A DNA stretch of 54,145 bases from Methylohalomonas lacus (GCF_024808875.1 NZ_JANUCT010000018.1:1-54145), one strand, 5' to 3'. Counted from the stretch's first letter, positions 1 to 54,145 are shown. The notes: generated by a model not told the origin, from the sequence alone. Translations and numbers: made by a program.

Positions 1-90
1 GCGCTATGACAAACTGCAGCGAAACTATGCCAGTATGATTGCGTTGGCCTGTGCAATCATGTGGCTGCCCATGTGAAAGATCAACAGGCC
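1..90 (+). mobile_element. Right end of an IS5-family-like insertion sequence (truncated by window edge)
   Basis: The window opens inside a transposase tail (stop at 74-76), followed by about 14 bases ending in CAACAGGCCC next to CTAG. IS5-family elements often end in GGGCCTGTT-like inverted repeats and prefer CTAG/YTAR-type targets, so 77-90 is read as the right terminal repeat. The left end is outside the window, so the repeat and target duplication cannot be verified. Confidence 0.55.
2..76 (+). CDS. IS5-family transposase, C-terminal fragment
   Basis: The frame starting at base 2 reads RYDKLQRNYASMIALACAIM followed by WLPM and a TGA stop at 74-76. The RYDK-x2-RN-x-hydrophobic-IxWL ending is typical of the last helix of IS5/IS427-type DDE transposases, where it follows the catalytic glutamate. 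Only 24 residues are visible, so family placement rests on this signature alone. The 5' part is outside the window. Confidence 0.6.
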   Translation, partial: RYDKLQRNYASMIALACAIMWLPM

Positions 91-1098
91 CTAGTTTTGG
101 GCCAGGTAGGTGGCCTGGTTGAGGATCGGCGCGATGACACCGTCGCTGTTGCTGGTAACCGCTTCCCAGTTGCGCCAGCGGGCGCGTGCCGCGGTCGCGG
201 TCAGCAATACCGCGTAGCTGACCGCGCGCGGCTGGTCGAAGTGGACTAGGTGGCCGCTGTCGGCGGCGATGAGCTGTAGCGTGCGCGACGACAGATGGCC
301 GAGTTCGGCCTGCAGTTCGGTCCAGACGCGTTCCATTTCGTCGCCGTAGGCGTTGTTCGGCCAGACCCGCTGGCCGCGGCTCAGCACCAGGATCGGCACG
401 TCCGGCAGCACCATGTTGCGCACCTCGGCGGCGCTGGCCATGAAGCCGCGGAACTCTTCTGCCTGGGCCCGGCGTGCCTTGTAGGTGGCTGCCAACACCC
501 GCGACTGGCGCTGCAGTTCCGCTGGGTAGTTGGCCGGCATGACCGGTCGGCTGATGAGCGTGTGGCGGTTACCGGCAGTTGTGAGCGCGCCCGGCGACTG
601 CCTGCCCGGAAAACGGTCGAACTGGGCCGGATGCGAGGCATCGACCAGCACCAGCCCGGCCGTCTCATTCGGGTGGGCGTGGGCGAAGGCGCGGATGTTG
701 TAACCGCCGAACGAGTGGCCGACCAGCAGGTAGGGCGGCTCGACTTCAGCCCGGTGCAGCAGGGTGTGCAGCTCGCTCGCCAGTCGGCTACTGGTGCGTG
801 GCAACGGACCGCTGTCGCTCCAGCCGTAGCCGGCCCGGTCATAGCTGCAGACGCGCACCTGCGTGGCCAGATGGTTCTGGACGCGCTGCCACTCGAGCGA
901 GAAGCCGCCCATGCCGGCGTCGATAATGACGCTCGGACTGCCCGAACCGCTGCAGTGGATATGCAACCGGTGGCCGCCGACGTCGACGAGCCGGCCGGGA
1001 CGCTCGCTCGCGGCCAGCGGCACAGTCATGATCAACAGCAGCAGGCCCGATAGCAGGCCGGTGCAAAACGGGTCGGGACGCAAGGGACTGATATGCAT
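91..1098 (-). CDS. Exported alpha/beta hydrolase
   Basis: This 335-residue protein starts with a basic segment and a hydrophobic stretch ending in PLAAS, a likely signal peptide, so it probably acts in the periplasm or outside. The alpha/beta-hydrolase core is clear: an HCSGSGSP-type oxyanion region, YDRAGYGWSD, the nucleophile elbow GHSFGG, and a late SGHLVHFDQP segment carrying the probable catalytic histidine. The acid is probably the Asp of LVDASH or a later one. The start is supported by AGGAGGA just upstream (about 1102-1108 on the plus strand). The substrate is unknown. The stop codon falls exactly where the neighbouring insertion-sequence end meets its target, so the last residues may have been altered by that insertion. 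Confidence 0.82.
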   Translation of the reverse strand: MHISPLRPDPFCTGLLSGLLLLIMTVPLAASERPGRLVDVGGHRLHIHCSGSGSPSVIIDAGMGGFSLEWQRVQNHLATQVRVCSYDRAGYGWSDSGPLPRTSSRLASELHTLLHRAEVEPPYLLVGHSFGGYNIRAFAHAHPNETAGLVLVDASHPAQFDRFPGRQSPGALTTAGNRHTLISRPVMPANYPAELQRQSRVLAATYKARRAQAEEFRGFMASAAEVRNMVLPDVPILVLSRGQRVWPNNAYGDEMERVWTELQAELGHLSSRTLQLIAADSGHLVHFDQPRAVSYAVLLTATAARARWRNWEAVTSNSDGVIAPILNQATYLAQN

Positions 1099-1352
1099 GG
1101 TTCCTCCTGAAGCGGAGACCCTGCCGTCCGGCAGCGTGCGTGGGCGGCGGAGCCCTTGTTGTGGCTACAGAAAGGTCCTCGCAAAGCCTGTGCCAGCGCC
1201 ATGATTTTTTAATTAATTATTAAAAATCAAAAGGTTGCTAAAATAAGCTGGTCTAGGCAGGAGCGGGGAACGGGCCGAGATCGCGTTGCGGGCACGCGGA
1301 ATGGTGCGCTGCAATAACAAATGCACTCTAATGGTGCAATTTTAAGCGGCGG
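1099..1352. other. Intergenic region with AT-rich block
   Basis: No gene is visible here. The region holds the Shine-Dalgarno of the leftward hydrolase, a short CTGCCG/CGGCAG hairpin near 1121-1134, and an AT-rich block at about 1204-1250 that includes a palindromic TTTAATTAATTATTAAA-like stretch. The AT-rich block is a plausible promoter area for the hydrolase, but no clear -35/-10 pair could be assigned. Confidence 0.4.
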
Positions 1353-1712
1353 TCAGCGGCTCAGGTTCAGCAGTAATTCGGGCAGCTCGCCGGCGGTACC
1401 GAGGTAGGGGGCGATGCGGATCACCCGGTCGGGATATTCGGCCTGCTTGGCGGCGACGATCTCGGGGATGTCCTCGCTGACGTGGCGTCCGGCGGCGAGA
1501 AAGTAGGGCAGCACGGTGACCTCGTCGGCGCCGCCGGCGAGACAGGCGTCGATACCGTCCGGGATCGACGGTTCGGCCAGTTCCAGGAAGGCGTGCAGTA
1601 CGCCGTCGTACTCGCTCGCGGCGGCCTCGGCAAGACGCGCCGCGACCTGCTCGACCTCGGTGTTGGATTCCGATCGGCGGCTGCCGTGGGCGACGAGGAG
1701 AAGGAATTTCAT
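1353..1712 (-). CDS. cbiX: CbiX/SirB-like sirohydrochlorin chelatase, short form
   Basis: The protein is about 119 residues from the chosen ATG at 1712. It begins MKFLLLVAHGSRR, the hallmark of the CbiX family in which the AHGS histidine binds metal. The second family landmark, FLAAGRHVSEDIP, is also present and carries the other histidine. These proteins insert cobalt or iron into sirohydrochlorin for cobalamin or siroheme. This is the single-domain short form, which is thought to work as a dimer. An upstream in-frame start would add 19 residues with no family similarity, so it was not used. No tetrapyrrole genes lie nearby, so the metal is undecided. Confidence 0.85.
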   Translation of the reverse strand: MKFLLLVAHGSRRSESNTEVEQVAARLAEAAASEYDGVLHAFLELAEPSIPDGIDACLAGGADEVTVLPYFLAAGRHVSEDIPEIVAAKQAEYPDRVIRIAPYLGTAGELPELLLNLSR

Positions 1713-1848
1713 TAGTGAATATCCGCTTATGGCTGGCGTGAAACTGTAAACGACGCAATGAATCAGCAATAATAACCGTTTCCGATGTTTTATGTGTCCG
1801 CCCGATCCGTCAAATCAATCAGACTCGCATAGGTCAGTCATTATCAGC

Positions 1849-2667
1849 ATGAAGTTCCGTTTTGGTTTGTCATTGTTTATGGCCCTGCTGGCGTCGCCGG
1901 TCGCGGCGCTGCAATTGCAGGGCGAACGTGTTCAGGGCGGCCTGGTTCAGGGTCAGCTTGATGACGTCGATGCCGAAGTCAGGCTTGACGGTGAGCCGGT
2001 GCCCATCACTGACGACGGCCGTTTCCTGTTGGGCTTTGATCGTGACGCCGCCGCCGAGGTGACGCTGCAGGTCATTTACGCTGACGGCCGCCGTGAGCAG
2101 CGACGCCTGGACATTCGCCAGCGCGACTACGATATCCAGCGCATCGACGGTCTGCCGGACAAGAAGGTCTCGCCGCCCGCGGCGGTACTCGAACGCATCG
2201 GCCGCGAAAGCGAGCAGATCAGTACCGCCCGCGCCGAACTGCAAAAGGATGACAATCTGTATGCCGGCATCGATTTCGAATGGCCGCTGGCCGGCCGCAT
2301 CAGCGGCGTCTATGGCAGCCAGCGCATACTGAACGGTGAACCGAAGCGGCCGCACTACGGGCTGGATATCGCCGCGGATACGGGTACACCGATCCGGGCG
2401 CCGGCCGCCGGTGTGGTGGCGTTCACGCACCCGGACATGTACTTCAACGGCACCACCGTGATGCTGAATCACGGTCTCGGTCTGAGCTCGGTCTACATTC
2501 ACCTGAGCGAGCTGGCGGTGGAGCGCGGTGACTGGGTCGACCAGGGCCAGCTGATCGGCCGGGTCGGTCAGAGTGGGCGTGCCACCGGGCCGCATCTGCA
2601 CTGGGGTATGCGCTGGTTCGATCGCCACATTGACCCGCGTCTGTTGCTCGGCCCCATGCCCGATTGA
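1849..2667 (+). CDS. Exported M23-family (LytM-type) peptidoglycan endopeptidase
   Basis: From ATG 1849 the protein has 272 residues and begins with a signal peptide (MKFRFGLSLFMALLASPVAA). A beta-rich N-terminal region follows, and the last 130 residues form an M23 metallopeptidase domain: GSQR...HYGLDIAADTGTPI supplies the HxxxD zinc ligands, and GPHLHWGMR supplies the HxH motif. All canonical zinc ligands are present, so it is predicted active on peptidoglycan crossbridges in the periplasm rather than a degenerate activator of the EnvC type. A GTG/ATG start 19 codons upstream is possible but would place a polar tail before the signal peptide. A weak CGCGGC/GCCGCG hairpin at 2688-2706 separates it from ileS. 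Confidence 0.88.
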   Translation: MKFRFGLSLFMALLASPVAALQLQGERVQGGLVQGQLDDVDAEVRLDGEPVPITDDGRFLLGFDRDAAAEVTLQVIYADGRREQRRLDIRQRDYDIQRIDGLPDKKVSPPAAVLERIGRESEQISTARAELQKDDNLYAGIDFEWPLAGRISGVYGSQRILNGEPKRPHYGLDIAADTGTPIRAPAAGVVAFTHPDMYFNGTTVMLNHGLGLSSVYIHLSELAVERGDWVDQGQLIGRVGQSGRATGPHLHWGMRWFDRHIDPRLLLGPMPD

Positions 2668-2825
2668 GGCTTGTCATCATGGTTCGCCGCGGCTGAATCT
2701 GCCGCGCCGCTCGCCAATGACGACCTGATTTCTATATCATACAGGCGGCAAAGCGCATGCCGCCTGATTTCAATAATACTAAAAACGCGTCCCCGCGACG
2801 CCGACACGCAGACAGCCGTATTCAC

Positions 2826-5800
2826 ATGAGCATGACCTTCAAGGAAATCAAGGGCCTTGACCTGCCGGTCCTGGAACGCGAAACCCTGTCCCGCTGGGAG
2901 CAGGAAGACGTCTTCCGGCAGTGTCTCGACGCCCGGCGTGACGGACCGGTGTTTACCTTTTATGAAGGCCCGCCGACCGCCAACGGCCGGCCCGGTATTC
3001 ATCATGTGCTGGGGCGGACGATCAAGGACATCTTCTGCCGCTATAAAACCATGAAGGGCTTCCGGGTCGATCGCAAGGGCGGCTGGGATACGCATGGCCT
3101 GCCGGTCGAGATCGAGGTCGAGAAAGAGCTCGGTCTGCAGGGTCGCAACCAGGTCGAGGAATACGGCATCGCGAAATACAACGCCGCCTGCCGGGAAAGC
3201 GTGCTGCGTTACAAGAACGACTGGGATCACCTGACCCGGCGTATTGCCTACTGGGTCGACCTCGACGATCCCTATATCACCTTCAAGAACGACTACATCG
3301 AAACGGTCTGGTGGCTGGTCAAACAGCTGCATGAAAAGGGACTGCTCTATAAAGGATACAAGATCCAGTGGTACAGCCCGGGCTCGGAAACAGTGCTGTC
3401 CTCGCACGAAGTCAGCCTCGGTTACAAGGAAGTCGACGATCCCAGTGTCTATATCCGCTTTCCCCTGCGGGATGCAACGGACACGGCGTTTCTCGCCTGG
3501 ACCACGACGCCATGGACGCTGGTGTCGAACGCCGGTCTGGCAGTGGGCACCGACATCGACTACGTCAAGGTGGCCGACCCGCAGATCGAGGGACGTTATC
3601 TCGTTCTGGCACGCGCGCTACTCGACATTCTTGAAGTCGACGCGCCCGAAATTATCGCCAGCTACAAGGGCAGCGAACTGGTCGGCACACGTTACCAGCC
3701 GCTGTTCGAAACGCCGTTACCGGAAGGCGACTATCCGAATGCACACAGCGTCGTGGCGGCGGATTTCGTCTCCACCGAGGATGGTACCGGTGTGGTTCAT
3801 ATAGCACCGGCCTTCGGTGCCGATGACCACGAGGTCGGCAAGAGCAACGGCTTGCCGCTGATCAATCCGGTCCAGCCGGACGGCCGTTTCAATGACGATG
3901 TCGAGTTGATCGCCGGCCTCTGGTTCAAGGACGCGGACAAGAAGATCGCCCGTGACCTGAAACAGCGGGATCTGCTGTTCAAGCAGACGCAATACCGGCA
4001 CAACTATCCGCATGACTGGCGCAAGGGTACGCCGTTGATGAGCTACCCGGTAGAAAGCTGGTTCGTGCGCACCACCGCGGTCAAGGATCGCCTGGTCGAA
4101 CTCAACAACACCATCCACTGGTATCCGGCTGCGATCGGCCAGGGGCGTTTCGGCGACTGGCTGGAAAACAACGTTGACTGGGCGCTGAGTCGCAAGCGTT
4201 ACTGGGGTACGCCGCTGCCGATCTGGGTGTCAGACAAACCCGGTTCGAATCATTTCGAGGTCATCGGTTCAGTCGCTGAACTGCGTGACAGGTGCGGCGA
4301 ACAGTTGCCGGATGACGCGACGCTGGATCTGCATCGACCGTACATGGACGAGCTCACCTGGCCGGCACCTGACGGCGGCACCATGCGGCGCGTTACCGAT
4401 GTCATGGACGTATGGTTCGACTCCGGGGCGATGCCGTTCGCGCAGTGGCATTATCCGTTCGAGAACGAGAATCGGTTTAAAGAGAATTTCCCCGCCGACT
4501 TTATCGCCGAGGGACTGGACCAGACGCGCGGCTGGTTCTACACGCTACACGCACTGGCGACGATGGTCATGGACTCGGTTGCCTATCGCAACGTCATCGT
4601 CAATGGCCTGGTGCTGGATGAAAACGGCGAGAAGATGTCGAAGTCCAAGGGTAACTCGATCGATCCGTTCGAGGCGATTGAGCAAAACGGCGCCGACGTG
4701 CTGCGCTGGTACATGACCAGCAATTCGCCGCCTTGGGAAAGCATGAAGTTTTCGCTGCGCGGCCTGACGGAAACGCGGCGCAAGTTTTTCAGTACCCTGG
4801 AAAACGTTTATTCGTTTTTTGCCAGCTACGCCAACATCGACGGTTTTCACTGCGATGAGGAGCGTTTGCCCGTCAGTGCGCGCAGCGAACTCGATCAGTG
4901 GATTATGAGCCGGTTGAATACCACCATCGCCAATATGGATGCGGCGTTCGATCGCTACGAATCAACCACCGCGGCGCGCGCCCTGGAAACCTTCGTCGAT
5001 GATCTTTCCAACTGGTACATCCGCCGTTCACGCCGAAGGTTCTGGAAGGCCAAGCCCGGCCGCGGCGGTATCGTGTCGGACACCGACAAGTTGTCTGCCT
5101 ACCAGACCACGTATGAATGTCTTACCGCCATTGCGCGATTGATGGCGCCGGTTGCCCCGTTTTTCGGCGACTGGTTGCATCGTGCATTGAACGGTATTGC
5201 TGATGAAGCAGCCGGTTCCGTGCACCTGGCTGATTTTCCAGAGGTTGAAGACAATGTGCGTGATGCCGATTTGGAAAAGCGCATGGATATCGCCCGGCGC
5301 ATCGTGACCGCAACCCTGCTGCTGCGAAACAAGTCGCGGCACAACGTGCGCCAGCCGTTGCAGCGCATTCTGGTCGTCACCGGCAAGGGGGGCGTCGACC
5401 GGCAACTGGTGGAGAAGGTTAGCGACATCATTCTTGATGAAGTGAATGTCGAGGCGATCGAGTACATCCAGGATTCCAGCGATATCGTCCGTTACAGCGC
5501 CAAGCCCAACTTCCCGAAGCTGGGCCCGCGCCTGGGCAAGTTGATGGGGCCGCTGGGCAAGCAGGTGCGCGAACTGGATCATGATGTTATCGCGCGTTTC
5601 CTGGCAGATAATCAGCTGAGTATGAAAGTCAATGGCGAAACCGTTACGCTGACAGATGACGACCTGGAAGTGCTGAGTGAACCGGTGGGTGACTGGCTGG
5701 TGACCCAGGATGGCAGTATTACCGTTGCACTCGATACCACGCTGACCGATGAACTGTTGGCGCGCGGTCTGGCACGCGAGTCCGTCAACCGCATACAGAA

Positions 5801-6023
5801 CCTGCGCAAGCAGGCGGATCTGAATCTCACCGACCGTATCACTATCCAGTACCAGGCCTCGCCAGCGATTGCCGCGGCCATTACCGCGCACGCCGACTGG
5901 ATTCGTAGCGAAACGCTGGCGCTGGCGCTGGAAATGGCAACCGAACCGGCCGGTGATATGCGGGAATCCTATGACATTGATGACCAGCAACTGACCATTG
6001 CCATTTCGCGTGTGACTGGTTGA
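2826..6023 (+). CDS. ileS: Isoleucyl-tRNA synthetase, type 2 (IleRS2), with GIHH signature
   Basis: A class I synthetase of about 1065 residues that charges tRNA-Ile. The catalytic Rossmann fold begins near residue 47 (FYEGPPTANGRPGIHH), the CP1 editing domain carries TTPWTLVSN, and KMSKS lies at 4632-4646. The C-terminal part shows the anticodon-binding and extended regions of the eukaryote-like type 2 enzyme. The signature box is GIHH (codons at 2994-3005) instead of the usual HxGH, i.e. the first and third positions are swapped. In published work on type 2 IleRS this swap goes with extreme mupirocin resistance. ATG 2826 was chosen because homologues begin at (M)xFKEIKGLDLP. An earlier ATG at 2757 adds 23 unlikely residues. 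No strong ribosome-binding site is visible before either start. Confidence 0.95.
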   Translation: MSMTFKEIKGLDLPVLERETLSRWEQEDVFRQCLDARRDGPVFTFYEGPPTANGRPGIHHVLGRTIKDIFCRYKTMKGFRVDRKGGWDTHGLPVEIEVEKELGLQGRNQVEEYGIAKYNAACRESVLRYKNDWDHLTRRIAYWVDLDDPYITFKNDYIETVWWLVKQLHEKGLLYKGYKIQWYSPGSETVLSSHEVSLGYKEVDDPSVYIRFPLRDATDTAFLAWTTTPWTLVSNAGLAVGTDIDYVKVADPQIEGRYLVLARALLDILEVDAPEIIASYKGSELVGTRYQPLFETPLPEGDYPNAHSVVAADFVSTEDGTGVVHIAPAFGADDHEVGKSNGLPLINPVQPDGRFNDDVELIAGLWFKDADKKIARDLKQRDLLFKQTQYRHNYPHDWRKGTPLMSYPVESWFVRTTAVKDRLVELNNTIHWYPAAIGQGRFGDWLENNVDWALSRKRYWGTPLPIWVSDKPGSNHFEVIGSVAELRDRCGEQLPDDATLDLHRPYMDELTWPAPDGGTMRRVTDVMDVWFDSGAMPFAQWHYPFENENRFKENFPADFIAEGLDQTRGWFYTLHALATMVMDSVAYRNVIVNGLVLDENGEKMSKSKGNSIDPFEAIEQNGADVLRWYMTSNSPPWESMKFSLRGLTETRRKFFSTLENVYSFFASYANIDGFHCDEERLPVSARSELDQWIMSRLNTTIANMDAAFDRYESTTAARALETFVDDLSNWYIRRSRRRFWKAKPGRGGIVSDTDKLSAYQTTYECLTAIARLMAPVAPFFGDWLHRALNGIADEAAGSVHLADFPEVEDNVRDADLEKRMDIARRIVTATLLLRNKSRHNVRQPLQRILVVTGKGGVDRQLVEKVSDIILDEVNVEAIEYIQDSSDIVRYSAKPNFPKLGPRLGKLMGPLGKQVRELDHDVIARFLADNQLSMKVNGETVTLTDDDLEVLSEPVGDWLVTQDGSITVALDTTLTDELLARGLARESVNRIQNLRKQADLNLTDRITIQYQASPAIAAAITAHADWIRSETLALALEMATEPAGDMRESYDIDDQQLTIAISRVTG

Positions 6024-6032
6024 GTGGTTGAT

Positions 6033-6100
6033 TGTAGGAGCGGCGACCGCGCCGAGAACAACCCATAAAAAAATTCTACGCTGTGGGAGCGCATCAACCA
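6033..6100. repeat. REP-like intergenic sequence
   Basis: TGTAGGAGCGGCGACCGCGCC at 6033-6053 contains a small GGCG/CGCC stem, and a related CTGTGGGAGCGC appears from about 6081. This resembles the REP-type extragenic palindromes of pseudomonads and relatives (TGTAGGAGCGGN...). It lies between ileS and the IS3 element. No second full copy was seen in this window, so the assignment rests on resemblance only. Confidence 0.35.
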
Positions 6101-6169
6101 ACAGCGCGTAGTGCCACCTTGAACCGCCCGGGATTTCCGGAGACGTCCTAGTTTGAGAGGATGACGTCC

Positions 6170-6490
6170 ATGAGCAAGTCAACGAGATACTCAACGGAAG
6201 TGCGGGAACGGGCCGTGAGGATGGTGCGTGAGCAGCAGGCTTCGCATACCTCGGAGTGGGCGACGATCGAATCGATCGCTGACAAGATCGGCTGCAAGAA
6301 CGAGACGCTGCGGCGCTGGGTCCGTCAGGCCGAGCGCGACAGAGGTGAGCGAGCGGGACCGACGACGTCCGAGCAGGAACGAGTGAAGGCGCTGGAACGC
6401 GAGAATGCCGAGTTGCGGCAGGCCAATGAGATCCTGCGTAAGGCGTCGGCTTTTTTTGCAGCGGCGGAGCTCGACCGCGGACGCAAGTAA
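6170..6490 (+). CDS. IS3-family transposase OrfA
   Basis: A 106-residue protein starting [19 protein letters not shown], with the helix-turn-helix ([21 protein letters not shown]) that binds the terminal repeats, then a leucine-zipper-like segment ([20 protein letters not shown]) for multimerisation. ATG 6170 was preferred over ATG 6161 because GAGAGG at 6155-6160 sits 9 bases from the former and directly abuts the latter. The reading frame ends in TAA at 6488-6490, overlapping the ATG of orfB by one base. A T7 run near the 3' end allows frameshifting into orfB. Confidence 0.92.
6451..6457 (+). promoter_or_regulatory. Probable programmed -1 frameshift site (T TTT TTT)
   Basis: Seven T residues are read in the orfA frame as xxT TTT TTT, which is the X XXY YYZ slippery geometry. 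OrfB is in the -1 frame relative to OrfA and is open from the slip site through its own ATG, so slippage would give a continuous OrfAB transposase, as is general in the IS3 family. Confidence 0.75.
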
Positions 6491-7389
6491 TGGTCGCGTT
6501 CATCGACCGGTATCGTGACCAATACGGGGTCGAGCTGATCTGCAGACAACTGCCGATTGCCCCGTCGGTCTACTATGAACACAAGGCACGCGAAGTGGCT
6601 ACGGCCCGCCGGCCATTACAGGTACAGCGCGATGCCTGGCTGACCGATGAGATAAGGCGCGTCTGGGAAGCCAGCTTCCAGACCTACGGCGCCCGCAAGG
6701 TCTGGCACCAGCTGAAGCGGGAAGGCTTTGATGTGGCGCGCTGCACGGTGGAACGGCTGATGCGGCGCGATGGGCTGCAGGGCGTGGTCCGGGGCCGCAG
6801 CTGCCGGACCACGCGACCAACACCGGCGGCGGCCTGTCCGGACGACCATGTCCAACGGCAGTTCCGGGCCGGGCAGCCGAACCAACTGTGGGTTGCCGAC
6901 TTCACCTATGTGGCGACCTGGGCCGGCTTCGTCTATACCGCGTTCATCATTGATGTATTTGCCCGGCAGATCGTCGGCTGGCGGGTGGCAAAGTCGATGC
7001 AGACCGGGCTGGTCCTGGATGCCCTGGAGCAGGCACTGCATGAACGCACGGGATGTGACGGGTTGATCCACCATAGCGACCGTGGGTCGCAATATCTGTC
7101 CGTGTGCTACACCGATAGACTGGCCGAAGCGGGCATCGAGGGTTCGGTGGGCAGTACCGGCGACTCGTATGACAATGCCCTGGCGGAAAGTGTTATCGGC
7201 CTGTACAAGACCGAGGTTATCCGGCATCGCGGGCCGTGGCGCGGTACCGACGATGTCGAGTACGCCACGCTGGAATGGGTCGACTGGTTCAACAACCGGC
7301 GGTTACTGGAACCGAACGGTTACCGGCCACCGGTCGAACTTGAACAGCAGTACCATGAAACCCTGAACCGTCAGGCCATCGCCGCCTGA
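6490..7389 (+). CDS. IS3-family transposase OrfB (DDE integrase core)
   Basis: A 299-residue protein with the N-terminal HTH_21-like region (YGARKVWHQLKREG) followed by the rve/DDE catalytic core. The first Asp is in WVADFTYV, the second in HHSDRGSQY and the Glu in DNALAESVIGLYKTE, so all catalytic residues are intact. The C-terminal EWVDWFNNRRLLEPNGYRPP motif is characteristic of IS3 elements. Its ATG overlaps the orfA stop, so independent initiation or -1 frameshift fusion are both possible. The functional transposase is expected to be the OrfAB fusion. Confidence 0.93.
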   Translation: MVAFIDRYRDQYGVELICRQLPIAPSVYYEHKAREVATARRPLQVQRDAWLTDEIRRVWEASFQTYGARKVWHQLKREGFDVARCTVERLMRRDGLQGVVRGRSCRTTRPTPAAACPDDHVQRQFRAGQPNQLWVADFTYVATWAGFVYTAFIIDVFARQIVGWRVAKSMQTGLVLDALEQALHERTGCDGLIHHSDRGSQYLSVCYTDRLAEAGIEGSVGSTGDSYDNALAESVIGLYKTEVIRHRGPWRGTDDVEYATLEWVDWFNNRRLLEPNGYRPPVELEQQYHETLNRQAIAA

Positions 7390-7436
7390 CTCACACAAAT
7401 CAGTCTCCGGTATAACCGGGGCGGTTCACCTTTATC

Positions 7437-7537
7437 TCTTCCCCCTTGATGGGGGAAGCATGGATGGGGGGTGAGTTAAACATCCTCGATCATCCAATCA
7501 CCCCCACCCCGACCCTCCCCCGTCGAGGGGGAGGGAA
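7437..7537 (+). repeat. Dispersed hairpin repeat, copy A
   Basis: Two perfect hairpins bracket a conserved spacer: CTTCCCCC/GGGGGAAG at 7438-7458 and CCCTCCCCC/GGGGGAGGG at 7513-7535. Inside, GGGGGTGA and TCACCCCC can also pair, with an ACATCCTCGAT core in the loop. The whole unit matches the reverse complement of the copy near 53943-54049 closely. The layout (two inverted hairpins mobilised as a unit) resembles REPIN or MITE elements. Confidence 0.8.
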
Positions 7538-7641
7538 TAAAAGGTAGCTGTCAATGCCCGCCGCCTATGGCGCGCATCAACCCATCATTTTTGTGCCGCC
7601 GGCGGTTAGCGCAGGGATTCGCGTTCATTAGCGGACAATGA

Positions 7642-8142
7642 TCAATCTTTATCGTTACCCTTGTCGAAGTGCAGAACCAGCTCCGGCAGCGCATCGCGTT
7701 CACCATTGATGAGTTCGCGTACGGACCGTTGCAGGGCGCGCGTGTCGAGCCCCAGGTAGATCGGGTCGCGTACGCTGATCTTGTCCAGCCCCGATTGCCA
7801 CAGGCGCTGGGCACCGCCTTCCTGTTCCTGGTGATGTTTCAGTATGCCGACACCGATCTGTAACAGGCCCTGCACGAAGCGACCCACTTGCGTGGTTCGC
7901 TGACCGGCGGCCAGCCAGATGGCTTCCAGTGATTCATGGGCTTCCCACCAGTAGCCGTGGTTGAGCAAATCGATGGCGTATAGATACTCGTCGCAGTTGT
8001 GCCAGTCCGCCGGGTCAAACTGCGCCAGCTCCAGCGGTTCGCTGCCGTAGGAATGACCGTCCGGATCCCGGGTCGGGTGCGGCTGCCGACCCGGGATATA
8101 ACGGTAGGCGGGGAAGGGTTTCCGACTGTAACGCAGGGTCAT
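7642..8142 (-). CDS. DUF309 family protein
   Basis: The 166-residue protein contains the DUF309 signature: a helix pair with NHGYWWEAHESLEAIW and, later, RFVQGLLQIGVGILKHH. The two histidines and acidic residues of such a motif may bind something, but no biochemical role is established for the family. The start is ATG 8142, 17 bases downstream of the DUF481 gene on the same strand, so the two are probably cotranscribed. The region downstream, up to the repeat, holds no gene. Confidence 0.8.
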   Translation of the reverse strand: MTLRYSRKPFPAYRYIPGRQPHPTRDPDGHSYGSEPLELAQFDPADWHNCDEYLYAIDLLNHGYWWEAHESLEAIWLAAGQRTTQVGRFVQGLLQIGVGILKHHQEQEGGAQRLWQSGLDKISVRDPIYLGLDTRALQRSVRELINGERDALPELVLHFDKGNDKD

Positions 8143-8159
8143 GGCCCGGCATGATGCAT

Positions 8160-9320
8160 TTATTTCCAGTCGTAGACCAGGTTCAGCTGATAGGTCGTGT
8201 CGGTGTTGTCGACACCGGCGGCCGGCTGGTTGTCGTACTGGTTGCGCACGTTGGCACGCAGCTTCCAGGCCTTGCCGTCGGTCAATGGCAGTTCGCCGCC
8301 CAAGTTGGTCACGATGCGGAAATCCTCGGCCGGATCGGTGAACGCCGGGTAGTAGGTCAGGTTGTGGAATACACTGATCCAGCTGTTATAAGTGTAGTTG
8401 ACATCATAACCGAGCTGTCCGGTCGGCTCCTTGTTGGTCGTACCGTCGCTGAAGCTCTCGAACTGGTAACCGACACCGGCGCGACCCTTGAATTTGAGAT
8501 TCGGCTGGCGAATAAAGAAGTAACCCAGACCCGTGGTTGCCAGGGCGCGCAGATCGAGATTTTCGAATTCATCGATCTCGAAATCAGTCTGGCCGAAGGC
8601 AAACAGGCGGTTGGTGATATCGCGTTCCAGCAAAGCGCCGGCCAGTTGCTCATCGACGGTTTTGGAACTGTCCTCGCTCTGGTAGTTGCTTTCCAGGTAT
8701 AGCGCCAGACGGTCGAAATCGGTTTCCCGGTACACATCCGCACGGCCCTGGATACCAAAGCGCTGGGTGTTGCCACTGGCGCCCTGCAGGCCGAAGGCCA
8801 GACTGCCGCTCCACGGATCTTCCAGTTCGTCACGCCGCTGCCGCAGTTCCTGGACTTCGGCCTCGTAGTTCGACTGCAATTGTTGGACTTCCTGTTCCTG
8901 GCTCTCCTTGAGTTCAGCAACTTCCTGCTGGTGTTCCTGCTCCAGCTGGTCCATGACCGGACGCTTTTCATCCGTCCTCCACAACCCGTTGATGCGTGCG
9001 GTATCAATATCGATGGTACCGAAGGCGGTGCCGGCGATCTGCTGCTGGCCTTCATCGTTGATCACCAGCTGGCCGGCGATGCGGTCGCCGCTGTCCAGTT
9101 GTATAAAACGCTTGTCGTCGGTGGACAGGCGATCGATATTCTTCAGCGTGATTTGAACGTCGCCGGCAAAGGCAGTGTCCATGACGAGTGTGCCGCTGGC
9201 GATTTGTTTGACCGTGCCTTTCAGTCGACTACCATCGTCAAGCAGTACTTCGTCGGCATTAACGGGAGACATGGCGACGCTGGCCAGAACAAAACAACAT
9301 ACTTTCAGGCGAGAAAACAA
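8160..9320 (-). CDS. DUF481 (YdiY-like) outer-membrane beta-barrel protein
   Basis: About 386 residues. A signal peptide (LFSRLKVCCFVLASVAMSPVNA) is followed by a small beta domain (LLDDGSRLKGTVKQI...), a charged coiled coil around residues 135-175 (LEQEHQQEVAELKESQEQEV), and a C-terminal DUF481 barrel of alternating strands (GSLAFGLQGASGNTQ onward) ending in YQLNLVYDWK. The start is uncertain. TTG 9320 was chosen because GGGGG lies about 9 bases upstream and translation then begins right at the signal peptide. A TTG at 9365 would add 15 residues. A structural or salt-induced outer-membrane role is known for YdiY-type proteins, but the function here is unknown. Confidence 0.8.
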   Translation of the reverse strand: MFSRLKVCCFVLASVAMSPVNADEVLLDDGSRLKGTVKQIASGTLVMDTAFAGDVQITLKNIDRLSTDDKRFIQLDSGDRIAGQLVINDEGQQQIAGTAFGTIDIDTARINGLWRTDEKRPVMDQLEQEHQQEVAELKESQEQEVQQLQSNYEAEVQELRQRRDELEDPWSGSLAFGLQGASGNTQRFGIQGRADVYRETDFDRLALYLESNYQSEDSSKTVDEQLAGALLERDITNRLFAFGQTDFEIDEFENLDLRALATTGLGYFFIRQPNLKFKGRAGVGYQFESFSDGTTNKEPTGQLGYDVNYTYNSWISVFHNLTYYPAFTDPAEDFRIVTNLGGELPLTDGKAWKLRANVRNQYDNQPAAGVDNTDTTYQLNLVYDWK

Positions 9321-9448
9321 AACGCAGTACCCCCTTGCAGATTTAAAAGCGGCGGATTGTAACAACGTGAGGGTGCGGTGCGTACCGGGATACAGCTTTT
9401 GTCCAGAAAGAGTCTGGCCGGGATTGTTCTGTTATGGATATGTCTACA

Positions 9449-10015
9449 TTAGTTGCCGGCGCTGAGTGCTTGGCGATAATCGCGCAGGCAGCTTTCGGCC
9501 TGTCTGGTTACATAGGTGTCGAACGGTTGTTCGAAGGTATGTGTGTACGGCGTACTGTGCAGGGCAGTGATAAGGGTGAGTTTGAAGGGATCTTCAAGGA
9601 TGTCGGCATAAAAAGCCTGTGCGTTGTCTCTGTTGTACCGGGCGCGATAGGCATTGTTATTGGCTGCGCGGCCACTGTCGGCAATTTCATCGCGGGTGCT
9701 GACTGTTTCTGTCTCGAGCCAGGCAGTCTCGACATAGTCGTAACTCTCGCGGCCATTGGTGTAATCGATATTGCCGGCGGCCACGGTATATTCCAGTTCG
9801 CTGTCACGCTCGCCGGCGCGCATTAATTTGATGATGGTGGAAATATATTCGCCGTTGATGCCGGTCGCGGTAATCATCAGGCCGCAGCCATTGAGGCGCC
9901 CATCCTCGGTGTATTGCCGGGTATCACTATGCACCATCATGGGCATGTCTTCGGCCAGCAGCGGCGATACGACGCCCGCCATGACAATGGTTGTGATAAA
10001 GACTATCGCTCGCAT
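9449..10015 (-). CDS. Exported protein of unknown function
   Basis: I do not recognise the family. The 188-residue protein has a clear signal peptide (MRAIVFITTIVMAGVVSPLLA), two cysteines in the mature part (near residues 44 and 177) and an acidic, Tyr/Asn-rich mature domain with a DTYVTRQAESCLRDYR ending. GGAGTGAC precedes the ATG. It starts 13 bases after the stop of the upstream amidotransferase gene and is probably cotranscribed with it. Confidence 0.7.
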   Translation of the reverse strand: MRAIVFITTIVMAGVVSPLLAEDMPMMVHSDTRQYTEDGRLNGCGLMITATGINGEYISTIIKLMRAGERDSELEYTVAAGNIDYTNGRESYDYVETAWLETETVSTRDEIADSGRAANNNAYRARYNRDNAQAFYADILEDPFKLTLITALHSTPYTHTFEQPFDTYVTRQAESCLRDYRQALSAGN

Positions 10016-10028
10016 CGTGTCACTCCGA

Positions 10029-10727
10029 TCAGTTTGTCTGTTGCCGCAGCCAGTCGCTCAGACAGTCGTGCGCAGCGGCGGCGAGCGCCGGTGCCCGCTC
10101 CCGGCCTTGTTGTCTTAACAGGTTGATATCAATACCGGCCTGAGTGAGTTCCAGCGTGTGGCCGATGTACCAGCTCTCCAGCTCAGCTGCATCGACCTCG
10201 GGATGGAACTGCAATGCCAGTGTGTGCTGTTCCAGCTGGAATGCCTGATGTTCGCAACTGGCGGAGCGTGCTAGGTGCACGGCTGTGGGCGGCAGCTCAA
10301 ACGTTTCGCCGTGCCAGTGTATGACCGGCAATCCATCGAGGTGCCGCAGGCAGCTGTTGCGGCCCGCTGCAGTCAGTTCAACCGGCGCCCAGCCGATTTC
10401 CGGGGCAGCGGCCGGGTAAACCCGGGCACCAAGGGCGCGGGCGATAAGCTGTGCACCCAGGCACAGCCCCAGCGTCGGTTTCTTTTGCTCAATACGCTGT
10501 TCAATGGCCTGGCGTTCTTCGGCCAGGAACGGGTACAACGCCTCGTCATTGGCGCTGATCGGGCCGCCAAGCACGATCAGTAAATCGGTATTGGTCAGGT
10601 GCTCCAGCGACAGCGGCTCGCGGCCGGCGTCGATATACCGGATGTCGTAGCCCAGTGCCGGCAAGTACTGCGCCAGAGAGCCGAGGTCTTCGAATGCAAC
10701 ATGGCGAATGGCGATGGCTTCACGCAT
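10029..10727 (-). CDS. Class I glutamine amidotransferase, GMP-synthase-like
   Basis: A 232-residue stand-alone GATase-1 domain. The catalytic triad is visible: Cys in LGLCLGAQLIARALG, and His and Glu in LQFHPEVDA. The N-terminal LIVLGGPISANDE loop is typical of the GuaA-like/YfeJ subgroup. Such proteins hydrolyse glutamine or gamma-glutamyl compounds. Without a synthetase partner the acceptor is unknown. AGGAAACG lies before the ATG. The next gene follows after 13 bases on the same strand. Confidence 0.85.
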   Translation of the reverse strand: MREAIAIRHVAFEDLGSLAQYLPALGYDIRYIDAGREPLSLEHLTNTDLLIVLGGPISANDEALYPFLAEERQAIEQRIEQKKPTLGLCLGAQLIARALGARVYPAAAPEIGWAPVELTAAGRNSCLRHLDGLPVIHWHGETFELPPTAVHLARSASCEHQAFQLEQHTLALQFHPEVDAAELESWYIGHTLELTQAGIDINLLRQQGRERAPALAAAAHDCLSDWLRQQTN

Positions 10728-10822
10728 GAGAGCGTTTCCTGTTTTGTGAGATCAGGCTCATCTTACTACGCCTGATGCGGGTGGTCAGATGCAGTTCGGG
10801 GAAACAGGGTGTGATGACAGGA

Positions 10823-10854
10823 CAAAAAAAACGGCCCGCCGGAGCGGGCCGTTT
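10823..10854 (-). terminator. Rho-independent terminator of xoxF
   Basis: A perfect 11-bp stem (AAACGGCCCGC/GCGGGCCGTTT, 10829-10839 with 10844-10854) with a CGGA loop is followed on the minus strand by eight T residues (10823-10830). It lies about 50 bases downstream of the xoxF stop and isolates xoxF from the next leftward genes. Confidence 0.93.
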
Positions 10855-10903
10855 GATTCCCTCACTAATAGAGGAGGAAGGGAAGTACTTATGACACCTT
10901 CAC

Positions 10904-12802
10904 TTACGGCAGGCTGAAGACGTTCAGCGTACCGCCGAGACGGGTGTACTTGTCGAGGCCCTTGTAGGCGCCGACCGCACCCAGACCGTCGGTGTCTTTC
11001 TCAAGACCCGCGGCGAAGCCGATACCGGCCCAGCCACCGAGACCGGACAGCACGCCGACATACTGCTTGCCGTCATGCTTCCAGGTATTGGTGTTGCCGA
11101 TAATGCCGGACGGGGTCTTGAATTTCCAAAGCAGCTTGCCGGACTTGTCATCGACTGCCTTCAGGTAGCCGTCCAGCGTGCCGTAGAACACCACGTTACC
11201 GGCGGTGGCCAGGGCGCCGCTCCAGACCGAGAACTGCTCCGGAATGGACCACTTGATCTCGCCCTTGCCAGCATCCCAGGCGATGAAGTTGCCCATGTTG
11301 TTGGTGCCGTCATCTTCAACGGCGCCGGCCGGGAACATCGTCAGGATGGCGTTCACGTAGGGCTGACCCGCGGTGTATTCACTACCGCCGGCGGCGTAGC
11401 TGACCGGCTCGTAGTTCATGCAGACATGGTTGGTTGGCACGTAGAACAGCTTGGTCTTCTCGGAGAAGGCTGCCGGCTGGAAGTCCTTGGAACCGAGTGC
11501 GGCCGGGCAGACATTCTTGGAGTTGGTGTCCTCGCCCTGTTGCCGCGTGCTGTAACGCTCGTCGACCACCGGACGGCCGGTCTTCATGTCGACCTTCTTG
11601 GCCCAGTTGACGGCCGGGTCGAACTTCTCGGCAACCAGCAGTTCACCGGTCTTACGATCCAGCGTATAGCCGAAGCCGTTGCGGTCGAAGTGGACCAGGA
11701 CCTTGCGCTCCTTACCCTTGACCTTGATATCGGCCAGGATATTTTCATTGACGCCGTCGTAGTCCCATTCGTCGTGCGGGGTCATCTGGTAGAACCACTT
11801 GGCCATGCCGGTGTCCAGGTCGCGGGCCATTAGGGTCATGGACCACTTGTTATCACCGGGACGGACCACCGGATTCCAGGTGCTCGGGTTACCGGTGCCG
11901 TAGTAGACCAGGTTCAGCTCCTTGTCATAGGAGTACCAGCCCCAGGTTGTGCCACCGCCGGTCTTCCACTGGTCGGAGGTCTCGGCGCATTCACCGCCCT
12001 CGTTCCAGGACCAGTTGTCATCGGTATTGCCAGCGCACCAGGAGTTCAGCGAGGAATTCTTGCCGATCGGCTCACCCATGTGGGTAGTCTTTTTGGGATC
12101 GACCAGCATTTCATCGTCCGGGCCGGTGCTGTAAGCCTTCCAGGCCTGAGAACCGTCCTCGATGTTGTAGGCAACGAGGAAACCGCGGACGCCGAACTCA
12201 CCGCCGGAAATGCCGGTGATGACCTTGTCACCGAACACGTGCGGAGCGTTGGTGTTGGTCTCGCCCTTTTCCGGGTCGCCGTTCATGACTGACCATTCCT
12301 CTTCACCGTTGGCTGCATCCAGGGCCACCAGCTTGGTGTTGGCCTGCTGCAGGAAGATCTTGCCATTACCATAGGCCAGGCCCCGGTTGACCGTGTCACA
12401 GCACATCACCGGTACGACGGTGTCGTAGTCCTGCTGCGGGGCGTATTCCCAGACGATCTCCAGGTTATCCAGGTTGATGGCAAAGACGTTGTTCGGGAAC
12501 GGGGCATGGATATACAGCGTGTCATGATCCAGACCGGTCGCCGAACCCGGCAGTACCAGCGGTCCACCCTCGTGACCGCGCAGAACGCCGGTCGAGAAGG
12601 TCCAGGCTGACTGCAGCTTGCTGGCATTCTTGGTGTTGATCTGGTCCAGTTCGGAATAACGATGGTTTTTATAATCGCCCGTGGGTGCGGCCCAGTAATT
12701 CGGGTCGTCCATCAGCTTTTCCAGCTCGGCGTTGGCCATAACTGGACTGCTGACTGCCAGTCCCAGCGCGGCAACGATGCCGGATACACTAAGCTTGTTC
12801 AT
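10904..12802 (-). CDS. xoxF: PQQ-dependent methanol/alcohol dehydrogenase, lanthanide-type XoxF
   Basis: This 632-residue periplasmic quinoprotein oxidises methanol or other short alcohols and passes electrons to a cytochrome c. A signal peptide ends after VMA (about residue 23). The eight-bladed propeller shows the adjacent cysteine pair that stacks on PQQ (Cys134-Cys135 in PVMCCDTV), and metal ligands Glu202 (GGEFGVRG) and Asn305 (GTGNPSTWN). The active-site stretch [12 protein letters not shown] holds catalytic Asp347 plus an additional Asp349. That second Asp, Ala in calcium-type MxaF, is the accepted marker of lanthanide-dependent XoxF/ExaF enzymes. AGGAGGAGAG precedes the ATG. No cytochrome (xoxG), binding protein (xoxJ) or PQQ synthesis gene lies in this window. 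Ethanol-type enzymes of the ExaF group remain an alternative. Confidence 0.93.
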
Positions 12803-12908
12803 GTAACTCTCCTCCTAACACTAGAGTTGTTGTTGCACGTGCTTTTGCACGCTGGTCAGGATGTTACGAGTCCGCGTCTGGGCGTGATATCAGCTTCTAT
12901 CGAAACAA

Positions 12909-12929
12909 CCATTCGAGACAAACGAATGG
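12909..12929. promoter_or_regulatory. Inverted repeat upstream of xoxF, possible operator
   Basis: CCATTCG and CGAATGG are perfect inverted 7-mers separated by AGACAAA, about 107-127 bases upstream of the xoxF start. The spacing suits a dimeric regulator. No regulator gene is adjacent, so the role is inferred from symmetry and position only. Confidence 0.35.
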
Positions 12930-13023
12930 ATAAAGTATTTGCCGGTCCCGTTTCGAGCTTGAACCAGTCCGTCGGGTGGTTAAATAAATCCATGATTAAT
13001 CAGGAAAAACAGGCTTTTTTTTT

Positions 13024-13038
13024 CAGGAATAATTCCTG
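13024..13038. promoter_or_regulatory. Short palindrome in the xoxF / small-protein intergenic region
   Basis: CAGGAAT-A-ATTCCTG is a perfect 15-base palindrome directly after a run of T residues, in the 444-base gap between divergent xoxF and the small exported-protein gene. It could be an operator. It lacks the downstream U-run of a terminator in the plus direction, but in the minus direction the T9 run becomes A9. No gene is otherwise visible in 12803-13246. Confidence 0.3.
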
Positions 13039-13246
13039 CTTGAGCGCTGCACCATTCCCGGGACCTTGCAGGCCGGTCACGGTGAAACCGCGCGGATGAA
13101 TTGTTGCAGTGCGGAACTCTTGGCCACACATTTGTCGGGACGTGATAGAGACATGCACGCCGGTGTTAACGGAGCCGACGGGTTCCGCGGCGGCTCATGG
13201 CTCTGATTCAGATACGAAATTTTCACCAACGGAGGTGCAAGCCGTT

Positions 13247-13537
13247 ATGCAGACCACCGTTAAAATACTTATGACAATGGGCTTGTTGGCCAGCCTTGGT
13301 AGTGTTCAGGCCGCCACGGATGACGAAGCGGACAAGCCGATGCCGGCAACCGAGCATCAGGAAGATATACTGGCAGTCAATGACGACTCCGATTTTCAGC
13401 CCATGTACCAGTTTTCACGCAAATCGGCCGATTATGTCGCGGTTACGCCCGTAACCTATCACCAGGCCGAGGTCTTGCAGCTGCAGTCTGACAAATCGGG
13501 TGATAGCGGGTCTGACCGACAGCAACGCCCGGGTTGA
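13247..13537 (+). CDS. Small exported acidic protein, unknown function
   Basis: A 96-residue protein. ATG 13247 is fixed by a strong GGAGGT at 13231-13236. The first 22 residues (MQTTVKILMTMGLLASLGSVQA) form a signal peptide. The mature part is about 74 residues, rich in Asp, Glu, Ser and Gln, without cysteine, and looks flexible (ATDDEADKPMPATEHQEDIL). A strong terminator follows directly, so it is a single-gene transcript, divergent from xoxF. I do not recognise a family. An upstream extension to 13109 lacks a ribosome-binding site and hides the signal peptide. Confidence 0.7.
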   Translation: MQTTVKILMTMGLLASLGSVQAATDDEADKPMPATEHQEDILAVNDDSDFQPMYQFSRKSADYVAVTPVTYHQAEVLQLQSDKSGDSGSDRQQRPG

Positions 13538-13557
13538 ACCCGCGCTGAACCCTGGCG

Positions 13558-13588
13558 GGCGGCATGGCCACTATGCCGCCTTTTTTTT
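13558..13588 (+). terminator. Rho-independent terminator of the small exported-protein gene
   Basis: Stem GGCGGCAT/ATGCCGCC (13558-13565 with 13573-13580), loop of seven, followed by eight T residues. It lies 20 bases after the stop codon. Confidence 0.92.
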
Positions 13589-13746
13589 CGGACTGTGTGC
13601 GGCATGGAACAGCCTGCCGGTCATCGATATGATGAATTCATAGAGAACACGACAGTCAGATGAATACAGTATAAGTTCAGGCTGGACAATGTGGTTTGGG
13701 TCAGCCTTGTTTCGAATAACCATTACTTTGTTAAGGAGACAATGAC

Positions 13747-14301
13747 ATGAGCAACGCCACGGGAAGTGCCAGTCAACCCTTCCTCTCGGACATCAAGAAA
13801 ATCCGTGAACGGGCGCGCGAAAATATCCAGAATGGCGCAATCACCGACGGCTATACCGCCGATCGGGAAACGGTGATCAGCATTCTGAACGAGGCCCTGG
13901 CGACCGAGATCGTCTGTGTACTGCGCTACAAGCATCACTATTATATGGCTGACGGGCTGAATGCCGAGATGGTGGCGCAGGAGTTTCTCGAGCACGCCCA
14001 GCAGGAACAGCAGCATGCCGACCAGATTGCCGAGCGTATTACTCAGCTGGGCGGCAAGCCAAACTTCTCACCCGAGGGTCTGCTCACGCGCAGTCATTCC
14101 GAATACGTCGAGGGCGATACCCTCAGGCAGATGATCGAGGAAGACCTGGTCGCCGAGCGTATCGCTATCGACAGCTATCGCGAGATCATTCAGTACCTGA
14201 GTGACAAGGATCCGACCACCCGGCGCCTGATGGAAGAGATCCTTGCCGTTGAGGAAGAGCACGCCGACGACATGGCCGGTCTGCTCGAGGGTTATAATTG
14301 A
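13747..14301 (+). CDS. Ferritin-like diiron protein (bacterioferritin-related)
   Basis: A 184-residue four-helix-bundle protein. Both ExxH iron motifs are present (EQQH at 87-90 and EEEH at 169-172), with bridging or terminal glutamates at 54 (ALATEIVCVLRY) and 137 (LVAERIA), so a complete diiron centre is expected. The long N-terminal helix and the YKHHYYMADGL segment resemble the bacterioferritin-like/Dps-like proteins annotated as ferritin-like domain proteins, which oxidise and store iron or deal with peroxide. AAGGAGA lies 8 bases before the ATG. It stands alone and converges with the DUF502 gene after 7 bases. Confidence 0.85.
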   Translation: MSNATGSASQPFLSDIKKIRERARENIQNGAITDGYTADRETVISILNEALATEIVCVLRYKHHYYMADGLNAEMVAQEFLEHAQQEQQHADQIAERITQLGGKPNFSPEGLLTRSHSEYVEGDTLRQMIEEDLVAERIAIDSYREIIQYLSDKDPTTRRLMEEILAVEEEHADDMAGLLEGYN

Positions 14302-14308
14302 ATCAGTG

Positions 14309-14920
14309 CTAGCGCGGTGTGTGCTGACCGTCTTCGCGGGTGATCCAGCCCGTGAGGGTGTTCTTCATGGCGGAATCCACGGGCATATCAACAGGCGTCA
14401 GCCAGTCGTTGGGTAAAAATAATGTGAACCCGCCGACCTGGTAGCTCATCGGTATATAAACCACGCAACGCCCCTCTTTTTCGATCTCTGCCGGCATATC
14501 ATCCATGTCTTCGCGCATGACAAAGCCGATGATATCGAATTCGTAGCCCGGAAACCGTACCAGCACGACCTTGCTGGCGGCACGCTCGTCGGACGGTGCC
14601 AGAAAGTTGGCAAGTTCCTTCAGAGCGTTGTACAGGCTATTGACGATCGGGATGTTGCGAAACGGCAATTCGATGATCGAGTAAATGCGCTGGGCGAACT
14701 GGCTCGACATGAGCAGGCCGAGCAGAAACAGCGTCACGATGCCCAGCGCCATGCCGGTGCCGGGAATGTACTCGTACATCGGGATGAACGGCTTGAGCAG
14801 ATTCTGCGCGATGCGATCGGTCCAGGAGAAGAAGTAATATAACGGATATATGGTCAGCACCAGTGGCAGCAAGGTCAGAATGCCGCGGAGCAGGTAGTTG
14901 GTAAACTTTTTCATGGTCAT
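14309..14920 (-). CDS. DUF502 family inner-membrane protein
   Basis: About 203 residues from ATG 14920. Two transmembrane segments are clear (YLLRGILTLLPLVLTIYPLYYF and MALGIVTLFLLGLLMSS), followed by a conserved soluble domain with FRNIPIVNSLYNALKEL and VRFPGYEFDIIGFVM, the usual DUF502 landmarks. Longer upstream starts would run into the preceding gene in another frame, and MTMKKFTNYLLRG matches the usual family N-terminus. It is the last gene of the leftward amidoligase operon, 31 bases after the amidotransferase stop. No function is established for the family. Confidence 0.85.
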   Translation of the reverse strand: MTMKKFTNYLLRGILTLLPLVLTIYPLYYFFSWTDRIAQNLLKPFIPMYEYIPGTGMALGIVTLFLLGLLMSSQFAQRIYSIIELPFRNIPIVNSLYNALKELANFLAPSDERAASKVVLVRFPGYEFDIIGFVMREDMDDMPAEIEKEGRCVVYIPMSYQVGGFTLFLPNDWLTPVDMPVDSAMKNTLTGWITREDGQHTPR

Positions 14921-14951
14921 GCTGGCGCCCCAGGGTTGATTAGCCGGTATG

Positions 14952-15755
14952 TTATTGAGTCTCCCCCTGATACTGGTCGCTGGCGCGGACCAGTTCCCTG
15001 AATAACCGTTGTTGTCTGGCATGGTGTGGCAGGTATTCCGGGTGCCACTGTACGCCGATCACGTAGCTGCCGCGATTTGTCTCGATGGCCTGAATGATGC
15101 CGTTGGTTTCGCGTGCCGATACCCGTAGCGCCTTACCCAGCGTCTTGATCGACTGGTTATGCAGCGCGTTCACGCGGCAGCGCGATGTTTGCAGAACAGC
15201 GTGCAAGCGGCTGTCCGTGTCTATATCAATGGTCTTGCAGGGCAGTATCGACCAGCTCGGTGCGGATTCCGTGTAAAAGCCACTGATATTCTGGTGCAGG
15301 CTGCCACGCAGGTAGACGTTCAGCAACTGCGCGCCCCGGCAGATGCCGAGCACCGGCCGGTTTCCTTCTATGGCCCTGGCGAGTAGTTCGTATTCCAGCG
15401 TATCGCGTGCCTGGTCGATGCCGCTGTAGCGCTTGGTGCTGAACAGCCAGCGGGCCAGGAACAGCAGCGGGTAGACAGCAGCGGCCAGCAGCCAGTTCAG
15501 GAACGAACGTTCGCGTTGCGGGTGCGGCCAGCCCAGTGCTTCATCATACAGCTCCGGGTCGACATCGGCGCCGCCGCCGATGATAAGGCCATCGAATTCT
15601 TCCGGCCGGTCGGGCAGCGCCGCGGTCACCCGTCGGGCCCGGCCACCGGCGCGGCGTACCGCCAGCCAGGTGAACAGCCAGGCCAGCTGGCCGCCGCGCT
15701 CCGGGCCGCTGACCACGATCAGTGGCCGGTGCCTAGAGGTCACTGATGATCGCAT
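14952..15755 (-). CDS. Gamma-glutamyl-type class I amidotransferase (peptidase C26/PuuD-like) with hydrophobic insert
   Basis: About 267 residues from ATG 15755. C26 hydrolases cut gamma-glutamyl amide bonds with a Cys-His-Glu triad. Here Cys139 is in LGICRGAQLLN, and His and Glu in QWHPEYLP. GGGADVDPELY and GSLHQNI are typical of the family. Between these landmarks is an insertion of about 35-40 residues whose core, FLNWLLAAAVYPLLFLARW (around residues 85-103), is strongly hydrophobic, absent from PuuD, and could be a membrane anchor. The start overlaps the amidoligase stop by 23 bases. GTG 15743 is an alternative start, and anything longer is out-of-frame amidoligase sequence. Pairing with an amidoligase suggests it removes or supplies the amide that enzyme forms. 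Confidence 0.85.
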   Translation of the reverse strand: MRSSVTSRHRPLIVVSGPERGGQLAWLFTWLAVRRAGGRARRVTAALPDRPEEFDGLIIGGGADVDPELYDEALGWPHPQRERSFLNWLLAAAVYPLLFLARWLFSTKRYSGIDQARDTLEYELLARAIEGNRPVLGICRGAQLLNVYLRGSLHQNISGFYTESAPSWSILPCKTIDIDTDSRLHAVLQTSRCRVNALHNQSIKTLGKALRVSARETNGIIQAIETNRGSYVIGVQWHPEYLPHHARQQRLFRELVRASDQYQGETQ

Positions 15756-16734
15756 CGACCTGCTCGGGCCAGTCGCCGCGCAGTTGCGTAAACCAGGAGC
15801 CGCGGTAGCGGCGATAGGCTTGCATGAGTTCTTCCAGCAGCGCTGCATTCGCGGCCAGCTTTTCCACCCGCACCCAGGTATTCCACTCGTCAGCCACGCG
15901 CCAGTCCGGGTCACCGATCAGGCAGTTGGGCAGGCGGTAGTGAAACGCTGGCCGTGGCTTGATGAGTGCCGGCTCCTTTACCTTGGTCAGCAGGCGGTCG
16001 CCCTCGAGAGCGACCAGTGCCGGCAGCATGTCGAGGGCATGATTGCGCGACGGTACCAGGCGGACGTAATCGTCGGCCAGTTGTGAGCGGTTCGGCGCAT
16101 AGTCGACCTGCATGATCAGGTCGATATAGTCATCCGGATAGCGGTTGATGTAGGGACCGACGCGGCGCGACCAGTCAATTTTCGAATGCCTGCAGATCCA
16201 GTCGTACAGCAGACAGTAGGCGCGCAGATGCGCGAGTAGCGATGTCGCGCCGGTGTCCGGCAGTTCCGGGTTGAGATGGACGCCGAAGCCGTAAAGCACG
16301 GATTCGCGCGTGCCGCGCGCTTCGGCCTTGACCAGTTCGGCCCGGATGTCATCAATCACATGCATGTCGCTCAATGCCAGCGGCGGTGTGACAATTTCGT
16401 GCGGTACCATGATGGTGGCCACCGAGCGCAGCAGTTTTTCCAGCGGCGCGCGCAGGTCGAGCTGATCGAGATCGATGCCGGTGCGGTCCAGGTATTTTTC
16501 GTATTCCTGTTCGTGCAGCAGGCTGGCGTCGATCTCGACGCTGAACCGGCCATAGGCACTGTCACGGATCTCGTAATGAAACGGGTTGCACTTTTCCAGC
16601 GTGCCGCCGGCGAGGCGGTGGACGATATCGGCCGAGGCGTCGATATCGACGCCGGCGTACTCGATCTCGTAACCGACACGGCGTTCATGACCATCACTGC
16701 CGTAGCGCACCGGTGGCATGATGAATTCAGTCAT
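15733..16734 (-). CDS. Putative amidoligase (glutamine-synthetase-like COOH-NH2 ligase)
   Basis: 333 residues from ATG 16734. The N-terminal VGYEIEYAGVD (Glu23, Glu25) is the diagnostic metal-binding strand of the amidoligase family. The SVEIDASL strand, VTPPL and the VHLNPELP histidine-containing motif complete the expected GS-like active site. Family members are predicted to join a carboxylate to an amine using ATP. Products are unknown for most. Its ATG overlaps the stop of the upstream VTT gene (ATGA at 16731-16734), and its own end overlaps the C26 gene, so the three are translationally coupled. The peptide-like or polyamine substrate is not deducible. Confidence 0.85.
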   Translation of the reverse strand: MTEFIMPPVRYGSDGHERRVGYEIEYAGVDIDASADIVHRLAGGTLEKCNPFHYEIRDSAYGRFSVEIDASLLHEQEYEKYLDRTGIDLDQLDLRAPLEKLLRSVATIMVPHEIVTPPLALSDMHVIDDIRAELVKAEARGTRESVLYGFGVHLNPELPDTGATSLLAHLRAYCLLYDWICRHSKIDWSRRVGPYINRYPDDYIDLIMQVDYAPNRSQLADDYVRLVPSRNHALDMLPALVALEGDRLLTKVKEPALIKPRPAFHYRLPNCLIGDPDWRVADEWNTWVRVEKLAANAALLEELMQAYRRYRGSWFTQLRGDWPEQVDAIISDL

Positions 16735-17432
16735 TGCCTGAGTCCCTTGTTTGCGAGCTCGCGCCGTGCCCGACGGCCCACCAGCCAACACGCCAGCAGC
16801 GTGAATAATAAACCAGCGCCGTATAGTAGCAGATGCAGATAAGGCGACGGTGACGCAGTCGTCTGAAGCTGCGCGGCGGAGGCACCGATGTAACTGAGCA
16901 GCAGTATGAGCGGCGCCTTGCCGAAAAAAGTTGCCAGCGTGTAGTGGTGCAGGGCGATGTCGGTGATGCCACAGAGATAATTGAGCAGGTGCGACGGTAT
17001 CACCGGGCTCAGGCGTAGCAGGAACACGATCAACCAGCCCTGGGCGGCAATGCTGTGCTCGACGGCCATTACTGTGGGATACGGTTGCATGAGTTCGCGG
17101 CAGCTGCGGCTGAGCAGGTGGCGTGACAATAAAAACGCGGCCAGCGCGCCGACGGTAGCGGCGAGCAGTGTGACAACAAAGGCCTGTTGCAGGCCGAACA
17201 GATAGCCGGCGGCGATGGCCAGTGGCGCCAGCGGCACCAGGATCAGTGTGGCAAGCACATAAAACAGCGCGTAAAACAGCGGCGCCAGCGGCCCCAGCTG
17301 TTGCAGAAGCGTGCTGAATGTATCCAGCCAGTCACCGAGCGGCAGGTAATGCCAACCGACGAGGCCGGCAATGACGATCAGGCTGAACAGAAGCAGCCGG
17401 CGCCGGGCGCCGATCAGGGCGGCCTTGAACAC
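16731..17432 (-). CDS. TVP38/TMEM64 (VTT/DedA-like) membrane protein
   Basis: 233 residues starting with a GTG. There are several transmembrane helices, with the VTT landmark region FYVLATLILVPLAPLAIAAG...TVGALAAFLLSR and a later RLSPVIPSHLLNYLCGITDI (FR/RLxPxxP-like re-entrant loop). DedA/VTT proteins are linked to lipid scrambling or undecaprenyl-phosphate recycling and ion homeostasis. The role here is unassigned. It follows the DUF4404 gene by 12 bases and overlaps the amidoligase start by 4 bases, placing a membrane component in this operon. Confidence 0.88.
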   Translation of the reverse strand: MFKAALIGARRRLLLFSLIVIAGLVGWHYLPLGDWLDTFSTLLQQLGPLAPLFYALFYVLATLILVPLAPLAIAAGYLFGLQQAFVVTLLAATVGALAAFLLSRHLLSRSCRELMQPYPTVMAVEHSIAAQGWLIVFLLRLSPVIPSHLLNYLCGITDIALHHYTLATFFGKAPLILLLSYIGASAAQLQTTASPSPYLHLLLYGAGLLFTLLACWLVGRRARRELANKGLRQ

Positions 17433-17444
17433 GACGGGGACGGC

Positions 17445-17708
17445 TTAGATGCCCATATTGCTCAGGGTGACCATGATGTCGTTGAGGATGGCGGTAGCAC
17501 GCGGATGTTCGGCCTCGAAGTGTGAGACCGATTCCTGCAACTGATCGAACAGCCCTTCGTCATCATCGTCCTGGTCTTCGGCCAGTTTCGATTCAACGCG
17601 TTTGATGACTTCATCCAGCCGCGCGCGGCCGGCGGCATCGTCGCTCGGCAGTTTGGCGGCTTCCTCTTTCAGGCGTTCCAGTTCCTGACGCAGTTTGTCT
17701 TCAGACAT
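17445..17708 (-). CDS. DUF4404 family small protein
   Basis: An 87-residue protein with a charged coiled-coil N-terminus (MSEDKLRQELERLKEEAAKL), a very acidic middle (EDQDDDDEGL) and the conserved FEAEHPRATAILNDIMVTLSNMGI tail of DUF4404. ATG 17708 fits the family start. The upstream in-frame extension is not conserved-looking. It is the first gene of the leftward operon with the VTT protein and amidoligase. Confidence 0.85.
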   Translation of the reverse strand: MSEDKLRQELERLKEEAAKLPSDDAAGRARLDEVIKRVESKLAEDQDDDDEGLFDQLQESVSHFEAEHPRATAILNDIMVTLSNMGI

Positions 17709-17840
17709 AATTCCCATCCAGTCGGTGCTTACGATGATATGTTGCCAGTATACGCGAACTGTCGTCACTTGCGCGTGGGTGACCGTTCGCCCGGCAGATG
17801 CTAAGCTAGCTTATTATCTGTTCCTCATGGTGTGATTCGA

Positions 17841-18953
17841 ATGTCGCAACCTGCCGCGACTGCGGAGTGTGGTCTGACCAGCCTTGTCGGCCACTACCAT
17901 CGGCTGGCCGTGCAGTCGCAGCCACTGGTATTGGCCACCGTTGTTGAGACGCTGGGTTCGACCTATCGCAAGGCCGGTGCGCGCATGCTGATCAGCGCGG
18001 ACGGTCGTTTCCACGGCCTCATCGGCGGCGGCTGTTTCGAGGGCGATCTCTACGAACAGACCCAGGCGGTGTTCGCCGACGGTCAGCCGCGCCTGCTGTT
18101 CTATGACATGCGGGCGCCCGAGGATGCACTCTGGGGTCTGGGCCTGGGCTGCAACGGCGCGGTGCGCATTCTCCTGCAACGGCTTGAAGCCACCGGCAGC
18201 GATCCGACGCTGGCGCTGCTGGAACAGACGCTGGCCAGCGACGACAGTCACGTGATCGCCACGGTCTGCGACGGTGCGGACGCCGGGACAAGTGTCGCCG
18301 ACGGCCAGCCGCCGGCGGCAATGGCGGCACAGACCGCGGCCGCCATCCAGGCGGAGACGCGGGCCGTGGCCCTGCTCGGCCAGTCCACGCTGGTGCATCA
18401 CGATAATAATGTCAGCGTGTTCTACGATTATATCCGCCCGGCACCGCGCCTGTTATTGATAGGTGCCGGTGCCGACGCCGCACCGATCGTCAACCTGGCG
18501 CGGCAACTCGACTGGCGCGTGCTGCTGGTCGACCATCGCCCGGCCTATGCCGAACCGGCGCGCTTTCCCGCTGCCGAAGCCGTCGTGCATGCGCGGCCCG
18601 AAACGCTGTTCGACGGCATTGCCAGCCGGCGTATCGATGCCGTCGTGCTGATGACGCACAACATCGACTACGACACGCGCTTTCTGCAACAGCTCGTCAA
18701 CCTGCCGTGCCGCTATCTCGGCCTGCTCGGCCCGCGCGCGCGCCGCGAACAGCTGTTCCGAACGAGCGGACTTGCCGCGACGGACTTCGGCGATCGGCTG
18801 CACGCGCCTATAGGCCTGGATATCGGTGGTGCGGCGCCGGAATCGATCGCGCTGTCACTGGTCAGCGAAATTCACGCGGTGTTGCATGAACGCGATGCCC
18901 GGCCGCTGCGCGACAAGCAGCAGCCCATTCAGAGCCGGGCGCCGGCGAACTGA
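17841..18953 (+). CDS. xdhC: XdhC/CoxI family molybdenum-hydroxylase maturation factor
   Basis: 370 residues. The N-terminal XdhC_CoxI domain has VVETLGSTYRKAGARMLI and GGCFEGDLYEQ with the conserved Cys, and GLGLGCNGAVRILL. The C-terminal half is a Rossmann domain (RLLLIGAGADAAPIV, LLVDHRPAYA, YLGLLGPRARRE). XdhC proteins bind molybdenum cofactor, promote its sulfuration and deliver it to xanthine-oxidase-family enzymes. It begins a rightward cluster with mocA and both hydroxylase subunits, so it should serve them. ATG 17841 was chosen; a GTG 9 bases earlier is possible. Confidence 0.9.
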   Translation: MSQPAATAECGLTSLVGHYHRLAVQSQPLVLATVVETLGSTYRKAGARMLISADGRFHGLIGGGCFEGDLYEQTQAVFADGQPRLLFYDMRAPEDALWGLGLGCNGAVRILLQRLEATGSDPTLALLEQTLASDDSHVIATVCDGADAGTSVADGQPPAAMAAQTAAAIQAETRAVALLGQSTLVHHDNNVSVFYDYIRPAPRLLLIGAGADAAPIVNLARQLDWRVLLVDHRPAYAEPARFPAAEAVVHARPETLFDGIASRRIDAVVLMTHNIDYDTRFLQQLVNLPCRYLGLLGPRARREQLFRTSGLAATDFGDRLHAPIGLDIGGAAPESIALSLVSEIHAVLHERDARPLRDKQQPIQSRAPAN

Positions 18954-18957
18954 GCTC

Positions 18958-19554
18958 ATGGCTGTAACCGGAGAAGAATACGAACTGCATGGGCTGGTGC
19001 TGGCCGCCGGCGGCTCGCAGCGGCTCGGCCAGCCGAAACAGTTGCTGCAGGTCGACGATGAAACGCTGCTGCACCGGGCGTGCCGGCAGGCCCTGGTGGT
19101 GTGTGACGAGGTGACGGTGGTAGTCGGTGCCGCCGCGGCCGAAATCGGTCAGGCCATCAGCGACCTGCCGCTGGGCCGGCTGATCAACCCGGACTGGCAG
19201 AGTGGCATGGCGTCGTCGATCCGCGCCGGTATCACGGCGCTACCGGTGACCGCCGACGGCGTGCTGATCCTGCCCTGCGATCAGCCGGAGCTGACCGCGA
19301 CCGACCTGCAACGACTGGCAGCCAGCTGGCGTGTTCAGTCGGATCGGATCGTCGCTGCCGCCTACGACGGTATTCAGGGCGTACCGGTGATCTGGCCGCG
19401 CGATCGCTTTGCCGATCTGCTGGGCCTGTCCGGCGATCATGGCGCGCGAGAACTGTTAAAAGCCGACGCGGCGCAGGTGGTCAGTGTCGACATGCCGGCC
19501 GCGGCGCTGGATGTCGATACACCGGCCAGCGCCCGGGCGCAGGGACTGTTGTAA
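18958..19554 (+). CDS. mocA: Molybdenum cofactor cytidylyltransferase (MocA-like)
   Basis: 198 residues with the nucleotidyltransferase signature LVLAAGGSQRLGQPKQLLQV, then NPDWQSGMASSIRAG and LPCDQPELTATDL, which are typical of MocA rather than the GTP-using MobA. The product attaches CMP to Mo-molybdopterin, giving the MCD form used by many bacterial hydroxylases. It starts 4 bases after the xdhC stop and precedes the hydroxylase genes, matching the cofactor form expected for them. A longer in-frame start within xdhC was rejected. Confidence 0.92.
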   Translation: MAVTGEEYELHGLVLAAGGSQRLGQPKQLLQVDDETLLHRACRQALVVCDEVTVVVGAAAAEIGQAISDLPLGRLINPDWQSGMASSIRAGITALPVTADGVLILPCDQPELTATDLQRLAASWRVQSDRIVAAAYDGIQGVPVIWPRDRFADLLGLSGDHGARELLKADAAQVVSVDMPAAALDVDTPASARAQGLL

Positions 19555-19604
19555 TACCTGCTGATTATTAATGAATCGTTGAGCTGCAACCAAGGGAAAA
19601 GACC

Positions 19605-20060
19605 ATGGCTAAACTGACTGTGAATGGTAAGGAACACGATATCGACGCCAGCGACGAGACGCCGTTGCTGTGGGCGTTGCGTGACATCGTCGGGCTGACC
19701 GGCACCAAATTCGGCTGCGGCCAGGGACTGTGCGGTGCCTGCACCGTACACGTCGATGGCGAAGTGACGCGTTCCTGCATCACGCCGCTGAAGCAGGCGG
19801 CTGGTAAATCGGTGACCACCATCGAGGGGCTGTCCGAGGACGGTGTAAGTCATCCGTTGCAAAAGGCCTGGGTGGCCGAGGACGTGCCGCAGTGCGGCTA
19901 TTGCCAGTCCGGCCAGATCATGGCCGCCGCCGCGTTCCTCAGGGACAACCCCGAACCCAGCGACCAGGACATCTGGGATGGCATGGCGAATCTCTGTCGC
20001 TGCGGCACCTACCTGCGCATTCACCGCGCCATCAAGCGCGCCGCGCGCAAGGAGGTCTAG
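19605..20060 (+). CDS. 2Fe-2S subunit of a xanthine-oxidase-family aldehyde/isoquinoline oxidoreductase
   Basis: 151 residues with both iron-sulfur clusters of the family: the plant-ferredoxin type ([15 protein letters not shown] plus a distant Cys) and the alpha-helical type ([10 protein letters not shown]...[10 protein letters not shown]). Layout and length match IorA-type small subunits that pair with a single large Mo subunit and no flavin protein. It has no signal peptide and would be carried across the membrane with its Tat-tagged partner. Three bases separate it from the next gene. Confidence 0.93.
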
Positions 20061-20063
20061 GCC

Positions 20064-22241
20064 ATGACAACGATCACGAACATTTCCCTGAGTCGGCGCC
20101 GGTTTCTCGGCGGCAGCGCTGCCAGTGCCGGTGTCTTTATGCTCGGCCTGCATCTGCCGCTGGGCCGCGCCGCCCTGGCTGACGATGTTGACGGCGACAT
20201 GAATGCCTATATCGGCATTGCCGATGACGGTACCGTCACGATCCGCAATCCCTACATCGAGATGGGACAGGGGACGTATACCTCGATCCCGATGCTGATC
20301 GCCGAGGAACTCGATATCGGCATGGACATTATTCGGGTTGAACAGGCACCCCCGGGCGAGGCCTATCGACTGTTGTACGATGGCAGCCGGCGCTTTACCG
20401 GCGGGTCGTTTAGCGTGCGCTCGGCATTCAAGCCGTTGCGCACCGCCGGCGCCACCGCGCGCAAGATGCTCATGAAGGCCGCGGCCGATGAGTGGGGCGT
20501 GCCACTGGCCGAGTGCAGCACCGACAATGGCCGGGTCGTTCATGAACAATCCGGCCGTTCGCTGGGCTACGGCGAACTGGCACCGCTGGCCGCACAGCTG
20601 GAAACACCTGCTGATGTCGAGCTGAAATCCAGCGCTGACTACCGTCTGCTCGGCACACCGGTGGCGCGCACCGACAGCGCGATCAAGTCAAACGGCCAGG
20701 CGCAGTTCGGCATCGACGTGCGGGTCGACGGCATGGTCTACGCGGCGGTCAAGCAGTCGCCGGTATTCGGCGGCAAGGTGAAAAGCGTCGATGCCGCAGC
20801 GGTGCGCGATAAACCGGGCGTGATCGCGGTCGATGAGATACCGAATGGTGTCGCCGTGATCGCGCAGACTTACTGGCAGGCGCAGCAGGCGCTGGCTGAA
20901 TTGCCGGTTGAATTCGATACCAGCGAAACGGACAGCGCCGGTTTTTCCAGCGACGCCTACCGCGACGAACTCGATCAGCATCTCGACGACAGCGGCGTTG
21001 CCGCCGAGGACAGCGGCGATGCACCGGCAGCCCTGGCCGCCGCGGCGCGGACGATCAGTGCCGACTATCATGCGCCATTTCTTGCCCATGCCACACTCGA
21101 ACCGATGAACTGCACCGCGCTGGTGGAAGAGGGTCATTGCACGGTATGGGCACCGAACCAGGGCGTTGACAGTGTCGTCATGGCCGCAACCGAGGTGACC
21201 GGTCTCGACGCCGATCGGATTACGGTACATACACCGTATCTCGGCGGCGGTTTCGGCCGGCGCTTCATCATGGACTACACGGTTCAGGCAGTGACGCTGG
21301 CAAACAGGCGCAAGGGGACGCCGATCCAGGTCATCTGGACGCGCGAGGAAGACACCCAGCACGACTTTTACCGACCGCTGATCGCGGCGCGTTATCGCGC
21401 CGGCTTTGACGATGACAACCAGCCGGTCTCGCTGCACACCACCACCGCCGGCGACGGCCCCATACGGCGGCACATGTCCAGTCCGGACGAGGAAATGAAA
21501 GTCGATCCATCCGTGATGGAAGGTGTCATGCACCAGCCCTACGCCATCGCCAACAAGCGTGCCGACTATGTCTACCGGCCGGTGGCCGCGCCGATCGGTT
21601 TCTGGCGCTCGGTCGGTCATTCGATGAATGCGTTTTTCACCGAATCATTTATCGATGAAATGGCGCATGCCGCCGAGCAGGACCCGATCGAGTTTCGTCG
21701 CTCGATGTTGAACGAAGAGCCGCGCTTCAGGAAGGTGCTCGATACCGCCGTGCAGATGGCGGGCTGGAAAGGGCAGGCCTGGGATGCCGATGACGGTCGC
21801 AAGCATGCCATGGGCGTGGCTTTGCACCAGTCGTTCAACAGCATCGTCGCCGAGGTCGCCGAAGTGTCGATCAGCGACATCGACGAGATCCAGGTGCACA
21901 AGGTCTGGTGCGCGGTCGACTGCGGCTTTGCCGTCAATCCGCGCATAGTCACCATGCAGATGGAAAGCGGCATTGCATTCGGCCTGTCGGCGGCCCTGCT
22001 TGAGCAGATCACGGTTAGCGACGGCAAGGTCGAGCAGGCCAATTTCGACAGCTATCCGTTCCTGCCGCCGCAGCGCATGCCTGAAGTCGAGGTCGAGATC
22101 GTCAACAGCGGTGCTGATCTTGGCGGTATCGGTGAACCCGGCACGCCGCCGATTGCGCCAGCGGTGGCGAATGGCTTGTTTGCCCTCACCGGCAAGCGCC
22201 TGCGTGATCTGCCGCTCCGGGCCGACGAGGTAACTGCTTGA
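20064..22241 (+). CDS. Molybdopterin-binding subunit, Tat-exported (IorB/aldehyde dehydrogenase-like)
   Basis: 725 residues. The N-terminus bears a twin-arginine signal (SLSRRRFLGGSAASAGVFML), so the folded complex is predicted to be periplasmic. Family landmarks include NPYIEMGQGTYTSIPM, LGGGFGRRF and the C-terminal GGIGEPGTPPIAPAVANGLF with the catalytic Glu next to the molybdenum. The substrate could be an aldehyde or an N-heterocycle, and sequence alone does not decide. Electrons probably go to a cytochrome c, but none is encoded next to it. It ends the xdhC-mocA-small-large cluster. Confidence 0.92.
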   Translation: MTTITNISLSRRRFLGGSAASAGVFMLGLHLPLGRAALADDVDGDMNAYIGIADDGTVTIRNPYIEMGQGTYTSIPMLIAEELDIGMDIIRVEQAPPGEAYRLLYDGSRRFTGGSFSVRSAFKPLRTAGATARKMLMKAAADEWGVPLAECSTDNGRVVHEQSGRSLGYGELAPLAAQLETPADVELKSSADYRLLGTPVARTDSAIKSNGQAQFGIDVRVDGMVYAAVKQSPVFGGKVKSVDAAAVRDKPGVIAVDEIPNGVAVIAQTYWQAQQALAELPVEFDTSETDSAGFSSDAYRDELDQHLDDSGVAAEDSGDAPAALAAAARTISADYHAPFLAHATLEPMNCTALVEEGHCTVWAPNQGVDSVVMAATEVTGLDADRITVHTPYLGGGFGRRFIMDYTVQAVTLANRRKGTPIQVIWTREEDTQHDFYRPLIAARYRAGFDDDNQPVSLHTTTAGDGPIRRHMSSPDEEMKVDPSVMEGVMHQPYAIANKRADYVYRPVAAPIGFWRSVGHSMNAFFTESFIDEMAHAAEQDPIEFRRSMLNEEPRFRKVLDTAVQMAGWKGQAWDADDGRKHAMGVALHQSFNSIVAEVAEVSISDIDEIQVHKVWCAVDCGFAVNPRIVTMQMESGIAFGLSAALLEQITVSDGKVEQANFDSYPFLPPQRMPEVEVEIVNSGADLGGIGEPGTPPIAPAVANGLFALTGKRLRDLPLRADEVTA

Positions 22242-22388
22242 AATAAAAGATCATAAAGCCCGATGGTGACAGATGTCACCTTCAGGAGTATTTCCCTGTC
22301 TTTGCATCTGTGGAACCGCCACATACGTAGGCGCTCCAACAGATTGCAGTCAATAGCCACGCAAGCATAACCAAAGGATAAATTTCTC

Positions 22389-22955
22389 ATGTTGTTTCGT
22401 AATATTGTAATCGCCCTGGGTGCCCTGTTCAGTCCGCTGGCCATGGCCACGGATGTCGAGACCGTTGCCGTGCTCGACACGGAACTGATCATCGATAACA
22501 AGCCCACTCCCCATTCGCCGGACCGCCCCGGCGAAATCGAACGCGGCCGTTACATGACCGAACACATCCGCAAGGCGCTGGATGCGTCCGATGCCTATGA
22601 ACTGGTCAGCCTGGATGCGGCCAGGGAAATTGTCGAGGACAAGGCGAGCTCTGTTAAATACATCCACCAGTGCCAGCCTTGTGTTCGCAAGATCGGCCAG
22701 GCGCTGGAGGTTGACTACGTTGCTACCGTCTGGGTGCAGGTGGTCAGCAACCTGATCATCAATTTCAATTTCGTATTGCGCGATGGTGAAACCGGTGAGG
22801 TTGTAAAAACAAGTTTTATCGATATCCGCGGCAACAACAACCGCAGCTGGCGCACCGGCACCAATTACCTGCTGAAGAAGCACTTCAACGAGTATTTCGA
22901 CACGGTACCGGAGCAGGCACTGGAAGACGCGATGACGGTCTGGCCGGAGTCGTAA
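22389..22955 (+). CDS. DUF3280/DUF2380-type exported protein
   Basis: 188 residues with a signal peptide (MLFRNIVIALGALFSPLAMA) and the family pattern TVAVLDTELI, then GRYMTEHIRKALDASDAYELV and VDYVATVWVQVVSNLIINFNFVLRD, ending with an IDIRGNNNRSWRTG block. CQPC in the middle may be a redox or structural cysteine pair. No function is known. It is separated by 147 bases from the molybdenum-hydroxylase large subunit and followed 7 bases later by the DUF3047 gene. Confidence 0.8.
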   Translation: MLFRNIVIALGALFSPLAMATDVETVAVLDTELIIDNKPTPHSPDRPGEIERGRYMTEHIRKALDASDAYELVSLDAAREIVEDKASSVKYIHQCQPCVRKIGQALEVDYVATVWVQVVSNLIINFNFVLRDGETGEVVKTSFIDIRGNNNRSWRTGTNYLLKKHFNEYFDTVPEQALEDAMTVWPES

Positions 22956-22962
22956 TCGCATC

Positions 22963-23604
22963 ATGAAAACACTGGCTGCCATCGTCCTGCTGATACCGTC
23001 GCTTGTTGCAGCCGAGACGGTCAGTGTCGGTGATTTTGCAGAGCATGGCCTTGCAGGCTGGCAAAGCCAGTCGTTCGCGGGAGAAACCGACTACCAGCTG
23101 GTGGAAGCCGGCGGCCGGCGCGTGCTCAAGGCGGATAGCCGCGGTACGGCCTCCGGTCTGTATCACGAGAAAAGCATCGATCTCGGTGCCACGCCATGGC
23201 TGCACTGGCGCTGGAAAGTGCAGGACACGCTCGAGGATGTGGATGAAACCACCCGGGACGGCGACGACTACCCGGCACGCGTATACGTCGTTTTTTCCGG
23301 CGGTCTGGCATTCTGGCGCACACATACGGTTATCTATGTATGGGCCAGTAACCAGCCACAGGGCAGCCACTGGGCCAATGCGTTTACCGATAATGCCCGG
23401 GTGATTGCCGTGCAGAGTGGGGATGCCAATGCCGGTGAGTGGCAGCGCGAGACACGCAACGTGCGCGCGGATTACGAGATGTTGTTCGGCGAGGATATCA
23501 GCGAGGCTGATGCGGTCGCCATCATGACCGATACCGACAATAGTGATCAGTCAGCTGTAGCCTGGTACGACGATCTCTATTTCAGTGGTCGTTCAGAACC
23601 CTAG
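22963..23604 (+). CDS. DUF3047 exported protein
   Basis: 213 residues with a signal peptide (MKTLAAIVLLIPSLVAAE) and a beta-sandwich-like mature part showing the DUF3047 landmarks LHWRWKV, DDYPARVYVVFSG, and a C-terminal AVAIMTDTDNSDQSAVAWYDDLYF. The fold resembles carbohydrate-binding-type sandwiches, but no ligand is known. It probably shares a transcript with the DUF3280 gene just upstream, and converges with rlmKL about 60 bases later. Confidence 0.82.
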   Translation: MKTLAAIVLLIPSLVAAETVSVGDFAEHGLAGWQSQSFAGETDYQLVEAGGRRVLKADSRGTASGLYHEKSIDLGATPWLHWRWKVQDTLEDVDETTRDGDDYPARVYVVFSGGLAFWRTHTVIYVWASNQPQGSHWANAFTDNARVIAVQSGDANAGEWQRETRNVRADYEMLFGEDISEADAVAIMTDTDNSDQSAVAWYDDLYFSGRSEP

Positions 23605-23665
23605 TTTCAGTCTGTTCCCGTTTTTCTCTCTGGAAACGCTGCCGCAACGATCCGCGGACATCGTG

Positions 23666-25780
23666 TTACGCTGAATGGCTGATGCGGAAGCACTTGTGAA
23701 TGCGCGGGTTGCGGGCAAAATCCTCGGGTATGGTTTGCTGGCTGATGTCCTCGATGTGGTATTGCGCCAGGCCCGCCTGATCGATCCGGAACTGGCGCAG
23801 GTTGGTGGAGAACAACAGCTCACCCTGTGCGGCCAGCAGGTTCATGCAGCCATGGATTAGATGGACATGGTCACGTTGGACATCGAGACTGCCCTGCATG
23901 CGTTTCGAGCGTGAGAAGGTTGGCGGATCCAGAAAGATAAGGTCAAACTGCCGTTGCCTGTTGTCACGCAGCCACTGCAGCACGTCGGCCTGGACGTATT
24001 CGTGCCGGCGATCCGCGAGTTCGTTGAGCAGCAGGTTGCGTTGCGCCCAGTCCAGATAGGTCTTCGACATATCCACCGTCACCGATGACGGCGCGCCACC
24101 GCGCACCGCGCAGACCGTGGCGGTGCCGGTATAGGCAAACAGGTTCAGAAAGCGGCGACCTTGCGCCCGTTGCTGGATGTAGCGACGCACCGGCCGGTGA
24201 TCGAGGAACAGGCCGGTATCCAGATAGTCGCTGAAATTCACTAGGAAGCGGTTGCCGGTTTCGCTGACGATGTGCTGGTGGCCGCCGGCGGCAAGCTTTT
24301 CATACTGTGTGCCGCCGCGTTGCCGGCGCCGCTGCTTGAAATAGACAGCGTCGCTGCCGACCTCCAGTAATTCCATGATCACTGCAAGTGCGGCGTTCAA
24401 ACGTGCCTGGGCCTTGCGTTCATCGACGCTGGCGGGTGCCTCGAATTCCTGCAGGTGCACGTGGCGTCGGTCGCCGTCGTAGATGTCGATCGCCAGGTTG
24501 TATTCCGGCAGGTCGGCGTCATAGACCCGGTAGCAATCGATGCCCTCGTGCCGGGCCCAGCGTCCAAGGCGCTTGATGTTTTTGCGCAGGCGGTTACTGA
24601 AATCGGCCGCTACCGTTGTCACTGCTACCGATTGTTCGGCGATCTCACAATGCAGCAGCTTGCATTTGAGCGCACCGTTATAAAGCGTGTGCGACTTGTG
24701 GGCGCGCATGCCGAGAAACGGTGCCAGTTGTGGTTCGCCGGTCAGAATGGCGGCCGACCAGCCGGCATAGCAGCGTTTCAGCATCAGACCGAGACTGCGG
24801 TATAGCACCGGCAATGCGGCGATGTCGCCAAGCCGTTCGCCGTAGGGCGGATTGGTGACCAGCAGCCCGTCGCTGGCCGCCGCCGGTTGATTCTCCTCGA
24901 GCGCGCAGCGGGCGAATTCGATATGTTGATCGAGTCCGGCGCGACCGGCATTGGCGCGGGCAATCCGGATCATGTCGGCACTGATGTCGTGGCCCTGCAT
25001 CGGCATCAAACGCCGTAGGCCGGCGTCGCGGCGCTGCCGGGCCTCATCGATCAGCGACTGCCAGATCGCCGCGTCATACTGGCGCCAGCCATGCAGACCG
25101 TAGCGTTCACACAGCAGGCCGGGTGCAATGTCGGCCGCCATAAGGGCACCCTCGATCAACAAGGTACCGGAACCGCACATCGGGTCGTGCAGGCTGCCGC
25201 CGCGTTCGGCAACGGTCGGCCAGCCGGCGCGCAGTAGTATGGCGGCGGCCAGGTTTTCCTTTAGCGGCGCCTGGCCCTGTTCGCTGCGATAACCGCGCCG
25301 GTGCAGACTGTGACCGGACAGATCGATGCTGACGCTGGCGTTATCGGCATGCAGGTAGATGTTGATGCGCACGTCCGGGTTATCGGTATCGACCGTTGGC
25401 CTTGTACCCCGACCCTGACGCAATTGGTCGACAATCGCATCCTTGACCTTCTGGGCACCGAACTGCGTGTTCGTGATGGCATTGTTCTGGCCGAGAAAGT
25501 CGACGGCGATGGTGGCGTTGTCGCCGATATGAGCCTGCCAGTCGAGCGACTGGATACTGCTATAAAGGCTGTCGGCGTCAATGGCGGCAACATCGCCGAG
25601 CTGCAGTAGCACGCGACTGGCCAGGCGTGACCACAGGCAAACCCGGTAGGCCACTGCCATATCTGCATTGAAGCCGACACCGGCACGTGCCGAGTGAACA
25701 TCGGTGGCGCCGAGTTCAGTCAGCTCGTTGGCCAGTAGATCCTCGATGCCTAGTGCGGCGGTGGCGAAAAATTTGGGCAT
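23666..25780 (-). CDS. rlmL: Bifunctional 23S rRNA methyltransferase RlmKL
   Basis: 704 residues. It contains a THUMP domain near the N-terminus (TELGATDVHSARAGVGF onward), the RlmL methyltransferase with GGSLHDPMCGSGTLLIE and TNPPYGERLG (m2G2445), and the C-terminal RlmK methyltransferase with FLNLFAYTGTATV and LDPPTFSRSKRM (m7G2069). ATG 25780 (MPKFFATAALGIEDLLANEL) matches the usual start. A 121-residue upstream extension is not family-like. It is divergent from yqeC, with about 113 bases between the starts. Confidence 0.94.
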   Translation of the reverse strand: MPKFFATAALGIEDLLANELTELGATDVHSARAGVGFNADMAVAYRVCLWSRLASRVLLQLGDVAAIDADSLYSSIQSLDWQAHIGDNATIAVDFLGQNNAITNTQFGAQKVKDAIVDQLRQGRGTRPTVDTDNPDVRINIYLHADNASVSIDLSGHSLHRRGYRSEQGQAPLKENLAAAILLRAGWPTVAERGGSLHDPMCGSGTLLIEGALMAADIAPGLLCERYGLHGWRQYDAAIWQSLIDEARQRRDAGLRRLMPMQGHDISADMIRIARANAGRAGLDQHIEFARCALEENQPAAASDGLLVTNPPYGERLGDIAALPVLYRSLGLMLKRCYAGWSAAILTGEPQLAPFLGMRAHKSHTLYNGALKCKLLHCEIAEQSVAVTTVAADFSNRLRKNIKRLGRWARHEGIDCYRVYDADLPEYNLAIDIYDGDRRHVHLQEFEAPASVDERKAQARLNAALAVIMELLEVGSDAVYFKQRRRQRGGTQYEKLAAGGHQHIVSETGNRFLVNFSDYLDTGLFLDHRPVRRYIQQRAQGRRFLNLFAYTGTATVCAVRGGAPSSVTVDMSKTYLDWAQRNLLLNELADRRHEYVQADVLQWLRDNRQRQFDLIFLDPPTFSRSKRMQGSLDVQRDHVHLIHGCMNLLAAQGELLFSTNLRQFRIDQAGLAQYHIEDISQQTIPEDFARNPRIHKCFRISHSA

Positions 25781-25893
25781 GTAAATCGGGCTGTAGGTGC
25801 GGTTGAGTCTGTTGACGGACGATGATGTTATCATGAAGTTACCCGCCGTATGTAAGCGGACGGCGATAACAGTCATCTTTTGAAGATAGTCGA

Positions 25894-26646
25894 ATGACCA
25901 ATGAACTGCTGAATATATTCCGGGCTGAGCAGGGCATCGTTTGCTGTGTCGGCGCCGGCGGCAAGAAGACGACAATGTTCCGGCTGGCGCGTGAACATGC
26001 CGGCCGCGTTGGTCTGACCACCAGCGCGCATATTGAATATTTCCCGCGCAACCTGTCAGCCTGTTGTTATGTCGCTGAGGAGACAGAATTACTGCAGTCA
26101 CTGCGTGACGATAATGACTCGCGAGTGATCGCGTTTGCCACACCGTCGCAGCGTACGGGCCGGCATGCCGGTATCGCCCCCGAGCGGATCGACGCGTTCT
26201 ATCGTGGCGGTCGCTTTGATCTGCTGTTGGTCAAGTCGGATGGTGCGCGCAGTCGCCTGATCAAGGCGCCCAATGATAATGAACCGCCCCTGCCGGAGCA
26301 TGCTGATACCGTGATCCCGGTCGTGTCCGCGCGTGTGATCGGCCGCCGTCTGAACGAGAAGATCGCCCACCGGCCGGAACGCATCGCCACCATTAGCGGT
26401 GCGGCGATAGGCGACAGTCTGCAGCCGGAACACCTGGCGCGCCTGCTCGCCGCGCCGGAAGGCGCGTTGAAAAACACCGGTCAGGCGAGCGTCGTGCCGC
26501 TGATTAACATGGTGGACGATACCGAGCGCACCGAACTGGCCCGCGCGGCCGCCGAGCAGGCACTGGCGCTAACGCATCGCTTCGACTACGTGGTGCTGGC
26601 GACGATGCGCGCCGAGCAGCCGATCGTCGATATCGTCCGGCGCTAG
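25894..26646 (+). CDS. yqeC: YqeC-like selenium-dependent hydroxylase accessory protein
   Basis: 250 residues with a P-loop-like VGAGGKKTTMFRLAREH, then VGLTTSAHI, LLLVKSDGARSRLIKAPNDNEPPLP and the VVSARVIGRRLNEKIAHRPE segment, all characteristic of YqeC. In other bacteria this protein accompanies molybdenum hydroxylases with a labile selenium cofactor. The xdhC-mocA-hydroxylase cluster lies 4 kb upstream on the same strand, which makes a functional link likely although the genes are not contiguous. No yqeB or selD is in the window. Only a weak ribosome-binding site (GAAGATAG) precedes the ATG. Confidence 0.85.
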   Translation: MTNELLNIFRAEQGIVCCVGAGGKKTTMFRLAREHAGRVGLTTSAHIEYFPRNLSACCYVAEETELLQSLRDDNDSRVIAFATPSQRTGRHAGIAPERIDAFYRGGRFDLLLVKSDGARSRLIKAPNDNEPPLPEHADTVIPVVSARVIGRRLNEKIAHRPERIATISGAAIGDSLQPEHLARLLAAPEGALKNTGQASVVPLINMVDDTERTELARAAAEQALALTHRFDYVVLATMRAEQPIVDIVRR

Positions 26647-26650
26647 ATCC

Positions 26651-28213
<1,563 letters not shown>

Positions 28214-28455
28214 GTTCGAAACTCTCGGCGGGACTTAAGCCATGATGAAATTGATAAACGGACCACAAATTGTACCTGAACAGGCTGATCGGCACCCGTC
28301 CATGCGCCCGATGGTAGCAGGCCAGGCCGGGTTTATGTGGTAATCTGCTGCTAATTAGGACTGCATTAAGTTTACAGGATGGTCGTGCACTTGGTGCAGG
28401 GGGGGCAGCTGTCTGAACTGCCATACCGGGCATTCTCCTGAAGCGGGAGGTCAAT

Positions 28456-30861
28456 CTGGATACTGCGATAGATAGCGCCGGCGTCCCGGACAATTTCTGG
28501 TCCTCGCAACGGGTCGCGTTGATCAGCTTTATCGCCATTGTCGGTCTGGCGGGCTGCGGCCTGGCCTTTACCATTTTCGCCCTTGACGTCCAGTCGGCGG
28601 CGCGTGCCTATGTGACCGGCAATGGCTATTGGTCCAAAGCCCATATCCAGGCCAATTATCACCTCACCCGCTACAGCTATACCGGGGATCCGAGGGCACT
28701 GCAGCAAGCGCGTGAAGCACTCGCCGTTCCGCTGGGCGATCGCCGTGGCCGGCTGGCGCTGGACAAAAATCCCCCGGACCTGGAAGCAGCCCGCGAGGGG
28801 TTTCTGGCCGGCGGCAACCATCCTGACGATGTTGCCGGGATCATCTGGATGTATCGCTACTTTGCCGATGAACTGTTCTTTGCGGAAGCGGTCGCCATCT
28901 GGCGCGAGGCGGACCAATACATCCTGGCCATGGATACAATTGCGGACGATCTGGAAACAGCCTTTAATAATGGCGATGTGAACGCAGACAAGGTTCGTGA
29001 GCTGCGCCGGCAACTCGTCGAGCTTAACCAGAAACTGCGACCGCTGGATGCTGCCTTTGCCAAAACGCTGGCCGATGGGACCCGCTGGCTGAACGAATTT
29101 CTGGTCGCCGTCAGTGTCATCATGCTCATCGTGATCGTGTTCGGCGCAGCGCTGATCTTTCGCTGGGCAAAGCGCAGCATCGCCAGTTCCGAAAGTAAAT
29201 TCCGGGCTACTTTCAGGCATGCAGCTGTCGGCATGGCGCAGTTGCAACCCGATGAGCATTTCCTCGACATCAATGAAAGCCTGTGCCGGATATTGCAGCG
29301 TTCACGCGCAGACTTGCTGCAAACCGACCTGAACGAGATCACCTTTCCACCGGATCGCGCTAATGACGAGACAAATTTCCGTGCCCTGATGCAGGCCACG
29401 ATAGAAAGCTATGCTGTTGAAAAGCGCTTGCTGCGTGCGGACGATACGCCGGTATGGTGCAAGCTGACGCTGTCACGAGTCAGCGATTACATGGATATGC
29501 CCCGTTATTTGATTGCGGTCGTCGAGGATGTTTCCGAAGCACATCGCCTTTCATCCGAACTCAGCTATCAGGCAACACATGACGCGTTAACCGGCATTAT
29601 CAATCGTATCGAGTTTGAAACACGCTTGCAGGACGCTATCCATGATTCGGTCGACAAATACAACCGGCATACGCTTTGTTTCATAGACCTGGATCAGTTC
29701 AAGATTGTTAACGATACTTGCGGTCACGGTGCTGGCGATGCACTACTCTGTCAGGTAGTCGAAATTCTGAGCCAACAGCTCAGGCGCGGTGATGTGCTCG
29801 CCAGGCTGGGTGGCGATGAGTTTGGCATTATCTTTATCGAGTGTGATATCAATGCCGCGCGTCCGGTCGCGGAAAAACTGCGCAATGCATTGTCAAGTTT
29901 CAGTTTTATCTGGGAAGGTGCGACATTCAATATAACGGTCAGTATGGGCCTGGTCGAAATCAACTCGGTTACCAATGACGCCGGCACATTGCTGAAATCT
30001 GCCGACACAGCCTGTTATTCTGCCAAGGATCAGGGCCGAAATCAGGTGCATGTCTATAGTGAACATGACCTGGTTCTCGTCGCACGCCGTAACGAGATGG
30101 AATGGGTCAACCGCATCCGCGATGCGGTCAATAACGACCGGCTGCAACTCTTTGCCCAGGAAATACAGTCGCTGAGCCAAGCCGGCGTCAAACGCTGTGA
30201 AGTTCTGGTCAGGTTGATCGACACGGATGGTAAGTTAATCATGCCCGATACGTTCCTGCCGGCAGCGGAACGCTACAATATTGTCACACTGATTGACCGC
30301 TGGGTGGTCAATATGGCTCTAAAAACCATGCAGGCGCACCCGGAATGGATCGGACGAATCGAAGCCTTGCATGTCAACCTGTCCGGCCAGTCGATCTCGC
30401 GTGACGAGTTTTTGCGCTATATTGAAGAGCTGCTGGATCATTACGATGTGCCGGCTGCCAAACTCTGCTTTGAAATAACCGAAACAGCTGCCGTTTCCAG
30501 CCTGGTTGAAGCCCGCCAGTTCATGGAAGCCTTGAAGCGACGCGGGTGCCAGTTCGCGTTGGATGATTTTGGCAGCGGATTGTCATCGTTTGGCTATCTG
30601 CGTTCGTTGCCGGTCGACATGGTCAAGATCGATGGCAGCTTTGTGCGCAATATGAACGAGGATGAAGTGCACCTGGCCATGGTGCGCTCAATCATTGAGA
30701 TCGGCCAGATCATGAACAAATTAACCGTGGCAGAGTTTGTGGATTCCGAACAGAAACTTGCGCGCCTGAAAGAGTTGGGCGTGAATTACGCCCAGGGCTA
30801 CGCAATACACCGATCCTGTGACCTGGATGAACTGATCAACCGGACCGCCGCTGACACGTAG
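28456..30861 (+). CDS. Membrane c-di-GMP protein: periplasmic sensor, PAS, GGDEF, EAL
   Basis: Two transmembrane segments (VALISFIAIVGLAGCGLAFTIF and LVAVSVIMLIVIVFGAALIF) bracket a roughly 150-residue helical periplasmic sensor. A PAS domain (SKFRATFRHAAVGMAQ onward), an intact GGDEF diguanylate cyclase (ARLGGDEFGII) and a C-terminal EAL phosphodiesterase follow. The EAL motif is altered: EVL at the EAL position, and AEFVD where active enzymes have AEGVE, though ETE and DDFG remain, so phosphodiesterase activity is doubtful. No ATG, GTG or TTG lies upstream of TTG 28519 in frame. CTG 28456 is preferred because GGGAGGT sits 5 bases before it and it adds the N-terminal charge before the first helix. 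TTG 28519 is the fallback. Confidence 0.85.
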   Translation: MDTAIDSAGVPDNFWSSQRVALISFIAIVGLAGCGLAFTIFALDVQSAARAYVTGNGYWSKAHIQANYHLTRYSYTGDPRALQQAREALAVPLGDRRGRLALDKNPPDLEAAREGFLAGGNHPDDVAGIIWMYRYFADELFFAEAVAIWREADQYILAMDTIADDLETAFNNGDVNADKVRELRRQLVELNQKLRPLDAAFAKTLADGTRWLNEFLVAVSVIMLIVIVFGAALIFRWAKRSIASSESKFRATFRHAAVGMAQLQPDEHFLDINESLCRILQRSRADLLQTDLNEITFPPDRANDETNFRALMQATIESYAVEKRLLRADDTPVWCKLTLSRVSDYMDMPRYLIAVVEDVSEAHRLSSELSYQATHDALTGIINRIEFETRLQDAIHDSVDKYNRHTLCFIDLDQFKIVNDTCGHGAGDALLCQVVEILSQQLRRGDVLARLGGDEFGIIFIECDINAARPVAEKLRNALSSFSFIWEGATFNITVSMGLVEINSVTNDAGTLLKSADTACYSAKDQGRNQVHVYSEHDLVLVARRNEMEWVNRIRDAVNNDRLQLFAQEIQSLSQAGVKRCEVLVRLIDTDGKLIMPDTFLPAAERYNIVTLIDRWVVNMALKTMQAHPEWIGRIEALHVNLSGQSISRDEFLRYIEELLDHYDVPAAKLCFEITETAAVSSLVEARQFMEALKRRGCQFALDDFGSGLSSFGYLRSLPVDMVKIDGSFVRNMNEDEVHLAMVRSIIEIGQIMNKLTVAEFVDSEQKLARLKELGVNYAQGYAIHRSCDLDELINRTAADT

Positions 30862-31184
30862 TCGCTTGACCATGGCCACGTTTATCCAGTGGTCTTCATC
30901 GTTGCCCGCCTGTCGATCGCAATCTGTGCGATCACTGCGCATCCCGCCTCCAGAATGCCCCAATGTGGTGCGGTTACCGACCCCAGCCTGATACAACTGC
31001 CGCTAACTGCTTGTTTGTACGGTTTTTGCTCATTGGCATGATGCATGCTTCAGCTATACACCAGTTACACCTACAGCTGCAGGTGCTGAAACAATGAGTC
31101 ATTGACGCCGACGGCGGTGCCTAATTGTTTATCTGACTATCCACGCCTGTGTAGATTTATAGAACTGCAGACGGAGATAACCTC
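30862..31184. other. Intergenic region before the FNT-cyanase operon, with palindrome
   Basis: No coding potential is seen. At 31068-31085 an 18-base near-palindrome (CACCTACAGCTGCAGGTG, 16 of 18 symmetric) lies 100-117 bases upstream of the FNT gene and may be an operator. The rest shows a weakly AT-rich stretch closer to the start, consistent with a promoter, and CGGAGATAA before the ATG. Confidence 0.4.
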
Positions 31185-32045
31185 ATGTCTTATTTAACCC
31201 CTCCTGAGTTCGTCAACAAGATGGTTGACGCCGGTGAATCCAAGGTATTCATGTCGACACGTGATACGCTGATTCGCGCGATCATGGCCGGCGCCATTCT
31301 TGCGGTTGCGGTCTGCTTTGCTGTGACCGCAGCAGTACAAACCGGTATGCCCATCGTCGGCGCCCTGATATTTCCAGTCGGGTTCTCAATTCTCAACCTT
31401 ATGGGATTCGACCTGGTGACTGGTGTATTTGCACTGGTGCCATTGGCATTGCTGGACAAGCGAAAGGGCGTCACCTTCGGTGGCATGATGCGGAACTGGG
31501 GACTGGTATTTATAGGTAACTTTATCGGTGCTTTCACAGTCGCTGTACTCATCGGTATCACCCTGACCAACTCGTTTACGACCGAGGCCAATGCCGTGGG
31601 GCAGGCTTTTGCCGGCGCCGCCGAGGCACGCTCGGTGGGTTTCAGTGAACACGGTGCCGCCGGCATGCTGGAAGTATTCGTGCGCGGTATTCTGTGTAAT
31701 TGGTTCGTCTCTCTCGGTGTTGTCGGCGCCATGCTGTCGAAGTCGGTCAGCGGCAAGGTGATCGCCATGTGGATGCCGATCGTCATCTTCTTTGGTCTGG
31801 TGTTCGAACATGCAGTCGTCAATATGTACCTGTTCCCGCTGGGCATGATGATGGGTGGCGAACTCACCGTTATGGACTGGCTCATCTGGAACGAAATACC
31901 GGTGGTGCTTGGTAATATCGTGGGTGGTCTGCTGTTTACCGGCATGGCCCTGTATGCCACACACAGCCGTACAGCGCCGCCGCGCAAACCGGTCAGCATG
32001 AGCCCCTCCGAGTCGACCAAAGCCACTCCGGTCACTGCGGGTTAA
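31185..32045 (+). CDS. Formate/nitrite transporter (FNT) family channel, likely for cyanate or nitrite
   Basis: 286 residues with six transmembrane helices and FNT landmarks: the pore region RGILCNWFVSLGV and FEHAVVNMYLFPLGMMMG with the central His. CGGAGATAA precedes the ATG. The family moves small anions such as formate, nitrite or hydrosulfide. Cyanase follows 96 bases downstream on the same strand, so cyanate uptake is the most economical guess, with nitrite also possible. A GC-rich hairpin lies between the two genes. Confidence 0.9.
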   Translation: MSYLTPPEFVNKMVDAGESKVFMSTRDTLIRAIMAGAILAVAVCFAVTAAVQTGMPIVGALIFPVGFSILNLMGFDLVTGVFALVPLALLDKRKGVTFGGMMRNWGLVFIGNFIGAFTVAVLIGITLTNSFTTEANAVGQAFAGAAEARSVGFSEHGAAGMLEVFVRGILCNWFVSLGVVGAMLSKSVSGKVIAMWMPIVIFFGLVFEHAVVNMYLFPLGMMMGGELTVMDWLIWNEIPVVLGNIVGGLLFTGMALYATHSRTAPPRKPVSMSPSESTKATPVTAG

Positions 32046-32056
32046 TGCCATTCAAT

Positions 32057-32083
32057 CCGGCCGGGCCCCGGTGGTCCGGCCGG
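32057..32083 (+). other. GC-rich hairpin between FNT gene and cynS
   Basis: CCGGCCGG occurs twice (32057-32064 and 32076-32083) and can pair with itself across an 11-base loop. There is no T-run after it. It could stabilise the upstream transcript or reduce read-through between the two genes of the operon. Confidence 0.45.
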
Positions 32084-32141
32084 GTCCGTTACGACAGCGA
32101 CTGAATATTCACAGCTTACTGAAAAGAACTGGAGATACCGT

Positions 32142-32585
32142 ATGATGGATAAAACAACCATGACGAAAGAGATCCTGATCGCCAAAGAAGACAAGGGTCT
32201 TTCATGGGAGGCGATCGCGCAGGCTATAGGCATGTCGCCAGAGTGGACAACCTCGGCCTGTCTAGGCATGAACAGCATGCCGGCCGACAAGGCTGCGGCA
32301 CTGTGCAAGTGCCTGGATCTGTCCGGAGACGTCGCGGCGGCCCTGGAGAAATTCCCGCTGAAGACCTGGGAGCAGGCCGTGCCTACCGATCCGCTGGTTT
32401 ACCGGATTTACGAGATCGTCGGTGTCTATGGCACCACCATCAAGGAGCTGATCCACGAGAAATTCGGTGACGGCATCATGAGCGCCATCGACTTCACCAT
32501 GGATATTCAAAAGAAGGAAGATCCCAAGGGTGACCGTGTGGTCATCACGCTTGATGGCAAATTCCTGCCTTATAAAAGCTGGTAA
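32142..32585 (+). CDS. cynS: Cyanase (cyanate hydratase)
   Basis: 147 residues. The protein turns cyanate plus bicarbonate into ammonia and carbon dioxide via carbamate. All three catalytic residues are conserved: Arg88 and Glu91 in YRIYEIVGVYG, and Ser114 in GDGIMSAIDF. The N-terminal HTH-like domain (WEAIAQAIGMSPEW) and the C-terminal VITLDGKFLPYKSW are also as expected. GGAGATACC precedes ATG 32142. It follows an FNT channel and has its own terminator, so the two form a cyanate uptake-and-detoxification operon that could also supply nitrogen. Confidence 0.96.
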   Translation: MMDKTTMTKEILIAKEDKGLSWEAIAQAIGMSPEWTTSACLGMNSMPADKAAALCKCLDLSGDVAAALEKFPLKTWEQAVPTDPLVYRIYEIVGVYGTTIKELIHEKFGDGIMSAIDFTMDIQKKEDPKGDRVVITLDGKFLPYKSW

Positions 32586-32614
32586 AAAGCTGTGAACAAT
32601 CGGGGAGTGAGACA

Positions 32615-32641
32615 GGCCGGCAAATTGCCGGCCTTTTTTTT
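32615..32641 (+). terminator. Rho-independent terminator of cynS
   Basis: Perfect inverted arms GGCCGGCAA/TTGCCGGCC (32615-32623 and 32625-32633) followed by eight T residues. It lies about 30 bases past the cynS stop. Confidence 0.9.
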
Positions 32642-32836
32642 AGGGCTGCTGACAGCAGTGGGCGGACAAACTGCCGAGATCCCGAATCCCGCCTTGATCG
32701 GTCAAATAGTGTGGTAAGCCGTGCCAGGGATAGTGGCGTGCTGAATCTGGCGCTAGCTATAGCGGAACGCCGGCGGTTCGTATTCAGGCATGATGCGGGC
32801 AGGAAGGTGGTTGCGTGCGCATGGATAAGCGTATGG

Positions 32837-32860
32837 AACCCGGAAATCCGTTTCCGGGTT
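32837..32860 (-). other. Hairpin downstream of the porin gene
   Basis: AACCCGGAAA/TTTCCGGGTT (10-bp perfect stem, loop TCCG) lies 19-42 bases beyond the porin stop codon. It lacks a U-run on either strand, so it may be a Rho-assisted or 3'-end-stabilising structure rather than a classic terminator. Bases 32642-32836 hold no gene. Confidence 0.5.
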
Positions 32861-32878
32861 TGCTTGCGGCCATTCCAT

Positions 32879-34153
32879 CTAGAATTTTGCCTGGGCGAAC
32901 AGCCAGAACTTTTCAGTATCCGCTGATCGTGATCCGCCGCGGGCCTGGTTGGTCGCATTGCTATCCGCATTGTAGTCCGCGTACTTGATGCCCACGGTGT
33001 AGTGCTTCATAAAGGACTTGGTGGCGAGCAGATCGATTTCGCTGCCGTAGTCATAACCGAGGTTGTCGGAACTGAAATCGTGGTAGACGGCCATGAATTT
33101 TGCGCCAAAGGCACTGATTGAAATACTGCCGTAGAGGTTCTCGACACCATCGCCTGGCGTCACGAGAAACCGATCCGCCCAACCCTGGAACGCATGATTG
33201 GTGCCCAGGATTGTCACGAATCGATCATTGCCGCCACTGCCTTCCTGGAGCTCGTAGTTCAGCTTCACGGTCACATTGTCAATCGGCCCATTCGGCGTCC
33301 AACCCAGGCCCAGCTCGCCGAAGAAGTAATCGGCGTCGATATCGGCCGGGTTGTCGGCATAGTCGCTCTGGTGCGCGTACTCGGCGGCATATAGACCTTT
33401 CACGTGGTCATTAAAGGGATAATGGCCCTCCGCCCGGACACCGTATGTCTGGGTAGAGAAGGCATCGCCGTTATCAAAGTCCAGCAGGTAGCTGTAAGCC
33501 TGCAGCTTGGTGTTCGGCAGACCCGTGTACTGGGCGTTGAACAGGTGCGAGTCGCTGTCGAATTCATCCAGGGGCGAGGGTGCGTCATCGCCGAAGATGC
33601 GGTTGACCTGCCACAGATAGGCATAGGACAGTTTTGTATCCGGCAGGCTGGAGTTCTGTACCGACAGGGCATCAAAGGTCTGCCAGTGCTGCCGCCAGCC
33701 GACCGTACCGATGAAGCGGTGAAATGGCGCGTCACGATAGGTGATGATCTGACGGCCGAGTTTCATTTTCGTATCCGGCACTCCGGCGTAGCCGATATAG
33801 CCCTGTAGCACCGAGGTCTGGATCGGGTCGGCAACGGTGTCATAGCGCGGGTCGGGATCCGCCGGGCTGTTGAATTCATCCGCACCGATCTCGCGAATGT
33901 CCTCGAACTGCAGGTAGGCATTGAATGCGTGAAACATGCCGGTTTCATAGCCGAGTGTGGTGCGCAGCGTGCTGGCGCGGGCATTGCGGGTGGTGCCGAA
34001 TTCATCATCCACAGCCTCGTAGCGGTAACGGGCGTTGAAATCGAATGAGCCCTCCTGGAAGGCCTTGTAAAGGCTGTCGGCGGCACTGCTGGCGGTACTT
34101 GCAGTCAGTAGCAGCAGTCCTATGATATAGATAGACTGGGTTTGTTTTAACAT
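32879..34153 (-). CDS. Outer-membrane porin (alginate-export-like beta barrel)
   Basis: About 424 residues from ATG 34153. A signal peptide (MLKQTQSIYIIGLLLLTASTASSA) is followed by FQEGSFDFNARYRYEAVDD and repeated amphipathic strands, ending in FWLFAQAKF with a terminal Phe, the beta-barrel assembly signal. The layout (KLGRQIITYRDAPFHRFIGTVGWRQ) fits the alginate-export/DUF1302-type porin group that lets small anions or sugars through. GGAGGT lies 12 bases before the start. It converges with the FNT-cyanase operon. A role in anion entry is only suggested by context. Confidence 0.82.
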   Translation of the reverse strand: MLKQTQSIYIIGLLLLTASTASSAADSLYKAFQEGSFDFNARYRYEAVDDEFGTTRNARASTLRTTLGYETGMFHAFNAYLQFEDIREIGADEFNSPADPDPRYDTVADPIQTSVLQGYIGYAGVPDTKMKLGRQIITYRDAPFHRFIGTVGWRQHWQTFDALSVQNSSLPDTKLSYAYLWQVNRIFGDDAPSPLDEFDSDSHLFNAQYTGLPNTKLQAYSYLLDFDNGDAFSTQTYGVRAEGHYPFNDHVKGLYAAEYAHQSDYADNPADIDADYFFGELGLGWTPNGPIDNVTVKLNYELQEGSGGNDRFVTILGTNHAFQGWADRFLVTPGDGVENLYGSISISAFGAKFMAVYHDFSSDNLGYDYGSEIDLLATKSFMKHYTVGIKYADYNADSNATNQARGGSRSADTEKFWLFAQAKF

Positions 34154-34406
34154 GATTGAAGTATACCTCCGGGCATCGGTCGATATAGCCGACGGCTTAT
34201 GCATGGTGGACTGAATATTTGATTCAATAAAGATAACTGGCAAATACCGGGCCAGGTATGTAAGTCACTGACTTTAATCATGTGTCAGGACGTATAGACA
34301 TGATTCGGCACCAGGGCGGTGCGTCTTTGCCCGATCAGCGGGCAGTGCGAACATTCCTGCCCGGTCTGGGTCGCATAGGGATAACGGCTATCGACGGGAG
34401 ACGACA

Positions 34407-35510
34407 ATGCAACGAACGATTACAGCCACGCTTTACCTGTTGTTTCTGTTACCCGGAGTCATTCGGGCTGATGCCAGCGCTGAGCAGCTTATCGCCGATT
34501 ACGACCTGGAAGTCGCAGCGACCCCGGTCAGCGAACGGCCCGGCTGGCAGGCGCCCAACCGTATTCTTGTTCACGGTGCCGATGAAGCACGCATGCAGTG
34601 GCTGCAGGCAGCAGTGCCGGATGTTGAGCTGATCGCCGTGTCGGGTTACGACGACGCCCGCCAGCACGTTGCCGATGCCGACGGCCTGATCGGCCTATGC
34701 AGCAACGATCTGCTGCAGGCAGGCGATCAACTTAACTGGGTGCAGCTGTATTCGGCCGGTGTTGAATACTGTGTCGAGTTGCCGGCGTTCGAACAGGACC
34801 CGCCGCTGCTGACCAATATGCAGCGCATCGCCGCGCCGGTGATTGCCGAGCATGTCATCGCCATGATGATGACGCTGTCGCGTAACCTGGAAACCTTCAT
34901 TCGTGCCGAGGCCAATGGCGAGTGGCGCCGCGGCAATGAATACACCCGCGATATGCGGGTCATCAAGGGCAAGACCCTGCTGGTGGTCGGCCTCGGCGGT
35001 ATCGGCACCGAGGTGGCCGAACGCGCCCATGCGCTGGGTATGACCGTGATCGCCACGCGCAACAGCAAGCCGGAGGGACCGGACTTTGTCGCGAAGGTCG
35101 GTTTGCCGCCGGACCTCAAGGACTTCATTACCGAGGCCGATGTCGTCGTCAACGCACTGCCGCTGACTGACAAGACCCGCGATCTGTTCGACGCCGGGCA
35201 TTTCGATCGGATGAAGGAGTCGGCCCTGTTCATTAATGTCGGCCGCGGCGGCACGGTGGTTACTGACGATTTGCTTGCTGCATTGGAGAATGGTGGCATT
35301 GCCGGTGCCGGTCTCGATGTCACCGACCCCGAACCATTGCCATCCGATCATCCGCTCTGGCAGGCGCCGAACACGATCATCACGCCGCACGTCGCCACGC
35401 GTTCGGATCTCGAAGGCGAGGCGCGCTGGCGTGTGGTGCGCGAAAACCTGCGCCGTTACGCCAGCGGCGAACCGATGCTGTCAGTTGTCGATCCGGAGCG
35501 GGGTTACTGA
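34407..35510 (+). CDS. D-2-hydroxyacid dehydrogenase with an apparent signal peptide
   Basis: 367 residues. The NAD-binding Rossmann motif is complete (VVGLGGIGTEVAERAHALGM), and the catalytic Arg (FINVGRGG), Glu (VTDPEPLP) and His (ITPHVATRS) are all present, so it should reduce or oxidise 2-keto/2-hydroxy acids. Oddly, it begins MQRTITATLYLLFLLPGVIRADASAEQ, a convincing signal peptide, and the conserved fold starts only after it. GGGAG precedes the ATG, supporting this start. Export would place an NAD-dependent enzyme in the periplasm. A membrane-tethered or mis-predicted N-terminus are alternatives. Confidence 0.88.
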   Translation: MQRTITATLYLLFLLPGVIRADASAEQLIADYDLEVAATPVSERPGWQAPNRILVHGADEARMQWLQAAVPDVELIAVSGYDDARQHVADADGLIGLCSNDLLQAGDQLNWVQLYSAGVEYCVELPAFEQDPPLLTNMQRIAAPVIAEHVIAMMMTLSRNLETFIRAEANGEWRRGNEYTRDMRVIKGKTLLVVGLGGIGTEVAERAHALGMTVIATRNSKPEGPDFVAKVGLPPDLKDFITEADVVVNALPLTDKTRDLFDAGHFDRMKESALFINVGRGGTVVTDDLLAALENGGIAGAGLDVTDPEPLPSDHPLWQAPNTIITPHVATRSDLEGEARWRVVRENLRRYASGEPMLSVVDPERGY

Positions 35511-35517
35511 GCCTCGC

Positions 35518-36102
35518 TCAGTCTCGCAACTGCCGGCTGACGCGCACCAGTTCACGCATGATACCCGTCAGCGTCTGCAGCTGCTGATCGCTTTTCAGCC
35601 TGCCGTCGTCGTCGAAGGCGTCGCCGGCACCGGCCACAGCCAGCTGCTGCGGGATAAGGTGCACGCCGATGTTGCCCAGCATCATGCGTAACGGCACCAG
35701 ACCGCGCAGGCCGCCGTTGCCACCGGGTGAGGCGGCACTGAGCGCGGCAACCTTGCCCTTGTAGGCGGCCAGTGGCGGTTCGTCGGCAGACTCCTTGCGC
35801 GACAGCCAGTCCAGCGTGTTCTTCAGCAACGGCGGGATGGAACTGTTGTATTCCGGCGAGGCGATGAAAAAACCGTCGCAGTCGATGAACTTCTTCTTGA
35901 GTTCACGCGCCGGCTTCGGGATGCCCTGCTCCTCTTCCAGATCGCCGTTGTAGATTGGCAGCGGATAATCGGCGAGCTCCAGTAAGGTCACGTTCGCGCC
36001 TTCGCCTTCGGCGAGACCGGCGGCGAGTTTCGCCAGTTTCCGGTTAAACGAACCCTGGCGGGCACTACCGGCCAGGAAGAGTAGTTTCGGGTGTTCGGCC
36101 AT
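35518..36102 (-). CDS. NADPH-dependent FMN reductase family protein
   Basis: 194 residues with a flavodoxin-like fold: LLFLAGSARQGSFNRKLAKLA binds FMN phosphate, and FFIASPEYNSSIPPLLKNTLDWLS is the signature of the ArsH/ChrR/SsuE-like family. Such enzymes reduce quinones, chromate, azo dyes or free flavin using NAD(P)H. AGGAGT precedes the ATG. It converges with the D-2-hydroxyacid dehydrogenase, with 7 bases between stops. The physiological substrate is not evident. Confidence 0.9.
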   Translation of the reverse strand: MAEHPKLLFLAGSARQGSFNRKLAKLAAGLAEGEGANVTLLELADYPLPIYNGDLEEEQGIPKPARELKKKFIDCDGFFIASPEYNSSIPPLLKNTLDWLSRKESADEPPLAAYKGKVAALSAASPGGNGGLRGLVPLRMMLGNIGVHLIPQQLAVAGAGDAFDDDGRLKSDQQLQTLTGIMRELVRVSRQLRD

Positions 36103-36227
36103 GGTCGACTCCTGATGAATAGATTGATATTTGTCGCAGATTAGGGTTTGCTCGGCAACTTTACATGTCTAAACTGTAGGGGCAAGCAGTTAAACTGACG
36201 GGCAGGATAGCTGCCGAGGGGGGTTGA

Positions 36228-38441
36228 TTGGGCCTCGCAACAAGTGCGACATACCGCTGCATCATTGTTTTTCTTCTAGTCACCATACCACTCGCGGTGG
36301 CCGCCGATACCAGAACGGTCGTCTTTGGCGGCGCATCCGAATACCGTCCACATTATTTCCTTGACGAACAGGGCCAGGCTCGTGGCTTCGACGTTGACCT
36401 GTTCAGGGCACTTGCCGATAAAGCGGGCTGGAATACGGAATACAGGCTGGGTGACTGGGGTGCCATTCAGCAGGCGCTGGAGCAGGGCGATATCGATGTC
36501 GCGCCCATGTTCATATCCGAACAAAGGCGTGATCGCTTTCTGTTCTCTACGCCATTTTACACCATGTCACATCGGCTGTTCGGCATCCGTGGCCGGGACT
36601 CGCGGCCCAGTCTTTATGATCTCGGTAACAGCCGGGTTGCCTCCGAACAGGCCGGCTATGGCTGGCATGAGCTGCAGCGTGTTCTGGACAGTGAACAAGT
36701 TGTTGCCACAGACAGTCAAGCCGCAGCTATGCAGAAGGTCGCGCGCGGGGAAGTCGATTATGCGCTGGTGGCGAGCGATATCGGCTATAGCATCATTGAA
36801 AGGCAGGGCCTGACGAATGTGGTTGCCCTGAGCCCGCCACTGCTGCCGGTCAACTATGCCTTCGCCATCAACCGGGATCGTCCAGAACTGGTTAGTGAGA
36901 TGAACCGACACATGGAATCACTGCGGCGCGAAGGGGTACTCGACGAGCTTCAGGCAGCCTGGTTTAATCCTGCCGATCAAGCTGGCTGGTACGAGGCATG
37001 GATCAAGTTTCGCTGGCTGGTTCTGCCGCTTTTGATGCTGCTGGGCTTGGCTGTATTTCAGCTTTGGCGCTGGCGGTACAAGCTGCTTCAGTCGTTGCGC
37101 CTGGCCGAATCGGAAAGCCAGCGCCGACACGCGGCGGAACAGCGTGCCGAAAAGATGGCCCTCTATGACGAGCTTACCGGCCTGCCGATGACTAGTTTTT
37201 TCAGGGAATATCTTGAAGACGCAGTCACACACGCCGGGCGTAACAACCAGTCTCTGACCGTGGCCGTGCTGACACTGCTGGACATGGAAACGATTCAGCA
37301 GATAGCCGGCTATCGCGTCTTCGATGAATTGATCCAGCTTGAGGCGAAAGCTTTGAGCCGCGAACACAAGGGTTTCATGGCCGTACTGGGACGGGGACAG
37401 TTTGGCTTCATCTTTGAGCAGGACGGTGAACTGGATAAATCAGCTGCCCAAATGCAGAATCTGATAGATATCGCCAGTGATTCCTATGAAGTTCAGAAGA
37501 TACCCATCGAGCCGCAAGTCGCCTGTGGCATCGCGACATTTCCCGACCACGGCCACGATGCCCAGCAGGTTTACCGTGCGGCGGAACTCTCAATGACGAT
37601 GGCCCGGATCCGGCGCCAGCCGATTCTGTATTACGAACCGGCATTTGAACCGGATTCACGCAACCTGACCCTGATGGGGGATTTGAACAAGGCTTTGCAG
37701 TCCAATGCGCTCAGCTGGGTCTATCAACCCAAATATTGCCTGACGCAGTCACGGGTAACAGGCGCTGAAATGCTGGTGCGCTGGCAGCATCCACGCCATG
37801 GCTGGTTATCACCGGGCCTGTTTATCCCCCTGGCTGAAAAAACCGGCCTGATCAAGTCGCTGACGCGTAGCGCACTACATCAGGCAATTCAGACCGTACG
37901 CGATTGGGGTGCTGATGGTTTTGACTGGAAAATATCGGTGAATGTCTCTGGCAACGATCTGGCCGATCCACAGATCGTTAGTGAAATCATAGATGGGCTG
38001 GATGGTTATGCCGATTTGCTGACGCTGGAAGTGACTGAAACGGCGATCATGCAGGATGTTGAACTCATTATACGCCATGTGGAAAAACTACAGGCTGCCG
38101 GGCTGAAAATATCTCTGGATGATTATGGTACCGGTTATTCCTCTCTGGCTTATCTAAAGCAGTTGAATTTTGATGAAATCAAGCTTGATATGAGCTTTGT
38201 CCGGAATATGCGCTACTTGGAGAGGGATCAGAAAATCACCAATGGCAGTATTCAGATGGGTCATGAGCTTGGCGCCACGATCGTCGCTGAGGGTGTGGAA
38301 GATGTTGAAACAGGCATGCTGTTAAAAAAACTGAACTGCGATACATTGCAGGGCTTCGGTATCGGCAAGCCTATGTCCCTGGACAAATTTATCAATTTTG
38401 CAAAATCTTATACCCTTCATGAGCACAGCAAACCTGCCTGA
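36228..38441 (+). CDS. Periplasmic binding-protein sensor with degenerate GGDEF and EAL phosphodiesterase
   Basis: 737 residues starting with TTG, preceded by GAGGGGGG. A signal/anchor is followed by a type 3 solute-binding domain (amino-acid-ABC-like, residues 30-245: GFDVDLFRALADKAGW, DVAPMFISEQRR). A transmembrane helix (LVLPLLMLLGLAVFQLW) comes next, then a GGDEF-like domain whose signature reads GRGQF (so no cyclase activity), and a C-terminal EAL domain. The EAL landmarks needed for catalysis are kept (AEMLVRW, LEVTETA, LDDYGTGYSS, EIKLD, AEGVED, LQGFGIG), so c-di-GMP breakdown is predicted, gated by a periplasmic small molecule. Confidence 0.9.
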   Translation: MGLATSATYRCIIVFLLVTIPLAVAADTRTVVFGGASEYRPHYFLDEQGQARGFDVDLFRALADKAGWNTEYRLGDWGAIQQALEQGDIDVAPMFISEQRRDRFLFSTPFYTMSHRLFGIRGRDSRPSLYDLGNSRVASEQAGYGWHELQRVLDSEQVVATDSQAAAMQKVARGEVDYALVASDIGYSIIERQGLTNVVALSPPLLPVNYAFAINRDRPELVSEMNRHMESLRREGVLDELQAAWFNPADQAGWYEAWIKFRWLVLPLLMLLGLAVFQLWRWRYKLLQSLRLAESESQRRHAAEQRAEKMALYDELTGLPMTSFFREYLEDAVTHAGRNNQSLTVAVLTLLDMETIQQIAGYRVFDELIQLEAKALSREHKGFMAVLGRGQFGFIFEQDGELDKSAAQMQNLIDIASDSYEVQKIPIEPQVACGIATFPDHGHDAQQVYRAAELSMTMARIRRQPILYYEPAFEPDSRNLTLMGDLNKALQSNALSWVYQPKYCLTQSRVTGAEMLVRWQHPRHGWLSPGLFIPLAEKTGLIKSLTRSALHQAIQTVRDWGADGFDWKISVNVSGNDLADPQIVSEIIDGLDGYADLLTLEVTETAIMQDVELIIRHVEKLQAAGLKISLDDYGTGYSSLAYLKQLNFDEIKLDMSFVRNMRYLERDQKITNGSIQMGHELGATIVAEGVEDVETGMLLKKLNCDTLQGFGIGKPMSLDKFINFAKSYTLHEHSKPA

Positions 38442-38454
38442 GGTATTGGCTGAC

Positions 38455-40065
38455 TCAGGCGGCAACTGAAATGCAGTTTCTGCCCTGTTCCTTGGCCTGG
38501 TACATGGCCAGGTCGACTCGTTTCATCATGTGTTCGGCATCCTCGTCCGCCTTGCGGCAAATGATGCCGATGCTGGCGGTCACGCTGAACCGGCGGCCGT
38601 CAGCCAGTACAATCGGCGTATCACGCAGTTTTTCCAGAAAACGTTGCGCCAGTGTACGGGCGCCCTCGATATCGGTATCCGGCAGCGCGATCATGAATTC
38701 CTCGCCGCCCATGCGGCCTGTGGTGTCGATGCCGCGCACGGTGTCGCGGCATGTCGAAGCCACTATGGTCAGTGCCTGGTCGCCGGCCGCGTGACCGTAC
38801 GTGTCATTGATTACCTTGAAATGATCGAGATCAAATGCGAGCAATGACAGCGTCGTGCCCTGACGATCAGCGCGCCGCAATTCGTATTCCATTACTTCGA
38901 GGAAACCACGGCGGTTGAGTACGCCGGTACCGAAATCGGTTACTGCCTGCTGGGTCAGTTTTTTCTCCAGCGCGACACGTCGCCTGTTCTCGATCTTGAG
39001 CTTGCGGTTGAGGTTATAGAGCAGGATTAGAGCGACAGTTACGACAAGCGTGACCAGAGCAGTAACCAGTAACGTGTAAATCAGCCAGCGCCAGTTTTTG
39101 GGTTCATCCGCCTGAAACATGAACGCCTCAACATCAACATCATCTTGCAGCAGGCTTGCTGATCTGAACCCTTCGGCAATCTTTTGCCAGCGCGCCGGAT
39201 TCATGTGACCGATTTCCATCAGGCCGGGAATCAGAAGCTGGGCGACCCGCTTCGCCTCGAAATCGAGCAGATCCGGTTCGATTGCGGCGTTGTAGTCATT
39301 ACGTATGAGTGTAATGATTTCTTCTTGGTTGCGCAGTGCATAACGCCAACCCTTGATTAGTGCCTTGCGTAATGCGACCACCTTGTCGTTGTGTTGATGG
39401 GCAAATTCTTCAGTGGTGAACAGAGTGTCTCCGTAGTAGTCAATGCCTGCATCCTTCGGATTAAATACGCGATAGTCTTCACCGGCCTTGTCGAGCTTGT
39501 ATGGATCAGTTGTCGTGTAGGCCGTCATACCAACGATGTCACCAGAAAAAATGTCGAAAGGCGAACCGCTGTGCTCGATCATATTGATATCGTCGATATC
39601 AACGCCCTGATGATGGAAATAGGTGAACAGTTCATGCGAGTACGGTTCGACCATGATTGTCTTGCCAACCAGATCAGCTGGCGAATGGATATCGGGATCA
39701 TCACGGGTTATGAGTATGAAGGGTGACTGTTGAAAGATGGCAGCAACGGCGACAACCGGCTGGCCGCGGCTGCGGACCGACAGCAGTCCGGACGTGGCGA
39801 TGCCGAAATCAGCCTTGCCGCTCAGGACCCGTTCACTGACGTGAATATGCGGGCCGCCTTCGTGCAAGGTGACGTCGAGACCGGCGTCGCGAAAATAGCC
39901 CTTATCCATGGCGGCGTAATAACCGGCAAACTGAAACTGGTGGTACCATTTGAGCTGGATGCTGACCGGAAACAGATCATCATCAGCGTATGCCGGCCGG
40001 CACCAGACGATTGCCAGAAACAGACCTGCAACCAGGAATCCAGTGCGCATACCCCCCGAGCCCAT
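38455..40065 (-). CDS. NMT1/THI5-like periplasmic sensor diguanylate cyclase (GGDEF)
   Basis: 536 residues from ATG 40065, which has GGAGGG 8 bases upstream. A signal peptide (TGFLVAGLFLAIVWCRPAYA) is followed by an NMT1-type binding domain (SIQLKWYHQFQFAGYYAAMDKGYF, GKADFGIATSG), the family that binds pyrimidine precursors, taurine or nitrate-like ligands. A transmembrane helix (YTLLVTALVTLVVTVALILLYN) and a GGDEF domain with active GGEEF (GRMGGEEFMIAL) follow. It is predicted to make c-di-GMP in response to a periplasmic ligand. It converges, 13 bases apart, with the EAL phosphodiesterase gene. Confidence 0.9.
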   Translation of the reverse strand: MGSGGMRTGFLVAGLFLAIVWCRPAYADDDLFPVSIQLKWYHQFQFAGYYAAMDKGYFRDAGLDVTLHEGGPHIHVSERVLSGKADFGIATSGLLSVRSRGQPVVAVAAIFQQSPFILITRDDPDIHSPADLVGKTIMVEPYSHELFTYFHHQGVDIDDINMIEHSGSPFDIFSGDIVGMTAYTTTDPYKLDKAGEDYRVFNPKDAGIDYYGDTLFTTEEFAHQHNDKVVALRKALIKGWRYALRNQEEIITLIRNDYNAAIEPDLLDFEAKRVAQLLIPGLMEIGHMNPARWQKIAEGFRSASLLQDDVDVEAFMFQADEPKNWRWLIYTLLVTALVTLVVTVALILLYNLNRKLKIENRRRVALEKKLTQQAVTDFGTGVLNRRGFLEVMEYELRRADRQGTTLSLLAFDLDHFKVINDTYGHAAGDQALTIVASTCRDTVRGIDTTGRMGGEEFMIALPDTDIEGARTLAQRFLEKLRDTPIVLADGRRFSVTASIGIICRKADEDAEHMMKRVDLAMYQAKEQGRNCISVAA

Positions 40066-40261
40066 GTTGTTGCCCTCCGGATTCAGCTTCGCACAGTCCG
40101 GAGAGCACGGCAAGCGAGCAGTAATAGTGTCGATACCCCTGGCAAGTTCGGGTAAAACCATATTGCACTGCCAATAAGGACAGTAAACATTGAATGTGCC
40201 GGCGCGAGAATTCGCACCGGCAATATAGGTCATAGCCAGAAACGACACGCACCTGGTTTGT

Positions 40262-41623
40262 ATGCAAGACACCGCAATGGCCCGTCTAAATAACCAGCCG
40301 CAGCCCGGATTCACAATACCGAGTTCGGTGGCGGTCGTGATCGGCGTCGTCGTCGGCATCGGCATATTCCGCCTGCCGCCCATTGTCGCCGATCATGCCG
40401 CCAGCGGCCTGCAGTTCATGCTGTTCTGGCTCGCCGGCGGCGTCATATCGTTGCTCGGCGCGCTATGCTACGCCGAACTCGCGGCATCCAGGCCCGACGC
40501 CGGCGGCGAGTATCATTTCCTCAGCCGCGCCTTCGGCCGGCCGCCGGCCTTTCTGTTTGCCTGGGCACGCATGACGGTGATCCAAACCGGCTCCATTGCC
40601 CTGATCGCATTCATACTCGGCGACTACGCCAGCCAGCTGCTGCCAATCGGGCCCTGGGGGGCTGCGGTCTATGCGACGCTAACGATCATAGTATTGACAG
40701 TACTAAACATGCTTGGCACGCGTCACTCGCGGCGCGCGCAGAACCTGTTTACGGGTCTGATCATTGCGTTATTGATCCTGCTGCCCATCGCCGCACTGAT
40801 CAGCGTGCCGTCAGCGCCGGTCCCGGCCCCCGCCCCCGCTGATGATACGATGGGTAGTCTCCTGGGCGACGGTTCCCTCGGTATGGCCATGATCTTCGTG
40901 CTGCTGACCTACGGCGGCTGGAACGAGGCCGCCTATCTGTCGGCGGAACTGCACGACGTCCGCCGTAACATGGTGCGCGTGCTGATGTATGCCATCGGTA
41001 CCATCACCCTTTTGTATCTACTGGTGAATGCGGCCTATCTGCACGTGCTCGGTCTTGAAGGACTGCGCGAGGCCGACACCGTCGCTTCACTACTGGCCGA
41101 ACGGATCTTCGGTGACATCGGTTCGATCATCGTCAGTGTCATTGTAATGCTTGCCGCGCTGTCGACCGCCAACGCCACCATCATCACCGGCGCCCGCACG
41201 AACTACGCGCTCGGTCGCGATTTCGGCCTGCTGCGTTTCATCGGTCGCTGGAACGGCCGGCGCAACACGCCGGTGCATGCCTTGCTCGTCCAGGGCGCCA
41301 TTGCCCTGCTGCTGGTCGCACTCGGCGCGGCTTTCGAGGAATCGATCAGCACCATCGTCGACTATACCGCGCCGGTGTTCTGGTTTTTCATCATGCTGAC
41401 CACCGCGACGCTGTTCGTCTTCCGGCGCCAGCATGGCGGCGACACAAACTCCTACCGCGTGCCGTTATATCCGCTGGTCCCGCTGCTGTTTCTGCTGGCT
41501 TGTGCCGGCATGCTGTATTCCAGCCTGACCTACACCGGCCTCGGTGCCGTCATCGGCGTCGCCATACTGGCTAGCGGCGTACCGGTTTATCTGTGGGCGG
41601 TAAAACAGCAGGCCCGTGAGTGA
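40262..41623 (+). CDS. APC-superfamily amino acid permease
   Basis: 453 residues with about twelve transmembrane helices. The first helix carries VVGIGIFRLPP (G-[S/A/V]-G-I-F binding motif) and the sixth VLLTYGGWNEAAYLSAEL, as in the APC family. No substrate can be named. No clear ribosome-binding site precedes ATG 40262; ATG 40277 (MARLNNQ) is an alternative. It is divergent from the NMT1-GGDEF gene, with 196 bases between the two starts. Confidence 0.88.
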   Translation: MQDTAMARLNNQPQPGFTIPSSVAVVIGVVVGIGIFRLPPIVADHAASGLQFMLFWLAGGVISLLGALCYAELAASRPDAGGEYHFLSRAFGRPPAFLFAWARMTVIQTGSIALIAFILGDYASQLLPIGPWGAAVYATLTIIVLTVLNMLGTRHSRRAQNLFTGLIIALLILLPIAALISVPSAPVPAPAPADDTMGSLLGDGSLGMAMIFVLLTYGGWNEAAYLSAELHDVRRNMVRVLMYAIGTITLLYLLVNAAYLHVLGLEGLREADTVASLLAERIFGDIGSIIVSVIVMLAALSTANATIITGARTNYALGRDFGLLRFIGRWNGRRNTPVHALLVQGAIALLLVALGAAFEESISTIVDYTAPVFWFFIMLTTATLFVFRRQHGGDTNSYRVPLYPLVPLLFLLACAGMLYSSLTYTGLGAVIGVAILASGVPVYLWAVKQQARE

Positions 41624-41734
41624 GTGCGGTTCTTGTCCCGCCAGCCCGGACACTTGCCGCTCATGGTGAATGCTGGCATCGTCAATTTCAGACAATCGAC
41701 TATGCTTGCCATAAAGCACCTTCTCGGAGACAAC

Positions 41735-42484
41735 ATGCGACGCACTATCATGACCGGCGGAACACGAACCGCCATTGCCACCCTCGCCATGACCCTGAGC
41801 GTTTTTCTGGCCACTGCCATGCTGCCCGCCGCCGCGCAGGAAGCTACGCCGCAAACCGATGAGCCGATGAAGATCGGCACCATCGGCGCCGGCGATCTCG
41901 GCGGTACCGTCGGCGAACTGTTCGCCAACGCCGGTCACGAGGTGTTCTTTTCCTCGCGCCACCCGGACGAACTCAAGCCCATGGTCGAGCGCATCGGTCC
42001 GAATGCCCACGCCGGCACGGTCGCCGAAGCGATTGAATTCGGCGACGTCATTCTGCTGGCCGTGCCCTACGGTGCCATGCCGCAGATCAGCGACGATTAT
42101 GCTGACGATCTGGCAGGCAAGATCGTGCTCGACGCCGGCAACCCGTTCCCCGGCCGCGACGGCCCGATGGCCGAAAAGGCGCTGGACAAGGGCGCCGGTG
42201 TCGCGACCAGGGAATTCCTGCCGCAGGCGCGTATCGTGCGGGTGTTCAATTCCATCAACTACCGCACCTTCGCCAGTGAAGCACATCGCGATGGCAAGAA
42301 GCTGGCCGTGCCGCTGGCCGGTGATGATGAGGAGGCACTGGAAACGGCCGCGCAGCTGGTCCGGGACGCCGGCTTCGCGCCGGTGATTGCCGGCGGCCTG
42401 GAGCAGGGCCGCAAGTTCGATAACGGCTCGGATCTGTTTCTGCAGACGCTCACCGCCGACGAACTGCGCGAGGCCCTGCAGTAG
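41735..42484 (+). CDS. Exported NADP-binding oxidoreductase (F420-reductase-like)
   Basis: 249 residues. After a signal-peptide-like N-terminus (MTGGTRTAIATLAMTLSVFL...LPAAAQEA), a Rossmann domain follows with KIGTIGAGDLGGTVGELFANAGHEVFFSSR, then AIEFGDVILLAVPYGAMPQI and IVRVFNSINYRTF, typical of the NADPH-dependent F420 reductase/Ferric-reductase-like group. GGAGA lies 5 bases before ATG 41735. Like the D-2-hydroxyacid dehydrogenase above, it appears to be an exported dinucleotide enzyme. The substrate is unknown. Confidence 0.82.
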   Translation: MRRTIMTGGTRTAIATLAMTLSVFLATAMLPAAAQEATPQTDEPMKIGTIGAGDLGGTVGELFANAGHEVFFSSRHPDELKPMVERIGPNAHAGTVAEAIEFGDVILLAVPYGAMPQISDDYADDLAGKIVLDAGNPFPGRDGPMAEKALDKGAGVATREFLPQARIVRVFNSINYRTFASEAHRDGKKLAVPLAGDDEEALETAAQLVRDAGFAPVIAGGLEQGRKFDNGSDLFLQTLTADELREALQ

Positions 42485-42546
42485 GCAACGCACTCCGGTA
42501 TATTGGGCGGTAGATCATCGGCCGGCCTGAAAGGAGGCACAAGCCC

Positions 42547-44148
42547 ATGCACTATCTCTACAGGACGTTATTGTTTGGTGTTGTCTGTCTGGTCGCGCCG
42601 GCGCTGGCCGCCGATGTCGATTCACGCATCGACGCTGTCACCCTCTATCCCGGCAATGTAGCTGAAATTGAACGCGTCGCCTCGGTCGATCTGCAGGATG
42701 GCCGCGGCGACCTGGTCTTCAGCCACCTGCCGGCGTCACTGATTGACGGCAGCGTGCGCGTGGCTGTTACTGATGGCAACGTCCGCATCGGCGGTGTCGA
42801 GACTACGCGCGAACCGGTCGGCGAGTCACCGCGCGAGCGCGAACGTGAGCTTCAGAACCGGATCGAGGAGCTGCAAAGGCAGCAGCAGGATGCCTTCGAC
42901 CGCGCCGCAGCGGCCGGCAACGAGATCACCTTCATCGAGGGTCTGGCCGGATTGCCGCAGGGTGAAAAGGCCGCCGAGGCATTGATGAACGACGGCGGCG
43001 CGGAGAACTGGGCGTCACTGTGGGAGCGCATCGGCAACGGCTCGCGCGCGGCCCGCGAGCGCCAGCGCGTCGCCGAACGCGCGGCCGCCGATCTGAATAA
43101 GCAGATCGAAACCCTGCAGCAGAAGCTTAATCAGCTCGGCCGCAGCCGCCCGGAAATGGTCCGGGTCAGCGTGCCGTACCGGGCAAACGGCGCCGGCAGG
43201 GCCGAGCTGACACTCAGCTACCGCGTGCGCGGTCCGAGCTGGCAGCCGCGCTACGAAACCCGACTGGATACAAGCGCCGGCAAGGTGACATTGAACCGCA
43301 GCGCGCGCGTCAGCCAGGCCACCGGCGAGGACTGGAATGACGTGACACTGGCGCTGTCGACTTCGCAGCCCGTGCACGGCGAACAGCCGCAGCTCGACCC
43401 CTGGTGGATCGACTTCGCCCCGGAAGTGGAACCGATGCCGCGCGCCGACAAGGCCGTGATGATGGAATCGATGGATGGTGTCGGTGCCGCCCAGCAGGCC
43501 GAGGCACCCGCGCAGACCGTCAACGCCGAGTTCGCCGCGACCTATCTCATCGATGGCCGCGTGACCATCGCGGCCGGCAATGAACCGCGCGAACTGCCGA
43601 TCGGCAGTCATGACCTGACGGCGGTGATCGGCGCCGAGACCCTGCCGCAGATCGACCCGCGTGCCTGGCTGGTTGCCGAGACTACCTGGGACGGCGCGGG
43701 CCCGTTGCCGCCGGGCCGCATCGCCCGGTTCCGCGACGGTGCCTACATCGGCGAAGGCCGGCTGGACGGCTGGGCACCGGGCGAGGAACGCACGCTGGCG
43801 TTTGGCATCGACCCGAGCATCGAGGTCAGCTTCAAGCCGACGAAGGACGAGACCGGCAAGAGCGGCTGGGTGACCTCAAAGTCAACGCTCGTTCGCGACT
43901 ATACCCTGGAAGTCATCAACCATCATGACCGCAGTCTGCCGGTTACGGCGCTGATTCGCATGCCGGTGGCGAAGAATGAGGACATTGAGGTCGAGCCGAA
44001 CTATTCCGTCGAGCCGGATGAAAAGGATGTCGACGGCGATAAGGGCGTCATGGCCTGGCATCTCGATCTCGATGACAATGACTCGCGGCGCCTCCGGTTC
44101 GGCTACCGGATCAGTTATCCGGAGGGCAGGGAGTTGCGCGGCATGTGA
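42547..44148 (+). CDS. DUF4139 (MuiA-like) exported protein
   Basis: 533 residues with a signal peptide (MHYLYRTLLFGVVCLVAPALA). An N-terminal domain (DAVTLYPGNVAEIERVASVDL) and a coiled coil of about 120 residues (ERERELQNRIEELQRQQQDA, then ERAAADLNKQIETLQQKLNQL) precede a DUF4139 beta domain (LTLSYRVRGPSWQPRYETRL, SKSTLVRDYTLEVINHHDRS). The family includes the mucoidy inhibitor MuiA, a poorly understood envelope protein. AAAGGAGG precedes the ATG. It is not obviously cotranscribed with its neighbours. Confidence 0.88.
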   Translation: MHYLYRTLLFGVVCLVAPALAADVDSRIDAVTLYPGNVAEIERVASVDLQDGRGDLVFSHLPASLIDGSVRVAVTDGNVRIGGVETTREPVGESPRERERELQNRIEELQRQQQDAFDRAAAAGNEITFIEGLAGLPQGEKAAEALMNDGGAENWASLWERIGNGSRAARERQRVAERAAADLNKQIETLQQKLNQLGRSRPEMVRVSVPYRANGAGRAELTLSYRVRGPSWQPRYETRLDTSAGKVTLNRSARVSQATGEDWNDVTLALSTSQPVHGEQPQLDPWWIDFAPEVEPMPRADKAVMMESMDGVGAAQQAEAPAQTVNAEFAATYLIDGRVTIAAGNEPRELPIGSHDLTAVIGAETLPQIDPRAWLVAETTWDGAGPLPPGRIARFRDGAYIGEGRLDGWAPGEERTLAFGIDPSIEVSFKPTKDETGKSGWVTSKSTLVRDYTLEVINHHDRSLPVTALIRMPVAKNEDIEVEPNYSVEPDEKDVDGDKGVMAWHLDLDDNDSRRLRFGYRISYPEGRELRGM

Positions 44149-46728
<2,580 letters not shown>

Positions 46729-46787
46729 TCAAGTGGGTGAGTGAAATAACCCGGAAAGCAGTTAAGTTTTCAGGGTAGAGGTAAAGG

Positions 46788-46820
46788 AACGGCGGCGCTT
46801 ATTGGCGCCGCCGTTTTGTT
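46788..46820 (+). terminator. Rho-independent terminator of katG
   Basis: Perfect stem AACGGCGGCGC/GCGCCGCCGTT (46788-46798 with 46805-46815), followed by TTGTTTTG. It lies 60 bases after the katG stop. Confidence 0.88.
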
Positions 46821-47103
46821 TTGTAGTATATAAACTTTCTAGCGGGACTGTGGAGTATCATAACAATTTACGATTACAAATCGCTCAAGACTAATCTGTT
46901 CATGTAAACGATCTGTCGTGAGTGCGATTCTAGTTACAGCAGATCGTACGTTCGAGGAGCCACAATATATATAATGTGGAACATAATATGGAGCTTCTTA
47001 CTACACGTGTCCGAAAAAATAAAAACGCTATAATGTAGGTATTAAACCCAGCATTTTGGCCGGCCCTTAATATACAAAATTAATCAGGGTTGACTCTATT
47101 ATT
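46821..47103. other. AT-rich gap next to tRNA, with near-palindrome
   Basis: No gene is visible. The stretch is markedly AT-richer than everything around it. At 46960-46979 CCACAATATATATAATGTGG is symmetric at 18 of 20 positions. It lies directly downstream of the tRNA 3' end, the usual place for integrated elements. It could be the worn remnant of one, but no integrase or attachment repeat is recognisable. Confidence 0.4.
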
Positions 47104-47180
<77 letters not shown>

Positions 47181-47212
47181 TTCGGGAAGGACGTACTGAA
47201 TTCTATTGCTGC

Positions 47213-47335
47213 CAACAAGCCGGCTATCGAACCCGGCTTGTTGCGGGATTATGTCACTCACTCGTGGTGAGTGATCCGGGGCAGTCATTCTGACTGCCCG
47301 TTCGGCATGCTGCGACATTGCATGTCGGTCATGCC
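47213..47335 (-). other. Four consecutive strong hairpins upstream of tRNA-Ile
   Basis: Within 123 bases lie: 11-bp CAACAAGCCGG/CCGGCTTGTTG (47213-47243), 8-bp TCACTCAC/GTGAGTGA (47254-47274), 9-bp GGGCAGTCA/TGACTGCCC (47279-47299), and a two-tier GGCATG/CATGCC with inner CGACAT/ATGTCG (47304-47335). None is followed by a U-run. They lie between the tRNA gene and a broken tRNA copy. Possible readings are a structured RNA, processing signals, or compound repeats; no known family is recognised. Confidence 0.6.
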
Positions 47336-47340
47336 TCACC

Positions 47341-47371
47341 CCCTGACTCTAATCAACTGAGCTACAGGCCC
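47341..47371 (-). pseudogene. 5' fragment of a tRNA-Ile(CAU) gene
   Basis: Read on the minus strand, GGGCCTGTAGCTCAGTTG at 47371-47354 is identical to the intact tRNA, and the match continues to about 31 nt with one substitution (A for G) and one inserted T. The anticodon arm onward is absent. It is either the relic of a tandem duplicate or an old recombination footprint. Confidence 0.8.
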
Positions 47372-47504
47372 TGTTATTGGGCTGATGCTAGCTTGGAATA
47401 AAAACGGGCGTCCAGTGATGGGCGCTTTTATATTCGGCTCGGGGCTTGTAAAGGGCTGAATTATAACGGATGTGGGGTTGCTGGGAATAGCGTTTGGGGG
47501 ATAA

Positions 47505-47542
47505 AAAAAATCCCCTTTTCCTGGCGGAGAAGGGGATTTTTT
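47505..47542 (-). terminator. Bidirectional terminator downstream of rpoD
   Basis: A perfect 13-bp stem AAAAAATCCCCTT/AAGGGGATTTTTT (47505-47517 with 47530-47542) has A/T runs on both flanks, so it can stop transcripts from either side. It lies past repeat B in the direction of rpoD transcription. Confidence 0.9.
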
Positions 47543-47565
47543 AAGTTCGGTGGCAGGTTTATCCC

Positions 47566-47680
47566 CCCATCCTTGCTTCCCCCATCGAGGGGGAGGGGAT
47601 TGGGTGCGCTGCGCGCTGTTGGTTTATTCACCCCCACCCGGTGCTGACGCACCGACCTCCCCCATCAAGGGGGAGGTGGG
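47566..47680. repeat. Dispersed hairpin repeat, copy B (two units in the same orientation)
   Basis: Hairpins CTTCCCCC/GGGGGAGG (47576-47596) and ACCTCCCCC/GGGGGAGGT (47655-47677) are of the same type as in copies A and C, but the spacer between them differs and contains an additional CGGTGC/GCACCG hairpin (47639-47654). It occupies most of the rpoD 3' untranslated region and ends 9 bases before the rpoD stop codon. Confidence 0.75.
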
Positions 47681-47688
47681 AACGGGGT

Positions 47689-49530
<1,842 letters not shown>

Positions 49531-49569
49531 AGAGTGCCTTAAAGTGTCGCGTTAACGTGTTGAATAGAA

Positions 49570-49595
49570 AAATTTTTGCCCCGCAGACGGGGGCG
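49570..49595 (-). other. Leader hairpin before rpoD
   Basis: On the minus strand GCCCC and GGGGC can pair around a short loop, followed by AAAAATTTTT, 35-60 bases before the rpoD ATG. It lies in the 271-base gap after dnaG. It may be an attenuator-like or processing structure. Confidence 0.35.
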
Positions 49596-49771
49596 AAACA
49601 TAGCCTATCGATTATATACCATTTGCCGCATTACAGCCAGATTAAGTTGCTGTCGCGGCGCCGTCGCCAGTCCCGTTTCCGTACCGGGTTGCGCCAATAA
49701 TCATTATGTATATCAATGAGTTGGCTCTTCTGCCCCGGGCGCGGCCAGGGTCCTGACTGGCTCAATATCAG

Positions 49772-49792
49772 ACCACCGGGCGGCCCGGTGGT
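49772..49792 (-). other. Hairpin directly after dnaG
   Basis: ACCACCGGG/CCCGGTGGT (9-bp perfect stem) begins 10 bases past the dnaG stop. No U-run follows on the minus strand. In enterics dnaG-rpoD mRNA is cut in this gap, so a processing or stability role is possible. The rest of 49531-49801 shows no gene. Confidence 0.5.
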
Positions 49793-49801
49793 TCGCCCTG
49801 A

Positions 49802-51553
49802 CTACTCGGCCGGGCCCGGCGCCGAGGTCAGGGCGCGCAGTTCCTCTTTCTGCGCCTCGGACAGTTCCGGCCACGGGATCTGGCGCAGTTCCTGCAGCCG
49901 CCGGCCGCGCTGCAGCTTCTGCAGCCGGGTCACGCAGTCGCGGAATTCCGCCGCCAGGTTGACCTGCTCGTCGAAGTCGGTGGCGGCCAGTTCGCTGAGG
50001 CGGCGGCCGTAGCGGCTGTCGCGCCAGTGCTCGAGGATGCCGGCTGTCTTTATGTTGGGATGGGCGTGGATGAATTCAAGCAGCTCGACCAGAAAGGCCA
50101 TGCCCGGCATGTCGACCCTTGCCAGCGACTGCGGGTTGTCGACTTCCTGCGCCAGCGCCGGCTGCTGCAGCAGCAGGGCGATGGTGTGGCTGACCAGCGA
50201 CGGCGCGTGGCGCCTGCCGCTGTGGCGCGGGCCGCGCGGCGCGGCCGCCGGGGTGTCGTTGCCGAGCTGGCGCTGCAGCTCGTGCTCGTCCATGAAGGTG
50301 ATGTCCGAGATCTTGCGCACCATCAGGTCGCGCAGGCTGTCGCTGGGCAGCTGGCGGGTGTAGCGCATGGCGCGGTCCGACAGCTTCGCCTTGCCCTCGC
50401 GGCTGGAGGTGTCGATCTCGCGGCGCAGGTACTGGATCAGGTAGTCCGACAGTGGCGTCAGACGCGCCGGATCGGTGAACGCGGCCTGGCCCTCGCGGCG
50501 GACGAAGGTGTCCGGGTCGTCCGCCGGCGGCAGGAACAGGAAATCCACCTCGCGGCCGTCGCGGAGCAGGGGCAGGGCGGTTTCCATGGCCTTGAAGGCG
50601 GCTTTCTGGCCGGCGCTGTCGCCGTCGAAGCACAGCACCAGCTGCGCCGCGTGGCGGAACAGCAGTTCCAGGTGCTCCTTGGTACAGGCGGTGCCGAGCG
50701 TGGCGACGGCGTTGCGCACGCCGCTTTGCGCCAGTGCCAGCACGTCCGTGTAGCCCTCGACGATGTAGAAGCGGTCGAGCTGGCGCATGGCCTTTTTCGC
50801 CTGGTACAGGCCGTAGGTCTCCGAGCCCTTGTGGAAGATCGGTGTTTCCGGCGAGTTCAGGTATTTCGGTTCGCCGTCGCCGAGCACGCGGCCGCCGAAG
50901 CCGATGGCCCGGCCGCGGCGGTCGCGGATCGGGAACATGATGCGGTCGCGGAAGCGGTCGTAGTGGCCGCGGCCGGACTCCTTCTCGACCAGCAGGCCGA
51001 TGCTGGCCAGCCGCTTGACTGAGTCTTCCGACTTGCCGAGGCTCGACAGCAGGTTGTCCCAGCCGGGCGGGGCGAAGCCGATCTCGAATTCGGCCGCCAG
51101 CTCGCCGCTGAGACCGCGCTGTTTCAGGTAAGCAATCGCTCGCTCACGTTCCGGATGTTCGCGCAGCTGGCGGCTGTAGTAGCGCACCGCCATTTCCATC
51201 AGCTCGTAGAAGTCGCTCTTGTCGTCGCTCGAGCGCGGCGTGCTGTCGCCGCCCTCGCGCGGCACCGTCAGGCCGACGCGGTTGGCCAGTTCCTCGACCG
51301 CCTCGGGGAAAGTCATGCCGGCGTGTTCCATCAGAAAGCCGATGGCAGTGCCGTTCGCGCCGCAGCCGAAACAGTGGTAGAACTGCTTTTCCTGGCTGAC
51401 GGTGAACGACGGCGTCTTCTCGTCGTGGAACGGGCAGCGCGCCTGGTGGTTGCGACCGGCGCGCTTGAGCGGCACGTAGCCGTCGATGACATCGACGATG
51501 TCGATGCGCGACAGCAGGTCGTCAATGAAGTGCTGTGGGATCAGGCCGGCCAT
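49802..51553 (-). CDS. dnaG: DNA primase DnaG
   Basis: 583 residues from ATG 51553 (MAGLIPQHFIDDLL). An N-terminal zinc-binding domain (CPFHDEKTPSF with CFGCG), the polymerase core with YHCFGC...FPEAVEELANRVG and FGGRVLGDGEPKYLNSPETP, the TOPRIM motif EGYTDVLALAQSG and DGDSAGQKAA, and a C-terminal DnaB-binding domain are visible. It makes replication primers. The reading frame is open 40 codons further upstream, but that tail is not primase-like. Confidence 0.97.
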   Translation of the reverse strand: MAGLIPQHFIDDLLSRIDIVDVIDGYVPLKRAGRNHQARCPFHDEKTPSFTVSQEKQFYHCFGCGANGTAIGFLMEHAGMTFPEAVEELANRVGLTVPREGGDSTPRSSDDKSDFYELMEMAVRYYSRQLREHPERERAIAYLKQRGLSGELAAEFEIGFAPPGWDNLLSSLGKSEDSVKRLASIGLLVEKESGRGHYDRFRDRIMFPIRDRRGRAIGFGGRVLGDGEPKYLNSPETPIFHKGSETYGLYQAKKAMRQLDRFYIVEGYTDVLALAQSGVRNAVATLGTACTKEHLELLFRHAAQLVLCFDGDSAGQKAAFKAMETALPLLRDGREVDFLFLPPADDPDTFVRREGQAAFTDPARLTPLSDYLIQYLRREIDTSSREGKAKLSDRAMRYTRQLPSDSLRDLMVRKISDITFMDEHELQRQLGNDTPAAAPRGPRHSGRRHAPSLVSHTIALLLQQPALAQEVDNPQSLARVDMPGMAFLVELLEFIHAHPNIKTAGILEHWRDSRYGRRLSELAATDFDEQVNLAAEFRDCVTRLQKLQRGRRLQELRQIPWPELSEAQKEELRALTSAPGPAE

Positions 51554-51618
51554 AGGGTGGCCAGTATAAATCACGACCGGGGCGAGGTGTTGTCCCGGTC
51601 GACAACCCGGATAAAGTA

Positions 51619-51684
51619 ACTGGTGAATAGTGATTCGTGAATGGCCGGTATCAGACGGGGACTGGCCATTCACGAATTACCAGT
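51619..51684 (-). other. Long hairpin between yqeY and dnaG
   Basis: A perfect 14-bp stem ATTCGTGAATGGCC/GGCCATTCACGAAT (51633-51646 with 51664-51677) is extended by ACTGGT/ACCAGT (51619-51624 with 51679-51684). It sits 66-131 bases upstream of the dnaG start. In E. coli a partial terminator at the matching place keeps primase low. This one lacks a U-run but may act likewise, or be an extragenic palindrome. Confidence 0.6.
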
Positions 51685-51726
51685 CACCAATGACCCGAAA
51701 ACGGGCTGCTTGTAAAGACGACTCTG

Positions 51727-52179
51727 TCAGCCGCCCAGCAGCGACTTGACCTTGGCGCTGACGGCGCCCATGTCGGCGCGGCCCTGGACCTTGGGCTTGA
51801 CCACGCCCATGACCTTGCCCATGTCAGCCATGCCGCTGGCCCCGGTTTCCTCGATCGCGTTATTGATCAGCGCCTCGAGGTCGGTGTCGTTGAGCTGTTC
51901 GGGCAGGTACTCGGTGATGATGTTGAGTTCGTAGGTCTCTTTATTGACCAGGTCGTCGCGGCCGGCATCGCGGTACTGCTGGATGGAATCACGGTACTGC
52001 TTGGCCATCTTGTCGAGCACGGCCAGCACCGCGTTATCGTCGAGCTCGGTGCGCTCGTCGATTTCCTTCTGCTTGATGGCCGCGGTAATCATGCGCAGCA
52101 CGCCAAGGCGGTCTTTGTCCTTGTCGCGCATCGCCTGCTTGACGTCATCGGTGATGCGCTGTTTCAGCGTGCTGCTCAT
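51727..52179 (-). CDS. yqeY: GatB/YqeY domain protein
   Basis: 150 residues, a full-length YqeY: MRDKDKDRLGVLRMITAAIKQKEID, then ITEYLPEQL and GKVMGVVKPKVQGRADM. The domain is the tRNA-binding tail domain of GatB, and the free-standing form has an uncertain role, perhaps in tRNA-dependent amidation. It lies between rpsU (18 bases upstream) and dnaG, a common arrangement in gammaproteobacteria. Confidence 0.94.
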   Translation of the reverse strand: MSSTLKQRITDDVKQAMRDKDKDRLGVLRMITAAIKQKEIDERTELDDNAVLAVLDKMAKQYRDSIQQYRDAGRDDLVNKETYELNIITEYLPEQLNDTDLEALINNAIEETGASGMADMGKVMGVVKPKVQGRADMGAVSAKVKSLLGG

Positions 52180-52197
52180 AGGTATTGTGGTGGGCTG

Positions 52198-52413
52198 TCA
52201 GTAGTTGCGGGGACGGCGCACGGACTGCTTGGCGAGTTTCTTCTGGTAACGCTTAACGGCAGCGGCAGCCTTGCGCTTACGCACCTGGGTCGGCTTCTCA
52301 TAGTATTCACGGCGATGGACATCGGCCAGAATACCGGCCTTTTCGCAGGAACGCTTGAAACGGCGCATGGCGACTTCAAACGGTTCGTTCTCACGGACTT
52401 TTACGGAAGGCAT
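52198..52413 (-). CDS. rpsU: 30S ribosomal protein S21
   Basis: 71 residues from ATG 52413 ([20 protein letters not shown]), with the usual [20 protein letters not shown] middle and a strongly basic tail. GGAGC precedes the ATG. S21 sits near the anti-Shine-Dalgarno region of the 30S subunit. It heads the rpsU-yqeY-dnaG-rpoD group; a 144-base gap with the shared promoter region separates it from divergent tsaD. Confidence 0.97.
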
Positions 52414-52557
52414 AGTGCTCCTTTGTTCCAATTCGGTTAATTTACGGGCTCAGTCGGACCGGGGATCCCATCCGGGCCCGGAAAAGCCAGCAATTTTAGT
52501 AAGCTCACCGGCTAAATGCAAAGTATTAATGCAGTACAGATCAGGACTTAAGGCCCC

Positions 52558-53631
52558 ATGACCCGTCAGCCACTACGCGTGCTCGGCATCGAAACCTCCT
52601 GCGACGAGACCGGGATCGCCATCTATGACGGCGAAAACGGCCTGCGCGGCCATGCCCTGCACAGCCAGGTCGACCTGCACGCCGTCTACGGCGGCGTGGT
52701 GCCGGAACTGGCCTCGCGCGACCATATTGTCCGCACCGTACCGCTGATCCAGCGGGTGCTGGCCGAATCCGGCCTGGCGCCCCGCGACATCGGCGCGGTC
52801 GCCTACACCGCCGGACCGGGCCTGATCGGCGCCTTGCTGGTAGGCGCGGCCATCGGCCGCAGCCTGGCGTACGGCTGGGGCGTGCCGGCGTTGGGCATCC
52901 ACCACATGGAAGCCCATCTGCTGGCGCCCATGCTGGAGGACAATGCACCGGAATTCCCGTTCCTGGCGCTGCTGGTGTCCGGCGGTCACACCCAGCTGGT
53001 CGAGGTCGACGCCCCCGGCGCCTACCGGATGCTGGGCGAATCGATCGACGACGCTGCCGGCGAGGCCTTCGACAAGACCGCCAAGCTGCTCGGTCTGGGC
53101 TATCCGGGCGGCCCGGCGCTGTCGAAACTGGCCGGCCAGGGTACGCCCGGCCGCTTCAGCTTCCCGCGGCCGATGACCGATCGGCCGGGGCTGGATTTCA
53201 GCTTCAGCGGCCTCAAGACCCAGGCGCTGGTGACGCTCAACCAGCTCGGCGGCGCCGAGGCGATCGACGAGCAGACCCGTGCCGACATTGCCCGCGCCTT
53301 CGTCGAGGCGGTGGTCGATACCCTGGCGATCAAGTGTCGTCGGGCGCTGGAACAGACCGGCCTGAAGACGCTGGTTGCCGCCGGCGGCGTCAGCGCCAAC
53401 AGCCAGCTGCGCGCAAAACTCGCCGACATGACCGCTGAACTCGGCGGCCGCGTGTACTACCCACGACCGGAATTCTGCACCGACAATGGCGCGATGATCG
53501 CCTACGCCGGTTACCTGCGCATGAAGGCCGGGTTACAGCAGGACGATCTCGGCTTCCAGCCGCGCCCGCGCTGGCCGCTGATGGAGCTGGAGGGGATGCC
53601 GAGCGGTGAGCATGCCGCTGGCGAAAAATGA
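52558..53631 (+). CDS. tsaD: tRNA N6-threonylcarbamoyladenosine transferase TsaD
   Basis: 357 residues with [16 protein letters not shown], the metal-binding [22 protein letters not shown] and [12 protein letters not shown], all signature motifs. The enzyme installs t6A at position 37 of ANN-decoding tRNAs together with TsaB and TsaE. Placement divergent from rpsU is classic for this group of bacteria. Confidence 0.97.
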
Positions 53632-53684
53632 ATCCGCAAATAAACGCCAATTAACGCGAATTTTGGTCTTCGGGCAGTAGGCTG

Positions 53685-53844
53685 TCATTCCGGCCGACCG
53701 TCAGGGAGAGCCGGAATCTGCAAGGCATGGCCAGGCAAAGATTCCGGATAATCACTGTGTGATTTCCGGAATGACGATGTTTATATTCACCGTGGTATTC
53801 GAATCCCCGTCATTCTCGCCGACCGGAAGGGCGAGACGGAATCC
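53685..53844. repeat. Palindromic extragenic repeats (CATTCCGGC...GCCGGAATC type)
   Basis: Two related units GTCATTC-x-GCCGACCG...GAATC occur at 53685-53719 and 53809-53844, each with self-complementary arms (ATTCCGGC/GCCGGAAT and CTCGCC/GGCGAG). Between them is a longer hairpin ATTCCGGA...AATCAC/GTGATT...TCCGGAAT at 53741-53772. Such units are common intergenic repeats in proteobacteria. No gene lies in 53632-54054. Confidence 0.75.
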
Positions 53845-53942
53845 ATTGCCGAGGGGCCCGTTCCCGGGCCGAATGGGAAACCAGTTATGGCGTGGTATCT
53901 GAATCTTTGCTTCGCGGTGGGGCGCTGCTCTTATCAGTTACG

Positions 53943-54049
53943 TTCCCTCCCCCTTGACGGGGGAGGGTTAGGGTGGGGGTGATTGAATTATCGAGGATGT
54001 TTAATTCACCCCCATCCTTCCTTCCCCCATCAAGGGGGAAGGAATAGGG
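53943..54049. repeat. Dispersed hairpin repeat, copy C
   Basis: Hairpins CCCTCCCCC/GGGGGAGGG (53945-53967) and CTTCCCCC/GGGGGAAG (54021-54041) bracket a spacer containing ATCGAGGATGT. In reverse orientation it matches copy A (7437-7537) nearly end to end. It ends just before the IS481-like end. Confidence 0.85.
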
Positions 54050-54054
54050 TGGGT

Positions 54055-54145
54055 ACGAACCGGAGACATAGGTTACAGAACGAACCGGGGACATGGGTAA
54101 CACTTTGCGGCATAGGTTTAACAGGAGAAGCGACCGATGCCCTGG
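54055..54145 (+). mobile_element. Left end of an IS481-like insertion sequence (runs off the window)
   Basis: ACGAACCGGAGACATAGGTTACA (first 20 bases from 54055) is repeated almost exactly from 54080, and a third shorter variant (ATAGGTTTAACA) occurs at about 54112-54123. Tandem GAACCGGGGACATG-type boxes next to an ORF starting MPW are typical ends of IS481-type elements. The element continues beyond the window. Confidence 0.6.
54137..54145 (+). CDS. Start of an IS481-like transposase (3 codons visible)
   Basis: AGGAG at 54123-54127 precedes ATG CCC TGG (Met-Pro-Trp), the usual beginning of IS481-type integrase-core transposases. Only the first three codons lie inside the window. Confidence 0.45.

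Follow-up and report, generated by a model that had tools for sequence, protein, structure and literature searches.

The glutamine-synthetase-like amidoligase superfamily was reportedly surveyed by Iyer et al. in 2009 (cited in PMC10945688). Combinations of an Amidoligase_2 protein with a C26/class-I GATase protein use the same ligase family as the locus described here, and the same pair is annotated by NCBI on alphaproteobacterial plasmids of Qingshengfaniella and Dinoroseobacter, under the names 'amidoligase family protein' and 'gamma-glutamyl-gamma-aminobutyrate hydrolase family protein'. As compared to these known pairs, the window (the whole stretch of 54,145 nucleotides of Methylohalomonas lacus DNA that was analysed) adds a DedA gene and a hydrophobic insert in the C26 protein, neither of which is noted in the text consulted; it is a new context for known families and not a new kind of system.

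The PuuA/PuuD gamma-glutamyl-putrescine pathway likewise joins a glutamine-synthetase-fold ligase to a C26 hydrolase, and the model of the window C26 protein matches PuuD and SpuA. However, the window ligase matches PF12224 only and is not of the GlnA type, and PuuB/PuuC-like oxidation genes are missing from the directon, none of the five genes being an oxidase or aldehyde dehydrogenase by Pfam, which places the locus outside this pathway. The MurT/GatD unit of peptidoglycan amidation, the substrate of which is lipid-linked (PMC3267633), shares with the window pair its two-gene make-up, a GATase-like partner and ATP-dependent amide formation, the last being predicted for the window. The fold of the window ligase is nevertheless unrelated and its GATase-like family different; Pfam finds neither a Mur-ligase domain nor a CobB/CobQ-type GATase in the window proteins, so that membership in this system is also rejected.

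Among DedA proteins, those of COG0398 are putative phospholipid scramblases. Those of COG1238 (YqaA) are common among Gram-negative bacteria, and several Pseudomonas species depend on them for viability; they have no known function, and a role in moving lipids that are uncharged or carry a positive charge has been proposed (PMC10127716). The text of that paper makes no mention of amidoligase.

Organization of the gene cluster

ORF calling places five genes in a tight leftward array on the minus strand, between positions 14309 and 17708 of the window. The features are as follows:

17445..17708, minus strand: DUF4404 protein of 87 aa, whose gene opens the directon (Pfam PF14357, 73 bits)
16731..17432, minus strand: VTT/DedA membrane protein of 233 aa, COG0398 (YdjX/TVP38) type (Pfam PF09335, 97 bits; phmmer to YdjX)
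15733..16734, minus strand: Amidoligase_2 protein of 333 aa, predicted glutamine-synthetase-fold ATP-dependent ligase (PF12224, 190.8 bits, cut-off 22)
14952..15755, minus strand: predicted Peptidase C26 / class-I amidotransferase-like hydrolase of 267 aa, counted from ATG 15755 (PF07722, 140.6 bits)
15441..15503, minus strand: hydrophobic helix-break-helix segment of the C26 protein, residues 85-105; clade-specific insert and probable monotopic membrane anchor
14309..14920, minus strand: DUF502 membrane protein of 203 aa (Pfam PF04367, 88 bits)

All five proteins score above the Pfam cut-offs (DUF4404 73, VTT 97, Amidoligase_2 191, Peptidase_C26 141 and DUF502 88 bits). A spacing of 12 bp separates the DUF4404 and VTT genes, and the VTT stop (16731-16733) shares a 4-bp ATGA overlap with the amidoligase ATG (16734-16732). 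The C26 gene starts within the 3' end of the amidoligase gene (stop at 15733-15735), at ATG 15755 or GTG 15743, giving an overlap of ∼23 or ∼11 bp depending on the start chosen. The most likely start of DUF502 is ATG 14920, ∼31 bp after C26; a start at 15022 would instead give a longer ORF, with 71 bp of overlap with C26. The directon is bounded by a divergent XdhC gene (17832, plus strand) and a convergent ferritin-like gene (ending at 14301, plus strand). A terminator scan of the minus strand detected no terminator-like site between the five genes, the four minus-strand sites listed being all within the VTT coding region. The five genes are likely carried on a single transcript, a view of the operon that is based on the gene spacing. 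The ORFs, the Pfam matches and the ATGA junction thereby bear out the five packed leftward genes, with overlaps at VTT/amidoligase and amidoligase/C26, of the original prediction.

Divergently from the directon, positions 17832-22241 (plus strand) encode an XdhC-like maturation factor, a molybdenum-cofactor cytidylyltransferase-like protein and two subunits of a molybdopterin oxidoreductase of the aldehyde/xanthine type. A gene for a dehydrogenase of the PQQ-dependent methanol/ethanol family (681.9 bits against a cut-off of 480) lies at 10904-12802 on the minus strand.

Ligase and hydrolase

The AF2 model of the amidoligase (pLDDT 80.5) gave no significant match with Foldseek alone. VIA-align aligned it to glutamine synthetases with Z of 10-12 (best ∼12), followed by glutamate-cysteine ligase, YbdK and Dop/PafA, the further Z values being 10.4 for plant GCL, 9.5 for 1tt4, 9 for Dop and 8.3 for YbdK. 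The ExE, HxNxE and RPxxHYR ligase motifs are kept in 87-92 of 93 amidoligase rows. The profile score, together with a glutamine-synthetase fold carrying conserved motifs, assigns the protein to Amidoligase_2, and it is predicted to be an ATP-dependent amide ligase.

The C26 protein scores 141 bits with PF07722 and 51 bits with the GATase profile PF00117. Its catalytic triad is intact in the alignment, with Cys139 and His238 invariant and Glu240 nearly invariant; profile and Cys-His-Glu triad together make it a member of Peptidase C26. The motifs GxCRG, Q[WF]HPE and the C26-type N[AS]LHxQ occur in 88, 87 and 77 of 88 rows, respectively. Since the closest matches, both by sequence and by Foldseek of the model, are Lin1909, PuuD and SpuA, and since the triad is intact, amide hydrolysis is favoured over ammonia supply as the role of the protein, and the amides hydrolysed are probably gamma-glutamyl.

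By the number of residues that separate the GG.D motif from the catalytic ICRG, the C26 proteins fall into two length classes, of ∼44 and of 77-81. The longer class carries an insert of 33-37 extra residues with a conserved hydrophobic stretch such as LLTLLLFPLIWLLRRLLST; the corresponding segment of the window protein, residues 85-105, is FLNWLLAAAVYPLLFLARWLF. The insert is confined to a single clade, which comprises 50 amidoligase rows (support 100/96) and in which the window and L002 are a sister pair. Assignments of the insert from length to four other loci (L124, L125, L165 and L168) proved false on sequence inspection. The 'membrane-inserted' feature attributed earlier to the amidotransferase is hence a real hydrophobic insert, which extends over the clade.

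The peak 19-residue KD hydropathy of the insert set, computed with the window excluded, is 0.64-2.21 (median 1.35) as compared to a median of 0.33 for proteins without the insert, and that of the window C26 protein is 1.58; in many members the value is below that of a clear transmembrane helix. The AlphaFold model shows, in a low-confidence region, a helix at 85-93, a break at V94-P96 and a helix at 95-105. The insert may be pictured as an anchor that is shallow or re-entrant, and not as a helix that crosses the membrane.

Distribution of the pair

Of the 93 distinct amidoligase loci of gamma- and alphaproteobacteria left after removal of duplicates, 88 have a C26 gene directly downstream in the same orientation, the two genes overlapping or nearly so across loci. 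For this reason the amidoligase-C26 pair of the original prediction is a real, widespread module, already known as a pairing. No assigned product for the pair was found in the literature searched; within that literature the earlier description as undescribed holds for the product, but the pairing is visible in public annotation.

The window genome is the only member of its order in the genome set sampled. PF12224 was found in 19 of 369 genomes drawn from its class and 24 of 398 drawn from its phylum, and in 43 of 47 and 22 of 54 genomes of two orders (those of G222 and G072, respectively). Amidoligase_2 genes without an adjacent C26 at three loci (L047, L173 and L174) form a separate clade, possibly a ligase-only branch, and amidoligase relatives without C26 are present in soil Azospirillum and Microvirga. 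No amidoligase match was obtained among 50,697 phage records searched for a phage origin, and a defence role was rejected, PADLOC giving no usable match and two chance-level matches, to DUF4404 only.

No amine or lipid enzyme was seen to recur around the pair; sulfur/methionine genes do so in two gamma lineages. The methionine synthase gene metH is downstream of C26 on the same strand in nine loci (L037, L103-L108, L111 and L112), and related lineages repeatedly have genes for O-acetylhomoserine sulfhydrylase, CysQ and MsrA in the vicinity of the pair. A link of the pair to sulfur metabolism is possible; shared synteny may be the alternative explanation.

DedA neighbour

Of 49 pair-bearing genomes, 7 (the window genome G000 with G025, G195, G201, G213, G241 and G760) have a VTT/DedA gene directly adjoining the pair in the same orientation, against 0.06 expected, as does one further locus outside this set, that of a MAG (L002). 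Besides the window, the linked loci are L002, L031, L038, L040, L041, L042 and L156, and Pfam confirms the VTT domain in L002, L031, L040, L041, L042 and L156. The contig of L002, the nearest relative, ends upstream of the amidoligase. In G246 a broken VTT remnant is present, and in G255 and G351 the VTT gene is two genes away from the pair; a DedA neighbour is absent from ∼50 of the 61 pair loci that have long flanks. Most YqaA-linked amidoligases fall within one clade of the amidoligase tree. As several linked loci are close on this tree, the number of independent link events is estimated at about 3-4; for at least 3 independent events the Poisson P is ∼4e-5.

In phmmer comparison with the DedA proteins of E. 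coli, the window VTT protein matched YdjX (1.3e-19) and YdjZ (3.5e-9), the values for YghB and YqaA being 0.46 and 0.11. It shows no match to YghB (COG0586) and a borderline match or none to YqaA-type proteins (COG1238), and its best similarity, among the E. coli DedA proteins compared, to YdjX/YdjZ places it in COG0398. The VTT proteins of the window and of L156 (in G760, a distant genome) are COG0398-like, whereas the other linked VTT proteins are COG1238-like. Identity with the UndP flippase UptA (COG0586) was rejected, the UptA model scoring 18.1 bits against a cut-off of 250, with no YghB match; linked DedA proteins of either type are outside the UndP-flippase subfamily. Neither the window genome nor G760 has a YqaA match, but a tighter definition of YqaA leaves many genomes without one, and a substitution of COG0398 for the absent YqaA is therefore only suggestive.

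DUF4404 and DUF502

VTT, DUF502 and DUF4404 were searched in the 49 pair-bearing genomes, and long flanks were scanned at the 61 pair loci. The five-gene order was not found in any other genome examined. DUF4404 is present in 4 of the 49 genomes and beside the pair only in the window genome; it is a lineage-specific rider. DUF502 occurs in 40 of the 49, in the cluster of the pair only in the window genome, where it is the second copy, the other and better-scoring copy being on contig C17. In G041 (L032) a single DUF502 gene is ∼5.6 kb from the pair with three other ORFs between, the first of which looks AspRS-sized. Conservation of the five genes is rejected, DUF502 and DUF4404 being outside the cluster of the pair in the other genomes examined; they are probably co-transcribed local companions. 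The five-gene system of the original prediction, the gene order of which is unique to this genome, fails in this co-occurrence check, and a narrower amidoligase-C26-DedA grouping, in which the VTT neighbour recurs, holds. The membrane link proposed with it survives in the DedA neighbour, far above chance, and the clade-wide C26 insert, and is lost for DUF502, the tie of which is absent elsewhere.

The neighbourhoods of second-type DUF502 genes (L141-L155) showed no shared partner tied to the pair. One of them (L141, contig C74 of G145, 16000-30000) holds YqaA-type DedA, PsiE-family and DUF502 genes together, the pair being on a different contig. The literature searched contained no functional paper on DUF502 or DUF4404.

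Proposed role of the pair

The gene identities, conserved catalytic motifs, conserved pairing, recurrent DedA neighbour and clade-wide insert are seen in the sequences; that the two enzymes ligate and hydrolyse, that they are specific for gamma-glutamyl bonds, that the hydrolase is anchored in the membrane and that the substrate is a lipid are inferences. Our leading, still tentative, interpretation is that an amide ligase and an amide hydrolase with PuuA/PuuD-like chemistry act together with a DedA lipid transporter at the inner membrane. At the expense of ATP, the glutamine-synthetase-fold amidoligase would join an amine substrate in an amide bond, most likely a gamma-glutamyl one; the C26 hydrolase, presumably produced together with it from the overlapping genes, would later cleave such an amide, as in the chemistry of PuuA and PuuD. 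In this lineage the helix-break-helix segment would probably hold the hydrolase on the cytoplasmic side of the inner membrane. The adjoining DedA protein, of COG0398 in the window and of COG1238/YqaA at most of the other linked loci, belongs to a family of proven or putative lipid flippases/scramblases. Because of the hydrolase anchor and the DedA neighbour, the substrate or product would probably be a lipid headgroup or membrane-associated amine, moved between leaflets by DedA.

A synthetase-glutaminase complex, in which the amidoligase would use ammonia released by C26 from glutamine to amidate the carboxylate of a membrane or lipid-linked substrate, as MurT/GatD does on lipid II, is rather unlikely. 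It would account for the tight pairing and overlap in 88 of the 93 loci, as in synthetase-GATase pairs, for the match of C26 to the class-I GATase profile and for the DedA neighbours; however, the C26 profile fits far better than the GATase one, N[AS]LHxQ is retained in 77 of 88 rows, the closest solved relatives include the gamma-glutamyl hydrolases PuuD and SpuA, and the MurT/GatD-type domains are absent.

A soluble gamma-glutamylation of a small amine, polyamine or sulfur metabolite, to which the DedA neighbour is incidental, we consider unlikely. The adjacency of DedA proteins of two different subfamilies, far above chance, and the membrane-type insert retained over the whole clade argue against it, although PuuA/PuuD, GlnA3 and GlnA4 offer precedents (PMC5403932, PMC6529630), most pair loci are without DedA, and two gamma lineages have metH, O-acetylhomoserine sulfhydrylase, cysQ and msrA close to the pair. 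That halophiles or haloalkaliphiles make an amidated compatible solute with the pair is highly improbable: the named hosts include marine and saline-soil Rhodobacterales, and one order, the salt-loving nature of which is a guess, carries the ligase in 43 of its 47 genomes, but the membrane insert and the DedA link would be left unexplained, and relatives without C26 live in soil (Azospirillum and Microvirga).

Within the favoured reading of an amide ligase and hydrolase at the inner membrane, a more specific version appears doubtful: a lipid-headgroup amidation cycle, in which the ligase would add and the anchored hydrolase remove an aminolipid-linked amino acid, and DedA would flip the lipid. 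If true, it would provide the first candidate substrate class for COG1238 DedA proteins. That enzymes predicted to ligate and to hydrolyse recur as its operon partner is a testable clue to the cargo of COG1238.

Another DedA gene is found beside an amide ligase gene in E. coli MG1655 (L184, 2814883-2816940), where yqaA (COG1238) adjoins gshA on the same strand; the glutamate-cysteine ligase encoded by gshA is a member of the glutamine-synthetase superfamily.
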